A stretch of DNA of 64,000 bases. Source: Procambarus clarkii. Taxonomy: Eukaryota; Arthropoda; Malacostraca; Decapoda; Cambaridae. Positions 1 through 64,000 of this stretch are shown here, piece after piece. The notes beneath the pieces were generated by a model. It saw nothing but the letters and a program-made list of their open reading frames with translations, did not search any database and had not been told where the DNA came from. Position numbers and translations under genes: made by a program. Position 1 is the stretch's first letter. The number at the start of each line of letters is the position of its first letter. The stretch covers positions 36,200,084 to 36,264,083 of the forward strand of contig NC_091199.1 in the NCBI RefSeq assembly GCF_040958095.1. Direction: 5' to 3'.

Positions 1-3000
1 TGTGGCGGTGGTGTGTGGTGGTGACGGTGGTGTGTTGTGGTGACGGTGGTGTGTGATGGTGACAGTGGTGTGTGGTGCTCACGGTGGTGTGTGATAGTGA
101 TGGTGGTGTGTGATGGTGAAGGTGGAGTGTGGTGATCACGGTGGTGTATGGTGGTGACGGTGGTGTGTGGTGGTGACGGTGGTGTGTTGTAGTGACGGTG
201 GTGTGTGGTGGTGACGGTGGTGTGTGGTGCTCACGGTGGTGTGTGATGGTGACGGTGGTGTACAATAGTGACAGTGGTGTGTTGTGGTAACGGTGGTGTG
301 TGGTGGAGACGGTGGTGTGTGGTGGTGACGTTGGTGTGTGGTGGTGACGGTGGTGTGTGGTGGTGACGGTGGTGTGTGATGGTGAAGGTGGGGTGTGGTG
401 ATGACGATGGTGGTGACTGTGGTGTTTGGTGGTGACGGTAATGTGTGGTGGTGACGGTGGTGTGTGGTGGTGACGGTGGTGTGTGGTGGTGACGTTGGTG
501 TATAATGGTGACGGTGGTGTGTGGTGGTGACGGTGGTGTACCAATGGTGACAGTGGTGACGGTGGTGTGTAATGGTGAAGGTGGGGTGTGGTGATGACGA
601 TGGTGTTGACTGTGGTATTTGGTGGTGACGGTAATGTGTGGTGGTGACGGTGGTGTGTGGTGGTGACGGTGGTGTGTGAAGGTGAAGGTGGGGTGTGGTG
701 ATGACGATGGTGGTGACTGTGGTGTTTAGTGGTGACGGTAATGTGTGGTGGTGACGGTGGTGTGTGGTGGTAGCGGTGGTGTGTGATGGTGAAGGGGGGA
801 TGTGGTGATGATGATGGTGGTGACTGTGGTGTTTGGTGGTGACGGTGATATGTTGTGGTGACCGTGGTGTGTGGTGGTGACGGTGGTGTGTGGTGGTGAC
901 GGTGGTGTATAATGGTGAAGGTGGTGTGTGGTGGTGAAAGTGGTGTGTGGTGGTGACGTTTGTGTGTGGTAGTAATGGTGGTGTGTGATGGTGATTTTGG
1001 GGTGTGGTGATGACGGTGGTGTGTGGTGGTGACGGTGGTGTGTGATGGTGACGGTGGTGTGTGGTGCTGACGGTGGTGTGTGAAGGTGAGGGTGGGGTGT
1101 GGTGATGACGATGGTGGTGACTGTAGTGTGTGGTGGTGACGGTGGTGTGTGGTGGTGACGGTGGTGTGTAGCGATGACGGTGGTGTGTGGTGGTGACGGT
1201 GGTGTATAATGGTGACGGTGGTGTGTGGTGGTGAATGTGGTGTGTGGTGGTGACGGTGGTGTGTGATGGTGACAGTGGTGTGTGATGCTCACGGTGGTGT
1301 GTGGTAGTGATGGTGGTGTGTGATGGTGAAGTTGGGGTGTGGTGATGACGGTGGTGTGTGGTGGTGACGGTGGTGTGTGGTGGGGACGGTGGTGTGTCGT
1401 GCTGAGGTCGGTGTGTGGTGCTGACGGTGGTGTGTGGTGGTGACGGTGGTGTACAATGGTGACAGTGGTGTGTGGTGGTGACGGTGGTGTGTGGTGGAGA
1501 CGGTGATGTATAATGGTGACGGTGGTGTGTGGTGGTGACGGTGGTGTGTTGGGGTGACGGTGGTGTGTGATGGTGAAGGGGGGCTGTGGTGATGACGATG
1601 GTGGTGACTGTGGTGTTTGGTGGTGACGGTGGTGTGTGGTGGTGACCGTGGTGTGTAGTGCTGACGGTGTTGTGTGGTGGTGACGGTGGTGTACCAATGG
1701 TGACAGTGGTGTGTGCTGGAGACGGTGGTGTGTGGTGGTGACGGTGGTGTGTGATGGTGAAGGTTGTGTGTGGTGGTGACGGTGGTGTTTAATGGTGACG
1801 GTGGTGTGTGGTGGTGACGGTGGTGTGTGGTGGTGACGGTGGTGTGTGAAGGTGAAGGTGGGGTGTGGTGTGTGGTGGTGACGGTGGTGTGTGGTGGTGA
1901 CGGTGGTGTGTGGTGGTGACGGTGTTGTGTGGCGGTGACGGTGGTGTGTGGTGGTGACGGTGGTGTATAATGGTGACGGTGGTGTGTGGTGGTGAATGTG
2001 GTGTGTGGTGGTGACGGTGGTGTGTTGTAGTGACGGTGGTGTGTGATGGTGACAGTGGTGTGTGGTAGTGATGGTGGTGTGTGATGGTGAAGGTGGGGTG
2101 TGGTGAGCACGGTGGTATGTGGTGGTGACGGTGGTGTGTGGTGGTGACGGTGGTGTGTTGTGGTGACGGTGGTGTGTGGTGGTGACGGTGGTGTGTGGTG
2201 CTCACGGTGGTGTGTGGTGCTGACGGTGGTGTGTGGTGGTGACGGTGGTGTACCAATGGTGACAGTGGTGTGTGGTGGAGACGGTGGTGTATAATGGTGA
2301 CGGTGGTGTGTGGTGGTGACGGTGGTGTATGGTGGTGACGGTGGTGTGTGATGGTGAAGGTGGGGTGTGGAGATGACGATGGTGGTGACTGTGGTGTTTG
2401 GTGGTGACGGTGGTGTGTGGTGGCGAATGTGGTGTGTGGTGCTGACGGTGGTGAGTGGTGGTGACGGTGGTGTAACAATGGTGACAGTGGTGTGTGGTGG
2501 AGACAGTGGTGTATAATGGTGACGGTGGTGTATGGTGGTGACGGTGGTGTGTTGGGGTGACGGTGGTGTGTGATGGTGAAGGGGGGATGTGGTGATGACG
2601 ATGTTGGTGACTGTGGTGTTTGGTGGTGACGGTGGTGTGTGGTGGTGACCGTGGTGTGTGGTGGTGACGGTGGGGTGTGGTGGTGACCGTGGTGTGTAGT
2701 GCTGACGGTGGTGTGTGGTGGTGACGGTGGTGTACCAATGGTGACAGTGGTGTGTGGTGGAGACGGTGGTGTGTGGTGGTGACGGTGGTGTATAATGGTG
2801 ACGGTGGTGTGTGGTGGTGACGGTGGTGTGTGGTGGTGATGGTGGGTTGTGAAGGTGAAGGTGGGGTGTGGTGATGACGATGGTGGTGACTGTGGTGTGT
2901 GGTGGTGACGGTGGTGTGTGGTGGTGACGGTGGTGTGTGGTTGTGGCGGTGGTGTGTGGTGGTGACGGTGGTGTGTTGTAGTGACGGTGGTGTGTGATGG

Positions 3001-5156
3001 TGACAGTGGTGTGTGGTGCTCACGGTGGTGTGTGATAGTGATGGTGGTGTGTGATGGTGAAGGTGGAGTGTGGTGATCACGGTGGTGTATGGTGGTGACG
3101 GTGGTGTGTGGTGGTGACGGTGGTGTGTTGTAGTGACGGTGGTGTGTGGTGGTGACGGTGGTGTGTGGTGCTCACGGTGGTGTGTGATGGTGACGGTGGT
3201 GTACAATAGTGACAGTGGTGTGTTGTGGTAACGGTGGTGTGTGGTGGAGACGGTGGTGTGTGGTGGTGACGTTGGTGTGTGGTGGTGACGGTGGTGTGTG
3301 GTGGTGACGGTGGTGTGTGATGGTGAAGGTGGGGTGTGGTGATGACGATGGTGGTGACTGTGGTGTTTGGTGGTGACGGTAATGTGTGGTGGTGACGGTG
3401 GTGTGTGGTGGTGACGGTGGTGTGTGGTGGTGACGTTGGTGTATAATGGTGACGGTGGTGTGTGGTGGTGACGGTGGTGTACCAATGGTGACAGTGGTGA
3501 CGGTGGTGTGTAATGGTGAAGGTGGGGTGTGGTGATGACGATGGTGTTGACTGTGGTATTTGGTGGTGACGGTAATGTGTGGTGGTGACGGTGGTGTGTG
3601 GTGGTGACGGTGGTGTGTGAAGGTGAAGGTGGGGTGTGGTGATGACGATGGTGGTGACTGTGGTGTTTAGTGGTGACGGTAATATGTGGTGGTGACGGTG
3701 GTGTGTGGTGGTAGCGGTGGTGTGTGATGGTGAAGGGGGGATGTGGTGATGATGATGGTGGTGACTGTGGTGTTTGGTGGTGACGGTGATATGTTGTGGT
3801 GACCGTGGTGTGTGGTGGTGACGGTGGTGTGTGGTGGTGACGGTGGTGTATAATGGTGAAGGTGGTGTGTGGTGGTGAAAGTGGTGTGTGGTGGTGACGT
3901 TTGTGTGTGGTAGTAATGGTGGTGTGTGATGGTGATTTTGGGGTGTGGTGATGACGGTGGTGTGTGGTGGTGACGGTGGTGTGTGATGGTGACGGTGGTG
4001 TGTGGTGCTGACGGTGGTGTGTGAAGGTGAGGGTGGGGTGTGGTGATGACGATGGTGGTGACTGTAGTGTGTGGTGGTGACGGTGGTGTGTGGTGGTGAC
4101 GGTGGTGTGTAGCGATGACGGTGGTGTGTGGTGGTGACGGTGGTGTATAATGGTGACGGTGGTGTGTGGTGGTGAATGTGGTGTGTGGTGGTGACGGTGG
4201 TGTGTGATGGTGACAGTGGTGTGTGATGCTCACGGTGGTGTGTGGTAGTGATGGTGGTGTGTGATGGTGAAGTTGGGGTGTGGTGATGACGGTGGTGTGT
4301 GGTGGTGACGGTGGTGTGTGGTGGGGACGGTGGTGTGTCGTGCTGAGGTCGGTGTGTGGTGCTGACGGTGGTGTGTGGTGGTGACGGTGGTGTACAATGG
4401 TGACAGTGGTGTGTGGTGGTGACGGTGGTGTGTGGTGGAGACGGTGATGTATAATGGTGACGGTGGTGTGTGGTGGTGACGGTGGTGTGTTGGGGTGACG
4501 GTGGTGTGTGATGGTGAAGGGGGGCTGTGGTGATGACGATGGTGGTGACTGTGGTGTTTGGTGGTGACGGTGGTGTGTGGTGGTGACCGTGGTGTGTAGT
4601 GCTGACGGTGTTGTGTGGTGGTGACGGTGGTGTACCAATGGTGACAGTGGTGTGTGCTGGAGACGGTGGTGTGTGGTGGTGACGGTGGTGTGTGATGGTG
4701 AAGGTTGTGTGTGGTGGTGACGGTGGTGTGTAATGGTGACGGTGGTGTGTGGTGGTGACGGTGGTGTGTGGTGGTGACGGTGGTGTGTGAAGGTGAAGGT
4801 GGGGTGTGGTGTGTGGTGGTGACGGTGGTGTGTGGTGGTGACGGTGGTGTGTGGTGGTGACGGTGTTGTGTGGCGGTGACGGTGGTGTGTGGTGGTGACG
4901 GTGGTGTATAATGGTGACGGTGGTGTGTGGTGGTGAATGTGGTGTGTGGTGGTGACGGTGGTGTGTTGTAGTGACGGTGGTGTGTGATGGTGACAGTGGT
5001 GTGTGGTAGTGATGGTGGTGTGTGATGGTGAAGGTGGGGTGTGGTGAGCACGGTGGTATGTGGTGGTGACGGTGGTGTGTGGTGGTGACGGTGGTGTGTT
5101 GTAGTGACGGTGGTGTGTGGTGGTGACGGTGGTGTGTGGTGCTCACGGTAGTGTGT
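1..5156. repeat. Segmental duplication inside satellite A, offset 2941 bp
   Basis: Positions 1 to about 2215 recur at 2942 to about 5156 with only scattered single-base differences, for example ttgtgg versus ttgtag near the start. The pattern of variant 19-bp units is kept in the same order across more than 2 kb. The two copies are separated by about 725 bp of other satellite A units. The copies diverge at about 2216/5157. Confidence 0.85.
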
Positions 5157-7575
5157 GGTGGTGACGGTGGTGTACAATAGTGACAGTGGTGTGTGGTGGT
5201 GACGGTGGTGTGTGGTGGAGACGGTGGTGTGTGATGGTGAAGGTGGGGTGTGGTGATGACGATGGTGGTGACTGTGGTGTTTGGTGGTGACGGTGGTGTG
5301 TGGTGGTGACCGTGGTGTGTAGTGCTGACGGTGGTGTGTGGTGGTGACGGTGGTGTACCAATGGTGACATTGGTGTGTGATGGAGACTGTGGTGTGTGGT
5401 GGTGACGGTGGTGTGTGATGGTGAAGGTGGTGTGTGGTGTTGACGGCGGTGTATAATGGTGACGGTGGTGTGTGGTGGTGACGGTGGTGTGTGGTGGTGA
5501 CGGTGGTGTGTGATGGTGAAGGTGGGGTGTGGTGATGACGATAGTGGTGAATGTGATGTGTTTAGTGGTGACGGTAATGTGTGGTGGTGACGGTGGTGTG
5601 TGGTGGTGACGGTGGTGTGTGGTGGTGACGTTGGTGTATAATAGTGACGGTGGTGTGTGGTGGTGACGGTGGTGTGTGGTGGTGACGGTGGTGTGTTGTG
5701 GTGACGGTGGTGTGTGGTGGTGACGGTGGTGTGTGGTGGTGACGGTGGTGTGTGGTGGTGACGGTGGTGTACAATGGTGACAGTTGTGTGTGGTGGTGAC
5801 AGTGGTGTGTGGTGGAGACGGTGGTGTATAATGGTGACGGTGGTGTGTGGTGGTGACGGTGGTGTGTTGGGGTGACGGTGGTGTGTGATGGTGAAGGGGG
5901 GATGTGGTGATGACAATGGTGGTGACTGTGGTGATTGGTGGTGACGGTGGTGTGTGGTGGTGACGGTGGTGTACCAATGGTGACAGTGGTGTGTGGTGGA
6001 GAGGGTGGTGTGTGGTGGTGATGGTGGTGTGTGATTGTGAAGGTGGTGTGTGGTGGTGACGGTGGTGTATAATGGTGACGGTGGTGTGTGGTGGGGACGG
6101 TGGTGTGTGGTGGTGACGGTGGTGTGTTGTAGTGACAGTGGTGTGTGGTGGTGACGGTGGTGTGTGGTGCTCACGGTGGTGTACAATGGTGACAGTTGTG
6201 TGTGGTGGTGACAGTGGTGTGTGGTGGAGACGGTGGTGTATAATGGTGACGGTGGTGTGTGGTGGTGACGGTGGTGTGTTGGGGTGACGGTGGTGTGTGA
6301 TGGTGAAGGGGGGATGTGGTGATGACAATGGTGGTGACTGTGGTGATTGGTGGTGACGGTGGTGTGTGGTGGTGACGGTGGTGTACCAATTGTGACGGTG
6401 GTGTGTGGTGGAGACGGTGGTGTGTGGTGGTGACGGTGGTGTGTGATGGTGAAGGTGGTGTGTGGTGGTGACGGTGGTGTGTGGTGGTGACGATAGTGTG
6501 TGGTGGTGACGGTGGTGTGAGATGGTGAAGGTGGGGTGTGGTGATGACGATGGTGGTGACTGTGGTGTTTGGTGGTGATCGTAATGTGTGGTGGTGACGG
6601 TGGTGTGTGGTGGTGACGGTGGTGTGTGGTGGTGACGTTGGTGTATAATGGTGACGGTGGTGTGTGGTGGTGACGGTGGTGTATGGTGGTGACGGTGGTG
6701 TGTGGTGGTAACGGTGGTGTGTGGCGGTGACGGTGGTGTGTGGTGGTGACGGTGGTGTATAATGGTGACGGTGGTGTGTGGTGGTGAATGTGGTGTGTGG
6801 TGGTGACGTTGGTGTGAGGTAGTGATGGTGGTGTGTGATGGTGAAGGTGGAGTGTGGTGATCACTGTGGTGGTGACTGTGGTGTTTGGTGGTGACGGTAA
6901 TGTGTGCTGGTGACGGTGGTGTGTGGTGGTGAAGGGGGGGTGTGGTGATGACGATGGTGGTGACTGTGGTGTTTGGTGGTAACGGTAATGTGTGGTGGTG
7001 ACGGTGGTGTGTGGTGGTGAAGGTGGGGTGTGGTGATGACGATGGTGGTGACTGTGGTGTTTGGTGGTGACGGTAATGTGTGGTGGTGACGCTGGTGGGT
7101 GGTGGTGGTGGTGGTGTGTGATGGTGAAGGTGGGGTGTGGTGATGACGATAGTGGAGAATGTGATGTGTTTAGTGGTGACGGTAATGTGTGGTGGTGACG
7201 GTGGTGTGTGGTGGTGACGGTGGTGTGTGGTGGTGACGTTGGTGTATAATAGTGACGGTGGTGTGTGGTGGTGACGGTGGTGTGTGGTGGTGACGGTGGT
7301 GTGTTGTGGTGACGGTGGTGTGTGGTGGTGACGGTGGTGTGTGGTGGTGACGGTGGTGTGTGGTGGTGACGGTGGTGTACAATGGTGACAGTTGTGTGTG
7401 GTGGTGACAGTGGTGTGTGGTGGAGACGGTGGTGTATAATGGTGACGGTGGTGTGTGGTGGTGACGGTGGTGTGTTGGGGTGACGGTGGTGTGTGATGGT
7501 GAAGGGGGGATGTGGTGATGACAATGGTGGTGACTGTGGTGATTGGTGGTGACGGTGGTGTGTGGTGGTGACGGT
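5100..7575. repeat. Satellite A block recurring at about 15110-17584
   Basis: This block of about 2.5 kb recurs at an offset of 10009 bp with the same succession of variant units, and diverges at about 7575/17584. Its left part (about 5321-6240) also recurs at about 13371-14290, offset 8050. Together with the 2630-bp tandem duplication between them, this shows repeated kilobase-scale copying within the array. Confidence 0.8.
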
Positions 7576-8110
7576 GGTGTACCAATGGTGACGGTGGTGT
7601 GTGATGGAGACTGTGGTGTGTGGTGGTGACGGTGGTGTGTGATGGAGAAGGTGGTGTGTGGTGTTGACGGCGGTGTATAATGGTGACGGTGGTGTGTGGT
7701 GGTGACGGTGGTGTGTGGTGGTGACGGTGGTGTGTGATGGTGAAGGTGGGGTGTGGTGATGACGATAGTGGTGAATGTGATGTGTTTAGTGGTGACGGTA
7801 ATGTGTGGTGGTGACGGTGGTGTGTGGTGGTGACGGTGGTGTGTGGTGGTGACGTTGGTGTATAATAGTGACGGTGGTGTGTGGTGGTGACGGTGGTGTG
7901 TGGTGGTGACGGTGGTGTGTTGTGGTGACGGTGGTGTGTGGTGGTGACGGTGGTGTGTGGTGGTGACGGTGGTGTGTGGTGGTGACGGTGGTGTGTGGTG
8001 GTGACGGTGGTGTACAATGGTGACAGTTGTGTGTGGTGGTGACAGTGGTGTGTGGTGGAGACGGTGGTGTATAATGGTGACGGTGGCGTGTGGTGGTGAC
8101 GGTGGTGTGT

Positions 8111-11100
8111 TGGAGTGACGGTGGTGTGTGATGGTGAAGGGGGGATGTGGTGATGACAATGGTGGTGACTGGTGATTGGTGGTGACGGTGGTGTGTGGTG
8201 GTGACGGTGGTGTACCAATGGTGACGGTGGTGTGTGGTGGAGACGGTGGTGTGTGGTGGTGACTGTGGTGTGTGATGGTGAAGGTGGTGTGTGGTGGTGA
8301 CGGTGGTGTGTGGTGGTGACGATAGTGTGTGGTGGTGACGGTGGTGTGAGATGGTGAAGGTGGGGTGTGGTGATGACGATGGTGGTGACTGTGGTGTTTG
8401 GTGGTGATCGTAATGTGTGGTGGTGACGGTGGTGTGTGGTGGTGACGGTGGTGTGTGGTGGTGACGTTGGTGTATAATGGTGACGGTGGTGTGTGGTGGT
8501 GACGGTGGTGTATGGTGGTGACGGTGGTGTGTGGTGGTAACGGTGGTGTGTGGCGGTGACGGTGGTGTATAATGGTGACGGTGGTGTGTGGTGGTGAATG
8601 TGGTGTGTGGTGGTGACGTTGGTGTGTGGTAGTGATGGTGGTGTGTGATGGTGAAGGTGGAGTGTGGTGATCACTGTGGTGGTGACTGTGGTGTTTGGTG
8701 GTGACAATAATGTGTGCTGGTGACGGTGGTGTGTGGTGGTGAAGGGGGGGTGTGGTGATGACGATGGTGGTGACTGTGGTCTTTGGTGGTGACGGTAATG
8801 TGTGGTGGTGACTGTGGTGTGTGGTGGTGACGGTGGTGTGTGATGGTGAAGGTGGAGTGTGGTGATGACGATGGTGGTGACTGTGGTGTTTGGTGGTGAC
8901 GGTAATGTGTGGTGGTGACGGTGGTGTGTGGTGGTGACGGTGGTGTGTGATGGTGAAGGTGGGGTGTGGTGAAGACGATGGTGGTGACTGTGGTGTTTGG
9001 TAGTGACGGTAATGTGTGGTGGTGGCGGTGGTGTGTGAAGGTGAAGGGGGGATGTGGTGATGATGATGGTGGTGACTGTGGTGTTTCGTAGTGACGGTGA
9101 TGTGTGGTGGTGACCGTGGACTGTGTTGGTGACGGTGGTGTGTGGTGGTGACGGTTGTTTATAATGGTGACGGTGGTGTGTGGTGGTGAAGGTAGTGTGT
9201 GGTGGTGACGATTGTGTGTGGTAGTAATGGTGGTGTGTGATGGTGAAGTTGGGGTGTGGTGATGACGGTGGTGTGTGGTGCTGATGGTGGTGTGTGGTGG
9301 TGACGGTGGTGTACCAATGGTGACAGTGGTGTGTGATGGAGACGGTGGTGTGTGGTGGTGACGGTGGTGTGTGATGGTGACGGTGGTGTGTGATGGTGAA
9401 GGTGGGGTGTGGTGATGACGATGGTGGTGAATGTGGTGTTTAGTGGTGACGGTAATGTGTGGTGGTGACGGTGGTGTGTGGTGGTGACGGTGGTGTGTGG
9501 TGGTGACGTTGGTGTATAATGGTGACGGTGGTGTGTGGTGGTGACGGTGGTGTGTGGTGGTGACGGTGGTGTGTTGTGGTGACGGTGGTGTGTGGTGGTG
9601 ACGGTGGTGTGTGGTGCTGACGGTGGTGTGTGGTGGTGACGGTGGTGTGTTGTGGTGACGGTGGTGTACAATGGTGACAGTGGTGTGTGGTGGTGACGGT
9701 GGTGTGTGGTGGAGACGGTGGTGTATAATGGTGACGGTGGTGTGTGCTGGAGACGGTGGTGTGTGGTGGTGACGGTGGTGTGTGATGGTGAAGGTTGTGT
9801 GTGGTGGTGACGGTGGTGTTTAATGGTGACGGTGGTGTGTGGTGGTGACGGTGGTGTGTGGTGGTGACGGTGGTGTGTGAAGGTGAAGGTGGGGTGTGGT
9901 GTGTGGTGGTGACGGTGGTGTGTGGTGGTGACGGTGGTGTGTGGTGGTGACGGTGTTGTGTGGCGGTGACGGTGGTGTGTGGTGGTGACGGTGGTGTATA
10001 ATGGTGACGGTGGTGTGTGGTGGTGAATGTGGTGTGTGGTGGTGACGGTGGTGTGTTGTAGTGACGGTGGTGTGTGATGGTGAGAGTGGTGTGTGGTAGT
10101 GATGGTGGTGTGTGATGGTGAAGGTGGGGTGTGGTGATCACGGTGGTATGTGGTGGTGACGGTGGTGTGTGGTGGTGACGGTGGTGTGTTGTAGTGACGG
10201 TGGTGTGTGGTGGTGACGGTGGTGTGTGAAGGTGAAGGTGGGGTGTGGTGTGTGGTGGTGACGGTGGTGTGTGGTGGTGACGGTGTTGTGTGGCGGTGAC
10301 GGTGGTGTGTGGTGGTGACGGTGGTGTATAATGGTGACGGTGGTGTGTGGTGGTGAATGTGGTGTGTGGTGGTGACGGTGGTGTGTTGTAGTGACGGTGG
10401 TGTGTGATGGTGAGAGTGGTGTGTGGTAGTGATGGTGGTGTGTGATGGTGAAGGTGGGGTGTGGTGATCACGGTGGTATGTGGTGGTGACGGTGGTGTGT
10501 GGTGGTGACGGTGGTGTGTTGTAGTGACGGTGGTGTGTGGTGGTGACGGTGGTGTGTGGTGCTCACGGTAGTGTGTGGTGGTGACGGTGGTGTACAATAG
10601 TGACAGTGGTGTGTGGTGGTGACGGTGGTGTGTGGTGGAGACGGTGGTGTGTGATGGTGAAGGTGGGGTGTGGTGATGACGATGGTGGTGACTGTGGTGT
10701 TTGGTGGTGACGGTGGTGTGTGGTGGTGACCGTGGTGTGTTGGAGTGACGGTGGTGTGTGATGGTGAAGGGGGGATGTGGTGATGACAATGGTGGTGACT
10801 GGTGATTGGTGGTGACGGTGGTGTGTGGTGGTGACGGTGGTGTACCAATGGTGACGGTGGTGTGTGGTGGAGACGGTGGTGTGTGGTGGTGACTGTGGTG
10901 TGTGATGGTGAAGGTGGTGTGTGGTGGTGACGGTGGTGTGTGGTGGTGACGATAGTGTGTGGTGGTGACGGTGGTGTGAGATGGTGAAGGTGGGGTGTGG
11001 TGATGACGATGGTGGTGACTGTGGTGTTTGGTGGTGATCGTAATGTGTGGTGGTGACGGTGGTGTGTGGTGGTGACGGTGGTGTGTGGTGGTGACGTTGG

Positions 11101-13370
11101 TGTATAATGGTGACGGTGGTGTGTGGTGGTGACGGTGGTGTATGGTGGTGACGGTGGTGTGTGGTGGTAACGGTGGTGTGTGGCGGTGACGGTGGTGTAT
11201 AATGGTGACGGTGGTGTGTGGTGGTGAATGTGGTGTGTGGTGGTGACGTTGGTGTGTGGTAGTGATGGTGGTGTGTGATGGTGAAGGTGGAGTGTGGTGA
11301 TCACTGTGGTGGTGACTGTGGTGTTTGGTGGTGACAATAATGTGTGCTGGTGACGGTGGTGTGTGGTGGTGAAGGGGGGGTGTGGTGATGACGATGGTGG
11401 TGACTGTGGTCTTTGGTGGTGACGGTAATGTGTGGTGGTGACTGTGGTGTGTGGTGGTGACGGTGGTGTGTGATGGTGAAGGTGGAGTGTGGTGATGACG
11501 ATGGTGGTGACTGTGGTGTTTGGTGGTGACGGTAATGTGTGGTGGTGACGGTGGTGTGTGGTGGTGACGGTGGTGTGTGATGGTGAAGGTGGGGTGTGGT
11601 GAAGACGATGGTGGTGACTGTGGTGTTTGGTAGTGACGGTAATGTGTGGTGGTGGCGGTGGTGTGTGAAGGTGAAGGGGGGATGTGGTGATGATGATGGT
11701 GGTGACTGTGGTGTTTCGTAGTGACGGTGATGTGTGGTGGTGACCGTGGACTGTGTTGGTGACGGTGGTGTGTGGTGGTGACGGTTGTTTATAATGGTGA
11801 CGGTGGTGTGTGGTGGTGAAGGTAGTGTGTGGTGGTGACGATTGTGTGTGGTAGTAATGGTGGTGTGTGATGGTGAAGTTGGGGTGTGGTGATGACGGTG
11901 GTGTGTGGTGCTGATGGTGGTGTGTGGTGGTGACGGTGGTGTACCAATGGTGACAGTGGTGTGTGATGGAGACGGTGGTGTGTGGTGGTGACGGTGGTGT
12001 GTGATGGTGACGGTGGTGTGTGATGGTGAAGGTGGGGTGTGGTGATGACGATGGTGGTGAATGTGGTGTTTAGTGGTGACGGTAATGTGTGGTGGTGACG
12101 GTGGTGTGTGGTGGTGACGGTGGTGTGTGGTGGTGACGTTGGTGTATAATGGTGACGGTGGTGTGTGGTGGTGACGGTGGTGTGTGGTGGTGACGGTGGT
12201 GTGTTGTGGTGACGGTGGTGTGTGGTGGTGACGGTGGTGTGTGGTGCTGACGGTGGTGTGTGGTGGTGACGGTGGTGTGTTGTGGTGACGGTGGTGTACA
12301 ATGGTGACAGTGGTGTGTGGTGGTGACGGTGGTGTGTGGTGGAGACGGTGGTGTATAATGGTGACGGTGGTGTGTGCTGGAGACGGTGGTGTGTGGTGGT
12401 GACGGTGGTGTGTGATGGTGAAGGTTGTGTGTGGTGGTGACGGTGGTGTTTAATGGTGACGGTGGTGTGTGGTGGTGACGGTGGTGTGTGGTGGTGACGG
12501 TGGTGTGTGAAGGTGAAGGTGGGGTGTGGTGTGTGGTGGTGACGGTGGTGTGTGGTGGTGACGGTGGTGTGTGGTGGTGACGGTGTTGTGTGGCGGTGAC
12601 GGTGGTGTGTGGTGGTGACGGTGGTGTATAATGGTGACGGTGGTGTGTGGTGGTGAATGTGGTGTGTGGTGGTGACGGTGGTGTGTTGTAGTGACGGTGG
12701 TGTGTGATGGTGAGAGTGGTGTGTGGTAGTGATGGTGGTGTGTGATGGTGAAGGTGGGGTGTGGTGATCACGGTGGTATGTGGTGGTGACGGTGGTGTGT
12801 GGTGGTGACGGTGGTGTGTTGTAGTGACGGTGGTGTGTGGTGGTGACGGTGGTGTGTGAAGGTGAAGGTGGGGTGTGGTGTGTGGTGGTGACGGTGGTGT
12901 GTGGTGGTGACGGTGTTGTGTGGCGGTGACGGTGGTGTGTGGTGGTGACGGTGGTGTATAATGGTGACGGTGGTGTGTGGTGGTGAATGTGGTGTGTGGT
13001 GGTGACGGTGGTGTGTTGTAGTGACGGTGGTGTGTGATGGTGAGAGTGGTGTGTGGTAGTGATGGTGGTGTGTGATGGTGAAGGTGGGGTGTGGTGATCA
13101 CGGTGGTATGTGGTGGTGACGGTGGTGTGTGGTGGTGACGGTGGTGTGTTGTAGTGACGGTGGTGTGTGGTGGTGACGGTGGTGTGTGGTGCTCACGGTA
13201 GTGTGTGGTGGTGACGGTGGTGTACAATAGTGACAGTGGTGTGTGGTGGTGACGGTGGTGTGTGGTGGAGACGGTGGTGTGTGATGGTGAAGGTGGGGTG
13301 TGGTGATGACGATGGTGGTGACTGTGGTGTTTGGTGGTGACGGTGGTGTGTGGTGGTGACCGTGGTGTGT
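8111..13370. repeat. Direct tandem duplication of a 2630-bp satellite A segment
   Basis: Segment 8111-10740 is followed immediately by a second copy at 10741-13370. Both begin with tggagtgacggtggtg and keep the same order of variants, including a repeated smaller block at offset about 349 bp (for example 9878 and 10227). The junction at 10740/10741 joins the end of the segment to its own beginning, as unequal crossing-over would produce. Assembly duplication is an alternative. Confidence 0.85.
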
Positions 13371-16300
13371 AGTGCTGACGGTGGTGTGTGGTGGTGACGG
13401 TGGTGTACCAATGGTGACATTGGTGTGTGATGGAGACTGTGGTGTGTGGTGGTGACGGTGGTGTGTGATGGTGAAGGTGGTGTGTGGTGTTGACGGCGGT
13501 GTATAATGGTGACGGTGGTGTGTGGTGGTGACGGTGGTGTGTGGTGGTGACGGTGGTGTGTGATGGTGAAGGTGGGGTGTGGTGATGACGATAGTGGTGA
13601 ATGTGATGTGTTTAGTGGTGACGGTAATGTGTGGTGGTGACGGTGGTGTGTGGTGGTGACGGTGGTGTGTGGTGGTGACGTTGGTGTATAATAGTGACGG
13701 TGGTGTGTGGTGGTGACGGTGGTGTGTGGTGGTGACGGTGGTGTGTTGTGGTGACGGTGGTGTGTGGTGGTGACGGTGGTGTGTGGTGGTGACGGTGGTG
13801 TGTGGTGGTGACGGTGGTGTACAATGGTGACAGTTGTGTGTGGTGGTGACAGTGGTGTGTGGTGGAGACGGTGGTGTATAATGGTGACGGTGGTGTGTGG
13901 TGGTGACGGTGGTGTGTTGGGGTGACGGTGGTGTGTGATGGTGAAGGGGGGATGTGGTGATGACAATGGTGGTGACTGTGGTGATTGGTGGTGACGGTGG
14001 TGTGTGGTGGTGACGGTGGTGTACCAATGGTGACAGTGGTGTGTGGTGGAGAGGGTGGTGTGTGGTGGTGACGGTGGTGTGTGATTGTGAAGGTGGTGTG
14101 TGGTGGTGACGGTGGTGTATAATGGTGACGGTGGTGTGTGGTGGTGACGGTGGTGTGTGGTGGTGACGGTGGTGTGTTGTAGTGACGGTGGTGTGTGGTG
14201 GTGACGGTGGTGTGTGGTGCTCACGGTGGTGTACAATGGTGACAGTTGTGTGTGGTGGTGACAGTGGTGTGTGGTGGAGACGGTGGTGTGTGATGGTGAC
14301 GGTGGTGTGTGATGGTGAAGGTGGGGTGTGGTGATGACGATGGTGGTGAATGTGGTGTTTAGTGGTGACGGTAATGTGTGGTGGTGACGGTGGTGTGTGG
14401 TGGTGACGGTGGTGTGTGGTGGTGACGTTGGTGTATAATGGTGACGGTGGTGTGTGGTGGTGACGGTGGTGTGTGGTGGTGACGGTGGTGTGTTGTGGTG
14501 ACGGTGGTGTGTGGTGGTGACGGTGGTGTGTGGTGCTGACGGTGGTGTGTGGTGGTGACGGTGGTGTGTTGTGGTGACGGTGGTGTACAATGGTGACAGT
14601 GGTGTGTGGTGGTGACGGTGGTGTGTGGTGGAGACGGTGGTGTATAATGGTGACGGTGGTGTGTGCTGGAGACGGTGGTGTGTGGTGGTGACGGTGGTGT
14701 GTGATGGTGAAGGTTGTGTGTGGTGGTGACGGTGGTGTTTAATGGTGACGGTGGTGTGTGGTGGTGACGGTGGTGTGTGGTGGTGACGGTGGTGTGTGAA
14801 GGTGAAGGTGGGGTGTGGTGTGTGGTGGTGACGGTGGTGTGTGGTGGTGACGGTGGTGTGTGGTGGTGACGGTGTTGTGTGGCGGTGACGGTGGTGTGTG
14901 GTGGTGACGGTGGTGTATAATGGTGACGGTGGTGTGTGGTGGTGAATGTGGTGTGTGGTGGTGACGGTGGTGTGTTGTAGTGACGGTGGTGTGTGATGGT
15001 GAGAGTGGTGTGTGGTAGTGATGGTGGTGTGTGATGGTGAAGGTGGGGTTTGGTGATCACGGTGGTATGTGGTGGTGACGGTGGTGTGTGGTGGTGACGG
15101 TGGTGTGTTGTAGTGACGGTGGTGTGTGGTGGTGACGGTGGTGTGTGGTGCTCACGGTAGTGTGTGGTGGTGACGGTGGTGTACAATAGTGACAGTGGTG
15201 TGTGGTGGTGACGGTGGTGTGTGGTGGAGACGGTGGTGTGTGATGGTGAAGGTGGGGTGTGGTGATGACGATGGTGGTGACTGTGGTGTTTGGTGGTGAC
15301 GGTGGTGTGTGGTGGTGACCGTGGTGTGTAGGGCTGACGGTGGTGTGTGGTGGTGACGGTGGTGTACCAATGGTGACATTGGTGTGTGATGGAGACTGTG
15401 GTGTGTGGTGGTGACGGTGGTGTGTGATGGTGAAGGTGGTGTGTGGTGTTGACGGCGGTGTATAATGGTGACGGTGGTGTGTGGTGGTGACGGTGGTGTG
15501 TGGTGGTGACGGTGGTGTGTGATGGTGAAGGTGGGGTGTGGTGATGACGATAGTGGTGAATGTGATGTGTTTAGTGGTGACGGTAATGTGTGGTGGTGAC
15601 GGTGGTGTGTGGTGGTGACGGTGGTGTGTGGTGGTGACGTTGGTGTATAATAGTGACGGTGGTGTGTGGTGGTGACGGTGGTGTGTGGTGGTGACGGTGG
15701 TGTGTTGTGGTGACGGTGGTGTGTGGTGGTGACGGTGGTGTGTGGTGGTGACGGTGGTGTGTGGTGGTGACGGTGGTGTACAATGGTGACAGTTGTGTGT
15801 GGTGGTGACAGTGGTGTGTGGTGGAGACGGTGGTGTATAATGGTGACGGTGGTGTGTGGTGGTGACGGTGGTGTGTTGGGGTGACGGTGGTGTGTGATGG
15901 TGAAGGGGGGATGTGGTGATGACAATGGTGGTGACTGTGGTGATTGGTGGTGACGGTGGTGTGTGGTGGTGACGGTGGTGTACCAATGGTGACAGTGGTG
16001 TGTGGTGGAGAGGGTGGTGTGTGGTGGTGACGGTGGTGTGTGATTGTGAAGGTGGTGTGTGGTGGTGACGGTGGTGTATAATGGTGACGGTGGTGTGTGG
16101 TGGTGACGGTGGTGTGTGGTGGTGACGGTGGTGTGTTGTAGTGACGGTGGTGTGTGGTGGTGACGGTGGTGTGTGGTGCTCACGGTGGTGTACAATGGTG
16201 ACAGTTGTGTGTGGTGGTGACAGTGGTGTGTGGTGGAGACGGTGGTGTATAATGGTGACGGTGGTGTGTGGTGGTGACGGTGGTGTGTTGGGGTGACGGT

Positions 16301-17852
16301 GGTGTGTGATGGTGAAGGGGGGATGTGGTGATGACAATGGTGGTGACTGTGGTGATTGGTGGTGACAATGGTGTGTGGTGGTGACGGTGGTGTACCAATG
16401 GTGACGGTGGTGTGTGGTGGAGACGGTGGTGTGTGGTGGTGACGGTGGTGTGTGATGGTGAAGGTGGTGTGTGGTGGTGACGGTGGTGTGTGGTGGTGAC
16501 GATAGTGTGTGGTGGTGACGGTGGTGTGAGATGGTGAAGGTGGGGTGTGGTGATGACGATGGTGGTGACTGTGGTGTTTGGTGGTGATCGTAATGTGTGG
16601 TGGTGACGGTGGTGTGTGGTGGTGACGGTGGTGTGTGGTGGTGACGTTGGTGTATAATGGTGACGGTGGTGTGTGGTGGTGACGGTGGTGTATGGTGGTG
16701 ACGGTGGTGTGTGGTGGTAACGGTGGTGTGTGGCGGTGACGGTGGTGTGTGGTGGTGACGGTGGTGTATAATGGTGACGGTGGTGTGTGGTGGTGAATGT
16801 GGTGTGTGGTGGTGACGTTGGTGTGAGGTAGTGATGGTGGTGTGTGATGGTGAAGGTGGAGTGTGGTGATCACTGTGGTGGTGACTGTGGTGTTTGGTGG
16901 TGACGGTAATGTGTGCTGGTGACGGTGGTGTGTGGTGGTGAAGGGGGGGTGTGGTGATGACGATGGTGGTGACTGTGGTGTTTGGTGGTAACGGTAATGT
17001 GTGGTGGTGACGGTGGTGTGTGGTGGTGAAGGTGGGGTGTGGTGATGACGATGGTGGTGACTGTGGTGTTTGGTGGTGACGGTAATGTGTGGTGGTGACG
17101 CTGGTGGGTGGTGGTGGTGGTGGTGTGTGATGGTGAAGGTGGGGTGTGGTGATGACGATAGTGGAGAATGTGATGTGTTTAGTGGTGACGGTAATGTGTG
17201 GTGGTGACGGTGGTGTGTGGTGGTGACGGTGGTGTGTGGTGGTGACGTTGGTGTATAATAGTGACGGTGGTGTGTGGTGGTGACGGTGGTGTGTGGTGGT
17301 GACGGTGGTGTGTTGTGGTGACGGTGGTGTGTGGTGGTGACGGTGGTGTGTGGTGGTGACGGTGGTGTGTGGTGGTGACGGTGGTGTACAATGGTGACAG
17401 TTGTGTGTGGTGGTGACAGTGGTGTGTGGTGGAGACGGTGGTGTATAATGGTGACGGTGGTGTGTGGTGGTGACGGTGGTGTGTTGGGGTGACGGTGGTG
17501 TGTGATGGTGAAGGGGGGATGTGGTGATGACAATGGTGGTGACTGTGGTGATTGGTGGTGACGGTGGTGTGTGGTGGTGACGGTGGTGTGTGATGGTGAA
17601 GGTGGGGTGTGGTGATGACGATAGTGGTGAATGTGATGTGTTTAGTGGTGACGGTAATGTGTGGTGGTGACGGTGGTGTGTGGTGGTGACGGTGGTGTGT
17701 GGTGGTGACGTTGGTGTATAATAGTGACGGTGGTGTGTGGTGGTTACGGTGGTGTGTGGTGGTGACGGTGGTGTGTTGTGGTGACGGTGGTGTGTGGTGG
17801 TGACGGTGGTGTGTGGTGGTGACGGTGGTGTGTGGTGGTGTGTGGTGGTGAC

Positions 17853-18352
17853 NNNNNNNNNNNNNNNNNNNNNNNNNNNNNNNNNNNNNNNNNNNNNNNN
17901 NNNNNNNNNNNNNNNNNNNNNNNNNNNNNNNNNNNNNNNNNNNNNNNNNNNNNNNNNNNNNNNNNNNNNNNNNNNNNNNNNNNNNNNNNNNNNNNNNNNN
18001 NNNNNNNNNNNNNNNNNNNNNNNNNNNNNNNNNNNNNNNNNNNNNNNNNNNNNNNNNNNNNNNNNNNNNNNNNNNNNNNNNNNNNNNNNNNNNNNNNNNN
18101 NNNNNNNNNNNNNNNNNNNNNNNNNNNNNNNNNNNNNNNNNNNNNNNNNNNNNNNNNNNNNNNNNNNNNNNNNNNNNNNNNNNNNNNNNNNNNNNNNNNN
18201 NNNNNNNNNNNNNNNNNNNNNNNNNNNNNNNNNNNNNNNNNNNNNNNNNNNNNNNNNNNNNNNNNNNNNNNNNNNNNNNNNNNNNNNNNNNNNNNNNNNN
18301 NNNNNNNNNNNNNNNNNNNNNNNNNNNNNNNNNNNNNNNNNNNNNNNNNNNN
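17853..18352. other. Assembly gap (500 Ns)
   Basis: Exactly 500 N characters separate satellite A from a LINE ORF1. The round number suggests a placeholder of unknown true size. Frames spanning it are meaningless. Confidence 0.99.
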
Positions 18353-19545
18353 CCCGAGACATGGGCACCAGCATCAGCAGGCACATGAACCTCTGCCACC
18401 ACCAACCGTGGAGACAGCGACATATCCGGTTCCACACCATCAACTCCCAAGGACCTACAGTCACCGAATTCCCCAACATCGGCCCAGGCAGACGACGAAC
18501 GCCTGGAACGCTTGGGCTCCGGCCGGAGATCGTCAGAGCCGGAAGCTGACCCAAAAACACGGGTCCCACCAGCTGGACGAACCGACGCCCGACGCAGAAC
18601 GGCAGCAGCCTCCACCACAGGGGGAACTGGCCCGCACACAGCAGGAGGCTCCGCAGCCACCCCAGCACCCAACACATCCGGGACCCGAGGCGAGAACACA
18701 GTGCCAGGCGCAGCAGCCGAAGACGAGGGAGAAGGCGGCGGCGCGTCACAATGATCACGAGGAAGGCCTTCAGGAGCAGCAGAGACGTTGACAGGAGCAC
18801 GTAGACCATCCGATGGCACTGCAAGACCCGGATGAGAGTCTGTAACAACCGGAGGAACGTCCGGCGACGTAGGGGGAGCCGCATCCGCTAACTGAACGCT
18901 CACCTCTTCATCCCCGGAGACCTCCAGAGGGAGCGGTGGGAAATCTTCTTCCCGGAACAAGTTAACTGGAGCAACCGGATCCGCAGTACATCCGGCAGCC
19001 TGATGCCCCAACATGCCACACCGGAAACAAGTACTGGGTTGCCGGGCATAATACACCCGCACGTAGTACCCTAAAAGTCGGACAGAGGATGGAATGTCCG
19101 ACCTCAGGCGCATCCCGAGGGTACGAATGTTCGTCTTCAACCCCGCATATTTTCCAGAAGACAGCTTGTGCATCCTCACACTGACGACGGAGCCAAATCT
19201 CTGGAAGAAACGCCGGAGAAGGGACTCGGGGAATTCCATGGGGGCCCCATGGACGCTCATATACGTCACGGCACCACTCCGATCAGATATGGCCACAGAA
19301 CCAGTGCCATCCAATAACTTCAAGGTACAGCCCTCGTACCGCCGGAGAAATCCACGGTATGCCTCCTCACCCACAAACTTGATAATCACTTGGCGAGCAG
19401 TCATCAGCTCAACCCCGTAGACCTCCTCGACCGGGACATGTAGCACGTCATACATGACCTGCTCAATGAGAGGATACCCTGCACGGCAGGTAAACTCCAA
19501 ACCCACGGAGTTTACCCTCTCAACAGCGGGAAGATGGCCGCTCAT
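18353..19545 (-). CDS. ORF1 (gag-like CCHC zinc-knuckle protein) of a non-LTR retrotransposon, 3' end missing
   Basis: About 397 codons are visible from an ATG at 19545 before the frame enters the gap. Residues about 1-170 form a domain with the layout of LINE ORF1/ZCCHC3-like proteins: a VELMTARQVIIKF strand, a SVHGAPMEFPESLLRRFF segment, and YYVRVYYARQPSTC leading into the knuckle. A CX2CX4HX4C zinc knuckle, CFRCGMLGHQAAGC, lies at residues 173-186. The rest is a Pro/Ser/Ala-rich linker with a basic KRSRRSSS patch. Proteins of this type bind element RNA in cytoplasmic particles (family knowledge). The open frame has no stop or frameshift in the visible part, unlike the paralogue at 21130-22216. 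The clade is uncertain because no ORF2 is visible. Confidence 0.8.
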
Positions 19546-19692
19546 CGTAAAAGCGCCACGTCAACACCAGGCAGGGACAGCAGGGAGGGTAGAGACACCC
19601 ACCCCCTGCTGGCGAAAACAGCAACCTCCCCAAACTGCCGGAGCGGTCAGACGACACGTCTGCACCCTACAGCAGCTCAGGTGGAACTCCAG
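18353..19692 (-). mobile_element. LINE-derived element copy 1 (ORF1 and leader), truncated by the gap
   Basis: The minus-strand copy starts near 19692, where satellite B ends. It has a leader of about 147 nt (19546-19692) and then an ORF1 reading leftward into the N gap. The leader and ORF1 are homologous to the element at 20531-22366, which also sits in satellite B, so this is a second insertion of the same family. Its 3' part and any ORF2 are hidden in or beyond the gap. Confidence 0.8.
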
Positions 19693-20519
19693 GTGGAGAG
19701 AAAGTGGTGGATGGTGGTGCGGCTTGGGGAGTAGAAGAACTCCCAGAACCCCATCAACCAGGTATCAACCAGGAGGAGAAAGAGTTGTGGATGGTGGGTG
19801 GGGGGGGTAGTTTGTGGGGAGAGTGTGGTGGATGATGGGGGTGGCAGTTTGTGAATAGTGGGGGAGGGGATTAGTTGGTTGAGAGAGAGTGGTGGATGGT
19901 GGCAGAGAGGTGGGAGGGTAGTTAGTGGAGAGAGTGGTTGAGGATGGGGGGTAGTTGGTGGAGAGAAAGTGGTTGATAGTGGGGGTGGGGTAGTTGGTGG
20001 AGAGAAAGTGGTCAATGGTGGGGTGGTAGTTGGTGGAGAGAGAGTGGTGGACGCTGGGGTGGTAGTTGGCGGAGAAAGAGTGGGTGATGGTGGAGTGGTA
20101 GTTGAAGGAGAGAGTGGTGGATGCTGGGGGGTAGTTGATTAAGAGATAGTTGTGGATGGTGGAGGGGTAGTTGGTGGAGAGAGAATGGTGAATTGTGGGG
20201 TGGTAGTTGATGGAGAGAGTGGTGAATTATGGTGGGGGTAGTTGGTAGAGAGAGAGTGGTGGATGGTGGGGTGGTAGTTGGTGGAGAGAGTGTGGTGGAT
20301 GGTGAGGGGGGGGGTAGTTTGTGGAGAGAGTGGTGGATGATGGGGGGGGGGAAGTAGGTGGGGAGAGGGTGGTGGATTGTGGGAGGTTGTTGGTGGAGAG
20401 AAAGTGGTTAATGGTGGGGTGTGGTAGTTGATGGAGAAAGAGTGTTGGATTGTGTGGGGGGTAGTTGGTGAAGAGTAGTGCATTGTGGGTGATAGTTGGT
20501 GGAGAGAGAGTAGTGGATT
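19693..20519. repeat. Satellite B: 36-bp G-rich minisatellite, left block
   Basis: Units are about 36 bp and contain gtggatggtg, then ggggtggtagttggtggaga, then gagagtg. Length variation is common, mostly in poly-G runs and in the number of ga dinucleotides. It lies between the two LINE ORF1 copies and continues on the far side of the second. Confidence 0.93.
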
Positions 20520-20530
20520 GTGGGGTGGTA
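20520..20530. repeat. Target-site duplication, left copy (GTGGGGTGGTA)
   Basis: The 11-bp string gtggggtggta lies immediately left of the T tract that ends the element and recurs at 22367-22377 on the other side. Joining the flanks across one copy restores a continuous satellite B unit. Satellite units resemble one another, so part of the match could be coincidental. Confidence 0.75.
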
Positions 20531-22366
20531 TTTTTTTTTTTTTTTACATGCAAGCATGCAAGTGAAATACAATAAATTACAATAAAACAACATAGGAAAC
20601 ATAACAAAACAAAAAAAAAACACCAGCCAGAAGGACCGATAGCACAGTACAACAAGACACAAAACTGGAGAAACGCAAGAGACACACAGAAAACATCAAG
20701 ACAAGAACATAAAACAAAATAGAAAACAATATAAACAAACAATCAAATCAAGCAAAATATTATAAGAAAACAAAACATAGTAACATTAAACAAATCAAAC
20801 AGAAGCACCGGCCGGAAGGACGGACTACAAAGCACATCATGAAGAACAACACGAAACAGAAGACAAGAAAATCATAACATACAACAAGCCAGATATAAAA
20901 ATATAAAAACAATACAATATGTAAGGCATAAATATCACACACAGGGCATAGTAACAACACAAAACAAATACATGATCAAGAACATGCACACCAAACTACC
21001 GGCCTCACCACAAACAAAGGGAGAGGCACGAGCACATAATATAATAGGGCAAACAAACAGCCAGAGGGCCACACAGCATTACATACAGCAAAGAAACCGG
21101 AAATCAGTGGACATACTTGCCCGGGAACTGTACATTTAAAACTTCCCAGAGCAACCACTGCCTAGGGTCTAGACCATCCACTGGGGACGCCATAACATCC
21201 GGAACCCTGGCAACAAAAACCTTCAAACCGGGGACCTATATGGTAGTACTGACAAGGCGAGTAGTCGCTACTCGTCTCCACATGCAGGGAACCTGCCCAC
21301 CATGAACGTTCTCCGGGTCGTCAAACAACAGTAATTCGGCAATCTCTGTCCAGTGACCTGGCGGCATCACAGACGCTGGCAATACATCCCCCAGGTCCTC
21401 AACGCGCACCCTGACAGGAGCGTACCTGACATAGGGCACCACAACAGGGGCACCTGTGGCAACGGGCGCACCACCAGACGACAGCAGGGAACCTGGACGG
21501 CGACGTCCTCGGGCGACGCAGGGGGGGGGGGGGGACCGCAGCAGCTAACGGGATGCCCACCTCCTCATCCCCGGAGTCCTCGTCCAGAGGGAGTGGCAGG
21601 AAATCCTCTTCCCGGAACAAGTTGACAGGAGCAGCTGGGGCCTCAGAGCACCCGGCAGCCTGATGCCCCAATAGGCCACACCAGAAACAGGTACGGGGCT
21701 GCCGGGCATAATACACCCGGACGTAGTATCCCATAAGCCGGACAGAAGATGGTATATCCGACTGCAGGTGCATTCCCAAGGTACGGATGTTCGTCCAGCT
21801 TCCAGCATACCTCCCCGAGGAGAGAGTGTTCACCCGCACGCTTACAACAGCACCAAACCTCCCGAAGTAACGCCGGAGGAGGTTTTCAGGAAACTCTAGG
21901 AGCGCCCCATGGACACTGACATAAGTCAGGGCACCACTACAGTCCGAAATTGCCACAGAGCCGGCATCACCCGACAACGGCAACGAACGCCCCTCGTAAC
22001 GGCGGAGGAAGTCCCGGTACTCCTCCTCCCTCATGAACTTGAGAAAAGCTCCCGGTGGGCTGTTACAAGCTCCACACCGTAGATAGCCTCCACCGGGATA
22101 CAAAGCATGTCACACATAACCACCTCGATTTCCTGATATCCAGCCCGACTAATGAACTCCAGGCCCACGGAGTTCACGAAGTTCACACACACAACAGGGG
22201 AAAGATGGCCACTCATGTCAAACTCGCCACGTCAACTCGCAGCCAGGCAGCAACAACTGGGAGGGCAGAGACGCCCACACCACCTGGCGACCAAAACGTC
22301 AAACAAACCCAACAACCAGGGAGGGTCGGCAAGATGTCCTCACTCCACGGTGCCAGAGCACAACCA
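20531..22366 (-). mobile_element. ORF1-only LINE derivative, complete insertion with poly(A) and target-site duplication
   Basis: The 1836-bp minus-strand insertion reads as a leader (22217-22366), a decayed ORF1 (22216 to about 21130), a non-coding 3' region, and a poly(A) tail seen as 15 T on the + strand (20531-20545). Flanking 11-bp repeats mark target-primed insertion into satellite B. There is no endonuclease or reverse transcriptase, yet both ends are present, so this is not a simple 5' truncation. It is either an internally deleted copy or a non-autonomous ORF1-only family mobilised in trans. The 3' region contains three degenerate repeats of a GC-rich motif (near 20620, 20805 and 21060). 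Confidence 0.78.
21130..22216 (-). pseudogene. Broken ORF1 (CCHC gag-like) of the ORF1-only element
   Basis: The frame opens at an ATG at 22216 with MSGHLSPVV, similar to the MSGHLPAVE start of the copy at 19545. It shifts frame between about 22045 and 22070, and then continues with KFMREEEYRDFLRRYEG. A zinc knuckle, CFWCGLLGHQAAGC, and a following NLFREEDF segment are kept. A second shift coincides with a run of 13 G near 21521-21534. The C-terminal part then reads in another frame, with GHWTEIAELLLFDDPENV (about 21250-21440), and ends near 21130. At least two frameshifts mean the copy cannot make the full protein. It is clearly paralogous to the 18353-19545 ORF1. Confidence 0.8.
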
Positions 22367-22377
22367 GTGGGGTGGTA
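22367..22377. repeat. Target-site duplication, right copy (GTGGGGTGGTA)
   Basis: Matches 20520-20530 exactly and is followed by gttggttgagagag, the expected continuation of a satellite B unit. Confidence 0.75.
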
Positions 22378-24349
22378 GTTGGTTGAGAGAGGGTGATGGA
22401 TGTGGGGAGGGGGGGTAGTTTGTGGCGAGAGAGTGGTGGATGATGGTGGGGGTAGTTGGTAGACAGAGAGAGGTAGGTGATGAGGGGGGTAGTTAGTGGA
22501 AAGCGAGTTGGGGATGTTGGTGGGGGGGGGGGCAGCTGGATGAGAGAGGATGGTGGGGGTGGTAGTTGGTGGAGACTGATTGATGGTTGGGTGGTAGTTG
22601 GAGGAGAGAGAGTGGTGAATGGTGATGGGGTGGTAGTTGGTGGAGAGAGTGGTGGATGGTAGGGGGGATGTAGTTGGTCGAGAAAGAGTGGTGGATGGTG
22701 GGGTTGTAGTTGGTGGAGAGATAGTAGTGGTTGATGGGGGGGGGGTTGTTGGTGGAAAGAAAGGGGGGATGGTGGGGTGGTAGTTGGTGGCGAGAGAGTG
22801 ATGGGTGGTGGGGTGGTAGTTGGTGGAGATATAGTGGTGCTTGGTGGTGTGGTAGTTGGTGGAGAAAGAGTGGTGGATGGTGGGGGTGGTAGTTGGTGGA
22901 GAGAGAGTGGTGGATAGTGGGAAGCGTTGGTGGAGAGAGTGGTGAATGGTGGGGGGGGGGTGGTAGTTGTTGGTTAGAAAGTAGCTGATGGTTGGAGGGG
23001 GGGGGGGGTGTTAATGGAGAGAGAGTGGTACATTGTTGAGGGGGGGGGGGTAGATGGTGGGGAGAGAGTGTGGTGGATGGTGCGGGTGGTAGTTGGTGAA
23101 GAGAGAGTGGGGGATGGGGAGTTGGTGGAGAGACAGTGGTGGATGGTGGCGGGGGGGTGTTTCTGGAGAGAGAGTGGTGGAGGATGGGGGGGGGTAGTTG
23201 GTGGAGAGAAAGTGGTTGATGGTGGGGTAGTTGGTGGAGAGAGTGGTGGATGGTGGTGGGGGGTAGTTGATGGAGAGAGAGTGGTGGATAGTGGGGTGGT
23301 AGTTGGTGGAGAGAGTGGTGGATGGTGTGGGTGGAAGCTGGTGGAGAAAGAGTGGTTGTTGGTGGAGTGGAAGTTGCAGGAGAGTGGAGGATGGTGGGGG
23401 GGGGGGTAGTTGGTGGAGAAAAAGTTGTGTATGGTGAGGGGTAGTTCATATAGAGATAGTTGTGGATGGTAGGGGGGTAGTTGGTTGAGAGAGAGTGGGG
23501 GATGTTGGGTGGTGAAGAAAGAGTGGTGGATGATGGGGTGATAGTTGGTGGAGAGAGAATGGTGGATTGTGGGGTGGTAGTTGGTGTAAAGAGTGGTGGA
23601 TTGTGGGGGGTAGTTGGTTGAGAAATAGAGATATGGATGGTGGTGGGGGGGTAGTTGGTCGAGAGAGAGTAGTGGATGGTGGGATGGTAGATGGTGGAGA
23701 GAGTTAGAGTGGTGAATGGTGGGGTGGTAGTTGGTGGAGATAGTGGTGGATGATGAGGGTCTAGTTGGTGGAGAGAGAGTGATGAATGGTGAGGGGGTAG
23801 TTGGTGGAGAGAGAGTTGTGGATAGTGGGGTGGTAGATGGTGGAGAGAGAATGAGGAATGGTGAGGTGGCAGTTGGTGGAGAGTGGTAGTTGGTGGGGTG
23901 GTAGTTGGTAGAGAGATAGTTGTGGATGGTGGGGGTGGGTAGTTGGTGGAGAGAGATTGGTGGACGGTGGGGGGGCGATAACTGGAGGCGAGAGAATGGG
24001 GGATGGTGGATGGTGGGATGGGTAGTTGGAGAGAGAGAGTGATGAATGGGGGGGAAAAGTTGGTGGAGAGAGAGTGGTGGGGGGTATTTGGTGGAGACAG
24101 AGTGGTGGATGGCGGAGGGATAGTTGGTAGTGAGAGAGTGGTGGATGGTGGAGTGGTAGTTGGTAGTGAGAGAGTGGTGGATGGTGGCGTAGTAGTTGAT
24201 GGAAAGAGAATAGTGAATGGTTTGGGTGATAGTTGGAGGAGAGAGAGAGGTGGATGGTGGAGGAGTAGTGGGTGGAGAGAGAGAGTGGAGGATGGTGTGA
24301 GGGGGGGAAGTAGTTAGTGAAGAGAGAATGGTGGTTGGTAGGGTGGTAG
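22378..24349. repeat. Satellite B, middle block
   Basis: About 2 kb of the same 36-bp family, with units spaced by recurring gtagttggtggagag. Poly-G tracts of 8-12 nt vary the unit length. No coding sequence is credible; open frames in it are G-rich shadows. Confidence 0.93.
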
Positions 24350-24485
24350 TTTTTTTTTTTGCAGAGATATTCCTGCGCGGGCCCTAAGCCTCTGGCTGGC
24401 CCACTAAGTGTTGCTTGTTTCTGTTTTACTTGGGCGGAGTATGAGTATTTATGACTCGTATGGTCGCTTCAGTAAGATTTTACCT
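24350..24485 (-). mobile_element. Short poly(A)-tailed retroelement fragment in satellite B
   Basis: A 136-bp block of non-satellite sequence interrupts satellite B. On the minus strand it ends in A(11) (T tract 24350-24360) just after GGAATATCTCTGC. The flanks share tggtag (24344-24349 and 24486-24491), compatible with a short target-site duplication. It is probably the 5'-truncated 3' end of a LINE or a SINE. The family is not recognised. Confidence 0.6.
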
Positions 24486-24735
24486 TGGTAGTTGGTGGTG
24501 AGTGAGTGGTGGATTTTGGGGTGGTAGTTAGTGGAGAGAGAGTGGTGGTTGGTGGGGTGGTAGTTGGTGGAGAGTGAGTGGTGGATGGTGGGGTGGTAGT
24601 TAGTGGCGAGAGAGTAGTGTTTGGTGGAGTGGTAGTTGGTGGAGAGTGAGTGGTGGATGGTGGGGTAGTAGTTAGTGGAGAGTGGTGGTTGGTGGGGTGG
24701 TAGTTCGTGGAGAGATAGTGGTGGATGATGGGGGT
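24486..24735. repeat. Satellite B, right block
   Basis: The array resumes in phase after the short insertion and grades into satellite C at about 24736, where the ggtgtgaaggtggaggg core replaces the gtagttggtggagag core. Confidence 0.85.
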
Positions 24736-25242
24736 GGTTAGTTGGTGGTGTGAAAGTGGAGGGTAGTGGAGCGTGGTGGTTGGTGGAGTGATGGTGGAGG
24801 GTAGTAGGGTATGGTGTTTGGTGGTGTGAAGCTGGAGGGCAGTAGAGGGTGGTGGTTGATTGTGTGGAGGAGGGTAGTTGGGGATGGTGGTTGGTGGTGT
24901 GAAGTTGGAGGGTAGTAAGGGGTGGTGGTTGGTTGTGTCAAGTGGAGGTTAGTGGAGGGTTGTGGTTAGAGTTGTGAAGGTGGAGGGTAGTGGGGGATGG
25001 TGGTTGGTGGTATGAACGTGGAGAGTAGTTGGGGATGGTGGTTGGTGGTGTGAAGGTGGAGGGTGGTAGGGTGGTCGTTGATTGTGTGAAGGTGAAAAGT
25101 AGTTGTGGATAGTGGTTGGTTGAGTGAAGGTAGAGGGTGGTGGTTGGTGGTGTAAAGGTGGAGGATAATGGGGGATGGTAGTTAAGGGTGTTAAGGTGGA
25201 GGGTAATAGGGGATGGTGGTTGGTGGGTGTGAAGATGGTGGG
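24736..25242. repeat. Satellite C: 38-bp minisatellite, left block
   Basis: Degenerate units of about 38 bp contain ggtgtgaaggtggagggtag followed by gggatggtggttggt. The same family recurs at 36231-37350 and 48645-48825. It shares the ggatggtgg core with satellite B, so the two families probably have a common origin. Confidence 0.88.
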
Positions 25243-25758
25243 TGTTATGAACCCCATGATGAAGGTCTGCCCCACACTGAGAGTTATTCCCCACCTAACC
25301 ATAGTGAGGAGTCAGGGAAGTTAAATGGTGCAAGCAACCATCATTAAATGTGACTAAGGAGGAGATACGTCCCCGAGGAGCACTTGGATAAGTCACTTGG
25401 AGGTCAGAGGTCGACTGTATGCGGCGACTCGTGTGCAAAAATGACGTCATCGCAGGAGCATGTTGCGTGCAATGGTCTTATGAGGTCACTTGTGAGGAAG
25501 TCTAAAAAGAAAGTCGCAGGTCGTCTCTCCAGAGGAAAATAGTTATTTGTGACTTATGTAGAAGAATTTGTAATGAATTTCACTGAGTGAAGTGTGAGGA
25601 AGCTTTGGGAGGGCAATGACTGCACCATACAGATGTTGTGACACGTGTTTATGTTGAGAATGATAAGAGTTTCAAAAGTGTTTGTGCGTTGTACTGCGAC
25701 GAGGCAGTTGCTTTGTGTGTTTAGCTGTTGGTGGCGCCAGGTATAAATGTGGCACCGG

Positions 25759-27199
25759 TCAAATGTAGCTTAATTTGTTAGTCGACTGGAGATATTTAGC
25801 CAGTGTTATGCCTATTTTATATTTTTCCTGTAACGAGAGGTCACCTCCTCCTAATATATGCTCGATGGTAAAGGGTATTTTAAGTGCAGTAAATACTTGT
25901 TTGAAGTTTAATCTGGCACTATGATGTCAGCAAAAGTGAAGGAGATAGTGTTCGATTGTCTGAGGCCCCTGACAGTGGATGCAGAGTTCGTTGATGTTTG
26001 ATCTGTACTTAGAGCTGAGTGCTGCCAGTTTGGTGTGTCCAAGCCTTAATCTGGTCATCGTTACATCAGTTTCTCTGCTTTTTATAACTGACATGTTTCC
26101 AAGTTTCCGTTTTCTTTTTAATGGACCCATAGTACAAAGCTGAGCATGACGTTTTCCATTTCATTAAAAAATCTTTGGTGATAGTATCTTTGAAGGCTAC
26201 TTTTCGTGCAATATGAGGAAATGGATGACGGGTAATGTGAGGTGTGTTGTGCATCGATTTGGCCAGTTGATCTACAAGTTTATTATGAAGTATACCACAA
26301 TGCCCTGGGATCCAATGGATAGAGATGTCATAACCGTTCAATCAATGTTCATGAAGAAGTTAAAGTGATGGGTAAACAAACTCTTTGCATGTCGTTGAAG
26401 AGTACATAATTGCTTGAATCGCACTCTTGGAGTCACTACAGATTGTATCTCGCCCAACTGGTAATGATGTGATTATTTGGAGAGCTTGGTATAAGGCATA
26501 TAATTCAGCAGTGAAAATAGATAGTTGGTTTAGTAACTGCCATCCTTGCTGGAGATGGTATTCCGGTATCCATCCAGCGCTAGTGACCGAAGGTGCGTTG
26601 TTCATGAGGATGCGAGATCCATCTGCATAAATCGCTGTGGTATTTGGCTACCAATTTTCCAATCTTGAGACAAAGACTGAGGCTATGGCTGAGTTTGGTG
26701 CAGACTTTGGAATGTTGTCATCGAGTTGTATTGATATATTAGGAGTTGTATAAAGTCAAGGTGGAATTGGGGGGCACAGTAAGTTGAGTTTCAGAGTTTT
26801 GGAGTAAAGTGAGGTTTATACTGAGGTTATCTGTAGCCCGTGTGAGGATCGGTTGTGATTGGTGGGGAAATGGGGTTATGTGGGTTAATTGTTGGGTTAA
26901 TTTTTTATCTGTATGGGTGTGTCTGGTGAGCAGTGGTACAGAGTGACAGATAGTTGGCACACATTATGTCCCGTCTGGTGGCAAAGCTTGTGAGGCCTTT
27001 TACCACGTGAAGTCCAAAGAAAGGAGTGGAAAGCATTGCACCACATGTAAGTCGCATAGCATTGTTTTGTATGACCTCAAGGATCTGTGGCTGCTCCGTA
27101 GGAGCAGCCACAGAGCCTTGCATCGGCTGCTCCTACGGAGCAGCCGATGCAAATGCCTACCAACAATAGTCTAGTTGGCTGCGAATGTAGGCTGTATAT
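25759..27199 (-). pseudogene. LINE ORF2 C-terminal half: RNase H and Cys-rich end, several frameshifts
   Basis: In order on the minus strand: an SQLDYC segment at the LTR boundary, QILEVIQNNAMRLTCGAML (about 27100-27030), then the RNase H domain. Its catalytic set looks present: Asp in YADGS (near 26630), Glu in AELYAL (near 26500), Asp in SDSKSAIQAI (near 26430) and Asp in VDQLAK (near 26270). A TRLRLGHTKL segment and CIHCQGPQTIEHYLLHFC follow near 26060-25930, the Cys/His pattern common at the end of such ORFs. A final ILGGGDLSLQEKY stretch runs to a TGA at 25759-25761. The parts lie in different frames (breaks near 26960, 26350 and 25930), so the ORF is dead. Confidence 0.75.
27084..27152. 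repeat. Double palindrome inside the LINE ORF (probable template-switch mutation)
   Basis: Two perfect hairpins lie 3 bp apart. One is 27084-27114, with 14-bp arms around gta. The other is 27118-27152, with 16-bp arms around tac. Their central 21 bp are reverse complements of each other. In the minus-strand LINE frame the 69 bp replace what appears to be a 33-bp ancestral stretch, a 36-bp gain that keeps frame but creates a TAG stop. Confidence 0.85.
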
Positions 27200-27883
27200 T
27201 GTGACGGTAACGCGTTGGTGTTCGGCTGTTAAGGCTAGGGGTATGGCCTCGTCACATAGTTATAAAAAAAAATAGAAAACTGGAACTTCGTCTGTGGTAA
27301 GGTAAGGAGAAGACACACAAAACACAAGTAAAACTTTAACAATGAAATTTTAATTACGTTAAATAAATCAAAACATGAAAATATGGACAGACAAATATGT
27401 ATAATAAAATCAATGAATCAAAATAATAAGAATACTTAAATGACACAATGAAAAGTTACGTTAAGGCAAAATAATAAGAAGTGCAACACAAAGGTAAGTG
27501 GGAGGTGCTGGAATATTGGCTTAAAGCCACCACCTCTCTCAGTACACGCTAACGTCTAGCTGGGAGGAGTGCTGGCTACGAAAGCACTGAACATTCTGAG
27601 GACTGATGTTGGGGCGACCCCAGACATCAGGTAGTATAGGGGGGGGGCGAGGCAGGTGCAGCCAGACCGGCGACCAATCAGCGGAGCCGTAGCGATCAAC
27701 GGGTAGTTTGGTGGTTGGAGTTCGAACAGGTGGCTGGCTGCATACGTTTCGCTCACCCTGGCAAGCCTTGCTGGTGTTGTTGTCGTTGTTGGACATTTCT
27801 TCCATAGTCTTTTTATATAATTGTGAAGACGTAATTATGGAGGGAAGAGCAGGCTCAATCTCTTGAAGGAGATTATCGTCACA
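27200..27883 (-). repeat. 3' long terminal repeat (684 bp)
   Basis: Starts TGTGACG and ends CGTCACA on the + strand, giving 7-bp inverted termini. By eye it is identical to the copy at 32494-33177, including a run of nine G. Identity of the LTRs implies recent insertion or gene conversion. The internal ORF runs about 340 nt into this LTR before its TGA stop. Confidence 0.93.
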
Positions 27884-30800
27884 ACTCTCCCCCGAAGCCT
27901 GCGGTTCTGGAAGAAGTACGTCGTTATGTGGTGGAGTATTAGATGGAGTTGCTTCTACTTCATAAACTCTGGAGAGATCATGGGCTAAGATGTTGTCAGA
28001 CTCTTGGTATAGCGTGTCTCCAGGTTGAATTTCTGCAGTTAGCAAGCCCATAGTAGAAGACGTTGAGATGAGAAGTGGGCGTGCTGCAGGAGGTGTAGGG
28101 TGGTGTGGTCCGTATTGATGGTGGACCGAGCACTTTTCAGGTGTGGAGTGAAGTGCTGAAGCTTCAGGATGAGGAAGAGTAGCTCCTTGCCAATTGTTCC
28201 GTCGTTCCTTGTAGCAGTAGTCGCTGACAGGTGTATTCTTCTCGCCTCGTTGCTGCATCACGACACCACCATCGTCGGTACCATTGGCGTCGACATGGAG
28301 GATGTAGGGCTTATCTGACGAGGTGAGAGTGGAATTAGAAGAGGGCATAGGAGCACGAGTATTATCCTGAAAGCATTTGGGAAGATCATTAAGGATTTTG
28401 GAATTAGAAAGCGCCGACTCCTTGTCAGTGCTTTCGGGAGAAGAAGCCGGGATGGTCTCACTGTGGATGTAGGGTTCTGTGAAGGTAGAACAATTAATCA
28501 AGACAGTGGGAGGAGTACCATTATATTGCTTCAGGAGGTTGACGTGGCACAGCTGGGTCTTCCGCCGCCTATCTGGAGTCTCTATGACGTATGTGTTGTT
28601 GCTTCTGCACTCTTTGACGCAGTAGGGTCCTGAAAATCTGTTTTGTAAAGGTGAACCTGGGATAGGGAAATAGGCAAGGACGAAGTCTCCCGGCTTGAAT
28701 TTTCTTACTTTGCTGGTCTGGTCGTAATGAGTCTTCATTCTCACCTGGGCTTTCAATAGATTATCATGGGCAAAGCGGTGGACTCTCTCTAGAATGTGTT
28801 GAAGGTTTTGAAGAAACTGGGGCACATTCTGATGCTCACTGAAGGTGGCATCTCTGAGAGAGTCTTTGAAAGCCTTAAGGGGAGTACGGCACTTACGGCC
28901 GTAGAGCATCTCATAAGGAGATACTCCTAGGGACTCATTGGGGAGACTTCTGAAAATACACATTATTAGGTCAATCTGCTTATCCCAATCCTTCGAGGTT
29001 TCACTACAAAACTTTTTCAAGAGTGCTTTGATGGTCTGATGACTACGTTCAAGAGAACCCTGTGAAGCAGGATGATAGGGGCTGGACAATACCTGTTTGA
29101 TGTTGAACTCCTCCAGTGTCCTTTTGAAGAGATCACTGGTGAAGTTGGTGCCACAGTCACTTTGAATCTCCCTGGGAAATCCGTATTGAGTGAAGATCTT
29201 CAATAGATGTTTGATAACCGTAGCAGCCGTGATATTCTTCACTGGAACTGCTATGGGAAATCTGGTGGTAGGACACAGGATGGTTAGGATGTAGGCGTTA
29301 CCTGAACTGGTCCGAGGTAAAGGACCAACACAGTCTATTATGAGTCTGTGGAAAGGTTCCGCAGGCACCTGTATGGGAATCAGTGGTGCTCTGGGAATGG
29401 AGACGTTCGGTTTGCCTGCCATCTGACATGTATGACACTGTTTTACGTACTGTTTGACGTTATTTACCATACCTGGCCAGTAGTAGTCTTGGCGAATCCC
29501 ATGGTAAGTCTTGTTGAAGCCGTAGTGGGAGAATGCTCCGTGGGCCAGGTGTAGAATAGTGGGCCGCAGGCTGGTGGGAATCACAAGTTGTTCGGTGTTG
29601 GCCCAATCGTCCTCCTCCTTCAGTTTACTGGGTCTATATCTGCGGTAGAGCAAGTCGTTCTCTAGGAAGAACCCAGGAATACTGTCGGGTTGAGTCTCAG
29701 CCTGGAAAAACAATGGTGTTAAAGTAAGATCTTCCCTCTGCAACTTACGGAACTCCAACTTGGTCAGATGCGGGGGTAGTTTCTGAGGGTCTTGAGGGAC
29801 AGCGGTAGCAGTAGAGTCAGCTGGCTGTGGACGTGCGGCTTGTGCACGGGTGGTCACGAGAACCGGAGGAGAAACTTCATCACTCTCTTGAACCTCTGCT
29901 GGAACATACTCGAGAATAGGATTTATTGGCACAGAGTTACACACCTGGGGTTTGTCCATGACGATCAGGTTGGTCGGTTGCAGGTCTTCTGCCAAGTCGT
30001 TGCCTAGGAGAAGTTGCACTCCAGGCATGGGAAAAGGCTTTTCCCTGACGGCGACTTGGACTTCCCCGTTCACGTAGGGACAATCCAGGTGGACTCTGGC
30101 GAGAGGGTATGGAGTAGTAGCAGTGAGGTCAGTGATGAAGACTGTTTCCCCGGTGTAGACTATGTTGGGCACAGCCGACTTCAAGATGATTGATTGTAGA
30201 GCCGCTGTGTCCCTCAAGATCTTCAATTTGAAACGTCCCTCCGGATTTGAACCGTTGGCAGAGACAGTTCCAGTATACAGGTGGTTACTGAAAAGAGAAA
30301 GATCATTAACATCAACACCAACATTCATCACAGGCTTACCGGACTTAGGAGGAGTTGGTTTGGGTCGTTGTTGGTCAGTGGTTCCCTTGTATTGAGACTT
30401 ACCACACTTGTCTATGGTATGTCCATAGAGTCTACAATACTTGCAGTACAGTTGTGAACCAGCTTGATCGGGGCTCACCTTCTCGTAACTGTACCACGAC
30501 TTCTTACTGGAGGATGGTTCAGGTGTCAGCCGGTGGATGAGGCTGTAAGTGTCAGCCGACTTAGCACACTTCAGGTAGTCGGTTTCTTCTTTATCTGCTA
30601 AGTAGAGGCGGACAGGAGGCGGCACACGTCTCAAGAATTCTTCAACAAGCATCAGGTTGACGAGTTCTGTAAAAGTAGAGACATGTGCTGCTTCCAGCCA
30701 TTTCATGAAATACCTCCGTTTCGTGTTAGCAAACTCGAGGAAGGTAGTGGTACTTGCCTTCAGGTGGTCACGGAATTTCCTTCTATAACTTTCAGTAGAG

Positions 30801-31600
30801 AGGAGGTAGGCGTCCAACACTGCTTGTTTCAGAGTGTAGTAGTCATTCTCAGACGCCAAAGTACTGAGTGTGACTGCAGCTCTACCTGTAAGATGGACTC
30901 TGAGAAGTGTGGCCCATTGGTCGACAGGCCAACTGAGTTGATTAGCAAGGGTTTCAAAGGTGGTGAAAAACACATCAACTTCTGCTTCTACAAAGGATGG
31001 CATTAACTTACTTGCATGTGATATATTAAAACTGACGGGAAGATTGGCAGTAGCTTGCTGGCGTTGAGTGAAGTGTGAAGTTTCCAAGGCGATTTCACGT
31101 TGACGACACTCTAGAGCCAGAGTCGCTTGTTGCTTGTCATGTTCGCGTTGTATTTCCAACTCGCGTTGTTTGGTTTCAAGCTGTAAGCGTTCCCGCTCCT
31201 GGAGTGTTTCAAGCTGTACTCGTTCACGTTCACGGAGTAATGCGACCTCGCGTTCGTGTTCTTCTCTCCTCAAAGCAGCTTCGCGTTCTTGTTCTTCCCT
31301 TCGTATGGTAGCTGCTTCTCTTTGCTGCTCACGTTCAATCTTAGCCAGCTCTAGTTTAAGTTTCATCGTAGCCAAGTCAGTTTTCTCTGCAATATAGTAA
31401 GTTTCATGAGTTTCAGAGTCTATCTTACCTTGCTCTAAATAGTAATCCAGCAACAGGTTGTGTAGGTCATTTTTGTTGGCTTGGTAGGGAACTTCTAGTT
31501 GATACTCATGTGCAAGAGTTTGTAGTTCAGTCCTCTTGGCACGACTTAAAGTCCCTATTTCACCTGCTGGATTTGCACGGAAAGTTTGGAGACGAAACAT
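27539..31600 (-). CDS. Gag-protease-integrase polyprotein with RNase H remnant; RT absent
   Basis: One open frame of about 1353 codons runs from ATG at 31600 (MFRLQTF) to TGA at 27539-27541 in the 3' LTR. The domains, with approximate residues, are as follows. An N-terminal gag helix region (1-65) is followed by a charged Arg/Glu coiled coil (about 70-165) and a capsid-like region (about 185-370). Then come a CX2CX4HX4C zinc knuckle, CKYCRLYGHTIDKC (about 383-396), and a protease-like LRDTAAL (about 457) with LLLGNDLA (about 535). The integrase HHCC finger is at about 680-722. Its DDE core is intact-looking: Asp in IIDCVGP (about 752), Asp in SDCGTNF (about 813) and Glu in SLERSHQ (about 849). 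A chromo-like GPYCVKECRSNN segment follows. RNase H begins with YILHVDANGT (about 1096) and then loses frame. No RT motif (xDD) is present. The frame is otherwise uninterrupted. Confidence 0.88.
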   Translation of the reverse strand: MFRLQTFRANPAGEIGTLSRAKRTELQTLAHEYQLEVPYQANKNDLHNLLLDYYLEQGKIDSETHETYYIAEKTDLATMKLKLELAKIEREQQREAATIRREEQEREAALRREEHEREVALLRERERVQLETLQERERLQLETKQRELEIQREHDKQQATLALECRQREIALETSHFTQRQQATANLPVSFNISHASKLMPSFVEAEVDVFFTTFETLANQLSWPVDQWATLLRVHLTGRAAVTLSTLASENDYYTLKQAVLDAYLLSTESYRRKFRDHLKASTTTFLEFANTKRRYFMKWLEAAHVSTFTELVNLMLVEEFLRRVPPPVRLYLADKEETDYLKCAKSADTYSLIHRLTPEPSSSKKSWYSYEKVSPDQAGSQLYCKYCRLYGHTIDKCGKSQYKGTTDQQRPKPTPPKSGKPVMNVGVDVNDLSLFSNHLYTGTVSANGSNPEGRFKLKILRDTAALQSIILKSAVPNIVYTGETVFITDLTATTPYPLARVHLDCPYVNGEVQVAVREKPFPMPGVQLLLGNDLAEDLQPTNLIVMDKPQVCNSVPINPILEYVPAEVQESDEVSPPVLVTTRAQAARPQPADSTATAVPQDPQKLPPHLTKLEFRKLQREDLTLTPLFFQAETQPDSIPGFFLENDLLYRRYRPSKLKEEDDWANTEQLVIPTSLRPTILHLAHGAFSHYGFNKTYHGIRQDYYWPGMVNNVKQYVKQCHTCQMAGKPNVSIPRAPLIPIQVPAEPFHRLIIDCVGPLPRTSSGNAYILTILCPTTRFPIAVPVKNITAATVIKHLLKIFTQYGFPREIQSDCGTNFTSDLFKRTLEEFNIKQVLSSPYHPASQGSLERSHQTIKALLKKFCSETSKDWDKQIDLIMCIFRSLPNESLGVSPYEMLYGRKCRTPLKAFKDSLRDATFSEHQNVPQFLQNLQHILERVHRFAHDNLLKAQVRMKTHYDQTSKVRKFKPGDFVLAYFPIPGSPLQNRFSGPYCVKECRSNNTYVIETPDRRRKTQLCHVNLLKQYNGTPPTVLINCSTFTEPYIHSETIPASSPESTDKESALSNSKILNDLPKCFQDNTRAPMPSSNSTLTSSDKPYILHVDANGTDDGGVVMQQRGEKNTPVSDYCYKERRNNWQGATLPHPEASALHSTPEKCSVHHQYGPHHPTPPAARPLLISTSSTMGLLTAEIQPGDTLYQESDNILAHDLSRVYEVEATPSNTPPHNDVLLPEPQASGESCDDNLLQEIEPALPSIITSSQLYKKTMEEMSNNDNNTSKACQGERNVCSQPPVRTPTTKLPVDRYGSADWSPVWLHLPRPPPILPDVWGRPNISPQNVQCFRSQHSSQLDVSVY
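27884..27894 (-). other. Candidate polypurine tract
   Basis: On the minus strand GGGGGAGAG plus a terminal T abuts the 3' LTR. This is the position and composition of a plus-strand primer site in LTR elements. Confidence 0.6.
27985..28325 (-). other. Frameshifted RNase H remnant inside the polyprotein frame
   Basis: The main frame enters a gypsy-type RNase H domain (HVDANGT, about 28300) but after about 28215 loses resemblance. The similarity continues in a neighbouring frame from about 28195 to 28010, including a TDH motif near 28115, with one stop in that frame. It returns to the main frame at the LAHDLSRV segment (about 27985). Compensating indels therefore left the long frame open while scrambling the middle of the domain, which is not expected to be active. 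Confidence 0.7.
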
Positions 31601-32493
31601 GGTGAAATTAGCAAATAAAGGTACACGAATGTTCAATAATGAAATGTCAGAAACAGGACAACGTGGCAACTGGTACCTATCCTGTGTGATCTTTAACAAT
31701 TAACGTTAAGTGAAAGATATTAAATGATTAAATTAAATCAAGGGCGCAGGAAATCTTGTACCCGGTACTCATGTAAGAGAATAAGGGCAAGAAAATCCTA
31801 CTAACAAATGAAACAAAGTTTCGAAAACAAATGAAACAGTTAAATGCTTCAAAAGTAAAATTGGTAGTCCAAGGATGTAGGCATACCTTGCCAAGTCTCT
31901 ATAGGACATAAAGCAAGTTTTTCCCACTGAATTTAATATGATACTTACAGAATTAGCGAACTTTTGTGCTCTGAAAAAATAAGCTAATTCCCTACCGTTG
32001 TATGTATCATCATCTCTGACTGACGTGTAGGGGTGCGAGGTGTCAACTGGTGACGAGAACTGCTGCTGAGGTCCCAATTCAGCAACTAAAGTTCGAGCTA
32101 GAGGAACTATGGCCCTCTTTGTCCTCCTACAGTCAGATTACAGAAGATTGGGTACTCTTGACCCAGGGCAGACCACAGTACCAGGGTACCAATATGATGA
32201 TCTGTCAGAATGAGAAATATTCAAGGGACATAGATGGTAAATACGAGTAATAACAAGGAGGGAGAGATGACCAATTAAGAGTATGACTGCGGCCTACAGT
32301 CACCACGTAATCCAAAGTTGTCTCACCTTCACTATATGTTACTCTCGTAATGCACAATACACCGCACCTTATAAAAAATGAAATTGAATGAAAAATAGTA
32401 AAGCTACGTTAACAAAGTTAAATACGCTTACCATAAATTACCACTTGGCACCAGTACCTGAGTGAAGCTCCTAGGACAGGCCCCCATATAACT
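31601..32493 (-). other. 5' leader of the LTR element
   Basis: This stretch of 893 nt lies between the 5' LTR and the gag ATG. It contains only short shadow frames, and I recognise no domain. The first in-frame codons upstream of the chosen ATG (to 31699) would need a TTG start, which is implausible in a eukaryote. Confidence 0.6.
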
Positions 32494-33177
32494 TGTGACG
32501 GTAACGCGTTGGTGTTCGGCTGTTAAGGCTAGGGGTATGGCCTCGTCACATAGTTATAAAAAAAAATAGAAAACTGGAACTTCGTCTGTGGTAAGGTAAG
32601 GAGAAGACACACAAAACACAAGTAAAACTTTAACAATGAAATTTTAATTACGTTAAATAAATCAAAACATGAAAATATGGACAGACAAATATGTATAATA
32701 AAATCAATGAATCAAAATAATAAGAATACTTAAATGACACAATGAAAAGTTACGTTAAGGCAAAATAATAAGAAGTGCAACACAAAGGTAAGTGGGAGGT
32801 GCTGGAATATTGGCTTAAAGCCACCACCTCTCTCAGTACACGCTAACGTCTAGCTGGGAGGAGTGCTGGCTACGAAAGCACTGAACATTCTGAGGACTGA
32901 TGTTGGGGCGACCCCAGACATCAGGTAGTATAGGGGGGGGGCGAGGCAGGTGCAGCCAGACCGGCGACCAATCAGCGGAGCCGTAGCGATCAACGGGTAG
33001 TTTGGTGGTTGGAGTTCGAACAGGTGGCTGGCTGCATACGTTTCGCTCACCCTGGCAAGCCTTGCTGGTGTTGTTGTCGTTGTTGGACATTTCTTCCATA
33101 GTCTTTTTATATAATTGTGAAGACGTAATTATGGAGGGAAGAGCAGGCTCAATCTCTTGAAGGAGATTATCGTCACA
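32494..33177 (-). repeat. 5' long terminal repeat (684 bp)
   Basis: Same length and, by eye, the same sequence as 27200-27883, with TGTGACG/CGTCACA termini on the + strand. It is followed by the ATAT target-site copy at 33178-33181. It would carry the element promoter; I could not place a TATA box with confidence. Confidence 0.93.
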
Positions 33178-33310
33178 ATATAAACAGGGCAAAATTTTAT
33201 GGTGTGCTCCCCAGGTAGTGTGGCCAGGGTCAGGGGCTGACTGAGGGGGAGAGCCTCCTGGCGGATCAAGATTTTTGGTGTGGACTCGTCCATGTGGGGG
33301 AGTACCCCCA
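33178..33310 (-). pseudogene. Upstream fragment of the interrupted I-like LINE
   Basis: The minus-strand sequence next to the LTR reads HTTWGAHHKILPCLY. This is the segment expected just before SQLDYC on the other side of the LTR element, so the LTR element landed inside this ORF. Similarity fades beyond about 33240-33310, giving an uncertain 5' end. No reverse transcriptase motif was found further right. Confidence 0.6.
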
Positions 33311-34850
33311 CAGTATAGGCCGGTGCACGGAATATAGAATTGCGAGGATAATTTTATTTAATGAATGTTATTTGTATTTCGATAGGATATAGTTTATTAT
33401 TTTGTGGTAATGGAATTACAGGTTCATGTATGATGGTCATGGTGCGTCCAGAGTTGATGTAGCAGTGGTACATGGTGGCCTTTATTCGTCATTAGTTGAG
33501 GTAGCAGCGATATAGAAGAAGCTGCAAGAGGATATACTTAATTTGCGGACCCACTGATTGAAGGTCCCTATAGTGATTCCCAGGAAGATCAATCACCATA
33601 GAGGAGACTTGTTGTGTAGCGAGAGTAGCTGATCTTGCGGGTGACATATAGAGGGTTGTGAGGGCAACAATATATGCTTCAGAGATAGATGGATTTATGT
33701 AGTATGCCTGACACATTGCAAGGTGAAAGCGTTGATATTTTGTTGTTGGTGTTAAATTACATGTAAAAAGCCTAGTCGCCCAAACAGATGGCGAGGTGAC
33801 TGAGGAACTGTGGGTAAATTTGGCTCAGAATATTAATTATAATGATAATTAATTTCGATAGCTGCGAAGGACCACCCAATAATTAAAAAAGAAATAAAAT
33901 GAATAAATAATATTAGAAATAAATCCTAGAACTAGTGCCTATGGATCTCTCAATAATTAATCATGTAATTCAAGAGCATTAAGTGAACTGTAGACTGAAA
34001 TTAAAATATTGAGCCGCATCGCACCGCATCCTTTGGGGGGTTAAATTGGTACAATGAAACTAATGCGTTACTGGCACAATAAAATAGATACAAATTCGCA
34101 TGAAATATTAGCCATTAAGATATCAAGAATATCAGAAATAATTACATGACAAATATTAATAAATGGTTAGTAAACATATGATCTTATATTGAAGATCAGT
34201 AATTAAATAAATGTTAGTGATTTACTAATTTAGAAAATAAACAGCAGCTTAGCTGTGTTGTAGAAATAGATGTAAGCGTTAGGGCAGTCACGTCAAGAGA
34301 ACTTGTCGAAACAGTCTGTCCTAGAACACGCCTTGGGGGTAGAGTCTTTCTTCTCTTCTTGTCACTATGGAACAAGCTGAAATATAGGTAAAATGTAAGA
34401 ATTGCCTATACCAATGTTGATTTACATCTATTTCTAAATGAAACTGTGGAGGCGATCGAGCGTGGGACTCACTTGTTGGTATTTAGAGTCCATGCCGCCT
34501 GACAACGAACATCCTACAAATTAATTACCTTGTGATCACAAACTACCAACTATTAGTAGGACTTATCGGTTTAATGTTCGCCAAGCCGAGTGTCTGATTA
34601 ATGATGGAGTCGCTCTAGCACCCTGACATCCGCTGATGTTAGGTGACACAAATACGGGCTGGTAAAATACGCAAGGTCCAGACACTGCTTGTCGCCAGGA
34701 AAATGGCTGCCGTCTCTCTCTACCTTCCTCCTCGAGGTGGCGCATGAGCAATAGCTCCCAGTAGGATCCCCGAGCATAAATTATATTATTTATTTAATGG
34801 TAAATATGGAAGGAAGAGAGTATTACCAATATTTACGTCATAAATAAATG
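33311..34850. other. AT-rich stretch without recognised genes
   Basis: About 1.5 kb of AT-rich sequence. Short frames (for example 33492-33716 minus and 34563-34751 minus) show no recognisable domain. One segment, cagatggcgaggtgactgag at 33785-33804, matches the core of the 61-bp repeat at 35330-35640, hinting that a related element fragment lies here. Confidence 0.5.
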
Positions 34851-35180
34851 TGTTATGCGGCCATATATTTTCTCGTGGTGCAAGTCAATTAACTTAGACT
34901 CCGTTAAATAAACGAAAAAGAGTTAGAGTGGAAATTGTTTTACATTATATTATTATTCACTGGAACAGCTAGTCTAGCTGGGTAAATGAATTCCAGTAAA
35001 CGGTAATATACTAATTAAAGTAAACTTATTAGTAAATGTTTATCCTTAATAAAGGTAGGTAAAGAACTGAACTCTATTTGATCCACTGATATGTGGAAAT
35101 TTATTCTCTGTGGCTAGCTGGCTGACGCAACTTCGCCATAAACAGTAGGAAAGATTTGGCGCGGTTATTACACAGTAACA
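34851..35180. mobile_element. Probable solo LTR (330 bp)
   Basis: The block starts TGTTATGCGG and ends CACAGTAACA, giving the TGTTA/TAACA inverted termini typical of many LTRs. It is flanked by AATG on both sides (34847-34850 and 35181-35184), a 4-bp duplication. It contains AATAAA-like signals but no coding sequence. AT-richness makes a short flanking match possible by chance, so the call is moderate. Confidence 0.5.
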
Positions 35181-35329
35181 AATGAATTAATATTATTGCA
35201 CTACTGGTTAGTGGTATTTGAAAATATAATTGTTAGTACAAGAATTCTTCTTGAAGTACTAATTGTGAGTGATTATGTGTTGGAAATTTCCAACAGACAC
35301 AATGGGTTGCTGAAAAGAAGCAGGCAGCA

Positions 35330-35640
35330 GCCTAGCCCAGATGGCGAAGTGACTGAGGCACAGCGGGTGGCTGAATCAGAGCAGGCAACAGAGTACCCCA
35401 GATGACGAGGTGACTGAGGCACAGCGGGTGGCTGAATCAGAGCAGGCAACAGAGTACCCCAGATGGCGAGGTGACTGAGGCACAGCGGGTGGCTGAATCA
35501 GAGCAGGCAACAGAGTACCCCAGATGGCGAGGTGACTAAGGCACAGCGGGTGGCTGAATCAGAGCAGGCAACAGAGTACCCCAGATGGCGAGTTGACTGA
35601 GGCACAGAGGGTGGCTAAAGAGGAACGGGCAGCAGACTAC
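35330..35640. repeat. 61-bp tandem repeat, about five copies
   Basis: Copies start at gatggcgaggtgactgaggc (35340, variant gatgac at 35401, 35462, 35523 and 35584), spaced exactly 61 bp. Each includes gcgggtggctgaatcagagc. The unit is not a multiple of three, so it is not a coding repeat. It lies just upstream of a gag-like start and may be an amplified leader segment of an LTR element. Confidence 0.9.
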
Positions 35641-35653
35641 CCCAGAACTGTCT

Positions 35654-35671
35654 CACACACACACACACACG
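35654..35671. repeat. (CA)n microsatellite
   Basis: A run of about nine CA dinucleotides follows tctc and ends at cgcagagc. Confidence 0.9.
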
Positions 35672-35779
35672 CAGAGCTTGTGTCTGAAACGAGTGCCTTA
35701 CCCACAGCCTGAGTCTGAGAGCAGGTAGCTGTTATAAGCTCGTGTAACTGCAGGTCGAGTTATTTCTCTCTCTTTTAGA

Positions 35780-36230
35780 CAACTCAAAGGACAAGATGCA
35801 TAAGGTGCAAATGTTTGTTGATTTAGGAAAAACCTGAGGCCTTGGAGGGATGTACAAAGGAACAGATGAGACACATTGCAGGGAGATGTGGCATTAGGAT
35901 AAAATCATCCAAGGAAGCACTGATGAAAAATTGGATCCTTAAGGATTTGAGAGTCAGGAGTGAAGTGGTAGAGCAAAGGGCACAAAATGGAGCTGAGAGG
36001 GGAGTGGAAGATGATGGGCAAGATGGAGTGAGGTGACAGGTGTCAAACAGTAGTAGTAAGAGTAGCCACAGTAGCAGAAGCAGCCGGAACAGATGCTTGG
36101 AATGGTTCCAGCTTGAATTGCAGATGCAACTGAGGCGAGGCAGTTCCAACTAGAGAAGTTGAAATTAGAACTGCAGAGAAAAAATTAAGTAGAAAAAGAG
36201 AAGACTAAACTAGAAGCTAAACTGGATGTT
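35780..36230 (+). pseudogene. Decayed gag N-terminus of an LTR retrotransposon
   Basis: The + strand carries a gag-like start in which EGCTKEQMRHIAGRCGIRI (about 35845-35900) and KNWILKDLRV (about 35926) resemble the N-terminal helical region of gypsy-type gag proteins. The gag start of the element at 31600 has the same layout: Lys-rich helix, IA segment, Leu-rich helix. A charged Leu/Glu/Lys stretch (to about 36230) looks like the following coiled coil. Stops and frame changes break it, for example a TGA just before codon GLGG and TGA at about 36034. It ends abruptly at satellite C. Identification rests on pattern only. Confidence 0.4.
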
Positions 36231-37350
36231 GGTGGAATGAAGGTGGGGGGGGGGGGGGTGTGATAGTGGTTGGTGGTGTGAAGATGGAGGGTAGTGGGGG
36301 ATGGTGGTTGGTGGTGTGAAGATGGAGGGTAGTGGGGGATGGTGGTTGGTGGTGTGAAAGTGGTGGGGGGGGGGTGATGGTGGTTGGTGGTGTGAGGATG
36401 GAGGGTAGTGGGGGATGGTTGTTGGTGGTGTGAAGATGGAGGGTAATGAGGGTTGGTGGTATGAAGATGGAGGGTAGTGGGGGATGGTTGTTGGTGGTGT
36501 GAAGATGGAGGGTAGTGGGGGATAATTGTTGGTGGAGTGAAGGTGGTGGGTGATGGTGGTTGGTGGTGTGAAGATGGAGGGCAGTGGGGGATGGTTGTTG
36601 GTGGTGTGAAGGTGGAGGGTAGTGGGGGATGGTGGTTGGTGGTGTGAAGATGGAGGGCAGTGGGGGGTGGTTGTTGGTGGTGTGAAAGTGGAGGGTAGTG
36701 GGGGATGGTGGTTGGTGGTGTGAAGATGGAAGGTAGTGGAGGATGGAGGTTGGTGGTGTGAAGGTGGAGGATGGTGGGGAATGATGGTTGGTGGTGTGAA
36801 GGTAGGGGGTAGTGGGGGATAGTGGTTGGTGGTGTGAGGATGGAGGGAAGTGGGGGATGGTTGTTGGTGGTGTGAAGATGGAGGGAAGTGGGGGTGGTGG
36901 TTGGTAGAGGGTAGTGGGGGATGGTGGTGTGAAAGTGGTGGAGGTGGTGGGTGGTGGTGTGTAGGTGAAGGGTAGTGGGGGATGGTGGAGGGAAGTGGGG
37001 GATGATGGTTGGTGGTGTGAAGGTGGAGGGTGGTGGTGTGAAGGTGGAGGGTGGTTGTGTGAAGTTGGAGGGTGGTTGTGTGAAGTTGGAGGGTGGTGGT
37101 GTGAAGGTGGAGGGTGGTGGTGTGAAGGTGGAGGGTGGTGGTGTGAAGGTGGAGGGTGGTGGTGTGAAGGTGGAGGGTGGTGATGTGTAGGTGGAGGGTG
37201 GTGGTGTGAAGGTGGAGGGTGGTGGTGTGAAGGTGGAGGGTAGTAGGGGATGCTGGTTGGTGGTGTGAAGGTGGAGGGTAGTGGGATGCTGGTTGGTGGT
37301 GTGAAGGTGGAGGGTAGTAAGGGATGGTGGATGGTGGCGTGAGGGTGGGA
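36231..37350. repeat. Satellite C, main block (38-bp unit, collapsing to 21 bp)
   Basis: Regular 38-bp units contain ggtgtgaagatggagggtag and tgggggatggtggttggt. Between about 37010 and 37240 the unit shortens to 21 bp (gtgtgaaggtggagggtgg core), which gives a seven-residue periodic frame on the + strand that is not a gene. The block ends exactly where the poly(A) tail of the Jockey-like element begins. Confidence 0.93.
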
Positions 37351-37363
37351 TTTTTTTTTTTTT

Positions 37364-37802
37364 AGAGTAAAGAGGGTGGAGAGGCATAGGTGAAGCAAAG
37401 TTTAGAAGTGGGAAATACAGTGAGAGTTATGAAAGCAGGCGGGCTGTCCGCCTTGCTGACACGATGTGTGGGTGTTGGCAGCTAAGCTAAGCTTTCTCTC
37501 TTGTCAGGGAGCTGTGAGTGTGAGGTTCTTCACATGTATTTCAACATATACGCATGTCTATTGATGAATACTGTGTAGCACTTATATATACACACCCTGA
37601 TGCTTCCAAACATGTTGTTCTGTTTAAGGCTCTTTATTTCTGTTTTTTATTAATATTGATTTATTTATACATGCATATATATTCACATATGTACACACAC
37701 ACGTATCCATATACACATACATATATACTAAATTGTTTCCAATTATTGGGGGGTTTCTGGTCAGTATTTCACCTGGGAATTATGTACTGTGGGGCGGGGT
37801 TT
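37364..37802 (-). other. 3' untranslated region of the Jockey-like element
   Basis: About 440 nt lie between the ORF2 stop (37803-37805) and the poly(A). They contain an ATAC/CA-rich low-complexity patch at about 37660-37730. No gene is seen. Confidence 0.65.
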
Positions 37803-38273
37803 TCATCTAGTGAATTGAGGCTCTTGGGTCACCAGCTGTGGGAGCGGCGTCTCATCTTGGAGTAATCTTTCTAACATTGGGTTCTCTAACATTTCGATGG
37901 TGTTCCACACCCTGATGGGTTGGTGATGTAGTCTGATATTTAGTGGTTGTATGTTCAGGAGTTCATGGAGTTCCTGGATTGTCTGGTCATATGGTGGACG
38001 GTGTTTTGCTGTTCTCCTTAGTGCCTTAGTTTGAACTGCTTTTAGTTTTTGGAAGTTAATTTTCTTTAAGGTGTGCAGTGGTACTGGGGGATACTCAAGA
38101 TGCGGCCGAACTAGAGCACTATATAGGTGCATCTGAATGTTCGTGCTGAGGCTTCGGAATCTCCTCAGTTTCCCAAAGGCTGCTTTGGCTTTGTTTAATC
38201 GGTCCTTTATGTGAATTTTTATCCCTGTTTTATTGATCAAGGGTCCCAGTATTCTGCCTACCTCCGCATATTG
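37803..38273 (-). pseudogene. Jockey-like ORF2, C-terminal segment
   Basis: The minus-strand frame reads QYAEVGRILG at its upstream edge (about 38280-38250), then KAKAAFGKLRRFRSL, LYSALVRPHLEYP and LNIRLHHQPIRVWNTIE, and ends with a TGA at 37803-37805. This is the region after the RT active site in Jockey-clade ORF2 proteins. The upstream edge is cut exactly by the 264-bp insertion. The preceding protein segment is found at 38543-38706. Confidence 0.8.
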
Positions 38274-38541
<268 letters not shown>

Positions 38542-38542
38542 G

Positions 38543-38706
38543 GATCGGGCAGTTGTCAAGGATAATGGGGTCAGGGTTTTATTTTGCAATGTGTATTATC
38601 TGGAACTTTTGTTTGTTTGTGCTGATTTTTCATTGTTTCTCAAAGATGTTTATGGATTTAATTGCTGCCTTGGTCTTGTCGGCTAGTAGTGGCTTTGATG
38701 AACCCG
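38543..38706 (-). pseudogene. Jockey-like ORF2, middle segment between two insertions
   Basis: This 164-bp stretch reads KPLLADKTKAAIKSINIFEK, a stop where Trp is usual, KISTNKQKFQII, another stop, then PIILDNCPI on the minus strand. That is the spacer expected between the YADD motif (about 44090) and the GRILG segment (about 38255). It therefore belongs to the same element as the sequence at 37803-38273 and 44065-46142. Both edges carry target-site duplications of the flanking insertions. Confidence 0.78.
38702..38706. repeat. Target-site duplication ACCCG, left copy
   Basis: acccg here and at 44060-44064 flank the CR1-like LINE. Collapsing them restores the Jockey frame (QPG next to SSKPLLADKT). 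Confidence 0.65.
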
Positions 38707-39468
38707 TTCCGTTCTAGGTGTGAGAGGGAAAGGGCCACGCTATGCGAGCTCCGCGGAAAACAATATATATCTAGGGATATTTCAGTGATACAGGAACTAA
38801 ACACAGTCAGATAACTTTTAAAGTGTGTCTCAACATATTAAACAATATATCATAGTGATTACCATCCGACCGTTTGTGTTCAAGGAAAAATAAGTGAAAT
38901 TCGTGTGTAGTCACCGCCTGCCCTCGTGGTGCCAGGAGGCCTTAGGCGATAGTTGCCAAGTCGTCATTAAATCGCATCCCTCGTTATTGAAACATCAAGA
39001 AATCAGTGCACATAGTGCTAAGCTCTCTATGCAAAACGTGTGTCTATTATAAAAAAAAATCAGATAACATATCTTACTATCAAGTTAACAATTTATACAC
39101 AAAATGAGTCCGTCGTGTGTATGTAAACAAGGGCCATTTGGATGTAGGCCCACCCCAGTACCCACTGTGTGTATTCTTTCAAATAGTGTAACGTACTCAG
39201 GTAACTAGTGCCCAGACACAGAAACTAGACGCCTCTACTGTAAGATAACTAGTGGGAAAATGCAAGTAATGTAATCTAACAAGTGAACAAAACAAATTAA
39301 GAGTGTGACACGTGGTAACAGCACTGCCAGTCAATACAGCCTCCTACAGGCCTATCTCAAGTTGGTAAACACCCACGGTCAACACCCACGGTCAACCCCC
39401 AACGGTCAACAACCCACTTTGTAAGACCTTGTAAGATCACCACCACTAAACAGAAGTGTTCAACAAAA
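38707..39468 (+). other. 5' leader of the CR1-like LINE
   Basis: This stretch of 762 nt lies before the ORF1 ATG and contains no long frame. It should hold the internal promoter, but I can place no specific element. Near its end the short string acacccacggtcaac is tandemly repeated (about 39365-39410). Confidence 0.55.
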
Positions 39469-41005
39469 ATGGATTTGATAAGAACGTGCATAGAATGTAA
39501 CATGAAGGTAGATTACCAACAGAGCTTTCACTGTCAACTCTGTTCAGCAGCCATACACAAAAAATGTGCCAACATGACCAATAATTCAATGAGAAATGGT
39601 CCCAGTGACCACTCTGTGTACTAGCTCTGCAAAAAGGATGATGTAACTTTTTTGAAGATGATGGAAATCCCGGATAAAACTCCCGCCGAAAACAGAGAAT
39701 CACTAATAAATGCCTGTATAGCAATTTCTAATGTCTTCATTCAAACTGTACATGACACCAAGGTACAACCAGATGCAGCACACAGCTCGGTGGCAGCGGC
39801 GCCGGAGCAGAGCAGGGAGTCGGGGACGCCTGAGCAGAGCGGGGAGTCGGGGACGCCTGAGCAGAGCGGGGAGTCGGGGACGCCTGAGCAGAGCGGGGAG
39901 TCGGAGACGCCTGAGCAGAGTGGGAAGTCGGGAGAGCCTGAGCAGAGCGGGGAGTCGGGGACGCCTGAGCAGAGCAGGGAGTCGGAGACGCCTGAGCAGA
40001 GCAGGGAGTTGGAGACGCCTGAGCAGAGCGGGGAGTCGGAGACGCCTGAGAAGAGTGGGGAGTTGGGGGCGCCTGAGCAGAGCGGGGAGTCGGGGACGCC
40101 TCAGCAGAGCAGGGAGTCGGGGGTGCCTGAGCAGAGCACGGTGTCAATGGCACCGGAGCAGAGCGCGGTGTCGCAGGCCCCAGAGCAGAGCACAGTGTCG
40201 GGGACGCCTGAGCAGAGCGGGGAGTCGGGGACGCCTGAGCAGAGCGGGGAGTCGGGGACGCCTGAGCAGAGCGGGGAGTCGGAGACGCCTGAGCAGAGTG
40301 GGAAGTCGGGGGAGCCTGAGCAGAGCGGGGAGTCGGGGACCTGAGCAGAGCAGGGAGTCGGAGACGCCTGAGCAGAGCAGGGAGTTGGAGACGCCTGAGC
40401 AGAGCGGGGAGTCGGAGACGCCTGAGAAGAGTGGGGAGTCGGGGGCGCCTGAGCAGAGCGGGGAGTCGGGGACGCCTCAGCAGAGCAGGGAGTCGGGGGT
40501 GCCTGAGCAGAGCACGGTGTCAATGGCACCGGAGCAAAGCACAGTGTCGGGGACGCCGCAGCAGAGTGCGGTCCCTGGCAAAGGGACACAAACATAACAA
40601 GACCCTAAAATCAGTTGGTATTACAAATGGGCAACCTGTAAACATGGGATATCGGGAAGAACAAATGGAACATGCATGTACGATCACCCTAGAACGTGCA
40701 GAAACCTCCTCAATACAGGTAAATGTACCAAAAGCTGCGAATTCTTTCACCCAGAAGCTTGCAAGAACTCTTTGGACAGGAAAGAGTGCTTCAATGCTGA
40801 ATGTCCAGCTTTTCATATAAGAGGTACCAAGCAAATAAAACCGACTGACCGCCACTATGAAAACAGCCACTACTCCGTCGACTGGGATAATTTTTTTAGC
40901 AAGAGGAGGAGGAGAAGAATGGCTGAAAATGACCAGACTCTACCACCAACTCGGTCAAATGCTGGAGAGGACGCAAACACAGTGGCCTCCTTACCAGAGC
41001 CTTAG
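39469..41005 (+). pseudogene. ORF1 of the CR1-like LINE: PHD-like finger, 9-residue repeats, CCCH fingers
   Basis: ATG at 39469 opens MDLIRTCIECNMKV. A PHD/C1-like finger follows, with CIEC, CQLC and HKKC pairs (residues 7-33). An in-frame TAG at 39622-39624 stops it. The same frame then continues through an Ala-rich linker and about 28 copies of the 9-residue motif PEQSGESGT (about 39808-40580). A 2-nt deletion near 40340 shifts the frame, and a TAA at 40595-40597 follows. Beyond it, three Cys/His groups form CCCH-type fingers (CKHG to CMYDH, CRNLLNTGKCTKSCEFFH, CKNSLDRKECFNAECPAFH), then FFSKRRRRR and a stop at 41003-41005. Such proteins likely bind the element RNA. Three lesions make it inactive. 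Confidence 0.78.
39808..40580 (+). repeat. 27-bp coding minisatellite in LINE ORF1
   Basis: Units encode PEQSGESGT and variants (SRESE, SRELE, SGKSGE). The unit length is a multiple of three, so the frame is kept. A larger copy of 14 units (378 bp) is visible: the variant tgggaagtcg occurs at 39921 and 40299. One unit near 40335-40345 has lost 2 nt. Confidence 0.93.
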
Positions 41006-41046
41006 ATATTAACACCAAGTAAGGCATCCAGCACTTCCACTAACAC

Positions 41047-44034
41047 GATAACATCATTTATATTTGCCAACATCCAGGGTATAAAAACACGCAAATCCAA
41101 CAAGTTCACTTTATAGATGGTCTCCTTCATGAGGCAAATGCAGTGTTTGCAGCCCTAACAGAAACCCACACAAAGGACTACCATAATGGTGAAATATGGA
41201 TCTCAGAGTACAATCTTTTCAGATGTGAGAGGAAACACGGGCTTCAGGGTGGGGTCAGCCTCTACGTCAAAGACACACTCATCTGTACTGAACTGCTAAA
41301 CACCTCAAATGATATGGTGGAAGTGCTGATAATCAAAATAGAGATCCTAAATGTAGTTATTGTCCTTGCATATAAGTCACCGGAGGCAAACCCTCAGCAG
41401 TTTAAAGACCAACTAATGAAAATAGAACACTGCTTGGAAAACCTCACAAATCCAGCTCCGAACATCATCCTGCTTGGGGACTTCAACCTACGACACCTGA
41501 AATGGAAGCACCTGGCTAATACAGTAATATCAGAAAGAATACCAGGAAGTAGCCTAAATGAACAGGCACATGCAAATGACCTGCTACGAATGTGTGACAG
41601 GTTTGCCTTAAACCAGCAAATAGTAGAACCAACTAGGAAGGAGAACACGCTGGACCTCATTTTCACTAATAATGATGAATTGATCAGGAACATAATGATT
41701 ACAAATACCTGTTACTCAGATCACAACTTAATTGAAGTTATGACAACCATGGGGAATAGACAATCAAAACCAGTCCAGATTCTAGGTGGAGGAGATTTCA
41801 GCAAATTCAACTTCAATAATAAACAGATAAACTGGGAACAAATAAACGAGGACTTCACAGAAATAAACTGGGAAGATCAGCTAGAAAGTGCAAACCTGAA
41901 CCAGTGCCTGGAAAAAATAAGCTCAGTAGCACTAGAAATATGTTCAAACTGCATACCCCTAAGAAAAAAAAGAGGACGAGATGCAGATTGGAACGGGAAC
42001 GTCGTTCCCTATATAGGCGAAGAAAACGAATCGCGGAGCAACTTGAGAGTCTCACCCTATCTCAAGAGCGGCGAAGAAGGTAAGGTAGAGAAATAGAAAC
42101 AATTGAACTCAAGCTACAAGAATCATACAAAACCCAGGAGAGGCAAAGAGAGCAAAAGCCCATCAGTGAATTAGAGAAAAATCCGAAATATTTTTTCTCC
42201 TATGCAAAATCAAGATCAAAAACCACATCTCGTATCGGGCCCCTGCGAAAGGGAGATGGAACTTTCACCGATGACAACAAAGAAATGAGTGAGCTACTGA
42301 GGAAACAGTATGACTGTTTTCAGCGAGCCATTAAACGCACTAAAGATTGATAACTCAAATGAATTTTTCATGGATATGATACCAACATCAAATCATATAT
42401 CAGACGTCACCCTATCCCCACTGGATTTTGAAGAAGCCATAAACAGTATGCCTATGCACTCTGCACCAAGCCCGGATTCTTGGAACTCCATATTCATCAA
42501 GAACTGTAAAAAACCACTATCGCAGGCCCTCCACATTCTGTGGAGACAAAGCCTAGATACTGGCGTTATCCCTGATATACTAAAAACAGCAGGGATAGCA
42601 CCACTTCATAAAGGAGGAAATATGACAGAGGCAAAAAATTACAGACCGATAGCACTAACATCGCACATCATAAAAAATTTTGAGAGAGTGCTAAGAAGTA
42701 AGATCACAAAATACATGGAATCACAGCATCTCCATAACCCCGGACAACTTGGTATCAGAACAGTGCGCTCTTGCCAGTCCCAGTTGCTGGACCACTATGA
42801 TATGGCATTAGATGATATGGAAGACAAACAAAACGCGGATGTAATTTACACATATTTCGCAAAAGCTTTTGATAAATGTGACCATGGTGTTATTGCACAT
42901 AAAATGCGTTCAAAAGGAATTACCGGAAAAATAGGCAGATGGATCTACAATTTACTGACTAACAGAATAAATAAAATCCAGCCCATCAACCGTGAAGAGC
43001 TCAGTCCCCCAGGGTACTGTGCTTGCTTCTGTACTTTTTCTCATCCTCTTATCGGACATAGACAAGAACATAACCTATAGCACTGTATCATCCTTTGCAG
43101 ATGACACTAGGATCTTCATGAGAGTAGGCAACATAGAGGACACGGCGAACCTCCAATCAGATGTAGATCAGGTCTTTCTATGGGCTACAGAAAATATTAT
43201 GGTGTTTAACGAACATAAGTTCCAGCTCATGGGCTATGGAAAAAATGAAAATATAAAAACGGAAACCACGTACAAAACTCAGGCAAATCATAACATAGAA
43301 CGAAAAGACAATGTAAAGGATCTGGGTGTACTCATGTCGGAAGACCTTACCATTAAAGAATACAATAAAGTAGCCGTCACAATTGCAAGAAAAATGACAG
43401 GTTGGATAACAAGAACTTTTCACACTAGAGATGCTAAACCGATGATGATACTTTTCAAAACGCTTGTGCTCTCTAGAGTGGAGTACTGCTGCACAATGAC
43501 AGCCCCTTTCAAAGCTGGAGAAATTGCTGACCTGGAGAGTGTGCAGAGATTCTTTACTGCTAGAATCCACTCAGTAAAACATCTAAACTATTGGGACCGA
43601 CTAAAGAGCCTAAATCTGTACTCCCTTGAGCACAGGCGGGAGAGATACATAATAATTTACACGTGGAAAATATTAGAGGGGCTGGTCCCAAACCTGCACA
43701 CAGAAATGAGACCACATCACATGAGACCAGAAAACATGGCAGGATGTGCAGAATACCCCCGTTGAAAAGCAGAGGTGCAACAGGTACTCTGAGAGAGAAC
43801 TCTATCAACATCAGAGGCCCGAGACTGTTCAACACACTTCCGCTACACATAAGGGACATAACTGGCAAACCCCTCACAGTGTTCAAGAGAGAACTGGATA
43901 AGCACCTCCAAAGGATACCTGATCAACCAGGCTGTGACTCATACGTTAGGCTGCGAGTAGCCGCGTCCAATAGCCTGGTTGATCAGTCCAGCAACCAGGA
44001 GGCCTGGTCGACGACCGGGCTGCGGGGACGGTAA
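41047..44034 (+). pseudogene. ORF2 of the CR1-like LINE: endonuclease and reverse transcriptase
   Basis: The frame starts near 41047 (FIFANIQGIK), with a shift at about 41110. The endonuclease motifs look intact: LTETH (about 41155), LLGDFNLRH (about 41470), TLDLIFTN (about 41650) and SDHNLIE (about 41718). The frame breaks at about 42000. A linker with NPKYFFSYAKSRS follows, and another break lies near 42310. RT motifs are NYRPIALTSHI (about 42640), motif A VIYTYFAKAFDKCDH (about 42840), motif B SVPQGTVLASVLF (about 43000, after a further shift) and FADDTRIF (about 43100). In motif A the usual catalytic Asp of the LDF/YLDF position is Tyr. The C-terminal RGPRLFNTLPLHIRD region follows another shift near 43760. 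The stop is TAA at 44032-44034. The copy cannot be autonomous. Confidence 0.82.
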
Positions 44035-44059
44035 GCCCCAGAAGCACCTCAAGGTAAGG

Positions 44060-44064
44060 ACCCG
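44060..44064. repeat. Target-site duplication ACCCG, right copy
   Basis: Pairs with 38702-38706 around the CR1-like LINE. Confidence 0.65.
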
Positions 44065-46142
44065 GTTGGCATATTATTTGGGTGATATCGTCAGCGTACG
44101 TGATGTATTCTCCATGTTGGGGTTGGGGTAGGTCACCTGCAAATATGTTGAATAGAGTGGGGGAGAGGCAGCTTCCTTGTGGTACTCTACTTTTCAGTTC
44201 TATTATTCAGTCACCCAAGTAGCTGCCGATATTGAGCCTAGCAGTTCTGTTGTTTATAAAGCTGCAGAGAGTAGCTGTAAATCTCACAGGGACTCCTAGC
44301 TCATATATCTTATATTTTAGGCCTGTGTGCCATACTTTTTCGAAGGCTTTCGAAACGTTTCTAAGCACTATATTACACTGATCTTTTTTCGACACTGCGT
44401 TGGCTATATGCTCGTAGATCAGGGCTATTGCTGTATTGGGCCCTCTGCGGTTCCTAAACCCTTCCTGCCTGGTGTAATACTTCTCCTCCTCTTCCATGTA
44501 CTTCACAAGTCTCTGACTGATTATTTTTTCAAATATTTTGCCTCGTACTTCGAGGAGGGAAATTGGCCTGTAATTTTCAGTTTGGGTTGGGGGTTTACCT
44601 GGCTTGGGCATTAATCCTATTGTGGCATTCTTGAAGTATGTGGGGAATAGTTCAGATGCAAGAGCTGTATTTACTATACAAGTGTATTGATGGAGTGCAA
44701 TCACTGGTAGGTTGGATAATACCATCTTATTTATCTTGCTGTTGCCCGGCGCCTTGTTCTGGAACCCATAATTGTTTTATGGACCTCTGCAATGGTTGTG
44801 TTTCATAAGGTGGCAGTCATTGCAGATGTTGTTAAGGTCTATTGTTTGCGTCGGGAGTAGTGCTTCAGCTCAGTTAACGACTTGAGTTGTAATTTCCCTT
44901 TCAATAATGGGGCAAAAGTTGAAATTTGTTTCCGGGTTTATCCTGAATATTTTTTCACAGAACTTCCTGAATTCCTGTTCTTGTTCACTTTCCTCATAGA
45001 GTTTATTTCCTGAGGCGTCTATGATTCAGGGTGTTCCTTCACCTGAGTTTTCCATCACTTTCTTCCAGAACTTTCCTGGGTTTCTGTAGTCGGCTTAAAT
45101 TTTGCTTATTAGGTCATCCCATTTTTTGGTGTATTCTATTTTGTATAGATCTTAAAGCTTGTCTTGTAACTCTCTTTGTAGTCTTTTGTGCTCGTCCGTC
45201 CACCCGTTGTGCGTTATGAGTTGTAGAGGATTGTTATATCTGGTTTGCAGCGTCCTAAGTGTCTCAGTGGCTTGGGGGTGTGGGAGCATTATGTGGTGAG
45301 CTACGGGGATACGATCGTTCATGCATTTTTCTATGGTGCTAATACACGTATTTAGCTCTGTATTTATGTATGATGTTTCCTTTCCATTAAAGTCTGTGAC
45401 ACTGATTTCCTGTGCACTGCTTTTGAACGCTTCCCAGTCAGTTTTTTGTGTATTGAAGTCTTGGTGGTGAGGGTTTCTGAATGGGGTTAGCCGATAGCTT
45501 CATTATTATTGGTAGGGGGTCGCTTGTGCTCTCTGGGCCCCTTTCTATGCGGGTGTTTAAGAAGTGGTGGTTGTTTGACAGTATTATGTCTGGTTTACCA
45601 CTGTGTCCTTGTCTGACATAAGTTGGGAAGTCTGGGCCCAGGTGGGTTAGATTGCCGTTCCTTATCATATTGTGGATGGCATCTCCTGCCTGGTTGTTCC
45701 ATCCGTGTCCCAGTGTTCTGTATTTGGCGTTCAGACCTCCCAGGAAGTAGGCAGGTCTGTTCCTTCTGGTGAGTTTCATGATGTCGGTCAGGGGAAGGTA
45801 AGGTCGTCTTGGTGGTTGGTAACACGTTCCTATGAAGATTGTACCTTTCGTAGTTCGGAGTTCCATTGCAAGGAAGTTTACTTGAAAATTATCTAGAATT
45901 TTGTTTCGAATATTTTTCCTTACAGCAATTGCTGCTCCATCGTTGGCTTGGTCAGCGCTGTTGACCTGGTAAATTTTGTAATAGAAAATCTTTATCTTCT
46001 CACTATCCTTTTTTCCATGGCTGTTAATGAGTATTAAATCTGGGTCTATTTCTCTGTACAAGTTGCTGAGTTTCAATGCTCTGTATGGAGTCCAGCTTAG
46101 AACATTGTGTTGAATTATTGGTAATAACTGGATGGCTATGTT
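44065..46142 (-). pseudogene. Jockey-like ORF2: endonuclease and reverse transcriptase
   Basis: On the minus strand the endonuclease starts near 46142 (IIQHNVLSW), with DPDLILINSHG and PAYFLGGLNAK, where the usual Asp of GD(F/L)N is Gly. It ends with TSDPLPIIM, where SDH is usual, so two catalytic positions are lost. Linker sequence with scattered stops follows (45437-44990). RT motifs are NYRPISLLEVRGKIFEKII (about 44555), motif A NIVLRNVSKAFEKVWH (catalytic Asp replaced by Asn, AFD by AFE), RVPQGSCLSPTLFN (about 44190) and YADDITQII (about 44090). The segment ends at the CR1-like insertion and continues at 38706. A stop precedes motif B. Confidence 0.83.
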
Positions 46143-46420
46143 GAAACTGATAGGTCACTTCCACCTCGTGGATTGTTTTGGATCGATGCATGTCCGTTGT
46201 GCATTGTGTTAAACAGACTGCTGCTTATCTGTTGAATGGTTATGGGGGTTTGGTTGAAAGCATGCGACATTATATAATTGTAGACGTATTTCGTATTAGC
46301 ATTAGGGATATTGTGTTGGAATTTTACGTTCTGAGTTCGTATACGTTCTTTGAGGATCTTGTAGTTAACCGTGTGGGTTTCGTTTCTTGAGAAGAATTCG
46401 GTATTGTTTGGGATCTCTGC

Positions 46421-47752
46421 TTAGTCCTGGGTGACTGTGTCTGAGTTTGCAGCATTGTCTGTATGTGTGTGGTAAGCATTGATGCCCACTGTGTGTCTGT
46501 GATCTGCCTCAGTTACCTCATCGGAATTCGCTAATAGTTGTGTCTCCTGTGGTGCTTGTATGTTTGTAGGCCCTCCTTGGGGGTCATTAGTGGTGGATGG
46601 TGCGACTGGTGTTAGTTCAACTTCCCCTTCTGACACATCGAGGGTCTCTGCATTCGTGGGTCCTGACACTTGTTGGGAGTTAGTCTCAGATGTGGGAATG
46701 CTGATTATATTGCTGGCCACCAGGGCTTTTATGATGTTAAGTGTGGAAGGATTGTCTGGGAATACCATTTCTGGGAGACCTTTCCTCCTGTACGTTTCTT
46801 TAATTACGGATCCAAATGACCCTGGACTTGCTAAGTTTTCTAAGTGAGCAAAGATCATACTGCTCAGGATCTTTGTTGGTAGGTCCCCAATTACCTGTCA
46901 GGTCATGTTTGCTGGATTGTGTGGGGTAGTGTTTGCTGGATTGTGTGATACCTTATTTGACCAAGCATTGGTGGTAGTTATACCTGCATAGGTATTATTG
47001 ACTGTTGCTGTCTTTGTTGCTGCGTCATCGGCCCTTTTTTGTTTTAGGATGTTCTTTCTAGTGGGACAGATTGATGCCAGCATGCGGTGGGGACCCCCAC
47101 AATTGAGACATTTGGGGTTTGATTTATTTGTGCAATCTCTGAATATGTGTCCCTGCTCAGCGCATTCTGAACATACTTTGACCGTTTGTTGGCAATCTGC
47201 GGCTGTGTGGTCGTATTTATAGCATGTCCAACAAGGGGTTATGTTACAGCATTCTTCTTGCTCAAGGTTGTAGTTGTCCATGCTAAGGTGGTAGTAGTGG
47301 CAATGGATACCTTGACTGAGAGCTTTCTGTGCCATGGAGATTTCTTCGAATCTTATTTTCATCATGGTAGACAATCTCGGCATGAGAATTACTTCTTCTA
47401 CCTTGGCCCAATCATTCCTTTCTTCTATGTGGCGTTTTATATTTTCCGGGGTATTGTTAGTAAGTGATGCATCAAGTCTCTTCAGGACTATTGTCTTCCT
47501 GGCCTGCAGCTCTGGGGAAATAATGACCTGAAAATGTTTCCCCGTCAATTTACATATACTTTTTCCCTTGATGACTCTGTCAACATCTTCATCCTGGTAA
47601 CATAGTGCTATGAATGAGGAGTCCCTTGTGGTTATTAGTTTAGAAAATCGTACCTTGAGAGTGAACAAGAGATTGGCTAGTTCATTCTGTTTATCATAGC
47701 TTGTGTCCCCCACCCCCACAAGGGGGAGGATTTTTACCCGGTGACCTCTCAT
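46421..47752 (-). pseudogene. Jockey-like ORF1 with three CCHC knuckles and one in-frame stop
   Basis: ATG at 47752 (MRGHRVKILPLVGVG) opens a frame of 444 codons that is interrupted once, by TGA at 46898-46900, and otherwise continues in the same frame to 46421. The N-terminal part (residues 1-150) is the RNA-binding-type region. Three zinc knuckles follow in series (about residues 165-235): CWTCYKYDHTAADC, CSECAEQGHIFRDC and CLNCGGPHRMLASIC. The third has spacing CX2CX3HX5C. After the stop, LASPGSFGSVIKETYRRKG and a Thr/Ser/Pro-rich tail match the Jockey ORF1 C-terminus. Read-through or a simple single point mutation would be the only lesion, making this the best preserved ORF of the element. 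Confidence 0.82.
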
Positions 47753-48644
47753 TGTCTCAGTACTAGCTCATTCTTTTCTGTTTTCTTGCTTTGCTCTTCC
47801 TATCCCTTCCTAAGAATAAGCTCTCCTTAGCTGAGGGCTAAGCACTCCGTCCTTCTACTTGGTTGGTTGTGACTCGTAGAGGTTAACCCTCAGTGACTTA
47901 TTCTCCTATGTCCTATTTGTGGATAGAAGGTCCCCAAAGACAGTCTAACCCTGCTACAAGGGTGAACAGATACACAAATCAATTGGTCTCCCAGATTTTA
48001 CAGGTAACCGCATGGGCCATGGGCCGTTCCACTTGACTTATTGAAATGGCGAAGTGAGAAGAGTAAGAGATAATGAGGAAGTCATATAACTATGAATGTA
48101 CAGGTGCTCTATACAAAGCTGGCATCATTTAATGTTGGTGGCTGTGTCACCCTCCTGTTAGGGAGGGGGTGGGAAAGACCGTTGGGTCAGTGGGCCCGTG
48201 GGGGGTCAGGTTACAATCCCACCACTCTCATTGCTGTAGTTGTTGCCTGAAGCTGGTGATGCCTTTAGATATATCTCTTCTTGCTAGAGAGTCTTACAGT
48301 GAGTCCCAAGTACCCTGTGCAAGTAATGCTGTGTTATTAGCACCAGCAATGCATCAAACACTAACGTTTGGTAGGCTTCCCCTGGTAGGGAGCGGTGGAG
48401 GCCAGCTAGCCTCTCTTCAGGCCTCCAGCTCCTAAGCCTGAGTGTGCTCCCAGAATATTAGTTCACTCTAGGGTTCCTCTTTTACTAGTGACTTATGCTA
48501 TAGTGTCAGAACACTCAGCTACACAATAGTATTGTCTCGATACATCCTGGCTATCAAACACAAGAGTTGGGTACGAGGAACTTAACCCCTAGAGGGGAGA
48601 AGAGGCACGCACATCCTATCAGCCCAGGGCCTGGCGGCAGTGTC
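47753..48644 (-). other. 5' region of the Jockey-like element
   Basis: About 890 nt lie upstream of ORF1, long for a Jockey leader, so a second small element could be embedded. It contains no long frame. An A-box-like tgggtcagtgg (48183-48193) and a B-box-like ggttacaatcc (48209-48219) are too close together for a tRNA gene. Confidence 0.5.
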
Positions 48645-48825
48645 AAGGTGGAGGGCTGTGGTGAATGGTGGTTGGTGGTGTGTAGGTGGAAGGTAGTGGG
48701 AGATCTTCTATTGTAATTTATAGAGCATAGATGCAGGGTAGTGGATGGTTTAGTGAAGGTGGGGTGGATGATGGTGGTGGTGTGTGTAGTGAAGGTGGTG
48801 GTGGGGTAGTGAGGAAGGGGGTGGT
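48645..48825. repeat. Satellite C remnant right of the Jockey-like element
   Basis: Degenerate units (aaggtggagggctgtgg, tggtggttggtggtgtgtag) continue satellite C beyond the insertion. They are interrupted by about 30 bp of unrelated sequence at about 48704-48735. Confidence 0.75.
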
Positions 48826-50770
48826 ACTTACCAATCAGTGACCAAGGGCAGCGCGTCCTCGTAAACGAAGGCCAAAGACCAATCCATGCACCCGCCAAAC
48901 CACCCGTTTATGAATGATAAATGGTTTACACACTACTCATGTAGGGAAACTGACCTGTGGGCTTTATTTTGCAATTTACATTAAACTTTATTGCATTTTA
49001 AACAGGAATTTATTTCTATGTTTATTTATTTCGATAGTAAACTGTATGATGTTTAAAAGGGACTGTATGATGTTTAAATTTCCCACAAATCTCTTTCCTT
49101 ACACATTCTGGGGGGTTTATTATTTATATACTTCGTCTAGCAATAAAAATTGTTGATTGGTAGACATACACTACAGTATTAGACTACATATATTAGTAAT
49201 TAAATGGGGAGGACTTATCTTGTATGGCTGATTTTGTCCTAGGCAACCAGATATGAACTCGGATGAAGAAGCCAGTTGATACACTTTGTTTGTGAAGCTG
49301 GCCGCCAACTCATGTACTGCAGTACTAGATAACTAGTAATTCTTGTTCCTCTTCAATTACACCTGTCAAAGGGCACACAATGTACTGGCAGTAATCCTAA
49401 TATGACAGGTATATCAGAGGAAATAGAGGCAATTTAAATAATGAGAGGTGAATATCTATCACCTTGTTGTTTGTTCTCGCTTTGCATTCTGACCGGTTTA
49501 CCCTATAGCTACATAACATTACTGACCAGAAATGAAAGATAATAAATGGGTTTCGGAGAACACTTCCCCTTATAGTAGACATATATCATGTGTTGACAAT
49601 GAGAGCACTTTATTCACATAACACTGTGTTCCAAGGGAAATTATTGGGGCTAGATTTGCCCCAGCAAGACTGGTATAATGTTAATGGTGACTGCTCTCTC
49701 CATCCCTCTTTCCACTGATGCCTCTGCTATGTTGTCCAGATGTCAAGAAGGGAATGGAAGGCTTACATTTATTCTATTTTAGTACTGATAATTAAGTTGA
49801 TTCAAGTGAAATGTTTTTAAGATGTTTACAGTCCAAAAACTATGGTATTAAGAAGATTTCCCATTAATATAGCTGGTGAATTTGCTGGTGAATTTGCATT
49901 GCTACAGTGATGTGGCAATGACATCCCCCGTTTTCTACTGCCAGAAATTTCCACTGTGTCTCATTTTCTATGTGTTAATTTGAGAGTTGGTAAATGGTGT
50001 CGGTTTTTCCAACAATTCACAACTGATGACGTCAGAACACTTCCAGAACATGTGCTTCACTGAGGCCTTTTGTTTGAACCACATCGCTGTAAATGCTTTA
50101 CCTGCTTATATACAAATACAAATAAGCGCCAACAGAACCTAAACACCTAACCTAACAAATGCCTAAATATGCACAATTTGATAATATACTAATTTATATT
50201 TCAGAAAACTTCTGTTTTAAATGTACAAAATGTTAAACTGATGAATGTGTCTTATGGGTCAGCCACTGGATAGAATGGACTTGGTCTTTGGACGTGTTGC
50301 TAAGGTAAGTGAAGCGTAGCTCTCTAAACCTCTCCTACTCGGGCTTTGTTGTACTTGTTGTATTACAGTTTAACTATTCTCACGTTCACATTCTTTGTCG
50401 GATCTTGTCTTAAAAATTTTGAAGAGAGGTGGCTTCTGCAACTTCTTCTTCCAGTGCATACTGCTTGTTGACTACACATACAGGGTATGAGTATGTCCTT
50501 ATCTTTTTCTATTAATTTGTGTTTCTATCCTCAACTTATGTTCTATTAATCTTTCTCTCATTAAAAACAAGCTGTCCCTGTTCACCTTGTACATTACACT
50601 CAGTATTTGATGTTATGATCAAATCCTCTCAGTTAGTTGGTTGTGAGGCGCAGTCCTCTTATAGCTTAACCTTCTTATTAACAGATCTCTACATTCTTTC
50701 ATATTCTTTTATGCTCATTATTCTCACTGGACCTCTCCTGTTTGTAAAAGCATAAATAAGAACTGGCCAT
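48826..50770. other. Unassigned low-complexity to unique sequence
   Basis: About 1.9 kb of AT-rich sequence without a credible gene, RNA or element boundary. Short frames (for example 48914-49156 and 50519-50755, +) have no domain and poor codon structure. The stretch 50340-50760 resembles, from memory only, a repeat seen in decapod genomes; I cannot name it. Confidence 0.5.
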
Positions 50771-50812
50771 ATTGAAGGAGAGTTTCCTGGTGATTCAACG
50801 CCCCACTACCTA

Positions 50813-50817
50813 TCAGT
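50813..50817 (+). promoter_or_regulatory. Candidate arthropod initiator (TCAGT)
   Basis: TCAGT within ctatcagtgtggg lies 110 bp upstream of the signal-peptide ATG. It matches the arthropod initiator consensus. No TATA box is visible 25-35 bp upstream. A 5-bp match is weak alone. Confidence 0.3.
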
Positions 50818-50922
50818 GTGGGCGTTTAGCGCGGGTGTACTTAGTGCGTGGTGACCAGCCAGCCAGCCAGCGGTCATGCTGGGTGTTGTTTAGTGTGTAG
50901 TGAGAGTGTGGTGGTGAGAGTC

Positions 50923-51088
50923 ATGTCTGTCTGTCTGCTGCCTCTCCTCTGTGTCCTGTTGGCCTGGTCAGCCGCCTTCCCAGAGGCCACCATGGACCAC
51001 ACGCAGGAGTTGGACCTGACAGCGACCGTCATTATTAACCAGATTGCTATACACCAGCTGCAGGAGGAGCAGCGAGGCGTCCAGGAAG
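50923..51088 (+). CDS. First coding exon of a putative secreted protein
   Basis: ATG at 50923 begins MSVCLLPLLCVLLAWSAAFP, a textbook signal peptide: a hydrophobic core and small residues (SAA) before a probable cleavage near residue 18-20. A polar, Gln/Glu-rich segment (EATMDHTQEL, QLQEEQRGVQE) follows. After 55 codons and one base, AAG|GTGAGA (gt at 51089-51090) is a strong splice donor, giving a phase 1 intron, the phase common after signal-peptide exons. The open frame continues upstream only to a GTG, so this ATG is the start. No homologue is recognised. The following intron would contain satellite D and exceed 12.9 kb, since no acceptor or second exon is visible before the window ends. 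It is the only credible host coding sequence here. Confidence 0.55.
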
Positions 51089-51177
51089 GTGAGAGTAAGA
51101 GCAAAGTTACGTTCACAGTTCCTTGTGACTTATTTAATGAGTTAGAAAACTGAATATTAGCGGCTTATATATAAAAA

Positions 51178-54100
51178 TCACGATAAGGCACCAGTACACA
51201 TCATAAGGCACCAGTACACACCATAAGGCACCAGTACACACCATAAGACACCAGTACACACCATAAGGCACCAGTACATACCATAAGGCACCAGCACACA
51301 CCATAAGGCACCAGTACATACCATAAGGCACCAGTACACACCATAAGGCACCAGTACACACCATAAGGCACCAGTACATACCATAAGGCACCAGTACACA
51401 CCATAAGGCACCAGTACACACCATACGACACCAGTACCAACCATAAGGCACCAGTACATACCATAAGGCACTTGAACAAACCATAAGGCACCAGTACACA
51501 CCAAAAAGCACCAGTACACACTATAAGGCCCCAGTACACACCATAAGGCACCAGTACACACCATAAGGCACCAGTACACACCATAAGGCACCAGTATATA
51601 CCATAAGGCACCAGTACACACCATAAAGCACCAGTACACACCATATGACACCAGTACACACCATAAGGCACCAGTACGCACCATAAGGCGCCAGAACACA
51701 CCATAAGGCACCAGTACACACCATAAGGCCCCAGTACACACCATAAGGCACCAGTACACACCATAAGGCACCGGTACACACCATAAGGTACGGGTACACA
51801 CTATAAGGAACCAGTACACACCATAATGCACCAGTACACACCATAATGCACCAGTACACACAATAAGGTACCAGTACACACCATAATGCACCAGTACACA
51901 CCATAAGGCACCAGTACACACCATAATGCACCAGTACACACCATAATGCACCAGTACACATCATATGGCACCAGTACACACTATAATGCACAAGTACACA
52001 CAATAAGGTACCAGTACACACCATAAGGCACCAGTACACTCCATACGGCACCAGTATGCACCATAAGGCACCAGAACACACCATAAGGCACCAGTACACA
52101 CAATAAGGTACGAGTACACACCATAAGGCACCAGTACACACCATAATGCACCAGTACACATCATAAGGCACCAGTACACATCATAATGCAACAGTACACA
52201 CAATAAGGTACCAGTACACACTATAAGGCACCAGTACACGCCATAAGGCACCAGTGCACACCATAAGGCACCAGAACACACACCATAAGGCACCAGAACA
52301 AACCATAAGGCACCAGTACACACAATAAGGTACGAATACACACCATAAGGCACCAGTACACACCATAATGCAAGAGTACACATCATATGGCACCAGTACA
52401 CACCATAAGGCACCAGTACACACCATAATGCACCAGTACACACCGTAAGGCACCAGTACACAATCAGGCACCATTACACACAATAATGCACCAGTACACA
52501 CCATAAGGCACCAGTACACACCTTAAGGCAACAGTACACAGTATAAGACACCAGTACACACCATAAGGCACCAGTATACACCATAAGGTACCAGTACACA
52601 CCATAAGGCACCAGTACACACCTTAAGGCAACAGTACACAGTATAAGGCACCAGTACACACCATAAGGAACCAGTACATACCATAAGGCACCAGTACACA
52701 CCAAAAGGTACCAGTACACACTATAAGGCACCAGTACACAGTATAAGGCACCAGTACACACAATAAGGCACCAGTACACACCATACGGCACCAGTACACA
52801 CTATAAGGCACCAGTACACACCATAAGGCACCAGTACACAGTATAAGGCACAAGTACACACTATAAGGCACCAGTATACACCATAAGGTACCAGTACACA
52901 CCATAAGGTACCAGTACACACCATAAGGCATACGTACACACCTTAAGGCACCAGTACACACCATAAGGCACCAGCACACACCATAAGGCAGCAGTTCACA
53001 CCATAAGGCACCAGTACACATGATAGAGCACCAGTACACACCATAATGCACCAGTACACACCATAAGGCACCAGTACACACCATAAGGCACCAGTACACA
53101 TCATAAGGCACCAGTACACACCATAAGGCTCCAGTACAAACCATAAAGTACCAGTACACAGCATAAGGCACCAGCACCAGTACACACCATGAGGCACCAG
53201 TACACACCATAAAGTACCAGTATACACAATAAGGCACCAGCACCAGTACACACTATAAGGCACCAGTACACACTATAAGGCACCAGTACACACTATAAGA
53301 CTCCAGTACACACTATAAGGCACCAGTACACAATATAAGGCACAAGTACACACTATAAGGCACCAGTACACATCATAAGGCATCAGTACACACTATAAGG
53401 CACCAGTACACACTATAAGGCATCAGTACATAGTATAAGGCACCAGTACACACTATTTGGCACAAGAACACACTTTAAAGCACCAGTACACACCATAAGG
53501 CACCAGAACACACTATAAGGCACCAGTAAACACTATAAGGCACCAGTGCGCACCATAAGGCACCAGTACACACCATAAGGCACCAGTACACACCATAAGG
53601 CACCAGTACACACCATAAGGCACCAGTACACACTATAAGGCACCAGTACACACGATAAGGCACCAGTACACACCATAAGGGAACAGTACACACCATAAGG
53701 CACCAGTACATACCATTAGGCACCAGTACACACCATAAGGCACCAGTACACACCATACGGCACCAGTACACACCATAAGGCACCAGTACACACCATAAGG
53801 CACCCGTACACACCAAAAGGTACCAGCACACACTATAAGGTACCAGTACATACCCTAAGGCACCAGTACACACTATAAGGCACCAGTACACACCATAAGA
53901 CACCAGTACAAACCGTAAGGCACCAGTACATACCATAAGGCACTAGAACACACCATAAGGCATCAGTACACACCATAAGGCACCAGTACACACCATAAGG
54001 CCCCAGTACACACCATAAGGAACCAGTACACACCATAAGGCACCAGTATATACCATAAGGCACCAGTACACAACATAAGGCACCAGTACACACTATAAGA

Positions 54101-57100
54101 CACCAGTACACACCATAAGGCACCAGTACGAACCATAAGGCACCAGAACACACAATAAAGCACCAGTACACAACATAAGGCCCCAGTACACACCATAAGG
54201 CACCAGTACACACCATAAGGCACCGGTACACACCATAAGGTACGAGTACACACTATAAGGCACCAGTACACACCATAAGACACCAGTATACACAATAAGG
54301 TACAAGTACACTCCATAAGGCACCAGTACACACCATAATGCACCCGTACACACCATGGCACCAGTACACACCATAAGACACCAGTACAAACCATAAGGCA
54401 CCAGTACATACCATAAGGCACTAGAACACACCATAAGGCACCAGTACACGCCATAGGGCACCAGTACACACCATAAGGCACCAGAACACACCATAAGGCA
54501 CCAGTACACACAATAAGGTACGAGTACACACCATAAGGCACCAGTACACACCATAATGCACCAGTACACATCATAAGGCACCAGTACACACCATAATGCA
54601 CCAGTATACACAATAAGGTACCAGTACACACTATAAGGCACCAGTACACGCCATAAGGCACCAGTACACACCATAAGGCACCAGAACACACACCATAAGG
54701 CACCAGAACAAACCATAAGGCACCAGTACACACAATAAGGTACGAGTACACACAATAAGGCACCAGCACACACCATAATGCACCAGTACACATCATATGG
54801 CACCAGTACACACCATAAGGCACCAGTACACACCATAATGCACCAGTTCACACCGTAAGGCACCAGTACACAATAAGGCACTATTACACACAATAATGCA
54901 CCAGTACACATCATAAAGCACCAGTACACACCATAAGGCACCAGTACACTCCATACGGCACCAGTACGCACCATAAGGCACCAGAACACACCATAAGGCA
55001 CCAGTACACACCATAAAGCACCAGTACACACCATAAGGCCCCAGTACACACCATAAGGCACCTGTACACACCATAAGGCACCGGTACACACCATAAGGTA
55101 CGAGTACACACTATAAGACACCAGTACACACCATAAGGCACCAGTACATACCATAAGGCACCAGCACACACCATAAGGCACCAGTACACACCATAAGACA
55201 CCGGTACACACCATAAGGCACCAGTACGAACCATAAGGCACCAGAACACACCATAAGGCACCAGTACACACCATAAAGCACCAGTACACACCATAAGGCC
55301 CCAGTACACACCATAAGGCACCAGTACACACCATAAGGCACCGGTACACACCATAAGGTACGAGTACACACTATAAGGCACCAGTACACACCATAAGGCA
55401 CCAGTATACACAATAAGGTACAAGTACACTCCAAAAGGCACCAGTACACACCATAATGCTCCAGTACACACCATAAGGCACCAGTACACACCATAAGACA
55501 CCAGTACAAACCATAAGACACCAGTACATACCATAAGGCACTAGAACACACAATAAGGCACCAGTACACGCCATAAGGGAACAGTACACACCATAAGGCA
55601 CCAGTACATACCATAAGGCACCAGTACACACCAAAAGGCACCGGTACACACCATAAGGCACCAGAACATACCATAAGGCACCAGTACACCCCATAAGGCA
55701 CCAGTACACACCATACGACAAAAGTATCAACCATAAGGCACCAGTACATACCATAAGGCACTTAAACAAACCATAAGGCACCAGTACACACCAAAAAGCA
55801 CCAGTACACACTATAAGGCCCCAGTACACACCATAAGGCACCAGTACACACCATAAGGCACCAGTATATACCATAAGGCACCAGTACACACCATAAAGCA
55901 CCAGTACACACCATATGACACCATTACACACCATAAGGAACCAGTACGCACCATAAGGCGCCAGAACACACCATAAGGCACCAGTACACACCATAAGGCC
56001 CCAGTACACACCATAAGGCACCAGTACACACCATAAGGCACCGGTACACACCATAAGGTACGGGTACACACTATAAGGAACCAGTACACACCATAATGCA
56101 CCAGTACACACCATAATGCACCAGTACACACAATAAGGTACCAGTACACACCATAATGCTCCAGTACACACCATAAGGCACCAGTACACACCATAATGCA
56201 CCAGTACACACCATAATGCACCAGTACACATCATATGGCACCAGTACACACTATAATGCACAAGTACACACAATAAGGTACCAGTACACACCATAAGGCA
56301 CCAGTACACTCCATACGGCACCAGTATGCACCATAAGGCACCAGAACACACCATAAGGCACCAGTACACACAATAAGGTACGAGTACACACCATAAGGCA
56401 CCAGTACACACCATAATGCACCAGTACACATCATAAGGCACCAGTACACACCATAATGCACCAGTACACACAATAAGGTACCAGTACACACTATAAGGCA
56501 CCAGTACACGCCATAAGGCACCAGTACACACCATAAGGCACCAGAACACACACCATAAGGCACCAGAACAAACCATAAGGCACCAGTACACACAATAAGG
56601 TACGAATACACACCATAAGGAACCAGTACACACCATAATGCAAGAGTACACATCATATGGCACCAGTACACACCATAAGGCACCAGTACACACCATAATG
56701 CACCAGTACACACCGTAAGGCACCAGTACACAATAAGGCACCATTACACACAATAATGCACCAGTACACACCATAAGGCACCAGTACACACCTTAAGGCA
56801 ACAGTACACAGTATAAGACACCAGTACACACCATAAGGCACCAGTACACAACAAAAGGTACCAGTATACACCATAAGGTACCAGTACACACCATAAGGCA
56901 CCAGTACACACCTTAAGGCAACAGTACACAGTATAAGGCACCAGTACACACCATAAGGCACCAGTACATACCATAAGGCACCAGTACACACCAAAAGGTA
57001 CCAGTACACACTATAAGGCACCAGTACACAGTATAAGGCACCAGTACACACAATAAGGCACCAGTACACACCATACGGCACCAGTACACACTATAAGGCA

Positions 57101-60100
57101 CCAGTACACACCATAAGGCACCAGTACACAGTATAAGGCACAAGTACACACTATAAGGCACCAGTATACACCATAAGGTACCAGTACACACCATAAGGTA
57201 CCAGTACACACCATAAGGCATACGTACACACCTTAAGGCACCAGTACACACCATAAGGAACCAGTACACACCATAATGCAAGAGTACACATCATATGGCA
57301 CCAGTACACACCATAAGGCACCAGTACACACCATAATGCACCAGTACACACCGTAAGGCACCAGTACACAATAAGGCACCATTACACACAATAATGCACC
57401 AGTACACACCATAAGGCACCAGTACACACCTTAAGGCAACAGTACACAGTATAAGACACCAGTACACACCATAAGGCACCAGTACACAACAAAAGGTACC
57501 AGTATACACCATAAGGTACCAGTACACACCATAAGGCACCAGTACACACCTTAAGGCAACAGTACACAGTATAAGGCACCAGTACACACCATAAGGCACC
57601 AGTACATACCATAAGGCACCAGTACACACCAAAAGGTACCAGTACACACTATAAGGCACCAGTACACAGTATAAGGCACCAGTACACACAATAAGGCACC
57701 AGTACACACCATACGGCACCAGTACACACTATAAGGCACCAGTACACACCATAAGGCACCAGTACACAGTATAAGGCACAAGTACACACTATAAGGCACC
57801 AGTATACACCATAAGGTACCAGTACACACCATAAGGTACCAGTACACACCATAAGGCATACGTACACACCTTAAGGCACCAGTACACACCATAAGGCACC
57901 AGCACACACCATAAGGCAGCAGTTCACACCATAAGGCACCAGTACACATGATAGAGCACCAGCACACACCATAATGCACCAGTACACTCCATAAGGCACC
58001 AGTACACACCATAAGGCACCAGTACACATCATTAGGCACCAGTACACACTATAAGGCTCCAGTACAAACCATAAAGTACCAGTACACACCATAAGGCACC
58101 AGCACCAGTACACACCATGAGGCACCAGTACACACCATAAAGTACCAGTATACACAATAAGGCACCAGCACCAGTACACACTATAAGGCACCAGTACACA
58201 CTATAAGGCACCAGTACACACTATAAGACTCCAGTACACACTATAAGGCACCAGTACACAATATAAGGCACAAGTACACACTATAAGGCACCAGTACACA
58301 TCATAAGGCATCAGTACACACTATAAGGCACCAGTACACACTATAAGGCATCAGTACATAGTATAAGGCACCAGTACACACTATTTGGCACAAGTACACA
58401 CTATAAAGCACCAGTACACATCATAAGGCACCAGAACACACTATAAGGCACCAGTAAACACTATAAGGCACCAGTGCGCACCATAAGGCACCAGTACACA
58501 CCATAAGGCAAAGTACACACCATAAGGCACCAGTACACACTATAAGGCACCAGTACACACTATAAGGCACCAGTACACACCATAAAGGAACAGTACACAC
58601 CATAAGGCACCAGTACATACCATAAGGCACCAGTACACACCATGAGGCACCAGTACACACCATACGGCACCAGTACACACCATAAGGCACCAGTACACAC
58701 CATAAGGCACCCGTACACACCAAAAGGTACCAGTACACACTATAAGGTACCAGTACATACCATAAGGCACAAGTACACACTATAAGGCACCAGTACACAC
58801 CATAAGACACCAGTACAAACCGTAAGGCACCAGTACATACCATAAGGCACTAGAACACACCATAAGGCATCAGTACACACCATAAGGCACCAGTACACAC
58901 CATAAGGCCCCAGTACACACCATAAGGAACCAGTACACACCATAAGGCACCAGTATATACCATAAGGCACCAGTAAACAACATAAGGCACCAGTACACAC
59001 TATAAGACACCAGTACACACCATAAGGCACCAGTACGAACCATAAGGCACCAGAACACACCATAAGGCACCAGTACACACCATAAAGCACAAGTACACAC
59101 CATAAGGCCCCAGTACACACCATAAGGCACCAGTACACACCATAAGGCACCGGTACACACCATAAGGTACGAGTACACACTATAAGGCACCAGTACACAC
59201 CATAAGGCACCAGTATACACAATAAGGTACAAGTACACTCCATAAGGCACCAGTACACACCATAATGCACCAGTACACACCATAAGGCACCAGTACACAC
59301 CATAAGACACCAGTACAAACCATAAGGCACCAGTACATACCATAAGGCACAAGAACACACCATAAGGCACCAGTACACGCCATAAGGCACCAGTACACAC
59401 CATAAGGCACCAGAACACACCATAAGGCACCAGTACACACAATAAGGTACGAGTACACACCATAAGGCACCAGTACACACCATAATGCACCAGTACACAT
59501 CATAGGGCACCAGTACACACCATAATGCACCAGTACACACAATAAGGTACCAGTACACACTATAAGGCACCAGTACACGCCATAAGGCACCAGTACACAC
59601 CATAAGGCACCAGAACACTCACCATCAGGCACCAGAACAAACCATAAGGCACCAGTACACACAATAAGGTACGAATACACACCATAAGGCACCAGTACAC
59701 ACCATAATGCACCAGTACACATCATATGGCACCAGTACACACCATAAGGCACCAGTACACACCATAATGCACCAGTACACTCCGTAAGGCACCAGTACAC
59801 AATAAGGCACCATTACACACAATAATGCACCAGTGCACACCATAAGGCACCAGTACACACTTTAAGGCAACAGTACACAGTATAAGACACCAGTACACAC
59901 CATAAGGCACCAGTACACACCAAAAGGTACCAGTATACACCATAAGGTACCAGTACACACCAATAGGCACCAGTACACACCTTAAGGCAACAGTACACAG
60001 TATAAGGCACCAGTACACACCATAAGGCACCAGTACATACCATAAGGCACCAGTACACACCAAAAGGTACCAGTACACACTATAAGGCACCAGTACACAG

Positions 60101-63100
60101 TATAAGGCACCAGTACACACTATAAGGCACCAGTACACACCATACGGCACCATTACACACTATAAGGCACCATTACACACCATAAGGCACCAGTACACAG
60201 TATAAGGCACAAGTACACACTATAAGGCACCAGTATACACCATAAGGTACCAGTACACACCATAAGGTACCAGTACACACCATAAGGCATACGTACACAC
60301 CTTAAGGCACCAGTACACACCATAATGCACCAGTACACACCATAAGGCACCAGTACACACCATAAGGCACCAGTACACATCATAAGGCACCAGTACACAC
60401 CATAAGGCTCCAGTACAAACCATAAAGTACCAGTAGACACCATAAGGCACCAGCACCAGTACTCACCATGAGGCACCAGTACACACCATAAAGTACCAGT
60501 ATACAAAATAAGGCACCAGCACCAGTACACACTATAAGGCACCAGTACACACTATAAGGCACCAGTACACACTATAAGGCACCAGTACACACTATAAGAC
60601 TCCAGTACACACTATAAGGCACCAGTACACAATATAAGGCACAAGTACACACTATAAGGCACCAGTACACAATATAAGGCACAAGTACACACTATAAGGC
60701 ACCAGTACACATCATAAGGTATCAGTACATAGTATAAGGCACCAGTACACACTATTTGGCACAAGTACACACTATAAAGCACCAGTACACACCATAAGGC
60801 ACCAGAACACACTATAAGGCACCAGTAAACACTATAAGGCAAAGTACACACCATAAGTCACCAGTTCACACTATAAGGCAAAGTACACACCATAAGTCAC
60901 CAGTTCACACTATAAGGCACCAGTACACACTATAAGGCACCAGTACACACCATAAGGGAACAGTACTTACCATAAGGCACCAGTACATACCATAAGGCAC
61001 GAGTACACACCATAAGGCACCAGTACACACCATACGGCACCAGTACACACCATAATGCACCAGTACACACCATAAGGCACCAGTGCACACCAAAAGGTAC
61101 CAGTACACACTATAAGGTACCAGTACATACCAAAAGGCACCAGTACACACCATAAGGCACCAGTACACACCATAAGACACCAGTACAAACCGTAAGGCAC
61201 CAGTACATACCATAAGGCACTAGAACACACCATAAGGCATCAGTACACACACCATAAAGCACCAGTACACACCATAAGGCCCCAGTACACACCATAAGGA
61301 ACCAGTACACACCGTAAGGCACCAGTACGAACCATAAGGCACCAGAACACACCATAAGGCACCAGTACACACCATAAAGCACAAGTACACACCATAAGGC
61401 CCCAGTACACACCATAAGGCACCAGTACACACCATAAGGCACCGGTACACACCATAAGGAACGAGTACACACTATAAGGCACCAGTACACACCATAAGGC
61501 ACCAGTATACACAATAAGGTACAAGTACACTCCATAAGGCACCAGTACACACCATAATGCACCAGTACACACTATAAGGCACCAGTACACACCATAAGAC
61601 ACCAGTACAAACCATAAGGCACCAGTACATACCATAAGGCACTAGAACACACCATAAGGCACCAGTACACACCATAAGACACCAGTACACACAATAAGGT
61701 ACGAGTACACACCATAAGGCATCAGTACACACCATAATGCACCAGTACACATCATAAGGCACCAGTACACACCATAATGCACCAGTACACACAATAAGGT
61801 ACCAGTACACACTATAAGGCACCAGTACACGCCATAAGGCACCAGTACACACCATAAGGCACCAGAACACACACCATAGGGCACCAGTACAAACCATAAG
61901 GCACCAGTACACACAATAAGGTACGAGTACACATTATAAGGCACCAGTACACACCATAATGCACCAGTACACATCATATGGCACCAGTACACACCGTAAG
62001 GCATCAGTACACAATAAGGCACCATTACAAACAATAATGCACCAGTACACACCATAAAGCACCAGTACACACCATAAGGCGCCAGTACACTCCATACGGC
62101 ACCAGTACGCACCATAAGGCACCAGAACACACCATAAGGCACCAGTACACACCATAAAGCACCAGTACACACTATAAGGCCCCAGTACACACCATAAGGC
62201 ACCTGTACACACCATAAGGCACCGGTACACACCATAAGGTACGAGTACACACTATAAGACACCAGTACACATTATAAGGCACCAGTACATACCATAAGGC
62301 ACCAGAACACACCATAAGGCACCAGTACACACCATAAGGCACCAGTACACACCATAAGGCACCAGTACACACCATTAGACACCAGTACAAACCATAAGGC
62401 ACCAGTACATACCATAAGGCACTAGAACAAACCATAACGCACCAGTACACACCAAAAAGCACCAGTACACACTATAAGGCCCCAGTTCACACCATAAGGC
62501 ACCAGTACACACCATAAAGCACCAGTACACACCATATGACACAAGTACACACCATAAGGCACCAGTACGCACTATAAGGCGCCAGAACACACCATAAGGC
62601 ACCAGTACACACCATAAAGCACCAGTACACACCATAAGGCCCCAGTACACACCATAAGGCACCAGTACACACCATAAGGCACCGGTACACACCATAAGGT
62701 ACGGGTACACACTATAAGGAACCAGGACACACTATAAGGCACCAGTACACACCATAATGCACCAGTACACACAATAAGGTACCAGTACACACCATAATGC
62801 ACCAGTACACACCATAAGGCACCAGTACACACCATAATGCACCAGTAGACACCATAATGCACCAGTACACATCATATGGCACCAGTATCCACTATAATGC
62901 ACCAGTACACACAATAAGGTACCAGTACACACCATAAGGCACCAGAACACACCATAAGGCACCAGTACACACAATAAGGTACGAGTACACCCCATAAGGC
63001 ACCAGTACACACCATAATGCACCAGTACACATCATAAGGCACCAGTACACACCATAAGGCACCAGTACACACCATAATGTACCAGTACACACCATAAGGC

Positions 63101-64000
63101 ACCAGAACACACACCATAAGGCACCAGAACACACCATAAGGCACCAATACACACAATAAGGTACGAGTACACACCATAAGGCACCAGTACACACAATAAG
63201 GTACGAGTACACACCATAATGCACCAGTACACATCATATTGCACCAGTACACACCATAAGGCACCAGTACACACCATAATGCACCAGTAAACACCATAAT
63301 GCACCAGTACACACCATAATGCACCAGTACACACCAAAAGGCACCAGTACACTCAATACGGCACCAGTACACACCATAAGGCACCGGTACACACCACAAG
63401 GCACCAGTACACACCATAAGGCACCGGTACACACCATAAGGCACCGGTACACACCATAAGTCACTGGTACACACCATAAGGCACCAATACATACCATAAG
63501 GCGCCAGTACACACTATAAGGTACGAGTACACACCATAAGGCACCAGTACACACAATAAGGTACGAGAACACACCATAATGCACCAGTACACATCATATT
63601 GCACCAGTACACGCCATAAGGCACCAGTAAACAGCAAAAGGTACCAATACACATCATAAGGTACCAGTACACACCATAAGGCACCAGTACACACCTTAAG
63701 GCAACAGTACACAGTATAAGGCACCAGTACACACCATAAGGCACCAGTACATACCATAAGGCACCAGTACACACCAAAAGGTACCAGTACACACTATATG
63801 GCACTAGTACACAGTATAAGGCACCAGTACACACTATAATGCACCAGTACACACCATCCGGCACCAGTACACACTATAAGGCACCAACACACACCATAAG
63901 GCACCAGTACACAGTATAAGGCACAAGTACACACTATAAGGCACCAGTATACACCATAAGGTACCAGTACACACCATAAGGTACCAGTACACACCTTAAG
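51178..64000. repeat. Satellite D: 20-bp C/A-rich tandem array
   Basis: The unit caccagtacacaccataagg (20 bp) repeats to the window end, about 640 copies, with point variants (ataatg, acaata, ccttaa, gtataa) and occasional 1-2 bp length changes. The minus strand lacks stops, so all three frames encode the same hydrophobic 20-residue period (MVCTGALWCVLVPYGVYWCL). This is satellite, not membrane protein: there is no non-repeat sequence or consistent start. Larger duplications are visible. For example, 51501 to about 52930 recurs at offset 4270-4290, and 52943-53263 recurs at 57871-58191. Confidence 0.97.
56621..57896. repeat. Direct tandem duplication of 638 bp within satellite D
   Basis: Segment 56621-57258 is followed at once by a near-identical copy at 57259-57896. 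Both begin aaccagtacacaccataatg followed by caagagtac. 638 is not a multiple of 20 because some units carry small indels, which helps place the junction. Confidence 0.85.

What the first reader, a model, noticed from the sequence alone, without database searches (positions are those of the whole stretch)
27200..33177. Recently inserted gypsy-type element with integrase upstream of RNase H and no reverse transcriptase
Seen: gag, protease-like, HHCC and DDE integrase, chromo-like segment, then an RNase H remnant in one frame. No RT motif lies anywhere between LTRs that look identical. Known: integrase-before-RT order occurs in Gmr1-like Ty3/gypsy elements. Inferred: an RT deletion between the integrase C-terminus and RNase H (near 28330-28420) produced a copy that still transposed, or converted its LTRs, using RT from a relative. 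The retained long open frame hints that Gag-integrase may still be useful.
Basis: partly seen in the sequence, partly recalled or inferred. Interest (0 to 1): 0.8.

Follow-up and report, generated by a model that had tools for sequence, protein, structure and literature searches.

The report
RT-less jumping gene, thousands of copies
This is a retrotransposon that has lost its own copying enzyme but keeps its shell and integration proteins, and its signature is found at over two thousand places in the genome beside a near-identical complete relative that probably does the copying for it.

Summary
Window 27199-33178 (minus strand) is a 5,980-bp LTR element with identical 686-bp LTRs, TATA on both sides, and one ORF for SCAN-type Gag, a protease-like region and integrase, then a decayed RNase H. 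It has no RT. Complete relatives in the same genome have the order gag-PR-IN-RT-RH and are 98-100% identical to it over most of the LTR/gag/IN part, so IN-before-RT is real and RT was deleted at 28348/28349. The same junction occurs at 2,228 places, against 1,083 for an RT active-site word (1,717 for an RT-start word). RT-less and RT-bearing copies share gag and IN haplotypes. Association with RT presence falls from odds ratio 45 at 235 bp to 2.0 at 1.6 kb and 1.8 at 2.7 kb (neither significant at 5%), as expected if the forms recombine. The RNase H remnant is about 20% diverged inside an otherwise near-identical element, so the RT-less form is probably older than its present copies. Best explanation: a Gmr1-like non-autonomous morph mobilised by its partner's RT while keeping its own Gag-IN. 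Whether that Gag-IN is under selection in its own right is open. Most sampled copies lie in (TA)n; the window copy lies at a plain TATA.

The parts
33179..33182 (.). TATA at the 5' side of the element (target site duplication)
32493..33178 (-). 5' LTR, 686 bp, TTGTGAC...GTCACAA
   Evidence: identical to the 3' LTR
32463..32492 (-). start of internal region (GTTATATGGGGGCC...), where the primer binding site should lie; same first 14 bases in RT-bearing copies L009 and L012
   Evidence: tRNA not identified
28523..31600 (-). Gag-PR-IN coding part, from ATG (MFRLQ) to the end of the integrase (HVNLLKQY); the open frame continues to 27542
30545..30793 (-). SCAN-like capsid segment of Gag (Pfam PF02023, E 2.9e-7, 30.6 bits, cut-off 27)
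30404..30445 (-). zinc knuckle CKYCRLYGHTIDKC
29852..30361 (-). protease-like segment (DTAA at 30211; no family or structure hit)
29414..29581 (-). integrase zinc-binding H2C2 domain
   Evidence: E 7.7e-20
29069..29359 (-). integrase core (rve), D-58-D-35-E
   Evidence: E 3.6e-13
   Evidence: E 1.8e-7
28348..28349 (-). RT deletion junction (about 0.94 kb present in L009 and L012 is missing)
27885..28348 (-). RNase H remnant, four deletions (6, 17, 3, 1 bp) and 93 of 464 bases different from L009; only 3 of the 93 lie in the last part before the PPT
27885..27893 (-). polypurine tract GGGGGAGAG
27199..27884 (-). 3' LTR, 686 bp
27195..27198 (.). TATA at the 3' side of the element (target site duplication)

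Best explanation
A non-autonomous morph of a Gmr1-like Ty3/gypsy retrotransposon (order gag-PR-IN-RT-RH in one frame). One old event removed the RT; the RNase H then decayed. The morph is still transcribed, packaged and integrated because complete, RT-bearing copies with the same LTR ends, internal start and PPT supply RT and RNase H in trans. In mixed particles RT switches between the two RNAs, so LTR, gag and integrase keep being exchanged with the complete morph and stay near-identical, while the RNase H remnant next to the deletion drifts. Shown: structure, shared junction, high number of places, an intact partner, shared haplotypes, fall of linkage with distance, TA-rich targets. Inferred: RT in trans, co-packaging and template switching as the route of exchange, and use of the morph's own Gag and integrase.
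For: Junction at 2,228 places against 1,083 for an RT active-site word, 1,717 for an RT-start word and 3,989 for an integrase word, control 0 each. Complete copies L009 and L012 have open frames of 1,649 and 1,617 codons; L009 has RVT_1 and RNase H. Window copy and L009/L012 are 98-100% identical in most 200-bp windows of LTR, gag and IN but 71-89% in the RNase H remnant. Only 5 fixed differences between 39 RT-less and 4 RT-bearing copies from the gag start to the junction, all within about 50 bp of it; four gametes at 766 of 1,830 site pairs in RT-less copies. Linkage to RT presence: OR 45 (p 1e-7) at 235 bp, 2.0 (p 0.053) at 1,572 bp, 1.8 (p 0.21) at 2,738 bp; 61 RT-less and 68 RT-bearing places on C1-C7. 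L013 is a direct mosaic, RT-bearing type then RT-less type inside RNase H, between LTRs without a difference. The 9 paired-LTR copies read that have this junction show 0-1 LTR substitutions.
Against: No expression or transposition data. Ectopic gene conversion in the chromosomes could also exchange haplotypes. Near the junction the morphs are strongly structured (haplotype A: 24 RT-less, 1 RT-bearing), so exchange is not free. In a few windows (variable gag stretch, stretch before the junction) identity of the window copy to L009/L012 falls to 82-96%. Only 4 RT-bearing copies could be read over gag-IN. For most copies the target lies in a TA repeat, where a duplication cannot be told from the repeat.
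Confidence: 0.85

Rival explanations
1. The RT-less copies were multiplied at the DNA level (segmental or tandem duplication), not by retrotransposition.
For: Some copies lie in tandem, e.g. places 5,223 bp apart on C11, and L035 and L048 where the LTR is followed by another internal start. Of the 12 copies with both flanks read, several share flank sequence beyond the TA run: L010, L012, L014 and L015 with each other, L010 with L011, L009 with L013, short pieces with L019.
Against: In those 12 copies only L012 and L014 match on both sides, and one is RT-bearing and the other RT-less; L014 and L015 or L010 and L011 match on one side only or crosswise, which points to a shared repeat that holds TA tracts as target rather than to copied segments. 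The window copy's flanks match none of the others. Places are spread over many contigs and LTR pairs differ at 0-1 sites. Tandem cases were not counted genome-wide.
Confidence: 0.05
2. Plain parasite: the Gag-PR-IN frame of the RT-less morph is not needed by it; it is open only because copies are young and keep receiving gag-IN sequence from complete copies.
For: Haplotypes are shared with complete copies; 27 of 42 integrase variants found in two or more RT-less copies also occur in the 4 RT-bearing copies read.
Against: The other 15 are 4 nonsynonymous and 11 synonymous, still few nonsynonymous, but with only 4 RT-bearing copies they cannot be called private. Haplotype A, tied to the RT-less morph, differs from B by 8 bases and one residue in L015 (9 bases and two residues in the window copy).
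Confidence: 0.45
3. Cooperative division of labour: the RT-less morph is kept because it supplies extra Gag, protease and integrase to an element that otherwise makes Gag and RT in a fixed 1:1 polyprotein.
For: Complete copies L009 and L012 encode everything in one frame; RT-less junction places outnumber RT-bearing ones, 2,228 to 1,083 by the active-site word or 1,717 by the RT-start word; integrase part uninterrupted in 35 of 39 sampled RT-less copies; variants in 3 or more copies N 8, S 28 against 24.4 and 10.5 expected; the frame stays open through the decayed RNase H to the same tail.
Against: The sample was picked for similarity, and import of sequence from complete copies gives the same signal. 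No protein data.
Confidence: 0.2
4. The RNase H segment came from another, diverged element family by recombination, so the 20% divergence does not measure age since RT loss.
For: Sharp borders of the diverged island. N 58, S 34 against a neutral 64.4 and 25.5, a slight excess of silent changes.
Against: Changes are spread over codon positions (31, 23, 39) with four deletions, more like a pseudogene than a working RNase H. No donor family was seen, but the searches list only the closest copies.
Confidence: 0.25

Closest known systems
Gmr1-like Ty3/gypsy elements, including crustacean ones (GyRex4, Gychoro2, GyMaja1, GyLiva4; GyRex5 as a possible part) and Saugg1 of sea bream (PMC3587641, passages seen)
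   Same: Integrase upstream of RT; SCAN-type Gag, reported for Gmr elements (PMC4131045, PMC3406341, passages seen).
   Different: The window copy and the other places with its junction lack RT; the passages seen describe no RT-less morph.
RLG_Cereba / RLG_Quinta pair of wheat (PMC11302176, abstract and passages seen)
   Same: Autonomous and non-autonomous partners with the same LTR ends and PBS; the partner keeps Gag.
   Different: Quinta keeps Gag but has no integrase or RT; here Gag and integrase are kept, RT and RNase H are lost, and the pair is near-identical elsewhere.
RLC_Angela, RLG_Sabrina/WHAM and BARE2 of Triticeae (PMC9744471, passages seen)
   Same: Non-autonomous elements thought to be mobilised in trans; LTR exchange by conversion or template switching suggested there.
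   Different: Angela partners have a degenerate coding part, Sabrina/WHAM lack RT and INT, BARE2 has a broken Gag; here one module (RT-RH) was lost and the rest kept.

Membership tests
Gmr1-like Ty3/gypsy | integrase upstream of RT | tested here: met
   RT-bearing copies L009 and L012 in one frame, L020 over the part read; RVT_1 and RNase H follow the integrase in L009
Gmr1-like Ty3/gypsy | SCAN-related capsid | tested here: met
   Pfam SCAN E 2.9e-7, above cut-off; the link to Gmr1 is from passages of PMC4131045 and PMC3406341
Gmr1-like Ty3/gypsy | RT and IN group with named Gmr1 elements in a tree | not testable with these tools
   no collection with named Gmr1 proteins was on hand; RT-RH of L009 matches Ty3 (PDB 4ol8, E 9e-88), which shows the superfamily only
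non-autonomous LTR retrotransposon | LTRs, PPT and target duplication but an essential enzyme missing | tested here: met
   for the window copy
non-autonomous LTR retrotransposon | multiple copies sharing the defect | tested here: met
   2,228 places with the same junction, up to 3 mismatches
non-autonomous LTR retrotransposon | an autonomous partner with the same termini | tested here: met
   L009, L012: LTR 98-99% identical, same internal start; PPT GGGGGAGAG in L009, one G shorter in L012
non-autonomous LTR retrotransposon | mobilisation in trans shown directly | not testable with these tools
   needs RNA, particle or new-insertion data
chromovirus (considered) | chromodomain after the integrase | tested here: not met
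   Pfam lists p58_C and a sub-threshold SH3_Tf2-1 only

The most novel reading that the evidence does not exclude
A two-morph retroelement population: RT-plus and RT-minus genomes co-package and recombine as one gene pool, and the RT-minus morph is kept by selection as a supplier of Gag, protease and integrase, correcting the fixed Gag:RT ratio of a single-frame element.
Probability: 0.18. Interest if true: 0.8.

Novelty: new variant of a known kind. Interest (0 to 1): 0.56.

Why it matters
The non-autonomous LTR elements in the papers seen have lost most coding sequence or keep only Gag. Here an animal element lost only its RT-RH module, kept Gag-IN, and its junction is found at more places than RT words of its complete partner. 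The fall of linkage with distance from the missing module gives a population-genetic reading of recombination between two retroelement genomes in one host, and makes parasite-versus-partner questions testable from sequence counts.

Tried and rejected
Chromodomain: not found. Assembly chimera: rejected by 2,228 shared junctions. Independent repeated deletion of RT: rejected because the copies read share both the junction and the same decayed RNase H. L013 as a second large RT-less class: rejected, its junction occurs at 2 places. Free exchange between morphs: rejected as too strong, haplotype A is 24 to 1. Protease check by structure prediction: not run, the machine was busy. Paper searches for an RT-less LTR element that keeps Gag and integrase (listings and abstract starts, 20 of 205 papers and 20 of 22) showed none in what was listed; that is no proof of absence, and the library is partial. 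The host species was not identified.

Dropped rows: for variant counts L001, L002, L003, L007 and L033 were left out as repeats of other rows and L013 as a recombinant. Haplotype linkage used only exact matches on contigs C1-C7 because the listings are cut at 100 places. In the flank count only near-full-length LTR matches were used, L001-L008 and L033 were left out as repeats, and three downstream flanks that begin GTTATAT (two in L025, one in L052) were set aside by the script as internal although they are not; with them the count is 36 of 48. The window copy is not in that count; its target is TATA, not a TA repeat. L001-L058 were chosen by similarity to the window copy, so openness and diversity figures lean towards young, similar copies.
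Full report
What is there. The element runs from 27199 to 33178 on the minus strand: 686-bp LTRs without a difference, TATA on both sides, PPT GGGGGAGAG before the 3' LTR. One frame (1,386 codons stop to stop) holds Gag with a SCAN hit and a zinc knuckle, a protease-like stretch with DTAA, the integrase (H2C2, rve, p58_C, D-58-D-35-E), and then a decayed RNase H. RT is absent: RT protein of a complete relative finds only 21 linker residues in the window. Comparison of the frame with the PDB gives matches in the integrase part, best Ty3.

The genome. The window lies in a 4.03-Gb assembly of 2,308 contigs. The LTR search had 3,107 first-look candidates and listed 41 matches; 12 LTR pairs can be recognised among them, 10 (window included) spaced 5.26-5.39 kb and 2 spaced 6.24-6.29 kb. 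The two long ones, L009 and L012, are complete: gag-PR-IN-RT-RH in one open frame of 1,649 and 1,617 codons. L020 is RT-bearing too, and the second copy in L025 by its layout (its RT was not translated). L009 scores RVT_1 3.1e-30 and RT_RNaseH 2.9e-33, and its RT-RH matches Ty3 RT/RNase H, 9e-88. Nine of the ten short pairs share the window's deletion; the tenth, L013, has its own.

Numbers (words of 36 bases, up to 3 mismatches, reversed control 0): RT-less junction 2,228; RT-start site of the complete form 1,717; RT active-site word 1,083; integrase word 3,989. Of 97 exact RT-start places on C1-C7, 63 have the exact active-site word about 564 bases on, so some RT-start places are broken or diverged in RT. 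Word counts are not counts of intact elements.

Age and decay. LTR pairs of the 12 full copies read differ by 0-1 substitutions. The RNase H remnant differs from L009 at 93 of 464 aligned bases with deletions of 6, 17, 3 and 1 bp, while most other 200-bp windows of the window copy are 98-100% identical to L009 and L012. Exceptions are a variable coiled-coil part of gag (82-92%, and 95.5% next to it in L012), the stretch before the junction (90-95%), and two L012 windows at 96.5-97.5%. So RT loss and RNase H decay look older than the present copies, unless the remnant came from another family, while the rest has been kept alike.

Exchange. Between 39 RT-less and 4 RT-bearing copies only 5 fixed differences lie between the gag start and the junction, all within about 50 bp of it. 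Blocks of variants are shared across morphs. On C1-C7, haplotype A/B 235 bp upstream: RT-less 24/21, RT-bearing 1/39, OR 45, p 1e-7; haplotype M 1,572 bp upstream: 32 of 61 against 24 of 68, OR 2.0, p 0.053; haplotype G2 2,738 bp upstream: 17 of 61 against 12 of 68, OR 1.8, p 0.21 (with all 97 RT-start places as denominator G2 gives OR 2.7, p 0.02). L013 changes from RT-bearing type to RT-less type inside RNase H; it also has three RT-less-type sites just upstream of its RT-bearing stretch. This is what recombination before integration predicts; chromosomal gene conversion is not excluded.

Is the Gag-IN of the RT-less form useful? For: the integrase part is uninterrupted in 35 of 39 copies; variants in three or more copies are N 8, S 28 against neutral 24.4 and 10.5 (ratio 0.12), singletons N 23, S 18, stop 3 (0.46); gag/PR in 9 copies gives 0.24 for variants in three or more. 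The frame also stays open through the decayed RNase H into the same tail as in L009: with the observed deletions, 4-7% of random-substitution trials stay open, suggestive only. Against: sampled copies are similar by choice, and import from complete copies gives the same picture. I leave this open.

Target sites. TATATA lies within 8 bases of the LTR at 13 of 16 upstream and 36 of 45 downstream genomic flanks (36 of 48 if three flanks set aside by the script are added), against 29 of 26,392 positions in the surveyed part of the window. Both morphs show it (L009, L012, L020 and L021 are of RT-bearing type). The window copy itself lies at TATA without a TA repeat. Several copies also share repeat sequence beyond the TA run, so the target is often a TA tract inside some repeat. 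This fits one shared integration machinery. Insertion into (AT/TA)n by endogenous nimaviruses with a DDE transposase is described in sesarmid crabs (PMC10871703, abstract and passages seen).

Known context. Gmr1-like elements have IN before RT and occur in decapods (PMC3587641, passages seen). SCAN in Gmr elements: PMC4131045 and PMC3406341, passages seen. [quoted passage not shown] I therefore class this as a new variant of a known kind.

Noticed in passing
2-17840: 19-bp minisatellite, about 953 units (GTGACGGTGGTGTGTGGTG), followed by a run of N at about 17853-18352.
   Followed up: no
51179-64000: 20-bp minisatellite, about 640 units (CACCATAAGGCACCAGTACA), strand-skewed.
   Followed up: no
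26066-26647 (minus): Open frames that look by eye like the RNase H of a non-LTR retrotransposon; no search was run.
   Followed up: no
L022, L023, L026: LTRs without an internal part on either side, each flanked on both sides by TA repeats, i.e. likely solo LTRs.
   Followed up: partly
G000 C11:28899495, 28904718, 28909941 and C4:5546501, 5550253, 5554004: Evenly spaced places (5,223 bp and about 3,751 bp apart) of the RT-less junction word and of the RT active-site word, suggesting tandem arrays by unequal exchange.
   Followed up: no
L025: An RT-less and an RT-bearing-type copy with their 3' LTRs facing each other, 83 bp apart.
   Followed up: no
window about 31100-31390 (gag coiled-coil): Hypervariable repeat-like stretch of gag in which modules differ between copies, with net length changes in multiples of three in the copies checked.
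   Followed up: partly
L009 element position 888-1410: 174-codon open frame in the leader before gag, present at this length in 10 of 12 full copies, longer in L014, broken in the window copy; function unknown.
   Followed up: no
flanks of L010, L011, L012, L014, L015: 200-bp flanks of different copies match each other beyond the TA run (about 80-97%), often crosswise, as if the TA tracts belong to a dispersed or tandem repeat used as a target.
   Followed up: partly
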